From Henckelia pumila (taxonomy: Eukaryota > Streptophyta > Magnoliopsida > Lamiales > Gesneriaceae), in NCBI RefSeq assembly GCF_033568475.1, contig NW_027331831.1, positions 11,098,001 to 11,162,000 on the forward strand: DNA of 64,000 nucleotides, in the 5' to 3' direction. Below the pieces are notes generated by a model. The model did no database searches and was not told where the DNA came from. It was given only the letters and a program-made list of their open reading frames with translations. The translations under genes and the position numbers were made by a program. Position 1 is the first letter of the stretch, and each line of letters opens with the position of its first letter. Shown here in pieces: positions 1-64,000 of the stretch.

Positions 1-829
1 CTTTTGCGGAATCATAACCATCAGAGACTACAACAACTTCTCCTCCTTTCTTAGGCTTGTCAAAGGATCTCTTATTTCTTTTTGGACAGTTCCTTTTAAA
101 GTGACCTTCCTTATGGCATATGAAACACTTCAGATTTGAAGGTGCTGGCTTCCTTTGAAATCTCCCTTGACTCTTTGATTGTGACCTGGTTTTGTGTTCT
201 TTATAATTTCCCCTGTTATTCCTCCCTCGAATCATGAGACTTTCACCTTGTGATTCAGAGTTTGTATTAGTCTTCTTTTGAAGTTCTTTTGACTGAATGG
301 CAGACAACACCTCATCCAAGGTAATGGTTTGTTCTCTTCCATATAGGAGAGCATCCATAAAGTTCTCATAACTTCTAGAAAGAGCATTCAACAGAATTAA
401 TGTCTTATCCTCATCATCTAATTTTACTTCAATATTTTCCAGATCATCCATCATCTTTGTATACTCTTCAATCTGGTCATCGATCCATTTTTACTCCCTG
501 ATTTTGAATGAGTATAATCTTTGTTTTAAGTACAATATGTTGGCCAGAGATTTGGTCATATATATTCTTTCAAGTTTGATCCACACGGCTGCAGCAGTCT
601 TTTCTTTTGCTACCTCCCTTAGGGGTTTATCACCTAAGCATAGTATGATTGCACTGTGAGCCTTCTCAAGAATTTCATCCTTGTCCTTAATCGTTGTTGT
701 CAACTCTTCCTTGCCTTTGAGTGCTTCGATTAATCCTTGATGAATTAAGATGGCTCGCATCTTGATCCTCCATAGTGAAAAGTCGTTCTTCCCTGTAAAT
801 CTCTCGATATCAAATTTTCAAGATCCCAT
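1..829 (-). pseudogene. Copia (Tork/TNT1-like) gag, 3' part beyond window
   Basis: This is a retrotransposon gag (nucleocapsid) gene on the minus strand, cut by the window edge. The start is the ATG at 827-829, 41 bases inside the LTR edge. Reading inward, the frame shows the Copia gag pattern LWRIKMRAIL, a helical capsid-like region, and a zinc knuckle of the form C-x2-C-x4-H-x4-C (CFICHKEGHFKRNC) at 86-127. The frame is broken by TGA at 818-820 and TAA at 491-493, so this copy cannot make full Gag. The Tork/TNT1 assignment rests on general resemblance of these motifs. The pol part would lie left of the window. Confidence 0.8.
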
Positions 830-850
830 ACTTTCAAATCTCTTCTTGGA

Positions 851-868
851 TTCCCACGGACGGCGCCA
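851..868 (-). other. Primer binding site of Tork-like Copia
   Basis: On the minus strand the bases next to the LTR read TGGCGCCGTCCGTGGGAA, two bases from the LTR end. The TGG start pairs with a tRNA CCA end. It does not match initiator tRNA-Met, unlike the other reverse-transcribing elements in this window, so another tRNA is the likely primer. Confidence 0.6.
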
Positions 869-870
869 CT

Positions 871-1599
871 TGTTGTGGATTAATAAAGTATCATTGTGTT
901 CAATTAACACTTACAAAGTAGTGAGATCAATTTCCAGAAACAAGAACACTATTATCCACTTAAGCCTCTTACAGATCAATGGACGAGCACTCAAATCAAT
1001 CACCAAGCAATAGTAATAATCAACACAAGAAGATTTACGTGGTTTAGTCTTAAAGACCTATATCCACGGGAGAGCAAACCACTGATTTTATTTTCGATCA
1101 AGAACAATTCACCTCAAGAACATTACACGCTGAAATCGATCAATACAGTTAACTCGAATGCAAGAAAAAATTAAATCAACATATCACTATCACGTGTCTT
1201 TCTTCTCCACTGATCCTTCTCTGATCTTAACCTGAATCTTTTGCACCTTCAAGTTCACCGATTTCTCCCAGCTAGAATTTTCCCTGTCTTGAGTTTCTGT
1301 TAAGACTGTTCATCTGTTCATCCTTCTGGTAATTACCTTTTATCCCTTAATAGATAAGGCTTCCCTGATGGGCTTTCTATAATCCATACCCGAGGCCCAT
1401 TAAGCAAACAATTACCCTATTAACTGAACTACCAAGGCCCAATAATGATTTGAGACACTTGTATAACACGACTTATGACAGCTTATAATTTCACAGCCTG
1501 CACTGCAGCATACGATGTGCGCCAAGGCTAGCATTCCGCGGCGCAAATGGCATGCCACGAAAATTCATATTTCTTGTAGTGCTTATATCATGTTTAACA
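871..1599 (-). repeat. 5' LTR of Tork-like Copia element
   Basis: The segment runs from TGTTGTGGAT to CATGTTTAACA, giving the TG...CA ends and the short TGTT/AACA inverted ends expected of an LTR. It lies directly upstream (minus strand) of the primer site and gag. The inner edge at 871 is firm. The outer edge at 1599 is inferred from the inverted ends because the second LTR is outside the window. Confidence 0.6.
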
Positions 1600-4500
1600 A
1601 TATATTTTGTATTTTTTTTTTACTAATATACCCGTATTAATTAAGTCTTAAAAAATTTCTAAATATTTTTTGAATGAATTAAATAGAGATAAATAGGAAG
1701 CTTTCATATACTTTGTTTTTAAAAAAACAAGCTTATATTTATGATATTCATTGATTTTTTTTCTCGTTTTAGTTGATCTTTTTTCCCAATACAACTGTTT
1801 CTGTCATTAATTTTAGTGGCAAGAATTTATAATTTTGATTATTAGATAATGTAATTGTACGTGTTTCAATAAAATTTAGTGGAAAATTTTGGGCAACAAA
1901 AAACGTGAAGAGTTTGAACATTTGGTTTATATGTGTTATTTATTATCATTAATAAATTCACGTAGCATATTGTTTCAATTAGATATTGATGATAATTATG
2001 TGAATTTAACTATCAATTCGTATGTAATATTTTTGTTTTTAATAAAAAGAATTATATAAGATCTTCCCTAAAAATTACCATTATTTTTGTTTTTAATAAA
2101 AAGAATTATATAAGATCTTCCCTAAAAATTACCATAGGACATACGATTCAATTTTTTAGAGGCGGTCCTATGGCACATTGTCGTGTTATCATCATTTTCC
2201 CGTACAAATGTACTTAATTTATTTTTAAACATAAACTTTGTAACCAATTTTTATATGTAAACATAACATTTAAATTAAAGTAGTTTTTTTTAATTATAAA
2301 AAAAAAGGTTCAAGTCATATCTCTAAAATAATATCTTAATTCGACCTTCTTGATTTTGTTTTTTAAGCTCTCGTTTAAATGGAAGGCCAACTAATAAAAA
2401 CACAATTCTTGTGTTTTTTTATAAATAATAATAATAATTCTGCATATAAATATTTTATTGGAAAATTAGATCCTACACTTAGGGTTACCGTAAGATTCCA
2501 TCTAAATGATGGATATTTATTAGTGCATAATTTCACACTTTTGTAGTAAATCTCACTAATTCTCAAGACGCCAAAAGATAAATCAATATATAATACAAAT
2601 AGAATAAGAATCATCAAACTAAAGAAGCATGAATAATTAATATTTTTTATACAAAAATATACAAATTATAATTTAAATACGTACTAACATGTATGCAAGA
2701 AGTAAATATGATCAAATTGAGTAAAAATAAGTCCAAGAGCTAGCCGAATAAGCTAATAATTACAAGATTCAAGAATCCTGAAAACCAAAAACCATAGCAA
2801 TCAAAAAAAAAAACCAGACCACACAAACAGACCAGAAAAATCACATGCAATAAAAAAAAATATGATAATTGACCTAATTTGAACGGCCTAACTCACCTGA
2901 GTTGAGCAATTTAACAAGGAAATAGAGGTTTTCTTAATAAGAAAAAGGGTTTTGATCTTTATGCAAATAAAATAGGAGTAAAAGTACAAAAAATTGACCA
3001 CAATTTCAAATTTTCAACAAAATAATCAAGAGACCGCCTATATTAATTTTAATTAGAGAAACCAAAAGAATAATAATAATAAAAGGATTAAAAAAAATTG
3101 AGACCCCGTCAAGAAGTGGAGGCTGCCTCCACTAGTTCCGGCCGTTCTGGTGAGCTAATATATATGAGTTGGGATACATCTAGCATAATACAGACTACTT
3201 TCGAAATTTCATTTGTTTCAACAAAACTTTTGCAGTACCCTTAAATTGATGATCAGTATATATAGTAGATAAAATATTAAAATAAAATTTTGGTCATCGA
3301 TCTACATATGTTTCCTTTTCTTATATATATTATCAAATTTCAGCCTTAAAACACACGTACGTACTTATATATATTTCATGAATTTCGACCGAATTGTTGA
3401 CGTGACACTAACAGTGAATAATAATAATATATGTGTTGAATGAATAGAAAGGGGCGGAAAAACAATAGGAAGGGGATAGTATATATTAGTACCCTACCTG
3501 CAAAAAAGCCAAGCAAAGATGCTGATTACAAAACCAAGAAAACAGTTGGAAGCAAGAAAAAGAACACAAACCATGTTGTTGTCCAGTCAGCTGCCATAAA
3601 AATTTTCACCAAGAAACAGACCATTTTAATGAACGGTCATGATATATTCACAGCTCCGAATATTTAAGGCCATGTTTGGTAGGCCCAACACCACCTGATC
3701 GATCCATGAGCAGCAACTGCAGCCAACTTATACGAAAATTACTACACGAATTCTCTTGTCTGTACCAACTCTACTTTTACCTCTTCCCCCTCTTTTTTCA
3801 ATTCTTTTTTAGATAAATTCTAATTTATATTAGTTTTATATAGGATGGTATCTATATATATTTGAATTGTATATTAATTTTGTCAAATCAAACATGTTTT
3901 TGAAACTTATGCATCACTTATTGATTGGCCAATTGGAACGAATTAACTAATTCAGGCATATATGTATATATATAGCTATTATAATAACATAATTAAATCA
4001 CTATTTTGTTAGCAGCAATTTAGAGTGTACGCATATTGATCAATTGTTAAAAGTTATAAACTAATTATGATATGTGTACGTAGGTACCTCAAATTTTTCA
4101 AAAAATTAATTATTATACTATATAATAAATAGGCTGTATTAAGGGAGTGTTTGCAACATTTTTAAAAAAATTATTATGGATTTGTTAACAAAAAAATCAA
4201 CAATCACTTATTTTAAAGGTCGTTAATTAAAGCCATTCTCGCATGAATTCGAGATGAGAGAGTAAACCTATAGTGGATCAATGATCGATTCTTGCATGCA
4301 AACTAGCTAGTCATTTAAATTTTCTAATTAACCCAGATTAAGCCTAATATTTCACAGGTAATTAAGTACTTCTTACAGCCTCTGTGTGTGTGTGTGTGAA
4401 ACACATACGAGTCGACAAGTAGAAGAAGATTAATTCACTTTTCGTTTTTATGTAGCTAATTAACAACCATATTGTGAACACTAATTAAATTTACTCCAAC

Positions 4501-4787
4501 TGAGAATTAATCCTTATGTTCTCACAAAACCCTAGCTAATTAAATAAATGTACTGTTTCATTATATAAAGATACATATAAAAAAAAAAAATCCGACCATT
4601 ACACTCAAATCACATTGATATATATATAAATCTGATCAGGACCAATCAAGATTAGAAAAATCTAGATGGACATAAACTCTATTACACATATAGCTAGATA
4701 TATTTCAAAAATATCAGAGAAATTTAATAATAATAATAATAATCCAATAAAAGAGCTCATGATCATCAATTAACTTACACATGACTT
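1600..4787. other. AT-rich intergenic DNA, no gene seen
   Basis: No coding region is supported. A short basic ORF at 3440-3667 lacks any recognised domain and sits in low-complexity DNA. The stretch holds a 54-bp tandem duplication (2029-2135), a small hairpin AGTGGAGG/CCTCCACT near 3115-3133, and an (AAT)n run near 4723-4742 in the TCP 3' flank. Confidence 0.6.
2029..2135. repeat. 54-bp tandem duplication
   Basis: Two copies of a 54-base unit (2029-2082 and 2083-2135) are identical by eye. The unit begins ATTTTTGTTTTTAATAAAAAG. The identity of the copies points to a recent local duplication. Confidence 0.9.
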
Positions 4788-5888
4788 TCAAGAATGATGA
4801 ATAGTTGCAATACTTAGGACATCGGCCGGTGTCCCTCTGCCGCCTGCAGTATGAGGCTCGACCTCGGCTTCGGCTGCTCCTGCGGGGATCGGCCTAAATG
4901 CGTTGAGGGCTGCAAGCATACCGAGATGGCCCTCCGCCATTGCGCCGCCGCCTCCACCGAGTTGTTGCCCTGGAAAGAGGCCGGCCGCCACATGTGGCGG
5001 CAGATTCATGAAATTCAGTCCAGTACTGCTACCCATTGATCTATACAATATGCTAGAGTTCCCCACCGAATTAGGAAATGCCCACAGAGAGTGATCATCG
5101 GCGCCACTCATAAGAAGCGCCGTCGCCGGGATTTCACCTTGGCTTGCCGGAATAGAACCGGCGCTGGACTGTGACATGTAATTTCCCATCAGATTATTAT
5201 TCTCCTCCGCCGCCGGCCGCCGTTTCATCCCCTCAGGCAACAATTCCAGGCCGCAGGAGCCCATATTGTCACTGTCACGCAGCTCTTGCTTAGCTTGTAA
5301 AATGGCATTCAGATTAGAAAAGCTCAAAGAATTGTCATTGGATGAATTAAATCCAATATTATTATAATTAGCTCCATGGAACAAAACCCTTGATCTCTCA
5401 TGTGATGATGAATCCCCAAAGTATCCACTACTACTGTTCCTCAAATAAGACGGAGCCGAAAGGGTTGATCCCGAACTCCTGACAGAAATATTAAGCGAAG
5501 TGAAATTAGCAGGGATAGTTCCGGTACCCGTGGCGGCGATCACCGCCGGCTCCGCCTGCTGAAGCAGCCACTCGATGGTTTCCCCGTCCGATTTGTGTCC
5601 CAGCTCCCTCGTAAGCTGGAAAACCCTAGCTGCACAAGTCGCCGGCATGCGAATCCGGCGGCCTCGGCCATCCACCTTAGTGTGCCTGTCCTTAGTAGTG
5701 GAGGTTCTCTTGGGCGGCGCCGACGGAGGCTTCTTGGTAAGCTGTTCTTGCAAATTAATGGATTCTGGATCATTTTTCTGAAGATCATCATCATCATGAT
5801 CTCTAATATTTTCTAACAACTGGAAAGGGAAATTATGCCTGTGCAAAGCATTTGAGGATCCAATATTATTCCCACCAGCTTCATTCAT
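4788..5888 (-). CDS. Class I TCP transcription factor, TCP15/TCP14-like
   Basis: This is a plant-specific DNA-binding regulator acting in the nucleus. The intronless 366-codon frame starts at ATG 5886-5888; a TTG two codons upstream is not taken as start. The TCP domain spans about residues 66-120: basic region [17 protein letters not shown], then helix-loop-helix [12 protein letters not shown] and [16 protein letters not shown]. The short class I (PCF) form of the basic region is present, with no R domain. Cys85 in [10 protein letters not shown] is the position reported to be redox-sensitive in class I proteins. After it come [15 protein letters not shown] and a Ser/Asn-rich linker. C-terminal blocks [24 protein letters not shown], and [12 protein letters not shown] resemble TCP15 more than other class I members. 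Class I TCPs bind GTGGGNCC/site II motifs and promote growth and cell division. The coding region is much more GC-rich than its flanks. Confidence 0.93.
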
Positions 5889-6410
5889 GATCAAAATATA
5901 TATAAATTCTGGGTGGGGGAGAGCTAGCTAGCTAGCTAGTCAAGCATACACATGATCTGTATCTATTGTGGGACTTCTTGATTTCTTTTTTTGGGGGCTT
6001 TGATTTGTTCCTTTTTTCTTTAAGAATTTAGGTTGCAACTTCTTTCAGATGGGAAATATATGGGAGATATATGGATTATTATTATTATTATTATTATGGG
6101 AGAGAGAAAGAAAGAGATAAGGGAATTGTGAGGGGGGATCGATCGAGTGCAAGCTTTAAGCAACAAACATAATGAGTGGGAATTATATGGGTGGGGTAGG
6201 GCACAAAATTATTAATATGCTTTTTCAAGGGGCAATTCTGTGAATTTATTATTATTTCTTTAGGATAAGTTATATATATATATAATTAAATCCCATCTTT
6301 GAAATGATTTATTGTACTTTTGACGTATGTGGGAGCCTTGTCGTTTCTTTTTTTTTTTTGAAATTTTTTTACTCCCATCAATAATTAATATTTCATATCT
6401 TTTTTTAATA
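5889..6410 (-). promoter_or_regulatory. 5' flank of the TCP gene
   Basis: This is the likely leader and promoter of the TCP gene. It holds a GCTAGCTAGCTAGCTAG run near 5922 and an (ATT)n microsatellite at about 6075-6097. No certain TATA box or operator could be fixed by eye. Confidence 0.4.
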
Positions 6411-6559
6411 TATATATATAGAGTTTTTTTATGGTGCCCAACACTATATGTCCACTTCATGCCCACCATGTACAAGTCAACTCATCTATTGTACCGGTCA
6501 ACTCATCTATTGCACATGGTGGGCATGAAGTGAGCATATAGTGTTGGGCACCATAAAAA

Positions 6560-6572
<13 letters not shown>
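6411..6572. mobile_element. Hairpin MITE with long inverted arms
   Basis: Arms at about 6411-6474 and 6509-6572 are nearly perfect inverted copies, reading TTTTTTTATGGTGCCCAACA on the left and its complement on the right. The loop carries a duplicated 21-base unit beginning GTCAACTCATCTATTG. Both ends lie in (TA)n, which fits insertion into TA repeats. Small ORFs on both strands here are products of the palindrome, not genes. Confidence 0.75.
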
Positions 6573-6597
<25 letters not shown>

Positions 6598-7320
6598 TTT
6601 GAAAAGTTTTCTGAGTCCTAACACAAATCAATCGGTTTCATATTTAATGAAAAATAATATTTTTGATATAAATTTACACAAAAATACACGTGAGAGAAAT
6701 CTTTTATTTGAGTTAGGCTGACTGATCTCACGGATAAAGAATATTCCTAAGATCGTCTTACAAGAGAACAATTTTAAAAATTAATAATTTTTTTAATAGA
6801 TAAAATCGAATAAAAGAATTATTTTACAAAAATGACATGTGAAATTATCATGTGAACGTCAGATCATGTGTTACTATACATGTAATTCATTTTTAACTGT
6901 GGTACTTTGATCGCATTTATATTCTAATTGACAAATTGGGTCCTTGGTACAGAAAATAATAGTTGATTTGTATCTTGTTTTTTATGTTCTTTCAAATCAA
7001 CTTTATTTCGAGTCTTTTTTCCAATGTACATGGATGTATAGTAAACATACTTTTTTATTGTATTTATTGTTATAGCGTTTTGTGAATGTAAATGTGATTG
7101 AATAATATTGAACGTATTTTCATTAATTTATAGGTAATATATTTTGGGTTAATTATTATATTGGTTATTAATTTGAATGGCGCTTGTAGATAATTTCAGA
7201 ACAAATATATCTAATAAATGGTCGAATTGACAGCCAAAAAATAAATATTTCATTAATTTGAGTAATTTTGTGGGTAGACGTACACTAATTGATTATGATT
7301 AACTAATTCTAGCTCATATA
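6573..7320. other. AT-rich intergenic DNA
   Basis: No gene is seen. Around 6700-6770 lies a diverged copy of a dispersed repeat with CTGATCTCACGGAT, related to those near 8200-8350 and 31059-31220. Confidence 0.5.
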
Positions 7321-7523
7321 AGCCCCGTTTGGTATTAAAAGCTAGACCAGAAAAATACCTTTTTTTTAAAAAAATATTTTTTAGTTTCTAAGGTGTTTAG
7401 ATGATCATTTAAGTGCTTAAAAAAATATTTTTTTAAGTCAAATTTAAAGTTTTTCAAAAGCCTAAAATTATATCTTAAACAAATATTTTTTTAAAAAAAA
7501 GTCTATGAAATCCAAACGGGCTC
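7321..7523. mobile_element. MITE with GCCCCGTTTGG inverted ends
   Basis: The left end reads AGCCCCGTTTGGTATT and the right end AAATCCAAACGGGCT, an inverted pair about 200 bp apart around AT-rich filler. Such ends are common in plant non-autonomous DNA transposons. A target duplication could not be fixed. Confidence 0.55.
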
Positions 7524-8418
7524 ATAGTCGATGTTGAACAACATATATTAAAATCACTAGCTTAACTATACAAAATAAAATTTTATAGAATATAGACTTG
7601 ATATAATATTTAACTGGAGTCCAAATATGAAAAATACTTCATAAATAAAAATTTATCTTCGAAAAATATAAATAAATAAATTAAAAAGGAAAAAAAGGAG
7701 AAAACATAAATTAATAATATTCGTGGTCCTTACATGCATGTATATAAACATCTACTTTAAAGTCAAGTATATATTAATTTCTGTATAAACATAATTATAA
7801 AATTGTAATTGTATGTCATTAATCAACTTTTTGGATACTAACAATGATTAATTAATTAGCTGCCAGTTATCGTTAGTATCTTCCACTTTGTTGTCACAAA
7901 TAGACTTTGAAGGTCCACCGAACATAATTAAGATGACTAAAGAAACATTATCTCGAACATAACCTAAATCAAGTTGTCCTAAACGTTGTTAATTAACATG
8001 ACAGTTAGTCATGATCAAATCTTTGATATTAGGATCTAATTATATATACCTTTTCATCCTAATATATATTTATGTCCCTTAATCATATTACATCCAATGG
8101 TTTGTGGTTAATTTAGCAAATGCTCCGCCAAATATCATGAATGAGAATATTTTAAATTATTTTACAAAAGTTAGGAATTAAACGCAATGGTTTGTCCCTT
8201 AAGGGTAGGTCTCTTGTGTCGGTATCACAGATATTTATCCATGATACATATCAATCATGTGGTTCATATATAGAGTGAAAAATATTTTAGATATAAAAAA
8301 TAATATTTTTGCAGAATTTGAATCAAATTAAAGATTCGTAACAAAATTAACCCTGAGAACCCCAACTCCAACCCCATGATCCTCATCCTTTGAAAAAAAA
8401 AAAGAAAGAAATTGATAA
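7524..8418. other. AT-rich intergenic DNA
   Basis: No gene is seen. A diverged GTCTCTTGTG...GATATTTATCC repeat copy lies at about 8205-8350. Confidence 0.5.
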
Positions 8419-10080
8419 TCTCTACTATTTTATAATAGTTGAGAGGCTCTTAAAAGCCGTTTCTCATGTTTATTGAGGATACCAACTTTTTTTCTCTATT
8501 TTACCCTTATTTTTTAGCCTCTTCGGTCATAATTTCTTGCCCTTACTTGGAAAACATTTCAAAACTCATCACACTTTCAGTTTCACCTTCTCCACGTTCC
8601 CCTCCCTATTCTCCACGTCTGAGAGAAAACTGATTCACACAAAAGCTCTCTCCCACTCCATTTTTCACTAGTATATTTGCACACACGATGTGTGTGACGA
8701 AATTTTTTTTTATATTTAATTTCAATAAAAAATTTAATAAATTTATAGCAATAAAAATAATTTTTTGTTAAGAATGGTCACCTTAAGTAGTTAAAACACC
8801 ATATTTTCTATTAAGTATTTCCTATTTCATTAGTTTTTTTTAAATAATTTGGAATTTGAAAACAGATAAATAAAATGATTGTATTATATATTAAATATGA
8901 ATAATTAAATAAAAAAGAAAAGAAATGAAGATAGTGGAGAGAAGAAGTTTTAGTTTATGTGTGTTTTTTTAAATATATTTTGATATTTTAGCATATCAAG
9001 AGACCAACTAAGGGCCTCTTGCATAATAATAGTAATAGATATACGTACAAAATGTATTCCCATTTCGAGATTTGCATTTCACTTTTTCATGAAAAACGCA
9101 GGCTTCAATCTAATTATATATGCTTCCATTTGAGATATTATAATTTGGAGATTGAACAATGAAGAAGATAACACAGGTAATAGCTTTACTCTCCTAATTT
9201 CGGTCATTTATATGTTATTTTATCATTTTAAATTTATCACTAACATATTATCTCAATTTCGATTTCTCAAAGTCAGTCCAAGTACAAATGTCCTGGACTG
9301 AACCCTGTCGAAACCAAGGTTTAATCTTTTATCTATGGTTCTTTTTACTATTTTTCATCTTAATTTTCTCTACAAATGTATATTATATACTTATCAGATT
9401 ATTTCTTTCAATAATTGAACATAAAATTGCTCTTCACTTGCTCGATGAAATGTCAGAAAGAAAATTTCAGACCAAAGTTGTTTCGAATTACGATGTATGT
9501 AATTATTTGCATAATGTACAGTGTCGTCATTAACGAAATAAATATTTGATTTATGAATCTAAAAAATTTTACGTCAGATATCATTGGAGTTGGTTGGGCT
9601 ATTTAGGACTAGAAAATTTAAAATTTTGTTTTGTTTTTCAATATCATTGTAGTTATTGAGCTTTGATTTGTGTTTTTTTTAATTATGTCTTTGATTTTGC
9701 AGGAGACAAGAAACAAATTAAAATCAAAATTATTTACATATATTTTTTTGTTTAAAATTCTTTAATACAAATAATTGGTAGGTTGGAATTAATGAAATGG
9801 ATATATTTCTAATTGCCGAGTATTTTTTTGTCCAAACAATTGTGATCTTTGTTAATTTTTTTCAACATCTCAGTTCTAGCGAATACTTTATTTATCATCA
9901 CCAAAATACTACATTTTATCATAATAATTAAAAAAAAAAAAAACAATGCTTCACTTCATGTGTATTTGTTTTGTAAATTATCATAATCAAATCAAATATT
10001 TTTGAAAAAAATATTATGTATGTAGAATCATGAAATTAAAAATTATATTAAACACGCATCACGTGTGCTCGGGTTACTAG
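8419..10080 (+). mobile_element. Non-autonomous Helitron carrying exon-like fragments
   Basis: The 5' end reads TCTCTACTATTTTATAATAG. The 3' end has the hairpin CACGCATCACGTGTG followed by ...TTACTAG. It lies between A (8418) and T (10081), the Helitron AT target, without target duplication. No Rep/helicase is present. Between about 9140 and 9510 are exon-like pieces followed by GT: one ends ...AACACAG, one encodes SKYKCPG and ends ACCAAG, and one encodes ALHLLDEMSERKFQTK. These look like captured host-gene fragments. SKYKCPG weakly recalls HIT-type zinc fingers, but that is not certain. Confidence 0.65.
8668..9039 (-). mobile_element. Short Helitron nested in the larger Helitron
   Basis: On the minus strand it begins TCTATTACTATTATTATGCA (at 9039) and ends with the hairpin CACACACATCGTGTGTG, then ATACTAG (at 8668). 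It sits between A and T as Helitrons do. No coding capacity. Confidence 0.6.
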
Positions 10081-10877
10081 TAACGATAATTTATCTGCAT
10101 TTGATACAAATTATGATTAGCACCGATGGATTATTTTAATTAGTTTACTTCTTATATTGTGTAATCAAAATAAACATTTTATTAGTGAAGCCTTATATAT
10201 TTACAATTATTTTATTTTGATTTTTTTTTCTATAACATTTGTTTAAAATATTTTATCATATTATTAAGGATATGTTTTAAATCGTTTAATCCTATTATTA
10301 AGGAGATACGACAAGTAATTATTTTAAATGTTATTTTAAATAATTAAATTAAATTTATTTATTTTTTATGTATATAAATAATGTTTATTTTGCACACACA
10401 AAGTTCTAATTACTAACAACAAAGAATATAGTTTGCAAATTAAATTTAAGAAATCCATCTATGGAGTCAAGTGAAGAAAAAAAATCCATAATCATTTATT
10501 TTTAGAGGTTGCAAACGCTACATAAGTATCAGGATAATAGATTATCGAGTTTCACGAAGTGATTATATATGTCATCCGATTTTGAAATAAATTTGGTCGA
10601 CAATTGCATGAGCAAGTGAAAGGACCTGTGTCCTGATTTAATATTCAATGATCAAACAACCAGGATTAATTAATGTAAACAACGAAAACGAGTTAAAATT
10701 TTTCGTTTTTGGACCTACAAAAATTTCGGCATGACATATCCATAAATAAGACATCCCAAAAACCTGTACAATATAACTAACATTATATACTCGAAAATAG
10801 AATCACGTCAACAATTTACAAACCTATAGCCGCACTGTATATCATATGTTTTGAGAAAAATATATCATATATTTAAG

Positions 10878-10925
<48 letters not shown>

Positions 10926-11914
10926 ATTATTGATTGATGATATCCCTCTTCATGACCATAGCAATGATGCATGTAGGATTAGTGCATATGGTGGATCTAA
11001 CGCCATTTAATTAGTGTAACGTGATCATTCTTTATCAAGCCACTAATTCTCTTGGCGGATTTCCCCCATTTTTGGGACAAAATGAAACAACACATACCCT
11101 GATTCAATGTATTGCAAATTTATGTACGTATGCATGGCGCAACCAACGACAATGTCACGTTTTGATGGAACCCCAAACGTCACTCAATTACAGCCACTTT
11201 TCCAGGTAACGTTTCATACACATGAATATTAATTGATCTTCCATTTCATGATTGAGTGGGTATGCATCTTAATCGTAGAAAATAATCTTTCAACTATAAA
11301 CATTAAAATCAATATATTGGTTATAAATTTCGATATTCTTGTGTTGGCTAGCTAGTGTTGATCAAGGTGCAATAATTGTTCATGCTGTGTAGAGCGACCG
11401 AACCATGACAGATGAACTGCTGCGGTTTAAAATATTATAGTTAAGCATCATTACCATCCGTTATAGCTTTTGGTAAAACGACAATCGTTCAGTTCTAAAT
11501 TAAGCTAGAATCAATAAATTTTCATGCTAAAAGAGTATAGTATCATGCCTCCACGATTTAAGATATTTGAATACTCGTACTCTACGTTACTGTCGGTAAT
11601 ATATATCCATCGATAAAGGAATAAACACTCGATTCTATAATGAATATAAGAGATAGTGTCACGTGCATGTTTAATTCTCTTTTCTCGCAAATATAATGCA
11701 ATTATTGGTAAGAATATTACTTGGAAACAATAATTGTCCTAGTTAGGAGGACGATGGAAACATATGAAATTTAGATTGCTCTACGATTTAATTAGAATTT
11801 TTGAGTTATACAATTATCAGGGCCCATAAATTTTAATAAAACGAAAAACTTTAGTCATTTTCAAAGAAATTGAAAGTGGATTAGCTGCAAACTAATGGTT
11901 TTCGTTAATTTAAA

Positions 11915-12015
11915 GAGTGTTTGCAACCTCTAAAAATAATTGTTTACATATTATTTCTTTACAAATTTGTCAATGAATGAACCATAATCAATTATTTTTA
12001 GAGTTTGCAAACACC
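11915..12015. mobile_element. Small GTGTTTGCAA MITE
   Basis: The left arm GAGTGTTTGCAACCTCTAAA and right arm TTTTTAGAGTTTGCAAACACC are inverted copies about 100 bp apart. Related fragments lie near 4145 and 10432-10521, showing a local family. Confidence 0.6.
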
Positions 12016-12607
12016 GTCTTAGTTGGCTTGATGGGTAACTGTCACACATGCATACGCTATGTTTCCCAACTATTCTACAAAGGTTAGATATTGTTGCAGT
12101 TGTGGTCTTTTGTTTGGTGTCACAATTAAGACCTACATTATTTATTATTCTCCCTTCAAGATTCAACAGACTTAGAAAAGGGTACGTATTTGTCACAATC
12201 AATTAAAAAAAAAGAATTTACTTTTACAATATATTGAGTTGTATCAGTGGAGGTGTTGCAATAATGGACACATATTTTCTGAATATATATCTTCTATATA
12301 TCTCTGTAGCATTATTATATAAACATACTAAATAATATCATTAGAAAAATTGAAATTGTAATATTGTAAATTGAAATTTTTATAACATTTCATTCTGTAA
12401 ATTTAAAAAAATTTAATTTTAATCCATTAGTTTAGTTTTTTTTTTGTTTAGACATTTTTTTCTCGAAATCACTGAATACATCAAATATCATTTATTTAAT
12501 TTGGTTTCGACGTTCTTTTAGATACATATGATATAAGGATAAAAACATACGTTACACATATTAAAATTCATTTAAGCAAAACAAAATGTGAAATAAAGAA
12601 GATCACG

Positions 12608-12833
12608 TGTTACAAGAAAAACATCAAAATAGCCACAATTTTTGAAAAGTTGTGGCTAAATTTGAACTTAGCGACGGTTTTACAAAAACTGTTGCTAAAA
12701 TTTGCAATGGTTTTTCTAAACCGTGGTAAATAACGATGGCTAAACCGTTGATAAAGTTTGCAATAATTTTTCAAACCGTGGCTAACTCTAACAACGGTGG
12801 ATCGTGGCTAAAACTGCAAAATCGTTGTAGTAT
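12608..12833. mobile_element. CACTA-like non-autonomous relic
   Basis: The ends read TGTTACAAGAAAAAC and ATCGTTGTAGTAT, degenerate forms of the CACTACAAG terminus. They are flanked by ACG on both sides (12605-12607, 12834-12836), a 3-bp duplication as in CACTA elements. Inside are alternating direct and inverted copies of a motif like AGCGACGGTTTT / AAACCGTGGCT, typical of CACTA subterminal repeats. Confidence 0.55.
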
Positions 12834-13734
12834 ACGTACACCCCACGTCTTCAAAATAGGAGGTCAAAAGTTTGTTGTTTCATTAACTAGTATTTTACCT
12901 GTGCGATGCACGGACGATATCTCGCGTGTAATAAGATTAAACTGGTGGATCATATGAAAAATATTGAATATGAAATAAGATGTAAACAATTTTAATTTTA
13001 CAATGATTAGTAAGAATAACGTGAAAAAAGTACTTTTAAAAAATAAAAAAAAATAAAACATATGTCGTGCGAAGTACGTGATGTTATTTTATACAATTAA
13101 TGATAAAAAGTAGTAAGAATGAATATTGAACGAATAATTGAAATACAAATTAGCTAAATGGATTATATATCATACAATTAAAAAACAAACAAATTATCTT
13201 ATAAAGTTTGAAAAACTTTCTTAGATATTCGGCAGTCTTTTTCTCTTTGATGTGTTATAATCTTTGTTTTCTCATTGTTGCCGCAGACTCAAGGTCGAGC
13301 TTTATTATTTTTTTTCTTATGAAAAATGAGTATGTGCTAATTGGTTTGATGATATGTGAGATTAGATTTGAGATTTGTTTTTGAATAGTTTTGGAAGAAA
13401 ATGAGATAAGAATAGGGCAAATTACGATGATTGTTTGACAGAATATGAGAAAAAAATTGAGTATTACAATATTATAAAGATTGAGAGGCTATATATTCGT
13501 ATATCATAAATTATTATGATATGAATCCCAAAATAATGGCATTTTCATTCTTTAAGACGACTATTACCTTTTAAAATTTAAAAAATCTGTCGGGTCCAAA
13601 TGTTAAGGAATATGGTTTAAAAAATCTTGCTTTGTTTTTGGTATAAATTACATGTTTTAAATCTATTATGGAATGTGTCATACTTCTTAATATATTATTT
13701 TGGAATATGTTATACTTGCTGTTATTTAATTGAA

Positions 13735-14057
13735 TTTTAAATTAAATTAAGGAATATAGTTTGATTGATTTTTTTAATCTTCAATTGATAGACTGTATAT
13801 TTAGAAAGCAAATATATTAGAAAACGTATATAATTAAAGTTTGAATTTTAAATTGAATTAAGAAATTTGATTGATTGATTTGTTGAATCTTTAATTTATA
13901 ACTTTTATATTTATAAAACAAAGATTATGAGATTGTATCCCAGAATTACGATACTTTTCATCATTATGACTATCTTATGCAACTGTAATTAGTAGATATC
14001 ATTTCTTAAGATTCGATAATATAAATTAATTTTTATTTTCATAACAATTTTTTTAAG
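13735..14057. repeat. Repeat copies left of the Copia insertion
   Basis: Units containing TTGATTGATT...AATC...ATTATGACTATCTTATGC occur here and again, diverged, at about 25240-25440 just right of the Copia element. The Copia element therefore landed in a pre-existing repeat region. Confidence 0.55.
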
Positions 14058-14062
14058 TGGTC

Positions 14063-15339
14063 TGTTGAATCCGACATTTTGGTGATAACAAACAACAACT
14101 CATTGTATAGGAATGTGCTACCAATCTTTTGTACTTCAGGAATCTACTACAACTCCTACCGCAACCGTCTAAACCCTTCAAGTTATCTACCGGAAGCTTG
14201 TCAACCGCCTTTGTCTCTCGACCGGTTGCAGTCACAAGCCTATCGACTGATTATTCAAACCAGCAGAGGATAAATCTCTCTACCGGAAGAAAGTCAACTG
14301 TTTATCAAGATATCTCAAGACAAATACTTGAGACAAGACGTTCTTTGCAAGATCTTTTATCAAAAAGCAGAACCGGCGTATCAGAAGATCTGTTGACTCT
14401 TGCATCGAGACAACAGGTTACACTAAAATGGCAAAAACGCAGAATGGCTACAGATAAAGCATTCGACCGTTTATACCAGTTTTGGACCCTGGAAGTTGTC
14501 TGCATTTAAAGAAGAGTACGATCTTCATGCAGAATCATCAATGAATTTATGAAGCATTAAATGTGCATTCAATGCAGCACCAGAACGTTCAAAATAAAGA
14601 CGTTGATGATTGACCTATATAAAGGGAAGATTGCTCAAGACAAAAAAAGAAGACAAGCAACACGAAAAATCTCAATCAACTCAATCACTTGAATACTATC
14701 AGAAGTCCTCATCTGATATACTGAAGCAATACTTGAGCACACTTACAAGATCATTCACTTGCTGCTCAAATAAACCCTCGCCTACAGTTTACATATCTGA
14801 TCTTCAAGGATCATCCTAGGGTTTCCAAGCCTCTCGACCGCTCTGCAGTTTGAGAAGCTCAACCGGACTGTATTCATTATTGAAGAGACTTGAAGCTACT
14901 CTGAAAGCTTCCACCAGTCTGATAAGAACTGAGAATCTTATCTGTGTAAATCTAGGAGTTTCGGATTAGGCATTGGATAAGTCCTAAGTCTGAAGTGGGT
15001 GTATTGCAAGACGTTGTAATAACCAAAGTCTTCTAGTGAATTCCTTCCTAAGTGGAAGAAGGGGAGACGTAGAAGGATTAAGCCTTCGAACTTCCATAAA
15101 TCGTGCCTCAGTCTTTACTGCATATTTATCTTACATATTGCTCATACATCGTGTTGTAACTTGCCTTTGCATCACTAAAACCTCTGAACTATTTTCGCAC
15201 TATTTAAGTTGTTCAAACCGTTTTAGAAGTTGAGAAAACAGATTAAGTGAACTAAACTTCACTTGATCATTTTGAAAAGAAAGAAAATAAGTTTCAGAGT
15301 GTATTCACCCCCCCTCTACCCTCTGAACCGATCCCAACA
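14063..15339 (+). repeat. Copia 5' LTR
   Basis: The 1277-bp LTR runs from TGTTGAATCC to CGATCCCAACA. It contains a TATA box, TATATAAA at 14616-14623, the likely promoter of the genomic RNA. ORFs inside it are spurious and recur in the 3' LTR. Confidence 0.95.
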
Positions 15340-15341
15340 AG

Positions 15342-15353
15342 TGGTATCAGAGC
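15342..15353 (+). other. Copia primer binding site (tRNA-iMet)
   Basis: TGGTATCAGAGC begins three bases after the LTR end. It is the exact complement of the 3' end of initiator tRNA-Met, including CCA, and so of the tRNA gene at 32453-32524. Confidence 0.93.
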
Positions 15354-15392
15354 GGGTTCCTTTCTCAACTGCTGATCTAAAGTTTTAAAATC

Positions 15393-17405
15393 ATGACTTC
15401 TTTCAACAAAATTCCTATGTTTTTTAAAGAAGATTATGATGACTGGAAAATCCGCATGCAGGAACATCTTGTAGCATAGGACGATGACATGCTATATGTC
15501 ATAACAGACGGTCCTATCAAAATCATGAAGGTCAACCCAGCTCTAACCGATGGTGCAGGACAAATGATTGAGAAACCAAGAGCTGAGTGGACTACTGAGG
15601 ACAAAAAGAAGGCCAATCTTGACAATGTGGCCCAGGACACCCTATACAAAACTCTGGATAAGAACATGTTCAGCAAAATCAAGTCATGCTCCACAGAAAA
15701 GGAGATTTGGGAGAAGCTCACTCAGCTGTGTGAAGGAAATGACCAAACCAAGGAAAACAAGCTCACTATGGCCATTCAAAAATATGACAATGCCAAAATG
15801 AAGCCAGGGGAAACCATGGCTGAATTTGATGAACGGTTTAGTAGTATCATTTGTGACCTTATTGCTTTAGGAAAAACTTATACTAACCGTGAAATTGCTG
15901 TGAAGGTTATGAGAGCTTTGCCCAAAGAATGGGAGATCAAGACAGTGGCCATGAGGGAGTCAAAAGACTTAAGCAAGGTTGAACTGCATGATCTCTTTGC
16001 AGATCTCAAAGCCTACGAGTTCGAGCTCAACATGAGGACAGAAGATGAACCATCTACCTCTCAACCAACCAAGGCCTTAACCTCAACGGTGATGCGTCCA
16101 CCGATCGAGGAAGCTCCAAAGAGATCAGCTGAGCAAATCAGCAATGAAGCCATGACACTCTTTGTCAAGAAATTTGGTAGATTTATGCGTAAAAACAATT
16201 TTAAATTTAAAAATTATCATAAATCGGACCATACAGACGATGGTCCTACTTGTTTTAACTGTGGCAAGCCAGGCCACTTCATTGCAGATTGCACCAAGCC
16301 TAAGAGCAATGATCAGAAGCAAGTTTTCGAAAGAAGAAAGGGAAAGGAGAACAAGAGGATGTTTAGAAAAGGAAGAAACCAAAGGGTTCTAGTAGCAGAC
16401 GAAAGCAAAAGCAAGTGGGCTGAGTCTGACTCTGACAAACCCAATACCGGAAGCTCTTCAGATGACAGCGATGATGAAAAGGTTGAATGTCTTATGGCTG
16501 ACATCGAAGAAGAAGCTGAGGAGGTATTTGACTTTGGTTCACCTGAATTTACTCACAGTGATCTAGTTACTGCTTTACACGAAATGACTAATGAATACAA
16601 AACATTATCCAAGGAATTCGAGGAGGTAAAGGCAGAAAGAGCTGACCTAAAAGATAAGTCAAGCGAGTCAAGCTGCATGCAGCGAAAAGAGCTTGATGGT
16701 CTTAAGGTCAAGCTAAGTCTGCTGGCTACTGAGAATGACACCTTGAAAAGAGTGTTCCAAGCAACCTTGACTGAGAACAAAAAACTACTTGAAACAATTA
16801 AGGCTTGGAATAAATCTTCGGTAACCATTGACAAGATTCAAGAAATCCAAAGACCGGCACATGACAAAACCGGTCTAGGGTTTGGAACAAATGAACAGTC
16901 TATGGAATCTTATATTCAGTCAAGCCTGGACAAAGGCAATCTTAACAAAATAAGATTTGTCAGGTCCAGCACGATATATGAACATGATGAGTGCAGCTTT
17001 GACAAAAATCAGAAAGTATCTAACGAACGAAACTCTAAGCATAGAGGGCTGGGATATGTGGATCCCCAGATCTCTAATCAAAGAGGAACTTGGATTAAAC
17101 CAAAACCTAATGAAAGAAGAAAGGGAAACCAATCTAATTTCAAAAGGCCATGGAATGAGTCTAACTACTCTAAGAGAAGATGGTCAAAGGAGAAGCCTTA
17201 CCAGTACTTTAATTGCAGGCCAGTTCAAAAGAGGTACAGGCTAACTGATAAAGATCAAAAAGGCAAGCAGCACATAGCAACCTCACAAGCACACACATTT
17301 ACTGCTTATCGACCGCACAGATTTCTGGACACACACACGGGCAAACCTGTAAGGGTGTTCCAGGTGTGGGTCCCGAAAGGGCTAATCCGACCTGGACCCT
17401 ACTAG
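15393..17405 (+). pseudogene. Copia gag with in-frame stop
   Basis: Gag capsid/nucleocapsid protein. The natural start is ATG 15393, but TAG at 15477-15479 cuts the frame after 28 codons. The remaining open frame runs from 15489. It shows a UBN2-type capsid region (EIWEKLTQLCEGND, MAEFDERFSSII, ALPKEWEIKT), a zinc knuckle CFNCGKPGHFIADC near 16255-16296, an acidic Ser/Asp stretch and a coiled-coil-like segment. It ends at TAG 17403-17405. The pol frame continues in the same frame right after this stop, so the stop either separates gag from pol by readthrough or is a mutation. Confidence 0.85.
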
Positions 17406-17432
17406 ATATGGGTACCAAAAGTTCCTCACTTT

Positions 17433-20400
17433 TTGCAGGTACTGAAAGTCCAAACAGGCGAGAAGACCACTTCTATCAAGGACACTACCTGGTACTTAGA
17501 TAGTGGTTGCTCACGGCACATGACAGGGAATCCAGAACTTCTGACAGAAGTCGTGCTGTGCAAAGGACCAAAGATCAGCTTTGGAGACAACTCCAAAGGT
17601 AAAACCGTGGGTAAGGGTAAGATTATCCATGGTAACATCATTATTAAAGATGTGTTGCTTGTTGACAAACTGTGCTATAATTTGATAAGTATTAGTCAAC
17701 TATGTGACAATGATCATTCGGTCGAGTTTCACAAACACACTTGCATTATCAAAAATGACAAAGGTGAGACTCTTATGACCGGTGTAAGAGACCTAAACAC
17801 CTACAAGGTAAACTGGTCTTGCTCACATACTTATTCACCTACTTGTCTTACTGCTCATCATGATAAACATTGGTTGTGGCATAAGCGGTTAAATCATCTA
17901 AATTTTAAGTCCATCTCTAACTTGAGGAAGCATGATTTGGTTTCTGGTCTGCCTGAAGGAGATTTTATAAAAGACAAAGTTTGTCCTGCTTGTCAACTAG
18001 GAAAGCAGGTGAGAGCAACCTTTAAAAATAAAGGGTGTATGTCTTCCTCCAAATGCTTAGATTTACTTCACATGGACCTATTTGGTCCTATACCAGTAAG
18101 AAGCATAGGGGGAATGAGATATGCTCTTGTTGTTATAGATGACTTTTCTCGATTTACTTGGGTCATCTTTCTCTCTTCAAAAGATCAAACTGCACCTCAC
18201 CTGATTAAGCTTTTTAAACGTTTGCAAAATGAACAATCCACTGTGATAGATAGAATCAGGAGTGATAGAGGGACTGAGTTTTTAAACACTGCTCTTATGA
18301 CTTATCTAGATGATCAGGGAATCAAGCATGAGTTGTCAGCTGCTAGATCCCCACAGCAAAATGGGGTGGCTAAAAAAAGGAACCGTACTTTAAAAGAAGC
18401 AGCCAGAACTATGATTGCTGATTCAAATGTTTCTCAAAAGCTTTGGGCAGAAGCAGTTAACACAGCTTGCTATACTCAAAACAGATCTATGATTAATAAA
18501 CGATTTAACAAAACTCCATATGAGATCTGGAATGGCACAAAACCTGATATGTCATACTTCAAAATTTTTGGATGCAAATGCTTTATCCACAACAATGGCA
18601 AAAATCATTTGACAGCCTTCGATGCCAAAGTAAACGAAGGAACTTTTATTGGTTACTCAGCCGTTAGCAGAGCTTATCGAGTGTTCAATCAAAGATCACT
18701 AACGGTAGAGGAAACCATTCATGTTGTTTTTGATGAGTCTACTCTTTGTACAGAACAAACTCAAGGGAGCATAAATGATCTGAGTCATAGACTGGAAAAC
18801 ACAAATCTACAGGAAGAAAGTGACAGTGATCCATATCCTCAAAAGAAGGATGATCCAGTTCCCTCTACCGTGTATGATCAAACAAGGCCAGAAGAGGATC
18901 CACCGGTTGATAACGATCCTCCTGCCAATAATGATCCAGTAAACGAGGACGTTCGTCAACCAATTGATAACAACCCTTTAGGGAATTATTTTAGGTGGAA
19001 CAAAGATCATCCACCTGGGTTGGTCATAGGTGACCCTTCTGCTCCTCGAAAAACACGTGGTCAAATGATTAATGAATTCTTGCATGCAGCTTTCATATCT
19101 CAGGTAGAACCCAAAAAGATAGATGAAGCTCTATCAGATGCCAGCTGGATTGAAGCTATGCAAGAAGAGTTGAATCAATTCACCCGCAACAATGTTTGGC
19201 ATCTAGTTCCTCGACCGGAAAATCAAAATGTGATTGGAACTAGATGGGTGTTTCGTAACAAGCTCGATGAACATGGCACTGTTGTGCGTAACAAAGCTCG
19301 ACTTGTTGCCCAAGGATTCAGACAAGAAGAAGGCATAGACTTTGAGGAATCATTCGCACCAGTTGCAAGACTAGAAGCAATCCGCATCTTTCTTGCCTAT
19401 GCAGCTTTCAAGGACTTTAAAGTTTATCAAATGGATGTCAAGTCTGCATTCCTCAATGGTCTACTTCAAGAAGAGGTGTACGTTGAACAACCACCAGGTT
19501 TTGTCAATCCCACTCATCCTCAATATATCTATAAACTTGACAAAGCCCTCTATGGATTAAAACAAGCACCGCGTGCATGGTACGATACATTACTAAAATT
19601 TTTACTAGAACATGATTTCCAAATTGGAACGGTCGATAAGACCTTGTTTAAATTTGTAAAAGGTGATTATGTGTTACTAGTACAAATCTATGTTGATGAC
19701 ATTATATTTGGGTCAACTAACCCCAAGTTGTGCTCAAAGTTCTCTAAGATGATGCAGGAGAAATTTGAAATGAGCATGATGGGCGAGCTAAATTTCTTTC
19801 TTGGATTGCAAGTAAAGCAACTTGAAACTGGAATATTTATCAATCAATCCAAGTATGCCAAGGAATTGGTAAAGAAGTTTGGAATGGAACAGTGCTCAAC
19901 TGTATCTACCCCCATGAGTACATCAATCAAGCTTGATAAAGATGAAGGGGGAATCCCGGTCGAGGTAACAATGTATCGAGGCCTTATTGGCTCATTGCTT
20001 TATTTGACTGCCAGTCGACCGGATATCATGTATTCAATTTGTTTATGTGCTAGATTTCAAGCAACACCTAAGCAATCTCATTTCATTGCCGCCAAACGAA
20101 TAATTAAATATATTAAAGGAACTACTAATGTGGGTCTTTGGTATCCCAAAGATTCAAATCTTAATCTTATTGGCTATTCAGATGCAGATTATGCAGGTTG
20201 TAGAATTGATCGCAAAAGTACAAGTGGCACATGTCAATTCCTTGGAGATAGACTAATTTCGTGGTCAAGTAAGAAGCAGACATCAATTGCTACCTCGACC
20301 GCCGAAGCAGAATATCTCGCTGCTGGCAGCTGTTGTGCTCAAATACTCTGGATTCAACAGCAGCTTAATGATTATGGAATCCGGTCGAGTGAAGCTCCAA

Positions 20401-20633
20401 TCTACTGTGACAATACAAGTGTCATAGCCATCACTCACAATCCAGTGATGCACTCTAGGACAAAGCACATTGATGTCAGGCATCACTTTATCCGAGATCA
20501 TGTCTTAAAGAAGGAAATCAGGCTGGAATACATCTCTACCGATCAGCAAGCAGCAGACATATTCACCAAGCCTTTACCGGACGCTAAGTTTTCATATTTT
20601 CGAAATATTATTGGTTTAGTAGATCTAAGTTAG
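17433..20633 (+). CDS. Copia pol polyprotein (PR-INT-RT-RNase H)
   Basis: The open frame of about 1066 codons continues in the gag frame; the nominal start is only the first possible codon (TTG), so expression needs readthrough or fusion to gag. Domains in order: aspartic protease with [12 protein letters not shown]; integrase zinc region with HKRLNH and CPAC; integrase core with [14 protein letters not shown] and [12 protein letters not shown] with [22 protein letters not shown] and YVDDIIFGS; RNase H with YSDADYAG and TAEAEYLA. In the integrase, the usual catalytic Glu of the AER motif is Lys (codon 18372-18374), so strand transfer should be lost. RT and RNase H motifs look intact. The frame ends at TAG 20631-20633. 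Confidence 0.93.
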
Positions 20634-20837
20634 TATGCATGTTTTTAGGGGGAATGATTGCCAGTATGACGTTAATAGCTTAGCTGTTACATTGCCATAA
20701 ATGTTGGCATATCATCCGCCTTTAGCTAGTCTCTGACAGACTCCGTACTAGCAGCTTTGTGCTTTGAACCAAATGACATTAATTGGGCGCGGTGATTATA
20801 CTCTTCAAAACTTTTTGAATTTCAAAAATACTTTTCA

Positions 20838-20873
20838 TGACGTCACCCTATGGCCCATAGGTTCCTATATATA
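20838..20873 (+). promoter_or_regulatory. Promoter-like cluster before Copia ORF2
   Basis: Between pol and ORF2 stand, in order, a palindromic bZIP box TGACGTCA (20838-20845), a site II-type GGCCCA (20852-20857) and a TATA box TATATATA (20866-20873), about 125 bases before the ORF2 ATG. The spacing looks like a plant core promoter, suggesting a separate ORF2 transcript. Promoter activity is inference. Confidence 0.55.
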
Positions 20874-20996
20874 CTTCTTTACACTCGTATATCAACCTTT
20901 CACCGTTGCTAAAGCTTTCATATTGCATTAAAAGTTCTATCGTATTACTATCAAGCTTTTGCTTACTCTCTGCTCGAGTACTTATCTACAGCTATC

Positions 20997-23759
20997 ATGT
21001 CGATCCAAAAGACTTGCCTTGCAATCAACTTTGATTCCGTTATTGAGGCAAACAATGCAGGAATCACTGAGGTCTTCACCATGCTTGAAGCCTCTGGACT
21101 AAAGAAGTTTCTGGGAAGCAGCGCCATCTGCGATCTGCCTGTATTGAAGGAGTTCTTTGCAACCGCTCAAATCGAGCATGAGACTGTCAAATGCTTGATC
21201 CGGACAGAGTCCTACTCATTCAATCAAAAGTTCTTCGCCAGCACATTTGATCTGCCCTCCAGGGGTTTGACAAAATGCGCGGATCTTCCCGATGGTAACT
21301 GCTCATACTGGTTAAAGGAGTTCTCAACCACTGATGCTCCGATCAAACTGCCGGCTCAGAAGACATCTCTTAAAGCTTCATTCAGGCTATTGACCAACAT
21401 CGTGGCCAAGAATCTTCTTGCCAAGGCTGGATCATACGACAAGGTGACGATGGAGAAATTCCAATACATGACTTGTATCACCTCCAAAATCAACATCAAC
21501 TGGTCAGACATATTGTTCACTACCTTATGTAAAATGATCAGGGGAAAAGGGCAATCCGAGGGATTTGCTCTGCAAATTTGCCACATCTTGAGCGTCCTTG
21601 GAGTAGACTTCTCCAAGACTGAGCCTCTGCATCCCACCAAATGGCTCAACAAGTCTACAATCTTCAAGTTTCTGAACAAGAAAGAGGTTGCGGTCGACAC
21701 TCTGCCTTCAACCGCAAGTGTTATTGCTGTCACTCAACCGCTTTCAACAGTTCCGGTAGCGGCCCAGCCAGCCCATACCAAGAAATCTGCCAAGCGTCAA
21801 CTTATCATAGAGACTGACTCTGAAGACGAATCACGTGAGAACGTTCCACTGATTCAAGCCTTCAGCAAGTCATCTCCTTATGTCTCCAAAGCAGCTGTGT
21901 CATCCACGCCTGCAGGCGAGAAGAAGAGGCAGCACAAGAAGTTAAAGTCTCTTTCTGGACTTGCTCCTACCGTTCCAACACCAATTCTGCCAACGGTTGC
22001 GACTACTACCACTGCTGCTACTACTGCTCCACGTCCTACCAAGGGTGTGATAATCAGGGAAGGTGCCTCATCAACTCCAAAGGTCACTCTCGCTGATCCC
22101 AAGGACAAAGGGAAAGGTGTGATGATCTACTCACCTAAGGCTCAACCAGCAGCTACTGTAGAGCTCAACTTGATCATCTCTCACGTTCTCCGCACTGTCA
22201 AGCGTCACCTACAACGCTTTGACAGATGGCATCATTCCCGTACTCACCTGACGCTTGCTCAAATATTTCCTAAGTGGAAATCTCTGAATGTTATTGAGCA
22301 AAAGATGCTTCTTTTTGCTGACACTAAAGACATCGTGGAGGCTCTGGGAAGAAGACAGCTCATCGACTTGAAGCTTCGAGGAAGCCTGTTATCTCTGTTG
22401 ATTAATGAGCGTGTCAAGAACTTCAAATCCAAGAGTCCTACCGCCGCCGATGACTTTGTGATTCTGACTGGACTACAGAATAGTCTACGTCAAATCACTC
22501 AACTACTTCAGCACTTCCAAGCTCTTAACAACGTAAACACGGCAGCTTCAGCAGCTTGTTTACAGGCTTATGGACTGGAAGCACAGGTGATGATGAAGAC
22601 TTTTCTTACCCAAGATCAGGGTGAAGAAGACGTCTCTGCTTTTACTCTTTCAGATAGGATTCTGACCGGTCTCATCACTGCTGACCTGTTTCAGTCATCC
22701 GCTCTAGGATCGATTGTGGGAGCATCTTCATCGGTCGACCCCGCCTCAACCGCAGTCCAAGTAGTAATTCAACCGGAAGCAGCTGTGCCTGCTCACTCAT
22801 CTCCAGCGACGACCGCTCACACCTCTCCCAGTCGTCCACACGATTCTTTCGAAGTGATTGAAAAAGAGATTTCTGTCACCTCTGTGACCGAAGCCCCTTG
22901 CAACAGTGAAGCAGTAGTGCCCCCAACAGAGATACCAAGCACTATTGTATCACTTGCACCTCCAGAACAACCAATGACTGATGCTGACCCAGCACTTCAA
23001 CCGTCTCCATCTACTGAAAAGTTTGTGGAAGATCTCCTAATGGATGAACCGAGTGCTGATCCTGCTACTCCACCAACCATCTTGGCTGCAGTCGAGACTC
23101 CTACATCTCCAACTGTACCACTATTGGAAGGTCCATCAGCTAGCTCACCAGCCAGATCACCAGCACCACATCATCTTGAGTCTGGCCCGGTTTCACCAAG
23201 GAATGACACACAGAGTCAAATGCTTCCGATTGATGACTCATTAATTGAAGCCATGGCCGCAGCTCTGGATCACACTTTGATAAATAGGCTTCATGAGCTC
23301 ATGCAAACAGTTCGATCCTTCTCACAAGACATCACAAACTCATCCTTATCGGTTGAAAATTCACGCCAGACGATGATTCGGCATTTTGAGACCGTGTCTC
23401 GAGACCTTGCTCACCTGTCCAAAGAGATCACTGCCCATCATCGCACTCAAATCAATACGCTCTCTACCGTCTCCGAACAAGTTGTAAGATCCGAAAACCG
23501 CCTTCATAGGCAGTTGAATGATCGGATGGACACTATGCAAGCTACTCTACTTGCTCAACTAGATGCAAAAATTGATACTATGCAAGCCTGCCTTGGCACT
23601 CAACTCACTGAGATCATCCTTCGACTCAACCAAGGTGATGCCAAAAAGGGGGAAGAAGAGCAACGAAGAGCAGCAGAGGCAAGAAGACGTGAGGAAGAAG
23701 CCGACATAAGAAGAAGAGAAGGCGATAGGTCAGGAGGAGCCAGTTGGTTCAAAAGATGA
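20997..23759 (+). CDS. Copia ORF2, large protein of unknown function
   Basis: An uninterrupted 920-codon frame begins at ATG 20997, 363 bases after pol, in the position of the env-like gene of Sireviruses. The N-terminal 250 residues look globular. The middle is rich in Pro, Ser, Thr and Ala. The last 200 residues look helical or coiled-coil, ending in a charged Arg/Glu stretch (RRREEEADIRRREGD). No clear signal peptide or membrane segment is visible, so an envelope function is not supported. Several stops follow pol in the same frame, so simple readthrough cannot make it; a promoter-like cluster lies upstream. That the frame stays open suggests youth or selection. Confidence 0.8.
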   Translation: MSIQKTCLAINFDSVIEANNAGITEVFTMLEASGLKKFLGSSAICDLPVLKEFFATAQIEHETVKCLIRTESYSFNQKFFASTFDLPSRGLTKCADLPDGNCSYWLKEFSTTDAPIKLPAQKTSLKASFRLLTNIVAKNLLAKAGSYDKVTMEKFQYMTCITSKININWSDILFTTLCKMIRGKGQSEGFALQICHILSVLGVDFSKTEPLHPTKWLNKSTIFKFLNKKEVAVDTLPSTASVIAVTQPLSTVPVAAQPAHTKKSAKRQLIIETDSEDESRENVPLIQAFSKSSPYVSKAAVSSTPAGEKKRQHKKLKSLSGLAPTVPTPILPTVATTTTAATTAPRPTKGVIIREGASSTPKVTLADPKDKGKGVMIYSPKAQPAATVELNLIISHVLRTVKRHLQRFDRWHHSRTHLTLAQIFPKWKSLNVIEQKMLLFADTKDIVEALGRRQLIDLKLRGSLLSLLINERVKNFKSKSPTAADDFVILTGLQNSLRQITQLLQHFQALNNVNTAASAACLQAYGLEAQVMMKTFLTQDQGEEDVSAFTLSDRILTGLITADLFQSSALGSIVGASSSVDPASTAVQVVIQPEAAVPAHSSPATTAHTSPSRPHDSFEVIEKEISVTSVTEAPCNSEAVVPPTEIPSTIVSLAPPEQPMTDADPALQPSPSTEKFVEDLLMDEPSADPATPPTILAAVETPTSPTVPLLEGPSASSPARSPAPHHLESGPVSPRNDTQSQMLPIDDSLIEAMAAALDHTLINRLHELMQTVRSFSQDITNSSLSVENSRQTMIRHFETVSRDLAHLSKEITAHHRTQINTLSTVSEQVVRSENRLHRQLNDRMDTMQATLLAQLDAKIDTMQACLGTQLTEIILRLNQGDAKKGEEEQRRAAEARRREEEADIRRREGDRSGGASWFKR

Positions 23760-23920
23760 ACAACTTGTCTCTTCTTTACTTATCGCAGCTGCATCTCTTT
23801 TTTGTTTTTCTTCAGTAGGTGTAATAAGAATGCTTATTGTAATTAATGAAATTCATTCTCTCAATGAAGTTCATTTTAATGCTTTCATATTGTTCTTGGA
23901 GCACTTAAGTTTTGTCATCA

Positions 23921-23936
23921 CCAAAAAGGGGGAAAT
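23921..23936 (+). other. Copia polypurine tract
   Basis: CCAAAAAGGGGGAAAT directly abuts the 3' LTR and would prime plus-strand synthesis. Near-copies occur at 23641 (CCAAAAAGGGGGAAGAAG, inside ORF2) and 20645 (TTAGGGGGAATG, after pol). Repeated polypurine tracts are a known Sirevirus trait. Confidence 0.85.
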
Positions 23937-25213
23937 TGTTGAATCCGACATTTTGGTGATAACAAACAACAACTCATTGTATAGGAATGTGCTACCAATC
24001 TTTTGTACTTCAGGAATCTACTACAACTCCTACCGCAACCGTCTAAACCCTTCAAGTTATCTACCAGAAGCTTGTCAACCGCCTTTGTCTCTCGACCGGT
24101 TGCAGTCACAAGCCTATCGACTGATTATTCAAACCAGCAGAGGATAAATCTCTCTACCGGAAGAAAGTCAACTGTTTATCAAGATATCTCAAGACAAATA
24201 CTTGAGACAAGACGTTCTTTGCAAGATCTTTTATCAAAAGCAGAACCGGCGTATCAGAAGATCTGTTGACTCTTGCATCGAGACAACAGGTTGCACTAAA
24301 ATGGCAAAAATGCAGAATGGCTACAGATAAAGCATTCGACCGTTTATACCAGTTTTGGACCCTGGAAGTTGTCTGCATTTAAAGAAGAGTACGATCTTCA
24401 TGCAGAATCATCAATGCATTTATGAAGCATTAAATGTGCATTCAATGCAGCACCAGAACGTTCAAAATAAAGACGTTGATGATTGACCTATATAAAGGGA
24501 AGATTGCTCAAGACAAAAAAAGAAGACAAGCAACACGAAAAATCTCAATCAACTCAATCACTTGAATACTATCAGAAGTCCTCATCTGATATACTGAAGC
24601 AATACTTGAGCACACTTACAAGATCATTCACTTGCTGCTCAAATAAACCCTCGCCTACAGTTTACATATCTGATCTTCAAGGATCATCCTAGGGTTTCCA
24701 AGCCTCTCGACCGCTCTGCAGTTTGAGAAGCTCAACCGGACTGTATTCATTATTGAAGAGACTTGAAGCTACTCTGAAAGCTTCCACCAGTCTGATAAGA
24801 ACTGAGAATCTTATCTGTGTAAATCTAGGAGTTTTGGATTAGGCATTGGATAAGTCCTAAGTCTGAAGTGGGTGTATTGCAAGACGTTGTAATAACCAAA
24901 GTCTTCTAGTGAATTCCTTCCTAAGTGGAAGAAGGGGAGACGTAGAAGGATTAAGCCTTAGAACTTCCATAAATCGTGCCTCAGTCTTTACTGCATATTT
25001 ATCTTACATATTGCTCATACATCGTGTTATAACTTGCCTTTGCATCACTAAAACCTCTGAACTATTTTCGCACTATTTAAGTTGTTCAAACCATTTTAGA
25101 AGTTGAGAAAACAGATTAAGTGAACTAAACTTCACTTGATCATTTTGAAAAAAAAGAAAATAAGTTTCAGAGTGTATTCACCCCCTCCTCTACCCTCTGA
25201 ACCGATCCCAACA
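23937..25213 (+). repeat. Copia 3' LTR
   Basis: A 1277-bp copy of the 5' LTR with TATATAAA at 24489-24496. It ends CCCAACA, followed by the TGGTC duplication. Confidence 0.95.
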
Positions 25214-25768
25214 TGGTCTACTTACAATATTGAAACTTAAAAGCATATAAAGTTGATTAAATTGATTGATTATTTCAAATTTTGATTGATAAGTTTTATA
25301 TTAATTATAAAAACAAAGACGAAGAAAATATTATGGAATTGTATCATAGAATTAAGATATTTTCCGTCATTATGATTATCTTATGCGAACATTAATTATT
25401 AGTAGATAGCATTCATTAAGTTTCGATATTATAAAGTATTTCTTATTTTACTTATCATAGATAATTCTGGATTTTATTATAGACAGTGTTATATAGGGAA
25501 AAAAATCCGGTACTTGGAATGCATAAATTATTTTCTTCCATCCCAATCTTAAAATATTTTCTCTCATATTTTTTTTAAAATTTAAAATAATGGAGGTAAT
25601 AATGAAAGCTTAAGAAGTTTTTGTTATTTATCAGATTAAATTTTGTTTAAAATAGTGGTGGTATTAACGTAGATGTTTCCGTTTATATATAGAATATAGA
25701 CTATTAAACACTCTTTATTAAAAGAACAATATTTCATTCCTTCTCTTGTTTGATGGTAGCTTTTAATT

Positions 25769-27535
25769 TTATTTTGTTTTTGTCGCCGATGAGGAGAACT
25801 CATCCATCAGTGTTCTTTTCAAAGTAGAATCCTTCAAACCATCTGCCGAAATTATTGTTTTGCCTGTAGATTTCAAGGTTGAAGAAACTTCATCTTCCAA
25901 CGATAGAACTTGTCGAAAAAAAGAATTTATATTTGTTAATGTAGCAAATAAATTTTCATGTTATACTTAATTTTAGGGAAAATTGCTTTTTTGGTCCTGT
26001 ATGTTTGTCACTTTACGATTTCGGTCCTCTAAATTTTCAGATTTCAATTTTAGTCCGGTATCTTTATTGTTTTGGCAATTTTAGTTCTTTTTTCGATGTG
26101 GCGCTGATGTGGCACCAATGCAGTGCTGATGTGAAGCTGATGTGTACAGTGCCACGTCAGCATTTTCGAATAAAAATGACCGAAATTGCTAAAAATCAGA
26201 ACATGCAGAACTAAAACTGAAATATAAAAATATAGAGGACCAAAATCGCAAAGTAGCAAAGATACATGACCAAAATTGCAGTTTTATCTTTAATTTTATG
26301 ATAATTACCTCCTTATCTCCAGTTTCTGTCCTTTTCAGCTTAGAAAACAAATTTGATTCCTGTAGTAATCCAATAATCTCAACAATCAATATATTAAATT
26401 TAAAATAATGATTCTTAAAGGAAAGATTATTAAACCTAACTCTCAAAAAATTTTCCACCATATTTTTTCAGGACATTAGAGTCTGTTACAAGTTTCATGA
26501 TGACAATGTATATTCCATTAAATCCACAAATTTGATATATAGTTTCTCACTTGAAATTTGAACATAATATTTTGATTAGCTATATAATCAAATTCTTTTG
26601 GAATTTCTGTAGCATCGATACCTGAAATAATGTATGCAGGATTAATGTTTGATAAACGTCTATAAAAAAATTATACCTTATCTTATCATAAAGTTATAAT
26701 GAAAACCTGATTTTTCATTTCAGTCTTCAATTCTAATGCCGTTTTTTTCAAAAAGTTAAGCACAAGAACTATCCTAGAGTAAGAAAACTGCATTTTCAGT
26801 GATGTCAACAACTCTCACTTGAATCTTGAACCTAGGGATCAAATGTTAAAAAAATATGTGCCGTAAATATATCAGAAGAAATCTCACTAATTATGATATA
26901 TTTGTCATATTATTTTGGATCAAACCTCATATAATAATAAATTTTAAGATCATTAAAATACACGATACTTCAAGAGTAATTAACATACCAAAAATTTCAG
27001 ATTCATAGATGACTTCTGCGCTCGTCAAATCTTTGAAGTTCTTGAATTCAAATATCTTTGACGAAAATTTGTGATCTTCTATTTCGCAAACATTGGTTTT
27101 ATCGATGAGATTAGTTTTGTAATTGTTCGACGTGGTTTTGATTTTTATTTTATTTTGCGCAACTATCATATTTTTGATAGCATAAAGACGATCTTCTTTG
27201 AGTATTGGTTTCAATTTGTCAATGACATTATCTTTGATAGTTGCATGTATGCGCGTTCCTTGAAATCGAGAAAAAAATAATAAATCAAAGTGAGGTTGAA
27301 GATAAAAATAAATATCAAAAAGTTAGTAAAATCATAACAACTGGAATTTTAATAGAAGATAAATATAAATCACATAAAGTTCGTGTACCTCAATATCTTA
27401 GAATATACACTCCATTGCCGGTTTTTCCTTGCTTTGGTATCGAGGTAGATCGTAACAGTGTATTAATCTTAACTTCAGCGCCCAATGTCAGTCTGAAAGA
27501 TTTATATCACGAATAACTCGAAACAATGATGTCAT
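25769..27535 (-). pseudogene. Decayed RPA70-like (OB-fold) gene, Helitron type
   Basis: The minus strand holds a gene related to replication protein A large subunit, single-stranded DNA binding. Exon 1 (27535-27389) starts MTSLFRVIRDINLSD but has stops at 27488-27490 and, later, after MECIF. An intron with GT...AG follows. Exon 2 (27258-26989) encodes GTRIHATIKDNVIDKLKP and LKEDRLYAIKNMIV, the OB-fold pattern. A later exon near 26830 reads FKIQVRVVDITENAVF. The last piece ends ALSLEDEVSS-like sequence and a TAA at 25769-25771. A Mutator-type MITE (25976-26289) sits inside. RPA-like genes of this kind are often carried by plant Helitrons; no Rep/helicase is seen here. Exon limits are by eye. 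Confidence 0.65.
25976..26289. mobile_element. Mutator-type MITE, 9-bp target duplication
   Basis: Long inverted arms (about 110 bp each) begin GGGAAAATTGCTTTTTTGG on the left and end CCAAAATTGCAGTTTTATCTT on the right. The centre carries GATGTGGC/GCCACGTC. TTAATTTTA is repeated exactly at 25967-25975 and 26290-26298. A 9-bp duplication with long arms is the mark of Mutator-like elements. ORFs on both strands here translate to similar proteins only because of the palindrome. Confidence 0.85.
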
Positions 27536-29183
27536 TTTGTCTGTACTGAATGGTAATTATGTGGTGACTATTTGAAGAATAACTCTAGATCGTAAATGTT
27601 AAATATATTTATACAATATAATAATTGGGATCAAATCAAAATTGAAAATGTTCTCTATTTTTGTTATTTTTTTAATTTTTTTGTTTTTAATTAATTATCG
27701 GCGGAAAGATTATTAGTTATTTTGTACCTTTTTTAATTACTGAGATTACATAAATATATCTATGTAGATAAATATATGTAAATATTTATACAGTTTAGAA
27801 TATTTATAAATCTATATTATATTATGTATCTAGAATAAAATAAGTATTTGCAATAAATATGGTTAACATTGTAAACCAATAAAATTTTACTGTAAATAAT
27901 TTTCTATTTACATTTCAAAATCTTTCATACTTTTTATTATCTTGTATTCTATTTTAACAAATTGAATCTTCTCAATACTATATTTTTGTTTTTTTTTGGT
28001 TTTATTGTTTTTAATTGAAGGTCGAAAAATAATTAGTGGTTTTGTATAGTTTTTAATTTTTAATTACATAATTATATAATATGTATACAAACATATGCAA
28101 AGATTCTGGAGATATGTGTATATAAATATATTTAAATATTTATATGGTTTTGAATCTTACTAAATCTATATTATGTAGTTTTGTATTTATTTTTATAAAA
28201 TGTAGATAGAAAAATATTATATAATTTGTTTTTTATGTTTTCTATATTCTTTTATTTCTAAGAGTTATCTATATTAAAATAAGAATTTAATGTAATCAAG
28301 AAAAATTGTTATGTCTGTTTAAGAATGATCTAAAATGAATCAAATTTGAACCTCTATAATATGGTAAATATGATGCATCTAAAATTATACGTACAAGTAT
28401 TTGTCATAAATATGGTTAATAATGCAAACCAATCAAATTTTACTGTAAACAATTTTTTATTTACTTTCGTTCGAAATCTTTAATACTTTTAATTATTATC
28501 TTGTATTCTATTATAGCAAATTGAATATTCTCAATTCTATTTTTTGCTATTTAATTATTTTATAGTTTTTAATTACATAATTATATAATATATATATATA
28601 CAAATATACGCAATGATTATGAAAAATTGTTTACCTATATTATTTTATTTTTAAGAGTTATCTCAATTAAAACAAAAATTTAACGTAATCAAAAAAAATT
28701 GTTATGTCTGTTTAAGCATTATCTAAAATGAATCAAATTTGAACCTCATAAATATGGTAAATATTGCAAACGAATAAATTTTTTTTGTTAATAATGTTCT
28801 ATTTCCATTCGTGCTCAATATTTCATATTATTAATTATAATCTTGTATTCTATAATTGAAAGTTTTTTTCAATGTTAAAAGAAAATTAGGTAATTATTTT
28901 ATTTACGGTACATTTTATATCTAATTATTAAATCTTTTAAATTAATTGTATTATTAAAGTAATATAGTAGTTTTTAACAATTATATATATTAAAGCATTT
29001 ATTTGATATATACGGATTCATAAAATTAATAAATTTGTATAGAGTGATTAAGCAAATTTTAAAATGATAATTTATTTATTACATTTTAAAGTGTAATTTT
29101 TTAGCAAATCAAAACATTATAAACTATGTAAATTTGAGTCAATTATATCTGTGAGTTATCTTTATATATTATATATTTATATA
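27536..29183. repeat. AT-rich diverged tandem repeats
   Basis: No gene is seen. Units containing ATAAATATGGTTAA..TGCAAACCAAT recur near 27850, 28400 and 28750. Units with AATTGTTATGTCTGTTTAAG...AATCAAATTTGAACCTC recur at about 28300 and 28690. The copies are diverged, so the array is old. Confidence 0.6.
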
Positions 29184-29395
29184 TCTTTTACTATTTATTA
29201 AGGGTGGACATACTAAAATAACTAATTGGTGTCTTGGTTTGTTTTCAAAAATATCTAAACTACCATCACTCCACATCTCATCACCCCAGTTCTCCACATT
29301 TTCACGTTCCGTATTTTCCACCTAAGGGCCAAATCTCAAACACATTCATTCCTCTCTTTTTTATATCACACACATTGTGTGTGCTTATTTGCTAG
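29184..29395 (+). mobile_element. Short Helitron
   Basis: Starts TCTTTTACTATTTATTAAGG and ends with hairpin CACACACATTGTGTGTG, 8 bases, then GCTAG, lying between A and T. No coding capacity. Confidence 0.6.
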
Positions 29396-29784
29396 TATAT
29401 ATAATGTACGAAAGATTTGAAATGTGTTTTGTTGCATTTAAAATATAAATAGAAATAAGTAGTGTTTTTTCCCCTTAAAATTTTTGGCGGGATTTTACTA
29501 TATATGACAAAAACTCCACTTATATATATATATATATAATTTTTTTGTTTAGGTTGAGAGTAAAATTGGATTTGAATCATGTACCAATCAAGTCATTACA
29601 ATATTTAATTCACGTACCAATTTGTCAATTTAATTATCAATTAATTTGTCAAATTGACTTAATTTTCATATTCCCTCTCTAAAATTCAATCCCTCACTAT
29701 TTTTTTATAATTATGATATTAATTTTAATTTAATATAAATCAAATTAATTACAAAAATACTCTTAACATCGGAAGACTTATATA

Positions 29785-29979
29785 TTTATTCTATTTTATA
29801 ATAGTTGAGAGGCACATAGTAACTGCTAACATGAGGACGCCAACTTTTGTTTCCGATTTTACCCTCTCACCATTTCTATCCACTATCCTACTAAACCTCC
29901 CACAACCCACTCACTCCACCCACAAAAAATACATATAAAAATAAATTTTATTTTACACACGCATATGCTTTTTTACTAG
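29785..29979 (+). mobile_element. Short Helitron related to the 8419 element
   Basis: It shares CTATTTTATAATAGTTGAGA with the Helitron start at 8419 and ends with a GCATATGC palindrome then TTTTTACTAG, between A and T. Its first bases are changed from TC to TT. Confidence 0.5.
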
Positions 29980-30035
29980 TATATATAAAAGTTGAGGCTA
30001 GCTAACATATATACACTCGTACGTGTGAAGACTAT

Positions 30036-30556
30036 TAGGGATGTAAATGAGACGAACAGTTCGCGAACTGTTCGAGTCTCAGCTCGTTCGGGCTCGTTCG
30101 GGCTCGTTTAATGAGGCTTGTTAAGGCAAACGAACCAAACTCAAGCTTTACAATATTCGACTTGTTAGCTCGTGAACATGCTCGTTAACAGGCTCGTTAA
30201 CAAGCTCGTAAGTCATCTCTTAGACGAAAAATAATAGTATTGATATTTAATTTATAAATTTACACTTTACTTATGAAAAATATTGAAAAATCTATAAAAA
30301 TTAATTTATTAGAATAAAATTATAAATTTTAATAATAATATTATATATTTTTTCAAATATATAATTTAATTTTTAATTAATTTAATGAATATTTAAATTT
30401 ATAGTTTAAATATATTAAGCTCGTTTAGGCTCGATAAAAGCTCGAATAAGCTCGTGAGCCATGAATATATTCGTTAAATAAGCTCGGGCTCGGCTCGTTT
30501 ATAAATGAACGAAGCTTGAACATTCAAAAGCTCGGCTCGACTCGTTTACATCTCTA
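30036..30556. mobile_element. hAT-type non-autonomous element
   Basis: Ends TAGGGATGTAAATGAG and CTCGTTTACATCTCTA are inverted copies. AAGACTAT is repeated exactly at 30028-30035 and 30557-30564, the 8-bp duplication of hAT elements. The interior is full of GCTCG/CGAGC motifs and has the palindrome AACAGTTCGCGAACTGTT near 30055. Confidence 0.85.
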
Positions 30557-30635
30557 AAGACTATGATATGTTCTTTTGGAGGCAATGATGCAGTATGAGA
30601 ATATGGAAATTTTTATGTGAGGATATATAAAAGAT

Positions 30636-30638
<3 letters not shown>

Positions 30639-30681
<43 letters not shown>
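30639..30681. repeat. (TA)n microsatellite
   Basis: An uninterrupted AT/TA run of about 43 bases. Similar runs occur at 6557-6592 and 10881-10922. Confidence 0.9.
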
Positions 30682-30687
<6 letters not shown>

Positions 30688-31058
30688 TACGTACGAGCTA
30701 GTCAAATTAATTTGTATAAAAAGAAGCAATTAATTATGGGTTTTATGACACAACTCCCACCAAAACTACGTACAGGTCAAGTTTGGATATAATTAACTTG
30801 CCGTATGTTTTATTCCAGTGGCTTGAATATTCTACTCCCAAACCCACCATCAAACACGAAACATCTCGATACATGCATTTAAGTGAAAATATATGTAAAT
30901 TTTTTTAGAACTCCAAGGTATACTAATTAAAGATAAAAAAAAATGAGACGTATGATGTTGCAAAAATGGTAGGGATTCACAAAGGATGTATTCGGAAATC
31001 CAAATATATACGTGAGGCAAGCCACACATTCGGTACGATATTTAATTTACAAAAATTG

Positions 31059-31220
31059 TATGACACAGTTTCACGGGTCATTTTTGTTATACGGATATCT
31101 TATTTGATCCGACTAATGAAAAAATATTAATTTTTATGTCAAAATTATTACTTTTCATTATAAATATGATCTAAATCAAACCGTCTCACGAACCGCATAC
31201 TGTCTCTCATGAGACATACC
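31059..31220. repeat. Dispersed repeat with inverted TGAGAC-type ends
   Basis: Contains CAGTTTCACGGGTC near the left end and ACCGTCTCACGAACCGC and CATGAGACATACCC near the right end. Diverged relatives lie near 6700, 8205-8350 and 31655-31830 in this window, so it is a high-copy family. Class unknown. Confidence 0.5.
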
Positions 31221-31964
31221 CTATTTAATTGTTACCTGTATCAAATCCATAAGTACAATAGGTAAAGAGATAATTGTTGAGATGAAATAATTGTAATTAC
31301 TAAGAGATCGATGTGCTTTAATGTCTGAATTGGCTACCAATGCAAGTAATTTGAGCAAGACTTTAATGGTATGAAAATAACTATGCATGGAAGAAGATTT
31401 TTTCAAAGTGGTCATTAATGCAGCACGATTGACCTGGCACCCAGGTCTTTATATGAAGTGACGTAAAACGACAAACTCAACTAAAAGAATATAATAAAGT
31501 GTTATCTATTTAAGTTTTCATATATATATATATATATTGGCTCCACATTATTATTATTATAATGAAAATTTATTTTTTATGATATCGACAGAAGTGAATA
31601 GTCTAGAGTCCGTAAACATGAATGAAATTAAATCCAGAACCGTAATTATTTTATTGAATAAGTTTTACGTGGGATAATATCATATATCTATATTTGTGAT
31701 TTTTATCGATTTAATTCATATATAAAGTAAAAAATAATATTTTTAATGTAAAAAATAATATTTTTTATTGATTTAGTTGGGTAAAAATTAGTTTTACAAA
31801 ATTAACTTGTGTAATGGTCTTATATATAAGAGTATTTCTGATTTTCATTTGGTTCAATTCCTTTTTTTTTTGACAGGCATTTGGTTCAATTCAAATATTC
31901 AATTTATCATTAAAGGATTTAACAGCTGGTCCAAATTGCGCAATATATCGTACAATTTGATGAT

Positions 31965-32405
31965 TATAAAAATTAGAAATTTTACTGTTAATCAAAGAGA
32001 ATATGCATAAAAAAAGTTAAAAAATTTATACCAAGAAAAATTAAATTAGAAAATTTACTATTAATCAAAGAGAATATGCATAAAAAAAGTTAAAAAAATT
32101 TATACCAAGAAAAAAAATAAATTTTACTGTTAATAAAAGATAAAATATGCATAAAAAAGTTAAAAAATTTATACCAAAAATAATTATAACATTTACTATT
32201 AATAAAAGAGAATATCCTTCAAAGGTTAATCATGAATTTTGAAGTGGATGTGTGGTTTTCATGTACCGTGTGTGTGTTGTTTATCAAAAAATAGAATATG
32301 CATAAAAAATTTTAAAATTTATACCAAAAGAAAATAAAGTGGAAAATTTACTATTAATAAAGAGAATATGCATATAAAAGTTAAAAAAATTTATACCAAG
32401 AAAAT
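31965..32405. repeat. Tandem array of about 70-bp AT-rich units
   Basis: Five to six diverged units share ATTTACTATTAAT, AGAGAATATGCATAAAA and AATTTATACCAAGAAAA. A short unique insert lies near 32220-32280. The array ends about 45 bases from the tRNA 3' end. Confidence 0.8.
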
Positions 32406-32452
32406 GTAATAAAAAAGATGGTGCGGGGAAGCTTGCTTCTGAATTTATCAGC

Positions 32453-32524
32453 TATCAGAGCCAGGTTTCGATCCTGGGACCTGTGGGTTATGGGCCCACC
32501 ACGCTTCCGCTGCGCCACTCTGAT
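32453..32524 (-). tRNA. Initiator tRNA-Met (CAT)
   Basis: A 72-base tRNA on the minus strand, without intron. The acceptor stem ATCAGAG pairs with CTCTGAT, with discriminator A. The anticodon arm is GTGGG-CCCATAA-CCCAC, giving anticodon CAT. The T arm is CCAGG-ATCGAAA-CCTGG; the ATCGAAA loop (in place of TTCGAAA) and the A1-T72 end pair mark the eukaryotic initiator. Internal A and B boxes are within the gene. A T run (minus strand, about 32411-32416) lies about 36 bases downstream and can end RNA polymerase III transcription. Its 3' end is the complement of primer sites in three elements of this window. Confidence 0.97.
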
Positions 32525-32588
32525 TTGTTGTGAAAGAACTCGTTTTTGTTTATATTTAATTTATTTTAGAACTAGTTTTCCTCGAAAC

Positions 32589-32631
32589 TGGGCTAGGAAA
32601 AGCCCATGGGTTCCAGTTCAACAATTGGGCT
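32589..32631 (+). promoter_or_regulatory. Three site II (TGGGCY) motifs before HGH1
   Basis: TGGGCT at 32589-32594, AGCCCA at 32601-32606 and TGGGCT at 32626-32631 lie 70-112 bases before the HGH1 ATG. Site II motifs, bound by class I TCP factors, are typical of plant genes for translation and cell growth. The whole space between the tRNA and HGH1 is only 176 bases. Confidence 0.65.
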
Positions 32632-32700
32632 TTTAAATTTTCTCTTTGCTTTTTCGTTAATCGTCAAGAAACTGTGAGCAGCGAGCGATTCGGCGGAACT

Positions 32701-35700
32701 ATGGCGACGGAGCTGGAGGAACTCCTTGGCTTTCTCTCATCTTCTTCTCCACCAGTTTGTATTTTTTTTTTGCCTTTGCTTGATGAAAAAAATAATAATT
32801 GGGTTTTGGTTCTCTCATCTTTACATGCCAGAAATATACTTAATTGATGCTTGAGTACGATATGTGCCAATATTACTGGTGAAGATGATAAAGAACGTAT
32901 TTTTCAGCCTTTTAAATAGTTTTCGTTGGTGGGTTTTTATCAAATTTTATGAATTTTTTGTGAGTTATCGATTTGATTGATTATAAGCAATGTGCAGATT
33001 AGGAAGGCGGCAGTTAGTATTGTTCGGGATTACACTGGGTCGGAGGATGGGTTGCAGTCTCTTGGAAAATACTTTAGTGTTTCCTTTCCTTCGTTGGCTC
33101 TCCTTCTATCTGAAAATAAGGTATTTAATATAACGATTTACTTCTACTTTTGGTTGATGAAGCAGTATGAAGTTACTGTAGCTTTCCTGAGCCTTGATGT
33201 TGCAGTAATTTAGCTTATGCTTGGATGAGATGATGAGATTAATGGAATTGAGAGATAATTTAAGTGATGAATATCAAGTTATTGCTTTCTTCTTCTTTTT
33301 TTTTTTAATTTTTTTTTTTAGAATTTAAAGTTTATTATACTAATTAAGAAGTTAAAAATGGAAGGGCAAGTTGAAATTGGTAGCTGAGGAGTTTTAAATT
33401 GACGGACCTCAAGGATTTTTAAACGGGTTTGATCGATTTAAAGTATTATTATTATTTTATTTCAGGATCGAAATGGACTCTTAGTTCATAGCTTTTTGAA
33501 ATCCGATGAATAGTTTAGTAAACCAATGATAGCTTCTGACATACATTTTTTAGTGGTGGCAAAGAAAGTGTGCTGGGATTGATTCAACCCTCTTGAATTT
33601 ACAACAGATTGGAAGGGATTAAATGATATTAAAGAATAAAAAAGAATAACTGTGTAAAGATGCACAGAAGAAGAGGGAAAACAGTTTTCATAATTGTGAT
33701 GTGAGTCCTATCTTTTCAGGGTTCTTGTTCTCAAATTGGAAGTACCTTTGGTTGATAATGTGTGTTTCTCACCTCAGAAATTAATCTTCATTCTTATTTC
33801 TTCTTAATCTGCTTCAATTAAAACACATTCTAGCAGCATGTGTCATTTGCTTGCATCGATTATATCTTTCTGAAATTTCTCTGTACTAATTGCTAGGATA
33901 TCTCCCCCAACAATGAGTACAAAACCATCAGCACACTCTGTAAAGGTCTCTTATATGTGTTTGTGACTGACAATGTCCTGCTCGTGTCTGAGAATTAGAA
34001 ATGCGCAATTAATTTTGCTCATAAGTTTCTAGTGATGCAATGCCATGGGATTCAACTTCAAGCATCTTTTCTTTAAAGGTTTAAATGAAATTGAGAATTT
34101 TTTTTGATGGGTGGGTGTGTACTGTTGTGCAGTGAAATGAGTTGGAAAACACCGATGAATACCTTTTAACTATTTTGGAATCTAAACTTGTACCACTATA
34201 AGCACCCATAAGACTGAAAGTCAACCACATGGAAGTGGTACCTACAAGCACAGTCTTAGGATCAATATTGTGTGCTCACCTTTTGTCTAAAGTTGGCAAC
34301 GGTAATATATCAAGATGAACAATTCAATATTTGTGTTTACCATATCTCCTTGCCAAGTTACTAAACTTTGAATGATCATGAATATGCTCTGTTTTAAATG
34401 CTTAGTTGTGCTGTTAATTCCTTCTTGTTTTTTCATTTGTTCAGGAAGTTTCAGAACCTGCAGCAGCAGCACTTGTTAATTTGTCACAAAACCCATCTTT
34501 TGCAGAAAAAATGGTCGAAATGGGCATCATCAAGACATCAGTCGATATTTTGTACCGGAAAGATTGTGACATTACTCACTTGCTGATCATGTTACTCGTT
34601 AATCTCACACGGTTGGATTCTGGTATTGAATATTTGCTTCAGGTGGCCTTTATCCTCTTGTTACCTTTTAATGTTTTTTTTTACTTCTTCGTGAATCGGA
34701 AATCTATTCTTGTTTGACACCATCGAGAATTATACCTCGTTGGTTGATAAATCTAAATTCTTATCCCTTGATCTCTTAAAAGTAGGAATTCCTGAATAAC
34801 TAAAATTGTTGTCATGAATGTTGATTATTCAGCAAGGAGATGAGAAGATGCATGGTCTGTATGTCATGAAGCTGGTGAGATCATTCTGTACTTCGTCTAG
34901 TGAGAAAAGAGGTGGGTTCTAACTTCACTTCGATTTAGATTTCCTCGGTGATAAGATAATTTTTATGACATTCCATCTTTTCCAACATGCATGTAAGCAC
35001 CATCCTTTTTTATTTATATCAGGTGATCCCTTTGAACACGTGGCTTCAATACTTGTTAACATTTCTCAGAAAGAAGCAGGAAGAAAGCTTCTGCTGGACC
35101 CTAAGCGGGGACTTTTGAAACAAATTATCAGACAATTTGATTCTTCTAGTTCATTGCGAAAGAAAGGGGTATATTATTTCTTTTTTTTTTTTGGTTTCCC
35201 TGAAAAGCCAATTTCAACTTGGGTTATCTTCTTTCAAAACCACGCTTGATAAAAATGAGACTGAAACCAAGAGCGGATATTGGCTTGAAGCTTATATTTG
35301 ATGTTTTAGAATCCTTGAGTGAATAATTTTAAAATGAAATTTCAACCTATGATCTTTCTTTTTATTTTACAGGTGTCAGGAACCATTCGAAACTGCTGTT
35401 TTGAAGCTGATAACCAACTGCAGGATTTGCTTTTGATCTCAGAGTTTCTGTGGCCTGCACTTCTTTTGCCAGTTGCTGGAAACAAGGTTATATATGCATG
35501 AATCAAACTTTTCTAGCTTTCTGAAGCTGCTTGCTCTTGAATTTGCACCCATGGGAAATCAATAGCACATAAGGAAACGGGTTATTTGCACAAATAACCT
35601 TGTGCAAAATTATTTTTATGAAATAACCTCCGTTGGCTATTTTCATGACTGACTGAGGTAATTTTTTAAAAAGAATATTATTGTATTTGTGAATACAGGG

Positions 35701-36590
35701 TAAGCTGTGCGCCTGTGCAACTGAATGTGAGCAACTGGGTTGTTTTGTACTTCTTGATTCTTTGACAATTAAATCTAAGTCTGGTTTTTCTCTTAAGTTT
35801 CTTGTTTCTGCATATTTTGCTTTATGAACGTCTTAATTCAGTATGCCCTCTAATATACTGACATGTGATAGATATACAGTGAGCAAGATATTTCTAAAAT
35901 GCCACCTGAGCTCGGGAGTGCACTCTCAATAGAACGAGAAACAGTAGCAAATCCTGATATCCGTGTTCAAGCACTGGATTCCATATATTTACTCGTGTTA
36001 CAGGTGAACTAACTTGTTTTTTGACTAGGGTAAACTTTTTCTTGAACTAGTCTGAAATGTAGTCGTTATTTCTTTTGCCTAAATAGATTGGTATTTATCA
36101 CCACATTAGAAAGACTCCAACTTTTAGGCCATGTTTGGAGATGAACATCACTAGTTGGAGTTTTAATGAGTTTTTTCTTGTTACTCTCGAATGAGCTGCG
36201 GTATTTTTGTCTTAGGATCCCTTAGTTGCAATATATCATGTTCAAGGTCGAACATGTACGACGACATCCTCGTATAATATCAAATCAAAAGGCATTTTCC
36301 GCCTTCTTCACACGCCCTTATTTGCATGTTCCAGGAAGCAGGTAGGAGAGCTTTCTGGTCTGTTAATGGACCCCGAATACTTCAAGTGGGGTATGAAGAT
36401 GAGGAAAACCCGCAAGTAATGGAAGCATTTGAGCGAATTGGCTCATTGGTACGATTTAAATAACGTTCATGCGAATCCCTTTGTTTCAATTAAATCACAT
36501 AATAAATCATCACGCATATCCAAGATTGTAACACATTCTTCTTTATTCCAGTTGATTCAAGAAGATGGAAGCAGCCAAGCCTCCTCATAG
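32701..36590 (+). CDS. HGH1: HGH1 homologue, ARM-repeat protein
   Basis: This is a homologue of HGH1 (FAM203), which in yeast helps fold translation elongation factor eEF2 with the TRiC chaperonin in the cytosol. Nine exons join to 332 codons: 32701-32754, 32998-33120, 34445-34642, 34833-34911, 35023-35168, 35373-35486, 35872-36003, 36335-36448, 36552-36590. All introns are GT-AG and all phases agree. Recognised stretches are EPAAAALVNLSQNP, LLVNLTRLDSGIEYLLQ, VASILVNISQKEAGRKLLLD, VSGTIRNCCFEADNQ and LWPALLLPVAGNK, the helical ARM-like pattern and order of the family. The length is close to plant homologues (about 340). It looks intact. Confidence 0.93.
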
Positions 36591-37406
36591 GTTTCACATC
36601 AGGCGTATGGGTTGCATACTGGTTTGCAAGACGTTTTGTGGATTCGTTTTGTGTCAGTTTCCTGGACAACTTACGAGCTGCGAAATTGTGGTTTCGCCAT
36701 ATTTCCAGTATTTGTTAACGTCTGCTGTTCTGAAAAATGAGATAGTGGTCCAGATTATTATTTTTTTGGTTCAAGATAGAGAACCAGATTTTAGATATGT
36801 GTTCATGTTTATGTTTGAAAAGGAGTAAAAGTATTATTATATGGAGTATTTGGCAATGTAATGTGGTCATGGGAGTATTAGTTTTTCCCCCCAACAGAAA
36901 TATTTTATTAGTAACTGAAGTCGTTTAATTTAGTGCAATTTCATTTTTAACTTGTCTTTCGCTGGAATAAAGCATTTGGTATGTACAAATTCTAAACTCG
37001 GAAGTAAAAAATTTCCTCCCTAAAGTTGAATTATCAAAAGTTTCAACATTCATTGAACTTTATCAGTATAATGTAACGTTCGTTGATTTTATTCAATTAA
37101 TGCAAGTAAAAAAAAAGTTTTAAATATCAAAGGCCAATGGTGAAAAAATAATAATTTAGTAGACCGAATTTTTCTTTTCTTTGTTCGTGTTATCATATGA
37201 TTTTTATACACTGGGATTGCTCATTCGGCAATGATATTAAAAAGTTCATGATTTTAGATTTAAATTTATAAAAGTAAAGGAAAAATTGCAATTTAGAATT
37301 TGTATATTTGCTTATTATTGATTTTCTATTTTGCCAAGTTCGAGCCTTCCCGATTGCTATCTTTTTTTCCATGTATTTTTGGTCTCTTTTGAGTGGGGTT
37401 TCAGGG
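36591..37406. other. HGH1 3' UTR and intergenic DNA
   Basis: The first few hundred bases are likely the HGH1 3' UTR. No further gene is seen; the minus ORF at 37193-37576 has no domain. Confidence 0.5.
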
Positions 37407-38750
37407 TAGGTGGGGACTTGTGAAAAAATGAACTGCAAAACCAAGGGTTTTTTTTTTTTAATTATTAATTTTAAAAAATAAATAAATTTTAAAAATATTT
37501 TAAATGACGGAGGATTGCAAAACTTCGTTGCAAGCGGACACTGCATAACCTGCAAAAATGCAAGTCCCCAAGTCACTTTCTTTTCTTTTCTTTTTTTTTT
37601 TTTGTTTTGTTTTTTAATTAATTATATAATTATTAAATATTTTTATAAAATCATTATTTAGATAATCTTTTATATGTTATATAAATTTTGTAAAAGTTTG
37701 ATTTATGTTTGGATTGAGTTCGGTTTGATAAATTTTTTAATAGTACTTTACGTCAACCCGACTTGAATATAATCGATTTAATATTTTTAACCATTACGTT
37801 TTTTATTTTCGTTTTTTTAATAATTTTTTTATTTGGACATAAAATCCAAAATTTAAAATTAAAATTTAGAATTTTTTAGAAACAAAATTCTATATTAATA
37901 ATAAATAAATAATGATTTTATTAAAATATTTATCAATTATATAATTAATTTTTTTAAAAAATAAGACCCAAATATATATTCGAATTAACTCATTTTTGTT
38001 TGTTAATAGAACTGAAAGACCTCCATAAATCCAAACAAATTAAAATAAACCAACAACTACGCTAACCAACTTTATAATTAAAAATATAATATAAAATAAA
38101 AAATAAAAAAAATATTTGTTAAACCAATATTTCTATAAATATAAATGATCACAAATAAATTTCTTTAATCGGTTTAATTTTTTTAACCATTAAATTTTTA
38201 TTTTTTAATAATATTTTTAGTTGAACTTCAAATCCGAAATTTTAAATTAAAATTTAGAATTTTTGAGAAACAAAATTCTATTAATAACAAATAAATAATG
38301 ATTTTATTAAAATATTTATCAATTATATAATTAATTAAAAAAACCCCGAATATATTTTCGAATTAACTCATGTATGTTTGTTGTTAATAAAACTGAAAGA
38401 CCTCCATAAATCCAAACAAATTAAAATAAGCCAACAACTGCGCTAACCAACTTTGTAATTAAAAATATAATATAAAATAAAAAATAATCAAAAATATGTG
38501 TTAACCAATATTTTTATAAACATAACTGATGACAAATAAATTCATTTAATCAGTTTAATTCTTTTAATCGTTAATTTTTGTAAAATTAATTATATAATTA
38601 ATAAATATTTTTATAAAATCATTATTTATTTATTATTGATATAAAATTTTGTTTCTCAAAAATTCTAAATTTTAATTTTAAATTTTGGAATTAATTATAT
38701 AATTATTAAAATTAGGTGGGGACTTGTGAAAAAATGAACTGCAAAACCAA
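37407..38750. repeat. 1.27-kb AT-rich repeat block between 38-bp direct repeats
   Basis: A 38-base sequence beginning TAGGTGGGGACTTGTGAAAA stands at 37407-37444 and, identical by eye, at 38713-38750. Between them are two diverged tandem units of about 381 bases (shared GACCTCCATAAATCCAAAC at 38018 and 38399) and inverted fragments of the same unit near both ends (for example TAATTATATAATTAATAAAT). The block may be an insertion that duplicated its flank, or a segmental duplication. Confidence 0.65.
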
Positions 38751-38775
38751 ATCCAGTTTTAATGTTTGAGTCTTT

Positions 38776-38830
38776 GGAATTTTGGCGCCAGAGAAATGCG
38801 CCAAAATTCCAAAATCCCAACATTCCCGCC
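38776..38830. promoter_or_regulatory. E2F-site palindrome upstream of ORC6
   Basis: GGAATTTTGGCGC (38776-38788) and GCGCCAAAATTCC (38798-38810) are perfect 13-base inverted copies, each with an E2F core (TTTTGGCGC / GCGCCAAAA). A third site, TTCCCGCC, is at 38823-38830. E2F-DP factors switch on S-phase genes. The site is about 850 bases before the ORC6 ATG, and the only fitting target nearby is ORC6. A 5'-UTR intron is possible (donor AT|GTAAGT at 39010, acceptor TTTTTCAG at 39586), which would put the sites close to the transcription start. Confidence 0.7.
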
Positions 38831-39238
38831 GTTAATGCTTCATGAACAATCAAGATCCCTTTGTTTTCTGGGGGACTATCCCTTGCCCTAAATACCAATT
38901 CATTCTCAAATTTCACAGACAAAACACAAGGATCAGACTTGTGCGGCGACCAACGAAGAATACGTGCTCTCCTACAATAAATCTGGACTGAGTTCTTCAT
39001 CTTTTTTATGTAAGTCGAGTGTTCCTCTTAGGCTAATGTACGACGATTGTTCTAAGTTCGAAAAAATTGCTGAAACTCTCTGCTGCGGTGATTTTTTCCT
39101 TTATCCCTGAAAATTTCTATGAACTGAGCAGCTGGCCTTTTTCTGGAATGATGTGTTTCATTTTATTTGTGAGGAAACTGGAATTGTTTATCTTCATCTT
39201 CTCTTATTAATTGCAGCACTGTAGTATTTAAACGATTC

Positions 39239-39514
39239 ATGCTCGATCACTCGACTTGTCCAAATTTTTACATTGCATTACATGTTCGTGGGTTATTTAA
39301 CATTTGCGAGCTTCTTCGCTCTAGTAGATTCAAGTATATTTGTAATGTTAGTAGGAGTGCGAACTCGGCGGCGCATTGTTTAGCGCAATTCGCCTTGTCT
39401 TACTCTTCACCTATATCTTGGATTGAAGGTGTTTACCCATCTCGGTTGATGGATGTAGCTATTCTTGTTGTTTCTAATGAATAGTTAGTTAATATCTAAA
39501 AAAAAATAAAATAA
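39239..39514 (+). mobile_element. 5'-truncated LINE 3' end (RNase H fragment)
   Basis: The frame at 39239-39484 encodes the tail of a plant LINE RNase H domain (ICNVSRSANSAAHCLAQFAL, then PISWIEGVYPSRLMDV). It is followed within about 15 bases by an A-rich tail (39497-39514). Typical 5'-truncated LINE insertion. It lies between the E2F sites and the ORC6 start, perhaps in a 5'-UTR intron. No target duplication could be fixed. Confidence 0.7.
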
Positions 39515-39655
39515 TCCCTCATACAATTTTTATCTAAATAATTCCATCACACAAACCAAAACCAAGCGAGCCCTAATGTTTTTCAGCTTTTTTCTTTGGC
39601 CTACACTTCAAAAGCCAACCACAAGAGGCTCAAGAATTCATTCAAATTCTTGGAA

Positions 39656-41859
39656 ATGGATATGTCAGATATAGCCAGGAAACTGGGCCTCTCCGAATCC
39701 AAGCAGCTCATCCGCAAAGCCGCCGAGTTCCGTCGTCTCGCAGATATTCAGTTTGATTCTTCAATCATTGGCGTTGTAAGCCCTCATTGGGAAAAAAAAG
39801 ACCCATTTCTATTTATTGGAGAAATATGCTGCGATTTTTTTGAAGTTTACACTGTTTATGCATGTCTATTGATTTTCAGGGGGAGGTTTGTAAGGCCATT
39901 ATTTGTCTAGAGATTTCTGCTTCCAGGTAATTCCCGCAAATGCTTACCCTTTATAATTCTTGAGTTGGAAACTTTTATTTGAATTCGTGGAGATGATTTT
40001 TGTTAATTCTGTGATGTTAGGATGGAAGTTATGTTTGATCGACAGGCAGCTGTGAAGATGAGTGGGATGTCTGAAACGGCTTATAATAGATCCTTTAATT
40101 CAATGCAGAATGGCATTGGTGTGAAGTAAGAATTGCTATCTTTCATGCTAATTTTTTTTCCTAGGATTATTGATTTGGGACTTCAGAATTCAGATTTAAT
40201 ATCTTTTGTTTTTGGGGATAGGAATAATCTTGATATACGAGAATTGGCTATTCAATTCGGATGCGTCATGCTCATTCCCTTCGTTCGCAAGGGTCTCGCG
40301 TTGTAAGTATTTGATTTAGCACTGCTTGGTTTCTTGTTGATTATCATCTATAAATTACTTTAAGTTGATTAAATGCATTTGATTGGTTATTAGTTGAAAA
40401 GACTTGATCAAGATTTGATTTTTGGGGGGGTTTTAGCAAAGCTTAAGCGAATATACTTTTGAAAAAATTGTAGGGAAAGTTACATTTTTAAGTGAACTAA
40501 ATATGGCATTATGGTCTATTGCAATTTGCAAGCTAGGGCACTGGTAAATCAGTTCCGGAAATTTAATGTATTTTTGGATTGTGAACAAATTATGTTCTTT
40601 TCTTGGGAGGGGATAGGGATGTAATGTTGCTCGTTATTGGCTTTATCATTGGTTGGAATTCCCAGATTCGATTGGTCATTTTCAGGTACAAAGATCGGTT
40701 TCTTGCTTCATTGCCCCCTTCCCGCAAGGGGAGTACTGACTTTGGTCGCCCTGTTTTTACTGCCATAGCATTCTACCTTAGTGCCAAGAAACACAAGGTT
40801 GCAAAGGAATCTTGAATTCTCTCAACACTTTCTTCCATTTTACCATCATCTCATATGAAATGTGTGGGAAGTGTTTTTAATGATTATTTTGTGCAAATTC
40901 TGCAGGTTAAGGTAGACAGATTTAAGTTGATTGAGCTTGCTGGCACATCAGAATCTGAATTCTCTGCTGTAAGAATCACCAGCTTCTCTTTGATGAGTCA
41001 TGATTTGTTATTCTGTGTTCATTTAACAATGCAATTTCAGGTAAGTACTTCAATGCTTGCTCTATGCTTTGACCTCTTTGGGACGACAAAAGAAAAGAAG
41101 GATTCTAAAGAAATTAAAGGAAACCGAGGTAATATAAATTTGCTTGGATACGCCTCTTCAAGCTAAATCAAAAGTCTCTTCATTTGTTGATATTCTCGAC
41201 AGCTGGATAGACTAATTCAAATCTTCCACTGGATGCCTTTTGTTAAATTGATGAATTTTCTTCTTATTTTTCGTCCTTGTGATGCAGAGCTTTTAGATGC
41301 ATTACCGGACAAGAGAAGGGTCGAGGATGGGGGCTATTGTTCTGATATTGGCGAGGTAATCATCTGCAAATGATCTCAGCAGAGTTTTATGTGCATTTTC
41401 CTTGCAAAAACCGAGTAATTCTTAAACAAGTAACCTTCACAATCGGACTTCCATCTCTATGGTTCTGTGAAATATTTTCCAACACTGAATTTGTGAACGA
41501 GTCTTGTTCCCATCTGTACTCTTTAAGCAACAAATTATAACCCCAAGTTGGTTGATTCACTTGCAGATTTCTGCTTACAAGAAGCGTAAACTAACAGAGA
41601 GACGAGATTATGATAAGTGGAAATCTTGTGTTCTCCAGTCTAATAGCAGCAGCAAGATCACAGGTAGTGAATGTAACCCTTTATCCAAAAAAAAGAAAGA
41701 AAAAAAGGAAAATCAGTTCAATTCTTGAATATATTTATGATAATTGTGATGTTAAAATTTATAGGTCCTCCTAACAAGAGAGCCAAAACTAAACAAGGTA
41801 CGCTTGATTTTCTGAAGAGGCTACCTAAAGCTACAACTGACGTTCAACCAACGACATGA
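39656..41859 (+). CDS. ORC6: Origin recognition complex subunit 6
   Basis: ORC6 is the smallest subunit of the complex that marks replication origins and loads MCM helicase in the nucleus. Ten exons join to 291 codons: 39656-39775, 39880-39926, 40021-40125, 40222-40302, 40686-40797, 40906-40968, 41041-41128, 41288-41355, 41567-41663, 41765-41859. All introns are GT-AG and phases agree. The start MDMSDIARKLGL matches plant ORC6 N-termini. Two TFIIB-like cyclin folds follow, with KAAEFRRLADIQFDSSIIGV, FDRQAAVKMSGMSETAYNRSFNS, IRELAIQFGC, YKDRFLASLP, RPVFTAIAFYLSAKKHKVKVD and LIELAGTSESEFS. The tail is basic (KKRKL, NKRAKTK) and ends with QGTLDFLKRLPK. Length fits plant ORC6 (about 284). Regulation by upstream E2F sites is likely. 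Confidence 0.96.
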
Positions 41860-43517
41860 TATCTTGAGGAAAACATGGTTGTGTCATCCATGGCTCATGC
41901 ATTTGCATGAAGAATTCAACTTCAGTCTTTTTGACAGATTATGTTCGAAATTTGGATATAATGCCGATCGAAAGTCGAGGCACAAGTTGTATTTTTTTGA
42001 AAAGATGATATGGCCCTGCACGTGCATGGAGATCTTTTTCTAAGATACAGTGTTTTCCTTGTCATGCTTATAACATAACTAATCGCAAAAACTTCCAACT
42101 TTGGGTGTTTATGAATTTCCTTTACAGCTATACTTGAATGTATGTATAAACAGTTGAATGCAAATTGACTGGTTTTCATGAATAATGTGGTTTAATTTTA
42201 AGTTCATTCATCAGTTTGGAACCTAATGCTACGTTTATCAACAATCTTATGATACAATGCTTCAATCTAGAAGAACTTGATCCAACTAATCGTGATCTTA
42301 TTATTCTTATTGATCCAATTAACCGTAATCAAACGTGGCCCAGATTTGCTTTTGCACTATATTGTCCGCAAATGTCCATTCCCGTGAACTGAACACGCGG
42401 GGCATACACATAGACTTGGTCTTGGGCATTGGCTCGGGCTCAAGCTCAGGCTCAGGCTTGAATGATACCATACGTACACCATCCCCATAGCTCGTTGCAT
42501 TGGCTGGTCAAAAGGCCAATTGGGTGTGGCACATGCGAGTTATATTTGATCATCGGAGAAATTAAATCTGACTGATCAATCTATTTTCATTTTTTATGGA
42601 ATGGAACTCACTTTATTTATCACAAGTCACAACGGGTCAAATGCAAAAGGTTTGATCTCTCGTTTATTGCGCTACATGTAAGGGGCAGACAACGGAGTTC
42701 GAAAAAGACACAAGTTGAGTTAGATGAATCACGATGGAGCTAGAAAACTCAATTAAAGATGATAAAAGTGATCTTTATTGGATTAGGAGAGCGGTGTGGA
42801 TAGATCAATTAGAAAAGGAGTTGCTATTGTAAATTTCGATGATACAATATTATAGAAGAGACAAAGTTGAATGGAGGTCGGATGCAACCACCGGCTTCCC
42901 ACAACTCCTTCTCTTCACTTGTATTTACATCCAAATTCAACTAGCAAGAAAGTGTTGGATCGGCAAATGTCCAAATTCAACCAGCAATCACTTTTATACG
43001 AATCTTTGGAATAATGGAATGTTTTGCAGATCAAAGATGGTTGTTTTCATACTCTACCAACTCTCTGGTGACTGAATTTTCCAATGCGCTCAGACTGCGT
43101 TTACTTGCCTTGATAAATGAGGATATCATTATTAATACTGATCACTAATCTTATGTTTAGTTGCAAAATTAAAAATCATTATAAATCCTTAAGTCCGTTA
43201 ATAATGATATTTAAAAATGATTCTTAATCTTAAATTTTAGAAGGGATTATAAATTTGTACATGGTAAAAAAAGAAAAAAAAAGGCAATCCTAAATTTAAT
43301 CCATCAAACAAAAAATATTATTATTTTTTCATAAGCACTTCATATCCTATCAAATTTTATTAATAATCACATTTTAATTCGTGTTTGCACAATCTCATCT
43401 CTCAAATTAAACGCATCCTAATAGTAATTGGTTGAAATTTGAAAAAAAACTACGTGTAGACGAGTCAGTGGAAGACCCTAACGAACCCACTTTAACTCGG
43501 GTGTATTCTATCTAAAT
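41860..43517. other. ORC6 3' UTR and intergenic DNA
   Basis: No gene is supported. A possible MITE with inverted ends GACTGCGTTTACTT and AAATTAAACGCATC spans about 43091-43420, without a clear target duplication. Confidence 0.45.
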
Positions 43518-43866
43518 CAGTGTTCCAAAAAGCTTGCTTAACAGACACTTAATCTCGCTTAAGATTTAATGTGCTTAAGCTCAATTAAGCGACCGTTTTT
43601 TAGAACTGAAGATTTTCTTTGTTTTTTAAAATAAAAATATTTTTATAAATATGTATATTTATAGTTTAGAACTTGAGTTATCTATTAAATTATATATTTA
43701 TGAATAATCTAACATTTTATTTAATGTTTGTCTTAAAATAATTAAAATTATAGCAAAAATTGAAAACACTTTCTCACGCTTAAACTCGTTCTAAGCTCGC
43801 TTCATCTTGAAAAGCTTAAAGCTTGACCTCCACGCTTCGACGCGCTTCACACTTTTTAGAAACTTG
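43518..43866. mobile_element. hAT-type MITE with perfect 8-bp duplication
   Basis: Ends CAGTGTTCCAAAAAGC and TTTTTAGAAACTTG are inverted copies. ATCTAAAT is repeated at 43510-43517 and 43867-43874. The interior has many GCTTAAGC-like motifs. hAT elements make 8-bp duplications and often begin CAGTG. Confidence 0.8.
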
Positions 43867-45037
43867 ATCTAAATATTTAATAACATTAGGAAGGTGCACG
43901 TGCGATGTACATGATGAACCTAGAATTATATATATGTTTATTAATGTCTAGTAAATATTACAAATATCCAATCGAAAATAGTCATAGACATTGTTTTCAA
44001 ACTAAACAAAAAGATATAAAACCAAAAAACTGAAATATATTAATGTTAATTATAGGTACTATCTTGCGCGGAGCCACCCCAAAGGTTGGAGTGCTGCTCA
44101 AGCCCGGTCTAAGTTTTTTGTTTTTTTTTTTCCTTTTTCCGATTAGTATTAATATGTATGTATGTATGTATGTATGAAGTTTCAATCATATGGACAACCA
44201 ATATGGGTAACCACGTGAGCAACAACTGCGTTTATGTATGTATGTAAACTTTTAAGCTTAACAATAATCTCAGCCCAGATTAAATTTTTATTTAGAAAAA
44301 AATTTGTTCCAACTCATTTTCTTAAATATATTTATACATATTTGGTCCAACTTTTTTTTGAAATATATTTGTGGTCTTTGATTCAAAAAATTATTTTTGA
44401 AAGAAAATTAAAGTAGATGATGAGAAGCACATTCTCTTCTTTACATCAATACCAATCCAGATTTCTTCCAGTTCGTTTTAAAATTTAAATTTTTATCTAT
44501 ATTTTTGTGTTTATTAGATTTACTTGATTTCATTGATGTATGTAATTGTGGGTTTCTTAAAAATAAATGTGAAGCAAAGTTATGATGTTTTTTAAAATTA
44601 TTTCATTTAATTTCTAAAATTTTCTATACAATTTTTGCATTTTTTTCATTGAAAAATGAAAATAATGTGTGTTTTCAAGTGATTCACTGGTAGGATTTGT
44701 AAATACTGTTTGTTTCACTTAGAAAATGGAAATAAAATTTTTTGATTTTAAGTTTCATTTCATTTATCATAAACGAGATATTTTTTTAGTGGCTCACGTG
44801 TAAATTTTTCCTTGTGTTTACTTTAAACATCAAATTTTTCTTTATGTGTATATTGTAGAATATATATTTAATAAGAAAATTTTATATATTATTTGTGTGA
44901 ACATGATATTTTTTTACATCTCCCAAGATTTTTCAGAGTCAGCTCACTTGAAGCATTATGTCTTAAGTAATTTATGTTTTTTTTTCATGTCAATATGTAA
45001 TTTTATAGTTACTGTTAAACATTTTGCAACTATTTCT
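43867..45037. other. AT-rich intergenic DNA
   Basis: No gene is seen. A (TATG)n microsatellite lies at about 44152-44176, with a shorter run near 44232. Confidence 0.5.
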
Positions 45038-45469
45038 CAGTGTTCTAAAAATCCCCGTCTAGGCGCTGGACGGTGACCCGCCGCCTCGACTAATGCCTGG
45101 GCGGTGCTCTGGGCGTCGCCCAATTAATTGGCCCCCTAGGCGGCGCCTCAGCCGCCTAAGCGGCCTGGGCACCGCCTGGGTCACCTACTTCCTAGTCGGT
45201 TTACCCATTAATAAAAAATTAAAAAAAAATTAATTTTTTTAATTAATAAAAAAAACTTAAAAGTAGATATTTTAATTTTTTGAAAGAATTTTACACATAA
45301 ACTGAAAAAACATAAGATATAAAAATTATTTTCCATAGTGAAACTCATAAATATTCCAAAATTTTAATTTTTTTAGGCTAAAAAAAAACCGCCTAGGCCC
45401 CGCCTAGTCGTCTAGGCGCTAGGTGGTGGGTCGCAGCCCGACTACCGCCTAGCGCTTTTTAAAACATTG
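45038..45469. mobile_element. GC-rich-ended hAT-type MITE
   Basis: Ends CAGTGTTCTAAAAATCCC and GCGCTTTTTAAAACATTG are inverted. The subterminal parts are GC-rich (GGCGCTGG, CCGCCTAGGC) around an AT-rich core. It is of the same type as the element at 43518. Flanks CTATTTCT and CTAGTATTTCT are only an imperfect duplication. Confidence 0.65.
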
Positions 45470-46253
45470 CTAGTATTTCTTGATTATAAATTAGTGTTAT
45501 ATTATATTTTGTAAGGCCCATGATTATTTAATTTTAATTCAAAAATATTTAATTTGAGAATATTTAGAGTTTAGAATTAAATTCTAATATTCTTAAATTA
45601 TTTAAGATTAAAATTGAATTAAAAATATTGTTTGGAGCCTGATTTGAAATTATGCCAAAGCTCAGGGACTAAACTGCAATTTGGCTATATATATCTTAAT
45701 TCTCAATTGTAATATATCATTTCCAACGTGAATTCATCAGAAAGAAGGCACAAGACGGCTGAACCTATTCCCACGCCATTTTTATCATCATCAAGTTCCG
45801 ATATCTCGCGATCCGGCCATCAGAATTTCGAGATAAATATATATCTGCGATCACCGTTCCAAAAGCTTCGTTTTGGTATAAATTTTATTGAATTCTCTCA
45901 TACTTGATTTTAAAGTTGAAGATGGAATTTATTTATTCTTGGATATACATATGTGCTTGAGCTAGTACTGATTATATATTCGAAGACGGATCGGAAAAAG
46001 AACGTCGATTTGAATTGTTGTGAATTTTTGAAAAAATATTGGAAATATGCAATTCTGATTTGTGTTGATGTTGGCCGAGAATATATTGATATGTTGAGAA
46101 TGATGTTGGATATGATTGGTATATTGATTTAGATATTGTTTCGGTTACCGATTTTTAGCCGTTATGCCTCCTATTCGCGAATTGTCAAGACTTTGATATA
46201 GTTGATTGAACAAATCATGATTTGAGTTGGAATCTAATCTTTCTAGATTGTAT
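45470..46253. other. Intergenic DNA, possible old LTR remnant
   Basis: No coding region is seen. The text around 45650-46200 looks like a non-coding LTR or leader of a retrotransposon (mixed base content, no ORF), but no TG...CA borders were found. Confidence 0.3.
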
Positions 46254-46620
46254 GTGTGGCGAACCTAGATGGTCCCGAAAGGGGGCGACCGGCCCCCCTC
46301 AAATTTAAAAAAAAAAGTACTATATATGTAATATCTCTTTTAAATACATGTTTAAATTATGTGACCACCTTTTTTTTTTTTTTTTTTTTTTAATAACTAG
46401 TACTATATATGCGCTATTTATAAATTATAATGTATGGGCTAAGTTTTAAGTTTTAACTAAACATGGGTTGGGCCGTTAGAATCTTAACCATAAAATCTAA
46501 ATTTTAATTTTTAGATAGCCTGTATAAAGAAAGGGCAACTTGTAGATAACTCCCTAAATCAAACATAACTTTTAATTTACTCCCTATATTTGTCTTTCCG
46601 AAAATGCCCTTGTCGTTATT

Positions 46621-48083
46621 TTAATCATTATTATTTCTTGAATTATCAAATGTGGAATCGGATTCAAAATTTGATTCACTTGATTCATCAAGATAATAAA
46701 TATTTTCATCATCGGATGAAAATTCAATTGTTTCTACGAGATAGAATCCAATAGTATATATTTCTTCAAGAAGTTTAATTTTATTTTTCTTTTCGTTTCG
46801 TTTTGGACATTCATTCGCATAATGTCCTTCTTCGTTGCACAACCAACATGTGCAATTCTTTCCTTTACCCTTTGGGAAAGGTGGTTTTTTGTTATCAAAC
46901 TTTTTATAAAATTTTATTTTATAAGGTTTTCTGAAATTTTTTTTTTAAATTTCTTTTTCTTATAGGGAGTAAATTTCTTATTAAAAGATTTATAAGGTTT
47001 ATTAAATTTATTCTGTTTCTGTCGTTTTAAATATTTGTGTGACATGTTCGTTTTGCAACCGTATTCTTTTACTGTGAATTCCATTTTGTCACAACAAAGT
47101 TTATTGTTTTGTTTGTAGGATTTAGAGATTTTTTTATTTAGTGTTACTTCATGACATTTCTTTGTTATTATGTCTTTGATGAATTTAATAGCTCCTCCTA
47201 AAGTTTTAGCATAAGGACTAGTTAAGAATTCATCTTTACTGTGTATAGGTATATTAGGTATCTTATTAAAGATACTTAGTTTATAATGTTCCTTTTTATC
47301 AGCATCTATTAATTGATAATACTTTGTTTCATAATCACAAATAAATTCTTCTAAGTAACATAAATTGCATAATTTAATATTATCTAATATAAAGATTGCT
47401 CTATTTTGTTCTATATTCTTAGCTACCAAATTAGCATCATTATTAGAAACTTCTAAAAATTCTTAGTACAAGGCATCAACAAATAGTTCGAAATATCGAT
47501 GTCCTGTCATTCCTTGTGGTAGATTAGTAATTACTAGGTTTTCAGCCCAAGTTCTTACTGCTCCTACCAGTGTCATTTTTATCATCCCATGAGTTAAAAC
47601 TTGAATATTCTCACTTTTGTCTAATAATAGTGTTAATTGAATTTGTACTGATAGTTCATTTTCCCAATGATCTATCTTTGATTTTCTTTCTTTGGCTGTT
47701 GAACATCCTAAATCTAAGATATTTTGTTTCACAAATCCTGATGTTTTTGATTCTCTAAGAATATCTCTAACATCTTTATAAGATCCAGAGTATTGGTCTC
47801 TGTTATATTTAAATTCTTCATCATCTCTTCCACCACTACCTTCTACATTCGTTCGTAGATTTAATCGTGGTCTAGAATCATCTTCAGATTCTGATTCTCA
47901 AAAATATCCATATCTTTATATGGTTCTGAGTCCTGATGTGAATGATATAATTCTTCTGTATTTACTCCTATTTGTTCAAAATCAGATGAGTCGGTTTCAC
48001 TAAACATCTCCATACTTATGTTTGTCATAACTAAGGGGATTTCTATACCATGATTCAATTTTGAATGGTGGTTCTTCTTCCAT
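46621..48083 (-). pseudogene. Endogenous pararetrovirus coat protein, broken
   Basis: Coat-protein (Gag-like) gene of a Caulimoviridae genome. ATG at 48081-48083 is 10 bases after the preceding ORF. An acidic N-terminal part (47861-48058) is followed by the capsid core (about 46914-47732), a Lys-rich stretch (KKKKFKKK), then the CCHC zinc finger (CNEEGHYANEC, about 46800-46842) and an acidic tail. This order of acidic end, basic stretch and zinc finger is the family pattern. The frame changes at least three times, and there is a stop at 47463-47465, so no whole product can be made. Confidence 0.75.
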
Positions 48084-48092
48084 TTTTATTTT

Positions 48093-48293
48093 TCATTTAT
48101 CTATTGGAAGAACTTCCTTAAGATAGTTTAATATTTCATTACTATGTCTTTCTTGTTCAATTATTAATCTAGTCGTTGCTAAATCAATATATTCTTTGAA
48201 ATTCTTCTCTAATTCTTGTATTGATAGATTGATCTTATTAATATTATTTTCTAAATCTCCTAGATCTTTTTCTAATTTTATTAAGGACGTCAT
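48093..48293 (-). CDS. Pararetrovirus small coiled-coil protein (VAP-like)
   Basis: A 66-codon ORF between movement and coat protein genes. It is almost wholly helical with heptad-like Leu/Ile spacing (LEKDLGDLENNINKINLSI). Position, size and coiled coil fit the virion-associated protein of caulimoviruses, which links virion and movement protein. Its ATG overlaps the stop of the previous gene (ATGA). The frame is open, but the surrounding genome is defective. Homology was not tested, so the name is inference. Confidence 0.5.
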   Translation of the reverse strand: MTSLIKLEKDLGDLENNINKINLSIQELEKNFKEYIDLATTRLIIEQERHSNEILNYLKEVLPIDK

Positions 48294-49240
48294 TGCGATG
48301 AGGTTGACTCATTAACAATAGCTTGTTTAATTTTAATAATATTTTGATTCATGGTTCCAATCTTATCAAGAATATCTTCATCATTTCTAGCAAATGATAA
48401 TGATCTTCTTGGTACAGACTGTTTTGTGATTTGGAGGTCATCTGAACTCCATCTTTTATAGGGATTTATTTCTTCAATAAATGATTTTCGAGGGTGTTCA
48501 ATTCTTGTAATATTTTCAAACATTCTTTCAACAGAAATAGTTGGTTTTGTTGAAATTATTCTTGTTTGAGAATTATTACTTATTGCTAAACCGACAACAT
48601 AGTTTATATTGATCGGATGGTTTCCTGTTAACATAAGATTATTTCTATAAAAGTAATAATCTAATGTTAAAACGTCATTTATGTTTTTATCAAAAAGAGA
48701 TATATTGTATTGTGGATAAATACAAAATTTCATCTTTTTGTAACATAAATTTCCTTCAATTTTTCCAAGAATAGAATCCTCGAAATTACGTATTCTTTTG
48801 TCACGAACTGTTATTTCAATTGGTGTATCTATTCCTTCTCGGTAGTGAGCTGATATTATTATTTCAATTCCTCCGATATGAACATATTTCAGTTCAGATC
48901 GTTCTTTTTCACTGGCTTTTGCCATGATGGTATTAATATCTTGAGTTGTTAATAACTTCAGAGTATTAAACCTTGATTCGTTATTTATTTTACAAGATCG
49001 TTATTTTGTACGAATCGAATAATAAATTAAATTTTTCCTGGGATTAATAAAATTTGAAATCTTACTTAGTATTCCTGGTTGGTCTATTAGATTTGTTTTT
49101 GAATTAAAAAACCCTGTTTTCTGTATTTCAGCAAACTTGCTTTGATTGAATATAATATTCAAATTATACTCTTAGTTTTCTTCAGATTCTTCAGATTCAT
49201 GGACCAGGTTGTTTTGATTTGGAATTGTTACTTCTGTCAT
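48290..49240 (-). pseudogene. Pararetrovirus movement protein (30K type), broken
   Basis: The frame from ATG 49238-49240 to 48290 would give about 316 codons, near the caulimovirus movement protein size. The core (YVHIGGIEIIISAHYREG, GNLCYKKMKFCIYPQYNISL, then NINYVVGLAI) has the beta-rich pattern of 30K cell-to-cell movement proteins. In-frame stops stand at 49172-49174 and 49001-49003 in the N-terminal third; the part from 48925 is open. Confidence 0.7.
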
Positions 49241-49241
49241 T

Positions 49242-49535
49242 TTAACAGATGATAGAACTTCTTAATTTTCTTAAGGCTATTAAAAGCCTTTTTGTCGAAT
49301 ATATCTGTTCTAATAAATTCTGAAAATCTTCGAAACTATCAATTGAAGATTGACAAATTTTAAGATGTTTCAAATTGTTTTCACAATTTTCTATATCAAA
49401 ATTTATATTTTGAGAATATAAATTAAAGATATTCATTTTTGTATTTTCATATATTTTCCATTTAGTAAAAATTGTTACTTTTATTATTTTGTTTTTGTTG
49501 ATCGGATTTCGATAACAAAGTTTGTTCTTATTCAT
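49242..49535 (-). CDS. Pararetrovirus small ORF B, unknown
   Basis: A 97-codon open frame, Lys/Ile/Asn-rich, just upstream of the movement gene (one base between its stop and the next ATG). Its start overlaps the end of ORF A by 8 bases. No domain was recognised. Position is that of ORF VII and neighbours of caulimoviruses. Tight stop-start joints fit translation by reinitiation. Confidence 0.5.
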   Translation of the reverse strand: MNKNKLCYRNPINKNKIIKVTIFTKWKIYENTKMNIFNLYSQNINFDIENCENNLKHLKICQSSIDSFEDFQNLLEQIYSTKRLLIALRKLRSSIIC

Positions 49536-49749
49536 AACATATTGTTATGTCTTCAATTTCATCGTTTTCATAAATTTGAATTATCATTTTCCAGTTGCTT
49601 GAAAAATGTTCTTTTTTATGATTTTTGAAATAAAAGGTTTGGAGATATTTTATTTTATTCCATAATTGATCTATTTGACGTAAATCTTTTAGTAAGATTA
49701 TTTTATCAAATAAATTTTTAATCTCAATATCTAAAGTTAATCCAGACAT
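49528..49749 (-). CDS. Pararetrovirus small ORF A, unknown
   Basis: A 73-codon open frame (MSGLTLDIEIKNLFDKII...) beginning 20 bases after the primer site, where caulimoviruses have ORF VII. No domain was recognised. Confidence 0.5.
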   Translation of the reverse strand: MSGLTLDIEIKNLFDKIILLKDLRQIDQLWNKIKYLQTFYFKNHKKEHFSSNWKMIIQIYENDEIEDITICYE

Positions 49750-49769
49750 TAATAATTTATTTTATTTAA

Positions 49770-49781
49770 GCTCTGATACCA
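49770..49781 (-). other. Pararetrovirus primer binding site (tRNA-iMet)
   Basis: On the minus strand TGGTATCAGAGC is exactly complementary to the 3' end of initiator tRNA-Met. In Caulimoviridae this site primes minus-strand DNA and marks map position 1. Confidence 0.92.
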
Positions 49782-49789
49782 GGTTGTGG

Positions 49790-50620
49790 AATTCTTCAAA
49801 TTCTTATGAATTTTCTTATTAATGGGTTTACAGATCTGATTCATGGATTTTCAGATCTGATTCATTTATAACAGATAAATGTTTTCATATTAGTTTGGTT
49901 CCATTCTTGGATTATTAATACAAATTTTAGTTGATAAATTGATTCAAATATGGTTAAATCAGAAGTATTTAAACGATATTCACGAAATGTATCATATTCA
50001 TGATCATCTTCTATTTCGAACTAGTTTTTTATTATTAATCTTCCATTTCTTTGATGATGACATGATTAATGTATTTTGACTATTTCTTTGAATTAAGGGC
50101 TGCACGAGGTTTGGGAAGGTTACCTTGTTTGAATGAATCTTGGTTTTGAGCAAAGGCCAAATCTTTGCTTTCCCTTAACGATCACTTGATCAGCTGGTAC
50201 TTGCTCTATGGATCTCCAGGTTTACTCTTAACCATGAATATTCAATGATTGGGTTCCAACCTTATTCTCCTTACGCCCTGCTTGTTTAGTTATTAGCCAT
50301 AAGGCTTATTTTGTTTCTGATTTTATGTTTCTTAGTTTCTGATAGTTTTCATACGTCTTGTATGAACCAGATTGTAAGAAACTTTAAGAAGAGAGAGATA
50401 CTCAAACTTCACTTACTTCTTTACAGCACAAAACATCTCCTTTTATAGGTGTGGAGAAACGCATACATAATTAAAAATAAAAGAAAAGAGGGGGATCACC
50501 CGACACTACATAATGGAAACAGCTCATTTTACATCTGAGTGGATGCCTTTAACATGTGGTGTGGTCCATGATTTCATTTGTTTTTACATTGTGTCACTCT
50601 CTAAATCACTGGTGCATTCA
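49790..50620 (-). promoter_or_regulatory. Pararetrovirus large intergenic region
   Basis: Non-coding stretch between the TAV-like gene and ORF A. On the minus strand a TATA box CTATAAAAGG (50439-50448) is placed like the 35S pregenomic RNA promoter, leaving a leader of roughly 650 bases before the primer site. Long leaders are usual in the family. Confidence 0.6.
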
Positions 50621-50622
50621 GA

Positions 50623-51775
50623 TCATTTCTTTATTGGTTTGTCTTCTTTGACAGCTGGTTTGTCCTCTTTGACATCTGCTTCTTCTGTCTGAATGGGTTG
50701 GCAATGTCCACATTTGTGAGTGGATATCATTGTTCTTAGTCTTTGACATAACATTTGTTGGGTTTCCCAGGTCATGTCAACTCTTGCTTCATAGATTGGA
50801 GCTTCGAATTGAGCTAACATGGCTTGTTCTTTCTTTTGGATTGTCTCCTTGTGTCCAGTGGTTAATAAAATTTTACTGGTTGCAAAAATTATTAACCTTT
50901 GAGTTTCCATCAATCTTTCCTGTCTTTGAGATCATATCAATCAATGTCTTTATTCTTATCTCAGGAAGTGTTGAGATATCCATTACTGGTTTCTCTTCAT
51001 TTGATCATTCGAATAAGAACTTGTCTTTTTGTTTTCGACATTGAATATATACCATTGGTTGATAGAATTTGTTATCATCCCAATCTGGAAGGGTTGAGTG
51101 AATACTCAATGTTAATACTGGATCGTCCTTAAAGACTGCTTTCTTGAACTGGATGATACTATTTCTCAACTGATATGGAAATAGTTCTATTTCTTGATTG
51201 TTGGGACTGACTTCCAATCCACTTAATAATCCATTTGAAAAGAATCTTGCGACTTCATGCGCTGGAGCACCTTGCAGTGTTCTTGCTCTTGATATGCTCT
51301 GTGTGTCACAAGTTTGTAGCCAAGATTCTGCAGATGGTTTGGCTATTCTCAAATAGTTTAGTGTTTCAAAGAATTCAGTCTTGAGTTTTTCTGAAAAATT
51401 TGTTTTCTCAAAAATTGGTTTTTGTGATCTCAGATTGACCATCTTTCTTTCTTTTTTTTCAAGGGCACTTTTAAACGTCCTTTCTTCTTTTTTATTTTTC
51501 TCGGTGCTGGCTGTGTCCACCGGTTCTTTTTTCTTTTCTTTTTCTTTGTCAGTGTTGGCTGTGACCACTGACTGTTTCTCTTTTATCTCCATTATTTTGT
51601 CAAATGGAGTTGCCATTTTGATTGGTGTTCTTGGTGAGGATGATGATGATGAAGTTATCATCTTTTCTTCTGTCCTTTGAATTTTTCTACTCAAATTCCT
51701 TTCTTTTAGTTGAAGAATTTGAATTTCTTCCTGCAATTCAATCAATTGTTCTTTTAATTGACTTAGTTGCTCCAT
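50623..51775 (-). pseudogene. Pararetrovirus TAV-like (ORF VI) gene, broken
   Basis: Position after RT and before the large intergenic region fits ORF VI, the inclusion-body/translation transactivator. From ATG 51775 there is a coiled-coil N-terminus (LKEQLIELQEEIQILQLKER), a Lys/Glu/Ser-rich stretch, and a core with SWLQTCDTQSISRARTLQG and VARFFSNGLLSG. A stop stands at 51005-51007, and the last part (50623-50913) is in another frame. Identification rests on gene order and general similarity. Confidence 0.6.
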
Positions 51776-51940
51776 CTTGATTATACTCTGCACAAGAAAA
51801 CATATTTATATATATAATGGTTAGTAAAATAACTCTTTTCGTGAGTAATTCAGATAGTTTTATTATGCGTATCATTGCATTTATAAATTCTTTTGCAAGA
51901 ATTGAATCAATCTTAAATTGATTATTTTACTCAAAGAGTA

Positions 51941-52107
51941 ATTTATGTTTCTGAATATAAATCTCATTTCATCAATTTATATTCCCCATGCTTTCTGAGG
52001 CATGTTCGGATGACTGAAAGTTATAAAATAATTCATGTTTCTGAATATAAATCTCATTTCATCAATTTATATTCCCCATGCTTTCTGAGGCATGTTCAGA
52101 TGACTCA
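51941..52107. repeat. 90-bp tandem duplication at RT 3' end
   Basis: The text starting CTGAATATAAATCTC stands at 51951 and 52041, with near-identical sequence through GAGGCATGTTC(G/A)GATGACT. The second copy carries the RT stop codon; the first lies in the space before the TAV-like gene. Confidence 0.9.
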
Positions 52108-54106
52108 CAGTCATTTTCTGGATCACTTAGGATCTCCTTTATTATTCCGTTACTACGGATAGTATAGTTTGGATGAAGTTCTCTGGTTAATGCGTCGGGT
52201 AATGAATTATCCGTTCCTTTGACATGTTGGATCTCGAACTGATAATGGTTCAATTCCAATTGCCATCTAATTAGCCTTGCTGCATTTCTCCCTGCATTTC
52301 TTGATATTTTCCTTGTTTTGAAATATGTTAAATTCATATTATCTGTTCTTACTAAAAACGGTTTAGAAATAAGATAAATTTCATAAGTTCTAATTGTGAA
52401 TATTAAAGCTAATAATTCTTTTTCATTCGAATGATAATTTAATTGTGCACCTTGAAAAGTTCCTGATGTATAGTTGCATAATTCTTCATTATTTCTAGTA
52501 GCTGTTTTAGTAAGTTCTTCTAAATTTCTTTCTCCAGTATAAGCTTTTAAACATGCTCCCCAGTATTCATCTGAAGCGTCTGTTTCAATTATTATTATAT
52601 CTTTATTTGAAGGAAAATATAATTCAGGAAGATTACTAATTATTTTCTTTTTAATAGTGTCTATGTAATTAGTATCTTCTTTCGACCATTTCCACTTATA
52701 GTCCTGTTTAAGTTTTACCTGAAGAGGTTTTCTGATTTCTCCAAGTTTCTAAATGTAATTTCCAGAATAAGTTAATAATCCTAAAAATCTTCTTAATTGA
52801 TCTTTATCCTTAATTTCACTAGGAAAATCATGAATTTTCTTAAGTATATGTGGTTGTAAACAATATTTTCCATCTTCTATTTGTAATCCTAAATAATTTA
52901 TTTTTGTTTTGAATAATTGTGCTTTCTTTTCAGAAAATATAATTCCATCTTTATGACAAATATCTAAAACTGTCATGAGATCTTTATAATGTTGATCTAG
53001 TGTTTTTGAATAAATTAATATGTCATCTATATAAACGCAAAAAAATCTATATATGATTTAAAAGATTCATCCATATATCTTTGAAAGATACCTGGTGCTT
53101 GTTTAAGTCCGAAAGGTAATACAGTCCATTGATACTGTCCTTTTGGACAAGTGAATGCTGTAAGTAATTGTGTTTGTGGTTCTAGTTGAATTTGCCAGAA
53201 TCCCGATTTACAATCTAAACTGGAAAAATATTTCATTTCTCCTATATAAGATAGTAAATCATTCTTATTTGGGATATAATATCCATCCATAATTGTTGCT
53301 TTATTCATCTTTCGATAATCAATTACCATTCTTTTCTTATCAGTATCTTTCTTACTGACATAAAAGGCTGGTGAAGAGTGTGGACTTTTACTAGGGATGA
53401 TTATCTTAAGTTTTAATAATTCTTGAACTTCTTTTTCAAATATTTTTGCATCATCCATGTTACATCTTCTTGGTGCTTCACGGATTGTGATATTAGGGTC
53501 TTTGAGTTTTATTGAAGCAATGAATTGTTTTCTTTTCTTAATTTTGTCCTGAGGATTTTCAGAACATATATCATGAAATTTCCTCATGATTTCTTTTTCA
53601 GGATTAATCGTTAAAATATTTTCTATTTTTAGTTCTATTGAATTTGTATTTCGTTTATGAAAATTCTTTGTAAATCCTTCATTTTCTACGTGAAATGCTG
53701 TTCGTATTTTGGGAATGTAAATCATTGATGATCCTTTGTTTAAAGTTATGTGATCTTCAAATTGTGTAAAGGGAAGATATTCTCTTAAAAAGTTATTTCC
53801 TATTATAATGTCCATTCCTGATTCTATTTGATATATAATGGGTATTACAAATTTTGTTTCTTCTATTTTTATTTTTAATTTTTCTGCTACTGTATTAAGC
53901 ATGATTATTGATCCATCTCCTATTCGAACTTTTAATCTTTTATCATATTTCTTCCAATAATGATTTGGAAGTATATGCTTGCTTCCTAAACACATACTTG
54001 CTCCTGTATCAACATAAGCATGTATATGATATGGTTTATGTTCTTTGATTTTAATTTGAATTTTTATATATATATTATTTGGATTAGTTTTGTTTTTATT
54101 ATCCAT
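52062..54106 (-). pseudogene. Pararetrovirus protease-RT-RNase H, broken
   Basis: The ORF V-type polyprotein starts at ATG 54104-54106. Aspartic protease site YVDTGAS, then RT with SPHSSPAFYVSKKD, RMVIDYRKMN, SSLDCKSGFWQI and LPFGLKQAPGIFQRYMD. The frame changes at a seven-A run (53039-53045) just before the YIDD box. A TAG stands at 52749-52751. RNase H follows with ETDASDEYWGA and DALTREL near the end. No integrase is present, as expected for Caulimoviridae. One frame change and one stop make this one of the better-kept genes of the copy. Confidence 0.9.
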
Positions 54107-54765
54107 TCTCTCATTTTTTTTATTTTATTTTAAGAGATAAGGGTAAAATTGGTATTTAGAAACAAAAGTTTCTCTCTCCAGGGAGTTGAAAGTAAGTTTT
54201 ATTTATGTAGGGATTTATAAATAAGTTATAAAGTGTTTTAGGGAGTGATTGATAATTAACCCATAAAGAAAACGTGTGAATGAAGAAGAAAGGCGTGAAA
54301 TCGTGAATAGAGAACCCCCAATCGACCGATCTCAGATCTCATTCTCGAGCCTTTCCTTGAAGCCCCGATTTTTTTTTGACGGATTGAAGCCCCGATTTTA
54401 GTAAGTAATTTCATATTTAAGGTTTATTAATCTCCATTCTTGCACTATTTCTTGTTGGTGATTGGCGTTTGATTACATATCATAATTGTTCATTTTGTTT
54501 GCACTATAAAATATCAATCAAGAAATTCAAGGTATAATTAAATAAACATAAACTTGTTTTTCTTCTTGTTTTGTGGAGATAGCGGGCGGGGGACAGTGGC
54601 TTGTGGTCTGTGGACAATGGTAATATACTAATATTCAATTTCTGCTTTTAGTTGTAGTGGACGGCTCTGACTTACGATTGGAGATTCTTGATGTTTTACG
54701 GAATCAATAATTATGCTTTTAAAATGACATGTTAAATTGTTAATGATAAATTAGGTGAAATAACA

Positions 54766-55869
54766 ATGTTGAGGTATTTTAAGATGATGCGAGATGAACC
54801 TACTTCAAATCGGGCATCTCCCGCTCTACCACCACCACCTCCTTCTGCTGCTGAATCGAATGAGTATCCTAGAGATCCTGGGCTAAGAAAGAACATCCTA
54901 GAGTATAATGTGAATGAAAGAGAGATTGTTCGACGTTATTATTTACAAAATGGTCCATTCCAGCCTAAAAATCATAAATTTCCTTGGCGTTCTTGTGCGA
55001 AAGAGAAACGAAGATTTCGAGCTATATGGTTCAGTTATCATCCTAATTGGCTAGAGTATAGCATTGCAAAAGATGCAGCCTTCTGTCTTTAATGCTATTT
55101 ATTCAAAGCTGATCGTGGTGATCAAAGTGGTGGTGAAACTTTTGTTACCGAGGGATTTACAAATTGCAGAAAGATAGAAAAATTCCAGGAACATGTTGGA
55201 AATCAGGGCAGCGTTCACAATAAGTGTATGATGGCAGCTTATGACTTAATGAATAAAAAACAACATATTGAAACTTGTTTGGTAAAACATTCTAGTCAGG
55301 TAGCTGCCGATTATCGTGTTCGTTTGATCGCTTTAATTGATTGCATAAGATTTCTTGTGCGTCAAGGATTACCATTTCGTGGTCATGATGAATCCAGATA
55401 CTCACTCAATCATGGTATTTTTCTTGAACTCTTAAGATTTCTAGCTGACCATAATGAGGATATCAATAGAGTCACACTGGACAAGGCTCCTGATAATCTC
55501 AAACTAACATCGCCTAAGATTCAACATAATATTATCAGATCCATTGCCTATTTAACCACTAATTCTATTCTTGGAGATCTTGGTGATGAATTATTTACAA
55601 TATTGGTTGATGAGGCTCGTGATGTATCTGTTAAAGAGCAAATGACAATAGCTTTACGATTTTTAGATGAAAGAGGATATATTGTTGAATGCTTTCTAGG
55701 CATTGTACATGTAAGAGATACTACTGCTTTATCACTTAAGACTTCAATTGATTCTTTGTTGTGCCAACATGGGTTATCTATATCTAACTTGCGGGGGCAA
55801 GGATACGATGGAGCTAGCAATATGGAGGAGAATTTAATGGATTAAAAAGTTTAATTATGATGGAGAACA
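54766..55869 (+). pseudogene. hAT transposase, TTF/DUF4371 (ZMYM1-like), truncated
   Basis: DNA transposase start. ATG 54766; a Pro-rich segment, then a TTF-type zinc-finger region (RRFRAIWFSYHPNWLEYSIAKDAAFC) and the DUF4371/hAT core start (VTEGFTNCRKIEKFQEHVG, FRGHDES, LTSPKIQHNIIRSIA, LVDEARDVSVKEQM). In-frame TAA stands at 55090-55092 and the frame is lost near 55835. The reading is cut at 55869 by the Gypsy LTR; the rest should continue beyond the Gypsy element, outside the window. Confidence 0.85.
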
Positions 55870-57534
55870 TGTGAGACCCCGTTTCTAATCTTCTAATCTC
55901 GAATAATTAACCATAATCGAACACCAAGAGCCGAGGGAAAACGAATCAATTCTAAACTCATGCACACATACATAACAATATTTAGAACATACAACGAGTT
56001 CTAAGTTCTTCCAAAATACAATATATCGAGTTCGACAATATGGTTCGTTCGACTATTCAAAATGATACAAGTCCAAAAGACACAATCCTACGACACACGG
56101 TGTCTCACTTCTATCATTCTCACCCCGAGCTAACCCAAACGACTCGGTCCAGCTTGTGATCCTCCTGTTGCCAAATACACATACAAACAAAACAACAGCC
56201 GGATAAATCAGTTAGAAATATAATTTCTAAGTAAAAGAGACAGACGTGCAATATCAGATAAACACCTCATATTGAAATGTAATAATCATCAATAATCAAA
56301 TGAGGGTGGATGTATGCATGACTTTAAAACTCGGGATTATCAAATCAGATAATCGAAATATCGATCGACACTCGGTTGGGATCCCGGGGCCAAGTCATTA
56401 CAACAACACACCTACACTCCCTTTCGGGGTGGATGTCGCACAACTCAAACCCCTAGATTTCAGAGCAACTATAAGAAGTATTCTGGCACTTGGAAGAGCT
56501 CGAAATTCAAAGCCACTTCAATATAGCTCCCTAAATCGTCTATTTTCAAAACGAATCGAATAATCGGCTCAATATGAATGCATGTGATTTTCGGGACTCG
56601 AGAATCAATCGAACTCGAGTATTCAATCCCATTCAATTCAATGTCGTATTTTACCTTTCAAATTCGTCGATGATTCAAATCTGAAAATAACAACGAATTC
56701 AAATCAATAATCAATCGAATCAAAACGAATCGAAACGGAGAAGCTCAACAATATACCGTCTTCAATTCTCAAATCGATTCAACTCTCGAGTTCGATCCAA
56801 ACCCAAAACTCCAATCCAAATCTGAAAATGAAGAATATACGGATTCGATATCAATCTACTAATTCAAATCAAACCCAAAAATCAAACCGAAACAATACAA
56901 CCGATAATTCAAACTCGATTTTGACGGCATAACGGCTATAAACGGTCAAACCAAAAATCTCCAACATCATCAAACAACTCCAAACAACCCATATCATATT
57001 CTAAACCAAATCCAACAAAAATCCAAAACCCCATTCTCAAAATAGGCTCCAAAAATCATATAAAATCCAAACTTCGTTCTTTTTTCGAACCGACTTCGAA
57101 TACACTATCTATGCTAGCTCACGAACAACATACTCGAAGATTATAAAATTCTGACGACCCAACAAAAATCAAAGTTCGAGGAGCGTAGCAAAACTTACGT
57201 CAAAACGAAGCCTTCGTTGCGGTGATCGTGAATCTCCACTCGGAACGAAAATCTAACGGTCGGATCGTGCGAATCAGACGGAAGAAAAGCTCAAAGAAGC
57301 TTCCATGGCTTTCTGTTCGGTACGCACGGATGGGGAGAGGAGAAGAAGGAGAGTGATGTGATGGAGGATGGCAACTTGCATGAGGTAATAAATAAAAATC
57401 AAATTTTGCACTTTAGTCCCTCAATTCTCCAAAGTTTGCAAAATAACCGTTGCGAATTATCAAAACGGCCCTCAATTACTGAAAACTCTGATTATCTCAA
57501 TTAAACTCGATTATAATAAAATCGGGGCATTACA
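55870..57534 (-). repeat. Gypsy 3' LTR (with deletions)
   Basis: Runs TGTGAGACCCCG...CGGGGCATTACA, with matching inverted ends. Compared with the other LTR it lacks a 248-bp GC-rich block and an about 55-bp piece, each at short direct repeats. It is full of TCGA/ATTCGA motifs. Confidence 0.9.
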
Positions 57535-57552
57535 ATTCTCCCCCTCTAAAAT
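57535..57552 (-). other. Gypsy polypurine tract
   Basis: On the minus strand the bases just before the 3' LTR read TTTTAGAGGGGGAGAAT. Confidence 0.8.
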
Positions 57553-57624
57553 TCGATTTCGTCCTCGAAATCTGACAGATCGCAACTGAAAACAAGAAAG
57601 AATCAAACTGAAGAAAAACTCACA

Positions 57625-60600
57625 TCAGTCGAATAACTCTGGAAATCGCAGCCTCATATCAGATTCTGTCTCCCAAGTTGCCTCTTCAACTCCATGACGA
57701 CTGCACTGAATCTTCACTAACGGAATCAACTTGTTTCTGAGTTGCTTCTCTTTCCTGTCAAAAATGTGAATCGGTCTCTCGAAGTAACTCAGAGTCTCAT
57801 CTAGTTCGGCCTCATCTGGCTGAAGGACATGAGACGGATCCGGATTATATTTCCGCAACATCGAAACGTGAAACACATCGTGGATGCCTGAAAGAGACGG
57901 AGGAAGAGCAATCCTATAGGAAAGATCGCCTATCTTCTCCAGAATTTCGTACGGGCCAATGAATCTCGGCCACAACTTCCCTATTTTCCCGAATCTGACA
58001 GTACCTCGGAACGGAGAAATCTTCAAGAACACTCGGTCTCCCTGATCAAAACACAGTGGTCTGCGTCTGATATTCGCGTACTTGGCCTGTCGATCTTGGG
58101 CTGTCTTCATTCTGGTTCTAATCAACTTCACCTGCTCTGCCATATCGCGAATCATATCTGGACCCAACTCAGGTGATTTTGAAATCTCATCCCAAAACAA
58201 CGGAGATCTGCACTTATTCCCGTACAAAGTTTCGAAAGGTGCCATTCCAATACTCGTTTGGAAGCTGTTATTGTACGAAAACTCCACTAGAGGAAAAGAA
58301 TCCTGCCATCCTGAGCCAAAATCAAGCACTACTGCTCGAAGCATATCCTCCAAAGTCTGGATCGTACGCTCGGACTGACCATCCGTCTGAGGGTGATATG
58401 ATGTGCTCAAGTGTAATCGAGTACCCAATGCCTCATGTAAACTGTGCCAAAAGTAAGAAGTGAATCTCGGATCTCTTTCTGATACTATCGACTTCGGCAC
58501 GCCGTGAAATCTCACAACCTCTCTGACATACAACTTGGCCATCTGATCGTGACGGTATGTCATCCTGTATGGAATGAAACAAGCAGATTTTGTCAACCGG
58601 TCAATCACTAACCAAATCGCATCACAACCTCTGACTGAACGCGGTAGTTTCGTGACGAAATCCATCGAGATGTGATCCCATTTCCATTCCGGGATAGGCA
58701 AATTGTGCAATAATCCATCTAGTTTCTTCCTCTCGGCTTTCACCTGTTGACAATTCAGAAAACGAGACACAAACCTCGTGACGTCTCCCATCAATTGTTG
58801 CCACCAGAACTGAGTCTTCAAGTCGTTATACATCTTTCGGCCTCCGGGATGAACACTGAACCGACTGCAATGCGCCTCTCAAAGAATACGCTGTCTCAAC
58901 TCAAAAACATCGGGCACAACAATACGGTTATTCACGAATAAAACATCACCCCTGACCTGAAATTCTGACTGATGACCTGATCTGACCTTCTCTATCAAAC
59001 TCTGACTGCTCGGATTAGATCTCTGAGCCTCTCTAATCATCTGAAACAACTCTAGTTCGGTCTGAATCGCAAAAACTCTGATTGATCTCCTATCGGTCTC
59101 AAACTCCAAACCAGAAGTACAACAGTCTTCAATCAACTGAGAGACACCAATCGTTGCTAGAGATAAGGAACAAAGCTTCCGATTAAGAGCGTCTGCAGCT
59201 GCATTCGACTTTCCAGGATAATACTTGATCTCACAGTCGAAGTCCTTAAACAAATACATCCATCTTCTCTGTCTCATGTTCAGCTCGGACTGAGAAAACA
59301 AGTATTTTAGGCTCTTGTGGTCAGAAAATATCTCAAATGACTCACCATAAAGGTAATGGCGCCAGGTCTTCAAAGCAAAAACGATCGCAGCAAGCTCAAA
59401 TCATGGATAGGATAACGAGTCTCGTGCAGCTTCAGCTGCCTCGAACCATAAGCTATGACATGGTTCCTCTGCATAAGAATGCATCCAAGACCATGGTGAG
59501 AAGCATAACAGCAAACGGAAAAACCTCCCGTACCTGATGGAATAGACAAGATCGGAGCGCTGGTCAACCTCTTCTTCAGCTCAAAGAAACTGGCCTCGCA
59601 CTCCTCGGACCAAAAAACGGTGCATTCTTCTGGGTCAACTGGGTAATCGGCTTTGCAATGGAAGAGAAACCCTCGATAAATCGGCGATAATACCCTGCTA
59701 AACCCATAAAACGTCGGATTTCTTGCACTGATGTCGGTCTCGACCAATTCATGACTGCCTCGATCTTACTAGGGTCCACAACAATCCCATCTCCCGATAT
59801 AATGTGGCCTAGAAAAACAACTCGGTCCAACCAGAACTCGCACTTCGATATCTTAGCATACAACTGTTCGGCTCGCAAAATCTGCAATACAATCCTCAAA
59901 TGCTCTGCATGGTCAGAACGGTTCTTCGAATAGATCAGAATGTCGTCAATGAAGATAATGAAAAACTCATCTAAAAACCGCTGAAAGATATGATTCATCA
60001 GATCCATAAAAAATGCTGGAGCATTGGTCAAACCAAACGACATGACTATAAACTTGAAATGCCCATATCTGGTTCTGAAGGCTGTCTTAGGCACATCCTC
60101 GTCGCGAACTCTCAGCTGATGATACCGTGATCTCAGATCTATCTTCGAATACACTGAAGAACCTTGTAGTTGATCAAAAAGATCATCAATTCTAGGTAGA
60201 GGATACTTGTTCTTGACCGTTTCTTGATTCAACTAGAGATAGTCGATGCAGAGTCGCATAGAACCGTCTTTCTTCCTCACAAAAAGGAATGGAGCACCCC
60301 AAGGCGATACGCTAGTTCGGATGTATCCCTTGACAATCAAATCTTCTAACTTCTCCTTAAACTCCTTCAGTTCTAATGGAGCCATTTTATAAGACGCTTT
60401 CGAAATAGGCTGAGTACCTGGTGCAAGTTCGATGTTAAATTCGATCTCTAGAATAGGCGGCAAACCAGGAATCTCGTCTGGAAATACATCAGGAAACTCG
60501 CTAACCACCGGTATCTCAGTCAACTCAGGACTAGACCTCTGAACATCTACTGTATAAATAAAGAATCCATCTGCTCCTCTCTGTAGCAAACGAGACATGG

Positions 60601-61051
60601 ATAACACAGAAATCAAACGAATTCTGGATCGAGAACCCTTACCGAAAAACTTCCAATAATTTGCCATCTCAGGTCTGAATCGAACCACTTTTTGAAAGCA
60701 ATCTACTGTCGCCCTATACTTGGTCAAAGCATGAATCCCGATAATACAGTCAAAATCAGATAATCCAAGTACAATGCAGTCAATCTTAATCGAATTCCCT
60801 TCGGACTCTAACACACAATTACGGACCAATCTCACCGAAACAGTTTCCCCACCCTAAGGTGAAGTGATAGAAACGACATCAGATAATGGCTCAGCAAATA
60901 AATCATGCATCACAACAAATCTTTCAGAAATAAAACAGTGAGAAGCACCCGTATCAATCAAAACATACGCAGGATAACAAAAAATCGAACAGTTACCTGC
61001 TATCACATCATTCGGAGCTGCATTGGCCTGATCCTCTGTCAGGAAAAACAC
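57625..61051 (-). pseudogene. Gypsy pol (PR-RT-RNase H-INT-chromodomain)
   Basis: Protease YVLIDTGASHCF; RT with [40 protein letters not shown] and FIDDILIYS; RNase H with ASHHGLGCILMQ and [14 protein letters not shown]; integrase with MDFVTKLP, VSERDPRFTSYF and HPQTDGQSERTIQTLE; then ISPFRGTVRFGKIGKLWPRFIGP and the CR-type chromodomain end EATWETESDMRLRFPELF of Tekay/Del elements. Breaks: TAG 60854, TAG 60233, two frame changes in RNase H (about 59600 and 59380), TGA 58879. The second catalytic Asp of integrase is Glu (SERD for SDRD), and a zinc-binding Cys is Phe (SRFLNC). Confidence 0.9.
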
Positions 61052-61063
61052 CCTCGCCTGCTG

Positions 61064-62248
61064 TTAAGGAGGTTGGTTTTGATTCTGATTACCTCCCTGA
61101 CGAGATTGTTGCTGGGGCTGAAAAGAATGGACGACAGAAGCTGCTCTCTCAGGCTGAGCTGGAGGTCGAGAAGAACTGCCGCTCTGAGCTCTATCGGATC
61201 CTCGCTGAGGACAGACTCTAGCAAAGTAACCCGGCTGCTGGCAGATATTGCAACTACCAAACACGCCTCGACACTGATAACTTGGGTGACGTCCTCCACA
61301 CTTATTGCACGATGCTCCTGAAAACCCTGAATTTTGTCCGGAACTGAACTGTCTAGAGCTGCTAGAACTCGATGAACTGCTCCCAGACTTCTTAAATTGC
61401 TTCCCCTTCGGTCGATACTGATCTCGCCTGTTTTTGCCACTGTTGCCTCCCTCAACCCTCTGAGATTGATTCGACTGCTGAGAAGGTTGGTACTGATACT
61501 GGGACTGTTGAGGCTGAAACTGAACAGGCTGATTGTGAAAAGATCTCTGCTACTGCTGAGGAGCTATCTGATTTTCTCGTTGCATCAAAAGTCCAGCTTC
61601 GTCTCCTTTAGCCTGATCCATGGCATCTGCGAAGTTATTGGGTCTCCTGGTATTGACCAAAGTAAAGATCTCAGGATTCAAGCCTTTGATGAAATGATCG
61701 GCTTTGGCTTCTTCGTGATCTGCGATGTGAGGTGCAAAACTCAAGAGACTGTCAAACTTGCTTACATATTCCTCGATACTCAAATTCCCTTGCTTCAAAT
61801 TCGCAAATTCGGCACCTTTTTCCTTACGATACGAGACAGAAAAGAACCGCTTGTAGAACTCAGTCTTGAATAAATTCCAAGTGACAACGGTGCCTCGATT
61901 CTCATTTGCCTTCTTGGTTGTGGTCCACCAATTCTTAGCAGCACCCTGTAGCTGGTGAATGACTAACCTGATTCTGCGGTCATCGGTTTAGTCGAGAGAA
62001 TCAAAGAGCTGATCAATGTCCAATAGCCAACTTTCACAGTCAACGGAGTTCTCAGTACCCATCAAGGTAGGCGGTCGGAACGATCGAAATCTCTTCAATA
62101 GAGTCTCCATAGGAGTCGCGGTTGCATCAAACTGATCCACTCCAGTACTACCCTGATCATTCGGAGGAGTTACTACTGGCTGCGGATTCTCAGTAGAAGG
62201 AGGTACCAAAGGTGCTTGATTCCTTCTCATAGATCGTCGAGGTGCCAT
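61064..62248 (-). pseudogene. Gypsy gag
   Basis: Starts MAPRRSMRRNQ at 62246-62248. Capsid part includes NLKQGNLSIEEYVSKFDSLL and ADHFIKGLNPEIF; then a Gln-rich stretch and zinc knuckles CNKCGGRHPSYQC and CNICQQPGYFARVC. In the second knuckle the expected His is Tyr. Stops at 61988-61990, 61550-61552 and 61064-61066 lie in one frame that continues into pol. Confidence 0.88.
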
Positions 62249-62570
62249 CTGATATCAAAGGGTTATGAAACAATATCTCAAACTCAATCTCAATCTCAAT
62301 CTCAAAACCTCGGTGTCCAAAACTCTGCTCTGAGTACTCATGAATCTCAATGGTATACGAGAACCGTTAATAGCACAAGGTAGATATATATAACATAATT
62401 CATGCTTTATAAATTAAATCACAACTCATGTAATTAAATTAATTCACGAATCAATAAAGCATGCTCGCACGAATTTAAAATAATCATTTAAATAAATCAA
62501 TTACATGCGAGAATTCAATTCATGCGGACTAGATCTACCCGCTCACTCTATTTCAATTCCAAGAATCTTA

Positions 62571-62584
62571 TTGCTTTGATACCA
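62571..62584 (-). other. Gypsy primer binding site (tRNA-iMet-like)
   Basis: On the minus strand TGGTATCAAAGCAA stands five bases inside the 5' LTR. It matches the initiator tRNA-Met 3' end except at CAAAGC for CAGAGC. Confidence 0.85.
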
Positions 62585-62589
62585 CTTAA

Positions 62590-64000
62590 TGTGAGACCCC
62601 GTTTCTAATCTTCTAATCTCGAATAATTAACCACAATCGAACACCAAGAGCCGAGGGAAAACGAATCAAATTTTTTTTTTAAAAGAGCCTCGCGCCCGCT
62701 CGAGGTCATCACCTCACGCGCGCGCAGGCTACGCGGACAAAGGGGTTACGGGTGGCTCGCGGGGGCGCGAGAGAAGGGCTCGCGCACGCGGGCGAAAATT
62801 CCCGAGCCCTCCAGGCTTGCTCGCGTGCGCGCGAGGTCAAGCCTCGCCCGTGCGCAGGCCAAACGGCAGAAAGAGAGCAGAAACCTGGAAAATCAATTCA
62901 AAGGCAATTCCAATCAATTCTAAACTCATGCACACATACATAACAATATTTAGAACATGCAACGAGTTCTAAGTTCTTCCAAAATACAATATATCGAGTT
63001 CAACAATAGGGTTCGTTCGACTATTCAAAATGATACAAGTCCAAAAGACACAACCCTACGACACACGGTGTCTCACTTCTATCATTCTCACCCTGAGCTA
63101 ACCCAAACGACTCGGTACAGCTCGTGATCCTCCTGTTTCCAAGTACACATACAAACAAAACAACAGCCGGATAAACCGGTTAGAAATATAATTTCTAAGT
63201 AAAAGAGACAGACGTGCAATATCAGATAAACACCTCATATTGAAATGTAATAATCATCAATAATCAAATGAGGGTGGATGTATGCATGACTTCAAAACTC
63301 GGGATTATCAAATCAGATAATCGAAATATCGATCGACACTCGGTTGGGATCCCGAGGCCAAGTCATTACAACAACACACCTACACTCCCTTTCGGGGTGG
63401 ATGTCGCACAACTCAAACCCCTAGATTTCAGAGCAACTATAAGAAGTATTCTGGCACTTGGAAAAACTCGAAATCCAAAGCCACTTCAATATAGCTCCCT
63501 AAATCGTCTATTTTCAAAACGAATCGAATAATCGGCTCAATATGAATGCAATTGTAAACAAAATAATACATCAAGTTCATACCAACAAATAAACATGCAG
63601 TATGTGATTTTCGGGACTCGAGAATCAATCGAAATCGATTATTCAATCCCATTCAATTCAATGTCGTCTTTTACCTTTCAAGTTCGTCGAGGATTCAAAT
63701 CTGAAAAATAACAACGAATTCAAATCAATAATCAATCGAATCAAAACGAATCGAAACGGAGAAGCTCAACAATATACCGTCTTCAATTCTCAAATTGATT
63801 CAACTCCCGAGTTCTATCCAAACCCGAAACTCCAATCCAAATCTGAAAATGAAGAATATACGGATTCGATATCAATCTACTAATTCAAACCAAACCTGAA
63901 AATCAAACCGAAACAATACAACCGATAATTCAAAACTCGATTTTGATGGCATAACGACTATATACGGTCAAACCAAAAATCTCCAACATCATCAAACAAC
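62590..64000 (-). repeat. Gypsy 5' LTR, cut by window edge
   Basis: Begins (plus strand) TGTGAGACCCCG and matches the other LTR apart from an extra 248-bp segment (62670-62917) and an extra piece near 63552-63602. The 248-bp segment is very GC- and CpG-rich (for example CACGCGCGCGCAGGC). Confidence 0.9.

What the first reader, a model, noticed from the sequence alone, without database searches (positions are those of the whole stretch)
46533..54262. Pararetrovirus genome packaged between Mutator-like inverted ends and a 9-bp target duplication
Seen: ATAAAGAAA flanks both sides exactly; the ends are inverted (19 of the first 26 bases match by eye, plus later shared blocks); the left arm stops at the coat-protein stop codon and the right arm at the protease-RT start codon. 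Known: caulimovirids have no integrase and enter genomes by illegitimate joining, without TIRs or regular duplications. Inference: either a virus genome inserted into a MITE of about 244 bp, or a DNA transposon captured a whole virus genome and could be moved by Mutator transposase. The second would be a new kind of mobile chimera.
Basis: partly seen in the sequence, partly recalled or inferred. Interest (0 to 1): 0.87.

Follow-up and report, generated by a model that had tools for sequence, protein, structure and literature searches.

The report
Plant virus genome spread by transposon
In this plant genome a plant virus genome sits between the ends of a jumping gene, and the package is found at many chromosomal sites, often with the footprint of a transposon insertion, so here a virus without an integration enzyme appears to have been spread by a transposon.

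Summary
At 46533-54262 a caulimovirid genome (minus strand, opened between coat stop and protease-RT start) lies between inverted ends flanked by ATAAAGAAA. A search of the host's own assembly (884.7 Mb) with the left junction gave 433 unverified first-look candidates; 40 were scored, and 40 of 40 match 126-128 of 128 bases at 98-100% (39 distinct sites). The right end was found in 18 of 39 further copies, 7.6-8.1 kb away. The 9-bp duplication is identical in 14 of 18 strictly, against 6 of 306 cross-pairings. So the unit moved like a Mutator-type element. Copies are nearly star-like at about 2.2% pairwise divergence, and 54 of 68 gene-breaking changes are private, so the source had open frames in the three gene pieces tested. 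A second 9-bp repeat between arms and virus fits the family's target motif. The right arm is more diverged than the virus, unexplained. Empty arms and the transposase remain untested: those searches did not complete. Host: probably a gesneriad.

The parts
46524..46532 (.). left copy of the outer 9-bp target duplication ATAAAGAAA
46533..46615 (+). left arm, 83 bp, begins GGGCAACTTG; ACTCCCTAAA at bases 17-26 from the end
   Evidence: same terminus in 30 of 30 loci, two of them with one base changed; arm start located in 10 of 10 further copies
46616..46624 (.). inner 9-bp direct repeat TTATTTTAA, left copy; fits the family's target motif
46621..47897 (-). coat-protein gene pieces (Caulimovir_coat_dom; zinc-knuckle-like stretch by eye), broken by stop and frame shift in this copy
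48093..48308 (-). small ORF of 71 aa between movement and coat genes, by position like a virion-associated protein (inference)
48290..49171 (-). movement-protein gene (PF01107, E 5.6e-32 in the piece 48290-48925), frame interrupted once in this copy; that piece is 71% identical over 178 aligned positions to Primulina tabacum LOC142521795
49770..49781 (-). exact match to the initiator-tRNA primer-binding motif TGGTATCAGAGC (motif recalled)
51005..51805 (-). 266-aa ORF downstream of RT; position of the transactivator/viroplasmin gene (inference), no convincing family match
52062..54106 (-). protease-RT-RNase H gene in pieces (Peptidase_A3 E 1e-43, RVT_1 E 1.7e-22 in 53027-54106); frame shift and stop further on in this copy
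54125..54133 (.). inner 9-bp direct repeat TTATTTTAA, right copy
54134..54262 (-). right arm, 129 bp, ends ...TAACCC (read inward GGGTTAATTATC)
54263..54271 (.). right copy of the outer 9-bp target duplication ATAAAGAAA

Best explanation
A non-autonomous Mutator-like DNA transposon of about 7.7 kb whose cargo is a circularly permuted caulimovirid genome, apparently complete by gene order. Shown: the same arm-virus unit lies at many sites, and where both ends could be paired nearly every site has its own 9-bp duplication, so the arms are the boundaries of a moving unit. Shown: the copies read radiate from nearly one sequence (about 2.2% pairwise divergence, little codon-position bias), and the source had open frames in the three gene pieces tested. 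Inferred: a Mutator-type transposase made elsewhere in the genome recognised the ends in trans. Inferred: the chimera arose when that machinery acted on free circular virus DNA at its CP/RT spacer, because the inner 9-bp repeat has the size and motif of the family's own target duplications. Inferred: one burst roughly 1-2 million years ago (rate recalled).
For: Left-junction query: 433 candidates, 40 scored, 40 of 40 matching 126-128 of 128 bases. In 29 non-window loci read, element sequence continues inward: 27 over more than 1.1 kb at 95-98%, L005 for 360 bp, L021 for about 700 bp. Right end found in 18 of 39 non-window copies at 7.6-8.1 kb; 9-bp duplication identical in 14 of 18 strictly (control 6 of 306 cross-pairings), 16 of 18 with boundary shifts of up to three bases (control 7 of 306); 18 of 18 left flanks distinct. 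Target motif from 29 sites, with T at position 2 in 90% and A at position 8 in 86%. No gene-breaking change is present in more than half of the copies in any of three pieces (17, 28, 19 copies); 54 of 68 are private and none is in more than 4 copies. External branches make up 92% of tree length in both pieces tried. The inner repeat scores in the top 0.05% of window 9-mers and the top 0.9% of all-AT ones, and is matched or beaten at 1 of 7492 positions in the virus.
Against: No transposase with these ends was identified. The ends are short and degenerate (21 of 30), unlike long MULE TIRs. In 21 of 39 further copies no right end lay in the stretch read; of 10 of these probed inside, 5 had no element sequence at +3 kb or +5 kb, so many copies are truncated, interrupted or deleted. 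One paired copy (L017) shows no duplication under any shift tried. The right arm is more diverged between copies (5.2%) than adjacent virus (2.3%), while the left arm, which was in the query, shows 1.0%; this is not explained. The tree of the CP piece has 8 of 25 nodes with support of 0.9 or more, so it is not a pure star; PR-RT has 0 of 14. The copies read are the best matches to this window, not a random sample.
Confidence: 0.8

Rival explanations
1. Integrating pararetrovirus: the chimera lived as a virus. A circle with the two arms joined between CP and RT keeps every gene whole, replicates by reverse transcription, and enters chromosomes because a host Mutator transposase recognises the arms. 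The burst is then a burst of infection plus transposase-made insertions.
For: The junction sits in the CP/RT spacer, so no gene is cut; the source had open frames in the pieces tested; many copies from nearly one source in a short time; the inner repeat suggests that transposase met free virus DNA. Shared CP variants lean slightly to synonymous changes (17 of 47, 36%, against 26% expected).
Against: In PR-RT and MP neither private nor shared variants show a third-position excess; shared PR-RT variants are 4 synonymous, 25 non-synonymous and 4 stops. Most shared variants are C-to-T type (24 of 33, 34 of 46, 29 of 38) and most overlapping pairs are mutually incompatible (173 of 190, 242 of 276, 212 of 228), i.e. 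recurrent decay rather than inherited virus diversity. Abutted ends, as in a captured circle, were found 0 times with an exact-flank pattern, a weak negative.
Confidence: 0.13
2. Repeated insertion of one virus into pre-existing copies of one MITE family, always at the same central base through a shared 9-bp microhomology. The 9-bp outer duplications would belong to the older MITEs.
For: Foldback of the joined arms (-26.1 against shuffles of mean -15.3, sd 2.8, lowest -28.5 of 200; but 200 random window pieces of the same length averaged -17.8, lowest -57.8); right arm more diverged than the virus; caulimovirid insertion into hairpin-prone sites as filler DNA is a standing hypothesis (PMC10377300 section 12; PMC4241990 passages), and most single-copy Pack-TIRs are held to form by gap filling in animals (PMC8277862 passages).
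Against: Demands dozens of independent insertions at the identical base with the same inner repeat. By a hand estimate, 14-16 of 18 intact duplications fit the virus age (about 15 expected) better than the right-arm divergence (about 11), without excluding it. Empty arm pairs could not be looked for: the search did not complete.
Confidence: 0.06
3. A single virus genome that fell into one MITE, ordinary endogenisation.
For: Fits the window taken alone.
Against: 40 verified places carry the same junction; flanks differ, and paired copies have their own duplications.
Confidence: 0.005
4. Copies spread by segmental duplication or assembly redundancy.
For: One pair (L003 and L004, on the small contigs C28 and C15) has identical flanks and is counted as one site.
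Against: 18 of 18 paired copies have distinct 14-nt left flanks, and 14 of 18 have matching 9-bp duplications.
Confidence: 0.005

Closest known systems
Pack-MULE / Pack-TIR elements
   Same: Foreign sequence between the ends of a non-autonomous TIR element, moved as a unit with separate target duplications (PMC8277862 and PMC3310237, passages seen).
   Different: Cargo is an apparently complete viral genome whose tested gene pieces were open at the time of amplification, not a gene fragment; ends are short and degenerate; cargo far longer than arms.
Teratorn (herpesvirus-piggyBac fusion of medaka)
   Same: A virus genome fused to a DNA transposon (PMC10175614, seen as search listing with start of abstract; the herpesvirus part is recalled).
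   Different: Here a plant pararetrovirus and a Mutator-like element; no transposase found in the pieces scanned.
Endogenous caulimovirids (florendoviruses, ERTBV, EPRVs)
   Same: Decayed caulimovirid genome in plant chromosomes.
   Different: Those are held to enter by break repair, often at TA repeats, or with retrotransposon help (PMC10377300 section 12, PMC526188 section 11, PMC4241990 passages); here constant ends and 9-bp duplications at nearly all paired copies. The review states that transposon-integrase hijacking has been suggested, but its cited reference 62 is a paper on retrotransposon insertions in human disease (part 2 of its reference list seen).
Mutator MITEs
   Same: Short AT-rich arms with inverted ends and a 9-bp duplication.
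   Different: Internal region is a 7.5-kb virus; an empty form was not shown.

Membership tests
Mutator-like element (MULE superfamily) | target duplication of about 9 bp | tested here: met
   14 of 18 strict (control 6 of 306), 16 of 18 shift-tolerant (control 7 of 306); no right end found in 21 of 39 copies
Mutator-like element (MULE superfamily) | inverted terminal repeats | tested here: met
   21 of 30 bases, 0 of 5000 end shuffles; 0 of 1000 flank shuffles by weighted score; degenerate compared with typical long TIRs
Mutator-like element (MULE superfamily) | mobilised by a MULE transposase with matching ends | not tested
   PF10551 (accession recalled) search of the own genome did not complete
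Pack-MULE | captured non-transposon sequence, multiple copies with different duplications | tested here: met
Pack-MULE | cargo from host genes between long similar TIRs | tested here: not met
   cargo is viral; TIRs short and degenerate
Caulimoviridae (origin of the cargo) | A3 protease and RT | tested here: met
   PF02160 E 1e-43, PF00078 E 1.7e-22
Caulimoviridae (origin of the cargo) | movement protein and coat domain | tested here: met
   PF01107 E 5.6e-32; PF22909 27.8 bits against cut-off 27
Caulimoviridae (origin of the cargo) | RNase H domain | tested here: inconclusive
   the 91-aa piece 52062-52337 had no family match; the longer frame 52062-52748 was not scanned
Caulimoviridae (origin of the cargo) | initiator-tRNA primer site | tested here: met
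   exact 12-mer at 49770-49781 minus; motif recalled
Caulimoviridae (origin of the cargo) | no integrase | tested here: met
   no integrase family at E 0.1 in the 8 virus pieces scanned; not every stretch was scanned
Ordinary endogenous caulimovirid locus (entry by break repair) | no regular target duplication, no constant ends | tested here: not met
   constant ends and 9-bp duplications
Teratorn-like virus-transposon fusion | transposase encoded inside the element (recalled) | tested here: inconclusive
   no transposase family in the 8 virus pieces scanned; not every stretch of the element was scanned
MITE with virus insertion | empty copies with joined arms | not tested
   pattern search unanswered

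The most novel reading that the evidence does not exclude
A plant pararetrovirus that had acquired Mutator ends in its CP/RT spacer lived as an integrating virus: replicating by reverse transcription as a circle with joined arms, and entering and perhaps leaving chromosomes by hijacking a host Mutator transposase, so that transposon ends did the job of the missing integrase.
Probability: 0.13. Interest if true: 0.97.

Novelty: new variant of a known kind. Interest (0 to 1): 0.88.

Why it matters
Caulimovirids as a rule lack an integrase (one beginner's guide names petunia vein clearing virus as an exception, PMC10741241, passages), and how they come to fill plant genomes is open: the review read offers break repair or borrowed retrotransposon machinery. 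Here is a case in which a DNA-transposon mechanism multiplied a pararetrovirus genome, with target duplications at individual copies. It shows that high copy number of an endogenous virus need not mean many infections, gives a plant counterpart to virus-transposon fusions such as Teratorn, and makes the question 'can a transposase replace a viral integrase' testable by looking for circles, empty sites and the transposase in one genome.

Tried and rejected
Single insertion into one MITE: rejected. Segmental duplication: rejected by flanks. Linearisation at a plus-strand discontinuity: the junction is purine-rich (3 pyrimidines in 25) but holds no exact purine run of 11 or more, and other tracts in the virus are as good or better, so there is no support. 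Foldback-hairpin breakage at the MITE centre: compatible with the folding energy but not needed once the inner repeat was seen to fit the target motif. A 15-nt inverted match between left arm and coat gene lies in a lysine-rich coding stretch and was taken as chance. Relatives in viral contigs: none confirmed. Abutted ends in the genome: 0 with an exact-flank pattern. Paper searches for a caulimovirid with TIRs or Mutator ends listed no such case, but all except one search were capped lists (20 of 68, 12 of 176, 15 of 227, 15 of 2,180, 15 of 127 and 6 of 1,393 papers), of which I saw titles, abstract starts and hit counts. Three further paper searches served mechanism, host and circles. PMC5452135 was opened for passages: its MITE mentions are in its reference list only. 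Protein relatives of the RT piece: 170 at E 0.001 or better, 120 listed; the best three are at 40-51% in the BLAST column and 44-54% in the alignment. Structure prediction and fold search were not used.
Full report
What was claimed and what is there. The duplication ATAAAGAAA is exact at 46524-46532 and 54263-54271. The ends match at 21 of 30 bases without gaps; 0 of 5000 shuffled end pairs reached that, while a gapped alignment of 140 bases was reached by 6 of 2000 shuffles. A plain count over the whole window is less impressive (3 hits at 21 or more in 40 shuffled windows), but a base-weighted score is not reached in 100 shuffled windows nor in 1000 shuffles confined to the virus flanks. Both ends carry ACTCCCTAAA at bases 17-26 from the terminus.

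The cargo. On the minus strand the element holds, in order from its right end: protease-RT (PF02160 and PF00078) with further RT/RNase H pieces, a 266-aa ORF without convincing family match, a primer-binding motif at 49770-49781 (motif recalled), small ORFs, the movement protein (PF01107), a 71-aa ORF, and the coat protein (PF22909). The order is that of a circular caulimovirid genome (recalled) opened between coat stop (46621) and protease-RT start (54106). This copy is broken by a few stops and frame shifts. The RT piece is 44-54% identical to its three best matches in the alignment. The movement-protein piece gave one hit among 50 candidates, 71% identical over 178 aligned positions, in Primulina tabacum. 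A TCP gene at 4788-5927 is 71-72% identical to Dorcoceras and Primulina proteins and 60% to a Sinningia one, so the host is probably a gesneriad (inference).

Many copies. The own assembly (884,658,702 bases, 133 contigs) became searchable. The left junction (83-bp arm, inner repeat and coat end) gave 433 first-look candidates; 40 were scored and 40 of 40 match over 126-128 of 128 bases at 98-100%. The number 433 is unverified. Two of the 40 share flanks (L003, L004) and count as one site, leaving 39 sites with the window. In the 29 non-window loci read, element sequence continues inward for more than 1.1 kb at 95-98% in 27, and for 360 and about 700 bases in L005 and L021.

Both ends and the duplications. 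For 39 non-window copies (38 sites) the right end was sought by coordinates (29, 10). It was found in 18, giving lengths of about 7.6-8.1 kb. The 9 bases on both sides are identical in 14 of 18 strictly, within one mismatch in 16 of 18, and identical in 16 of 18 if the boundary may shift by up to three bases; L010 has one mismatch and L017 none that fits. Left and right flanks of different copies agree strictly in 6 of 306 pairings (7 of 306 with shifts), and all 18 left flanks differ. In the other 21 no right end lay in the stretch. Ten of these were probed at +3 kb and +5 kb: five had element sequence at one or both probes, five at neither, so truncation, deletion and nested insertion are common.

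Target motif and the inner repeat. The 29 distinct left 9-mers (L001-L030 without L003) are AT-rich with a motif (T at position 2 in 90%, A at position 8 in 86%). Between arms and virus lies a second 9-bp direct repeat, TTATTTTAA. A 9-base match that close is expected in 0.3-1.5% of comparable zone pairs. With the family's own target matrix, its better strand scores in the top 0.05% of all window 9-mers and the top 0.9% of all-AT 9-mers, and 1 of 7492 positions in the virus scores as high. It therefore looks like a duplication made by the same machinery when arms and virus were first joined. How a standard insertion could leave the arms facing outward is not resolved; this is inference.

History of the copies. 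Pieces with enough cover were PR-RT in 16 of 29 copies fetched, CP in 27 of 29 (both L003 and L004 among them) and MP in 18 of 20, each plus the window. In PR-RT and MP, variants show no third-position excess, private or shared; in CP, shared variants lean slightly to synonymous (17 of 47, 36% against 26% expected). Median pairwise divergence is 2.1-2.3%, about 1.1% per copy, roughly 1-2 million years at a recalled plant rate of 7e-9 or somewhat higher. Of 68 gene-breaking changes in the three pieces, 54 are in one copy only and none is in more than 4 copies. So the source had open frames there; the rest of the virus was not tested. External branches are 92% of tree length in the PR-RT and CP pieces; supported nodes (0.9 or more) are 0 of 14 and 8 of 25. 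Shared variants are mostly C-to-T type and mostly mutually incompatible (L003 dropped there), hence largely recurrent decay. The picture is one burst from nearly one sequence. All this is on copies chosen as best matches to this window.

A result that does not fit. The right arm differs by 5.2% between copies against 2.3% in the 300 nt of virus beside it; the left arm, part of the query and so selected for similarity, differs by 1.0%. Either the arm mutates faster or part of its variation predates the virus. An unbiased sample and the empty-arm search would decide; the latter was asked 17 times and never answered.

Mechanism. Best reading: a Mutator transposase acting in trans moved a 7.7-kb unit whose ends are the arms and whose inside is the virus. 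What amplified it, repair-coupled transposition or viral reverse transcription, is not decided. The scarcity of inherited variation among copies and 0 abutted-end junctions lean to DNA transposition; the position in the CP/RT spacer and the open frames at the source leave room for a chimera that still lived as a virus.

Comparison with what is known. A review names break repair at palindromic repeats or borrowed retrotransposon machinery for caulimovirid entry (PMC10377300, section 12 and passages; also PMC4241990, passages; PMC526188, section 11 and passages). Pack-TIRs give the frame for captured cargo (PMC8277862, passages; PMC3310237, passages). Teratorn is the nearest virus-transposon fusion (PMC10175614, listing with start of abstract). 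No paper with a caulimovirid inside a TIR element appeared in the lists, which cover open PMC papers only and, except, are capped.

Noticed in passing
window 51939-52114: Near-perfect 90-bp tandem duplication inside the virus behind the RNase H end; not checked in other copies.
   Followed up: no
window 54766-55845, + strand: hAT-like DUF4371 ORF (PF14291, E 1.1e-66 in 55093-55845) with an in-frame stop, right of the element; the left flank near 46260-46300 resembles a hAT end by eye, so the element may lie inside a broken hAT transposon. No convincing right end was found.
   Followed up: partly
window 15342-23759, + strand: Copia-type retrotransposon (gag and RVT_2) with primer site at 15342 and a further 948-aa ORF at 20913-23759 without Pfam match at E 0.001.
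   Followed up: no
window 57625-61987, - strand: Ty3-type retrotransposon remnant (RVT_1, integrase and RNase H pieces).
   Followed up: no
window 37813-38683: 381-bp tandem duplication and a perfect 30-bp inverted pair flanked by the 9-mer ATTTTAAAT at 38239 and 38683.
   Followed up: no
window 68-157, - strand: Stretch 38% identical over 34 residues to the zinc-knuckle part of the coat-protein piece.
   Followed up: no
P0241 (Primulina tabacum LOC142521795): Database relative of the movement protein in a gesneriad; whether it too lies between transposon ends could not be read here.
   Followed up: partly
L003 and L004: Two small contigs (C28, C15) carry the same element end at the same flank, probably redundant assembly.
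   Followed up: partly
right arm in L031-L059, L087, L099: Right arm is about twice as diverged between copies as the virus beside it.
   Followed up: partly
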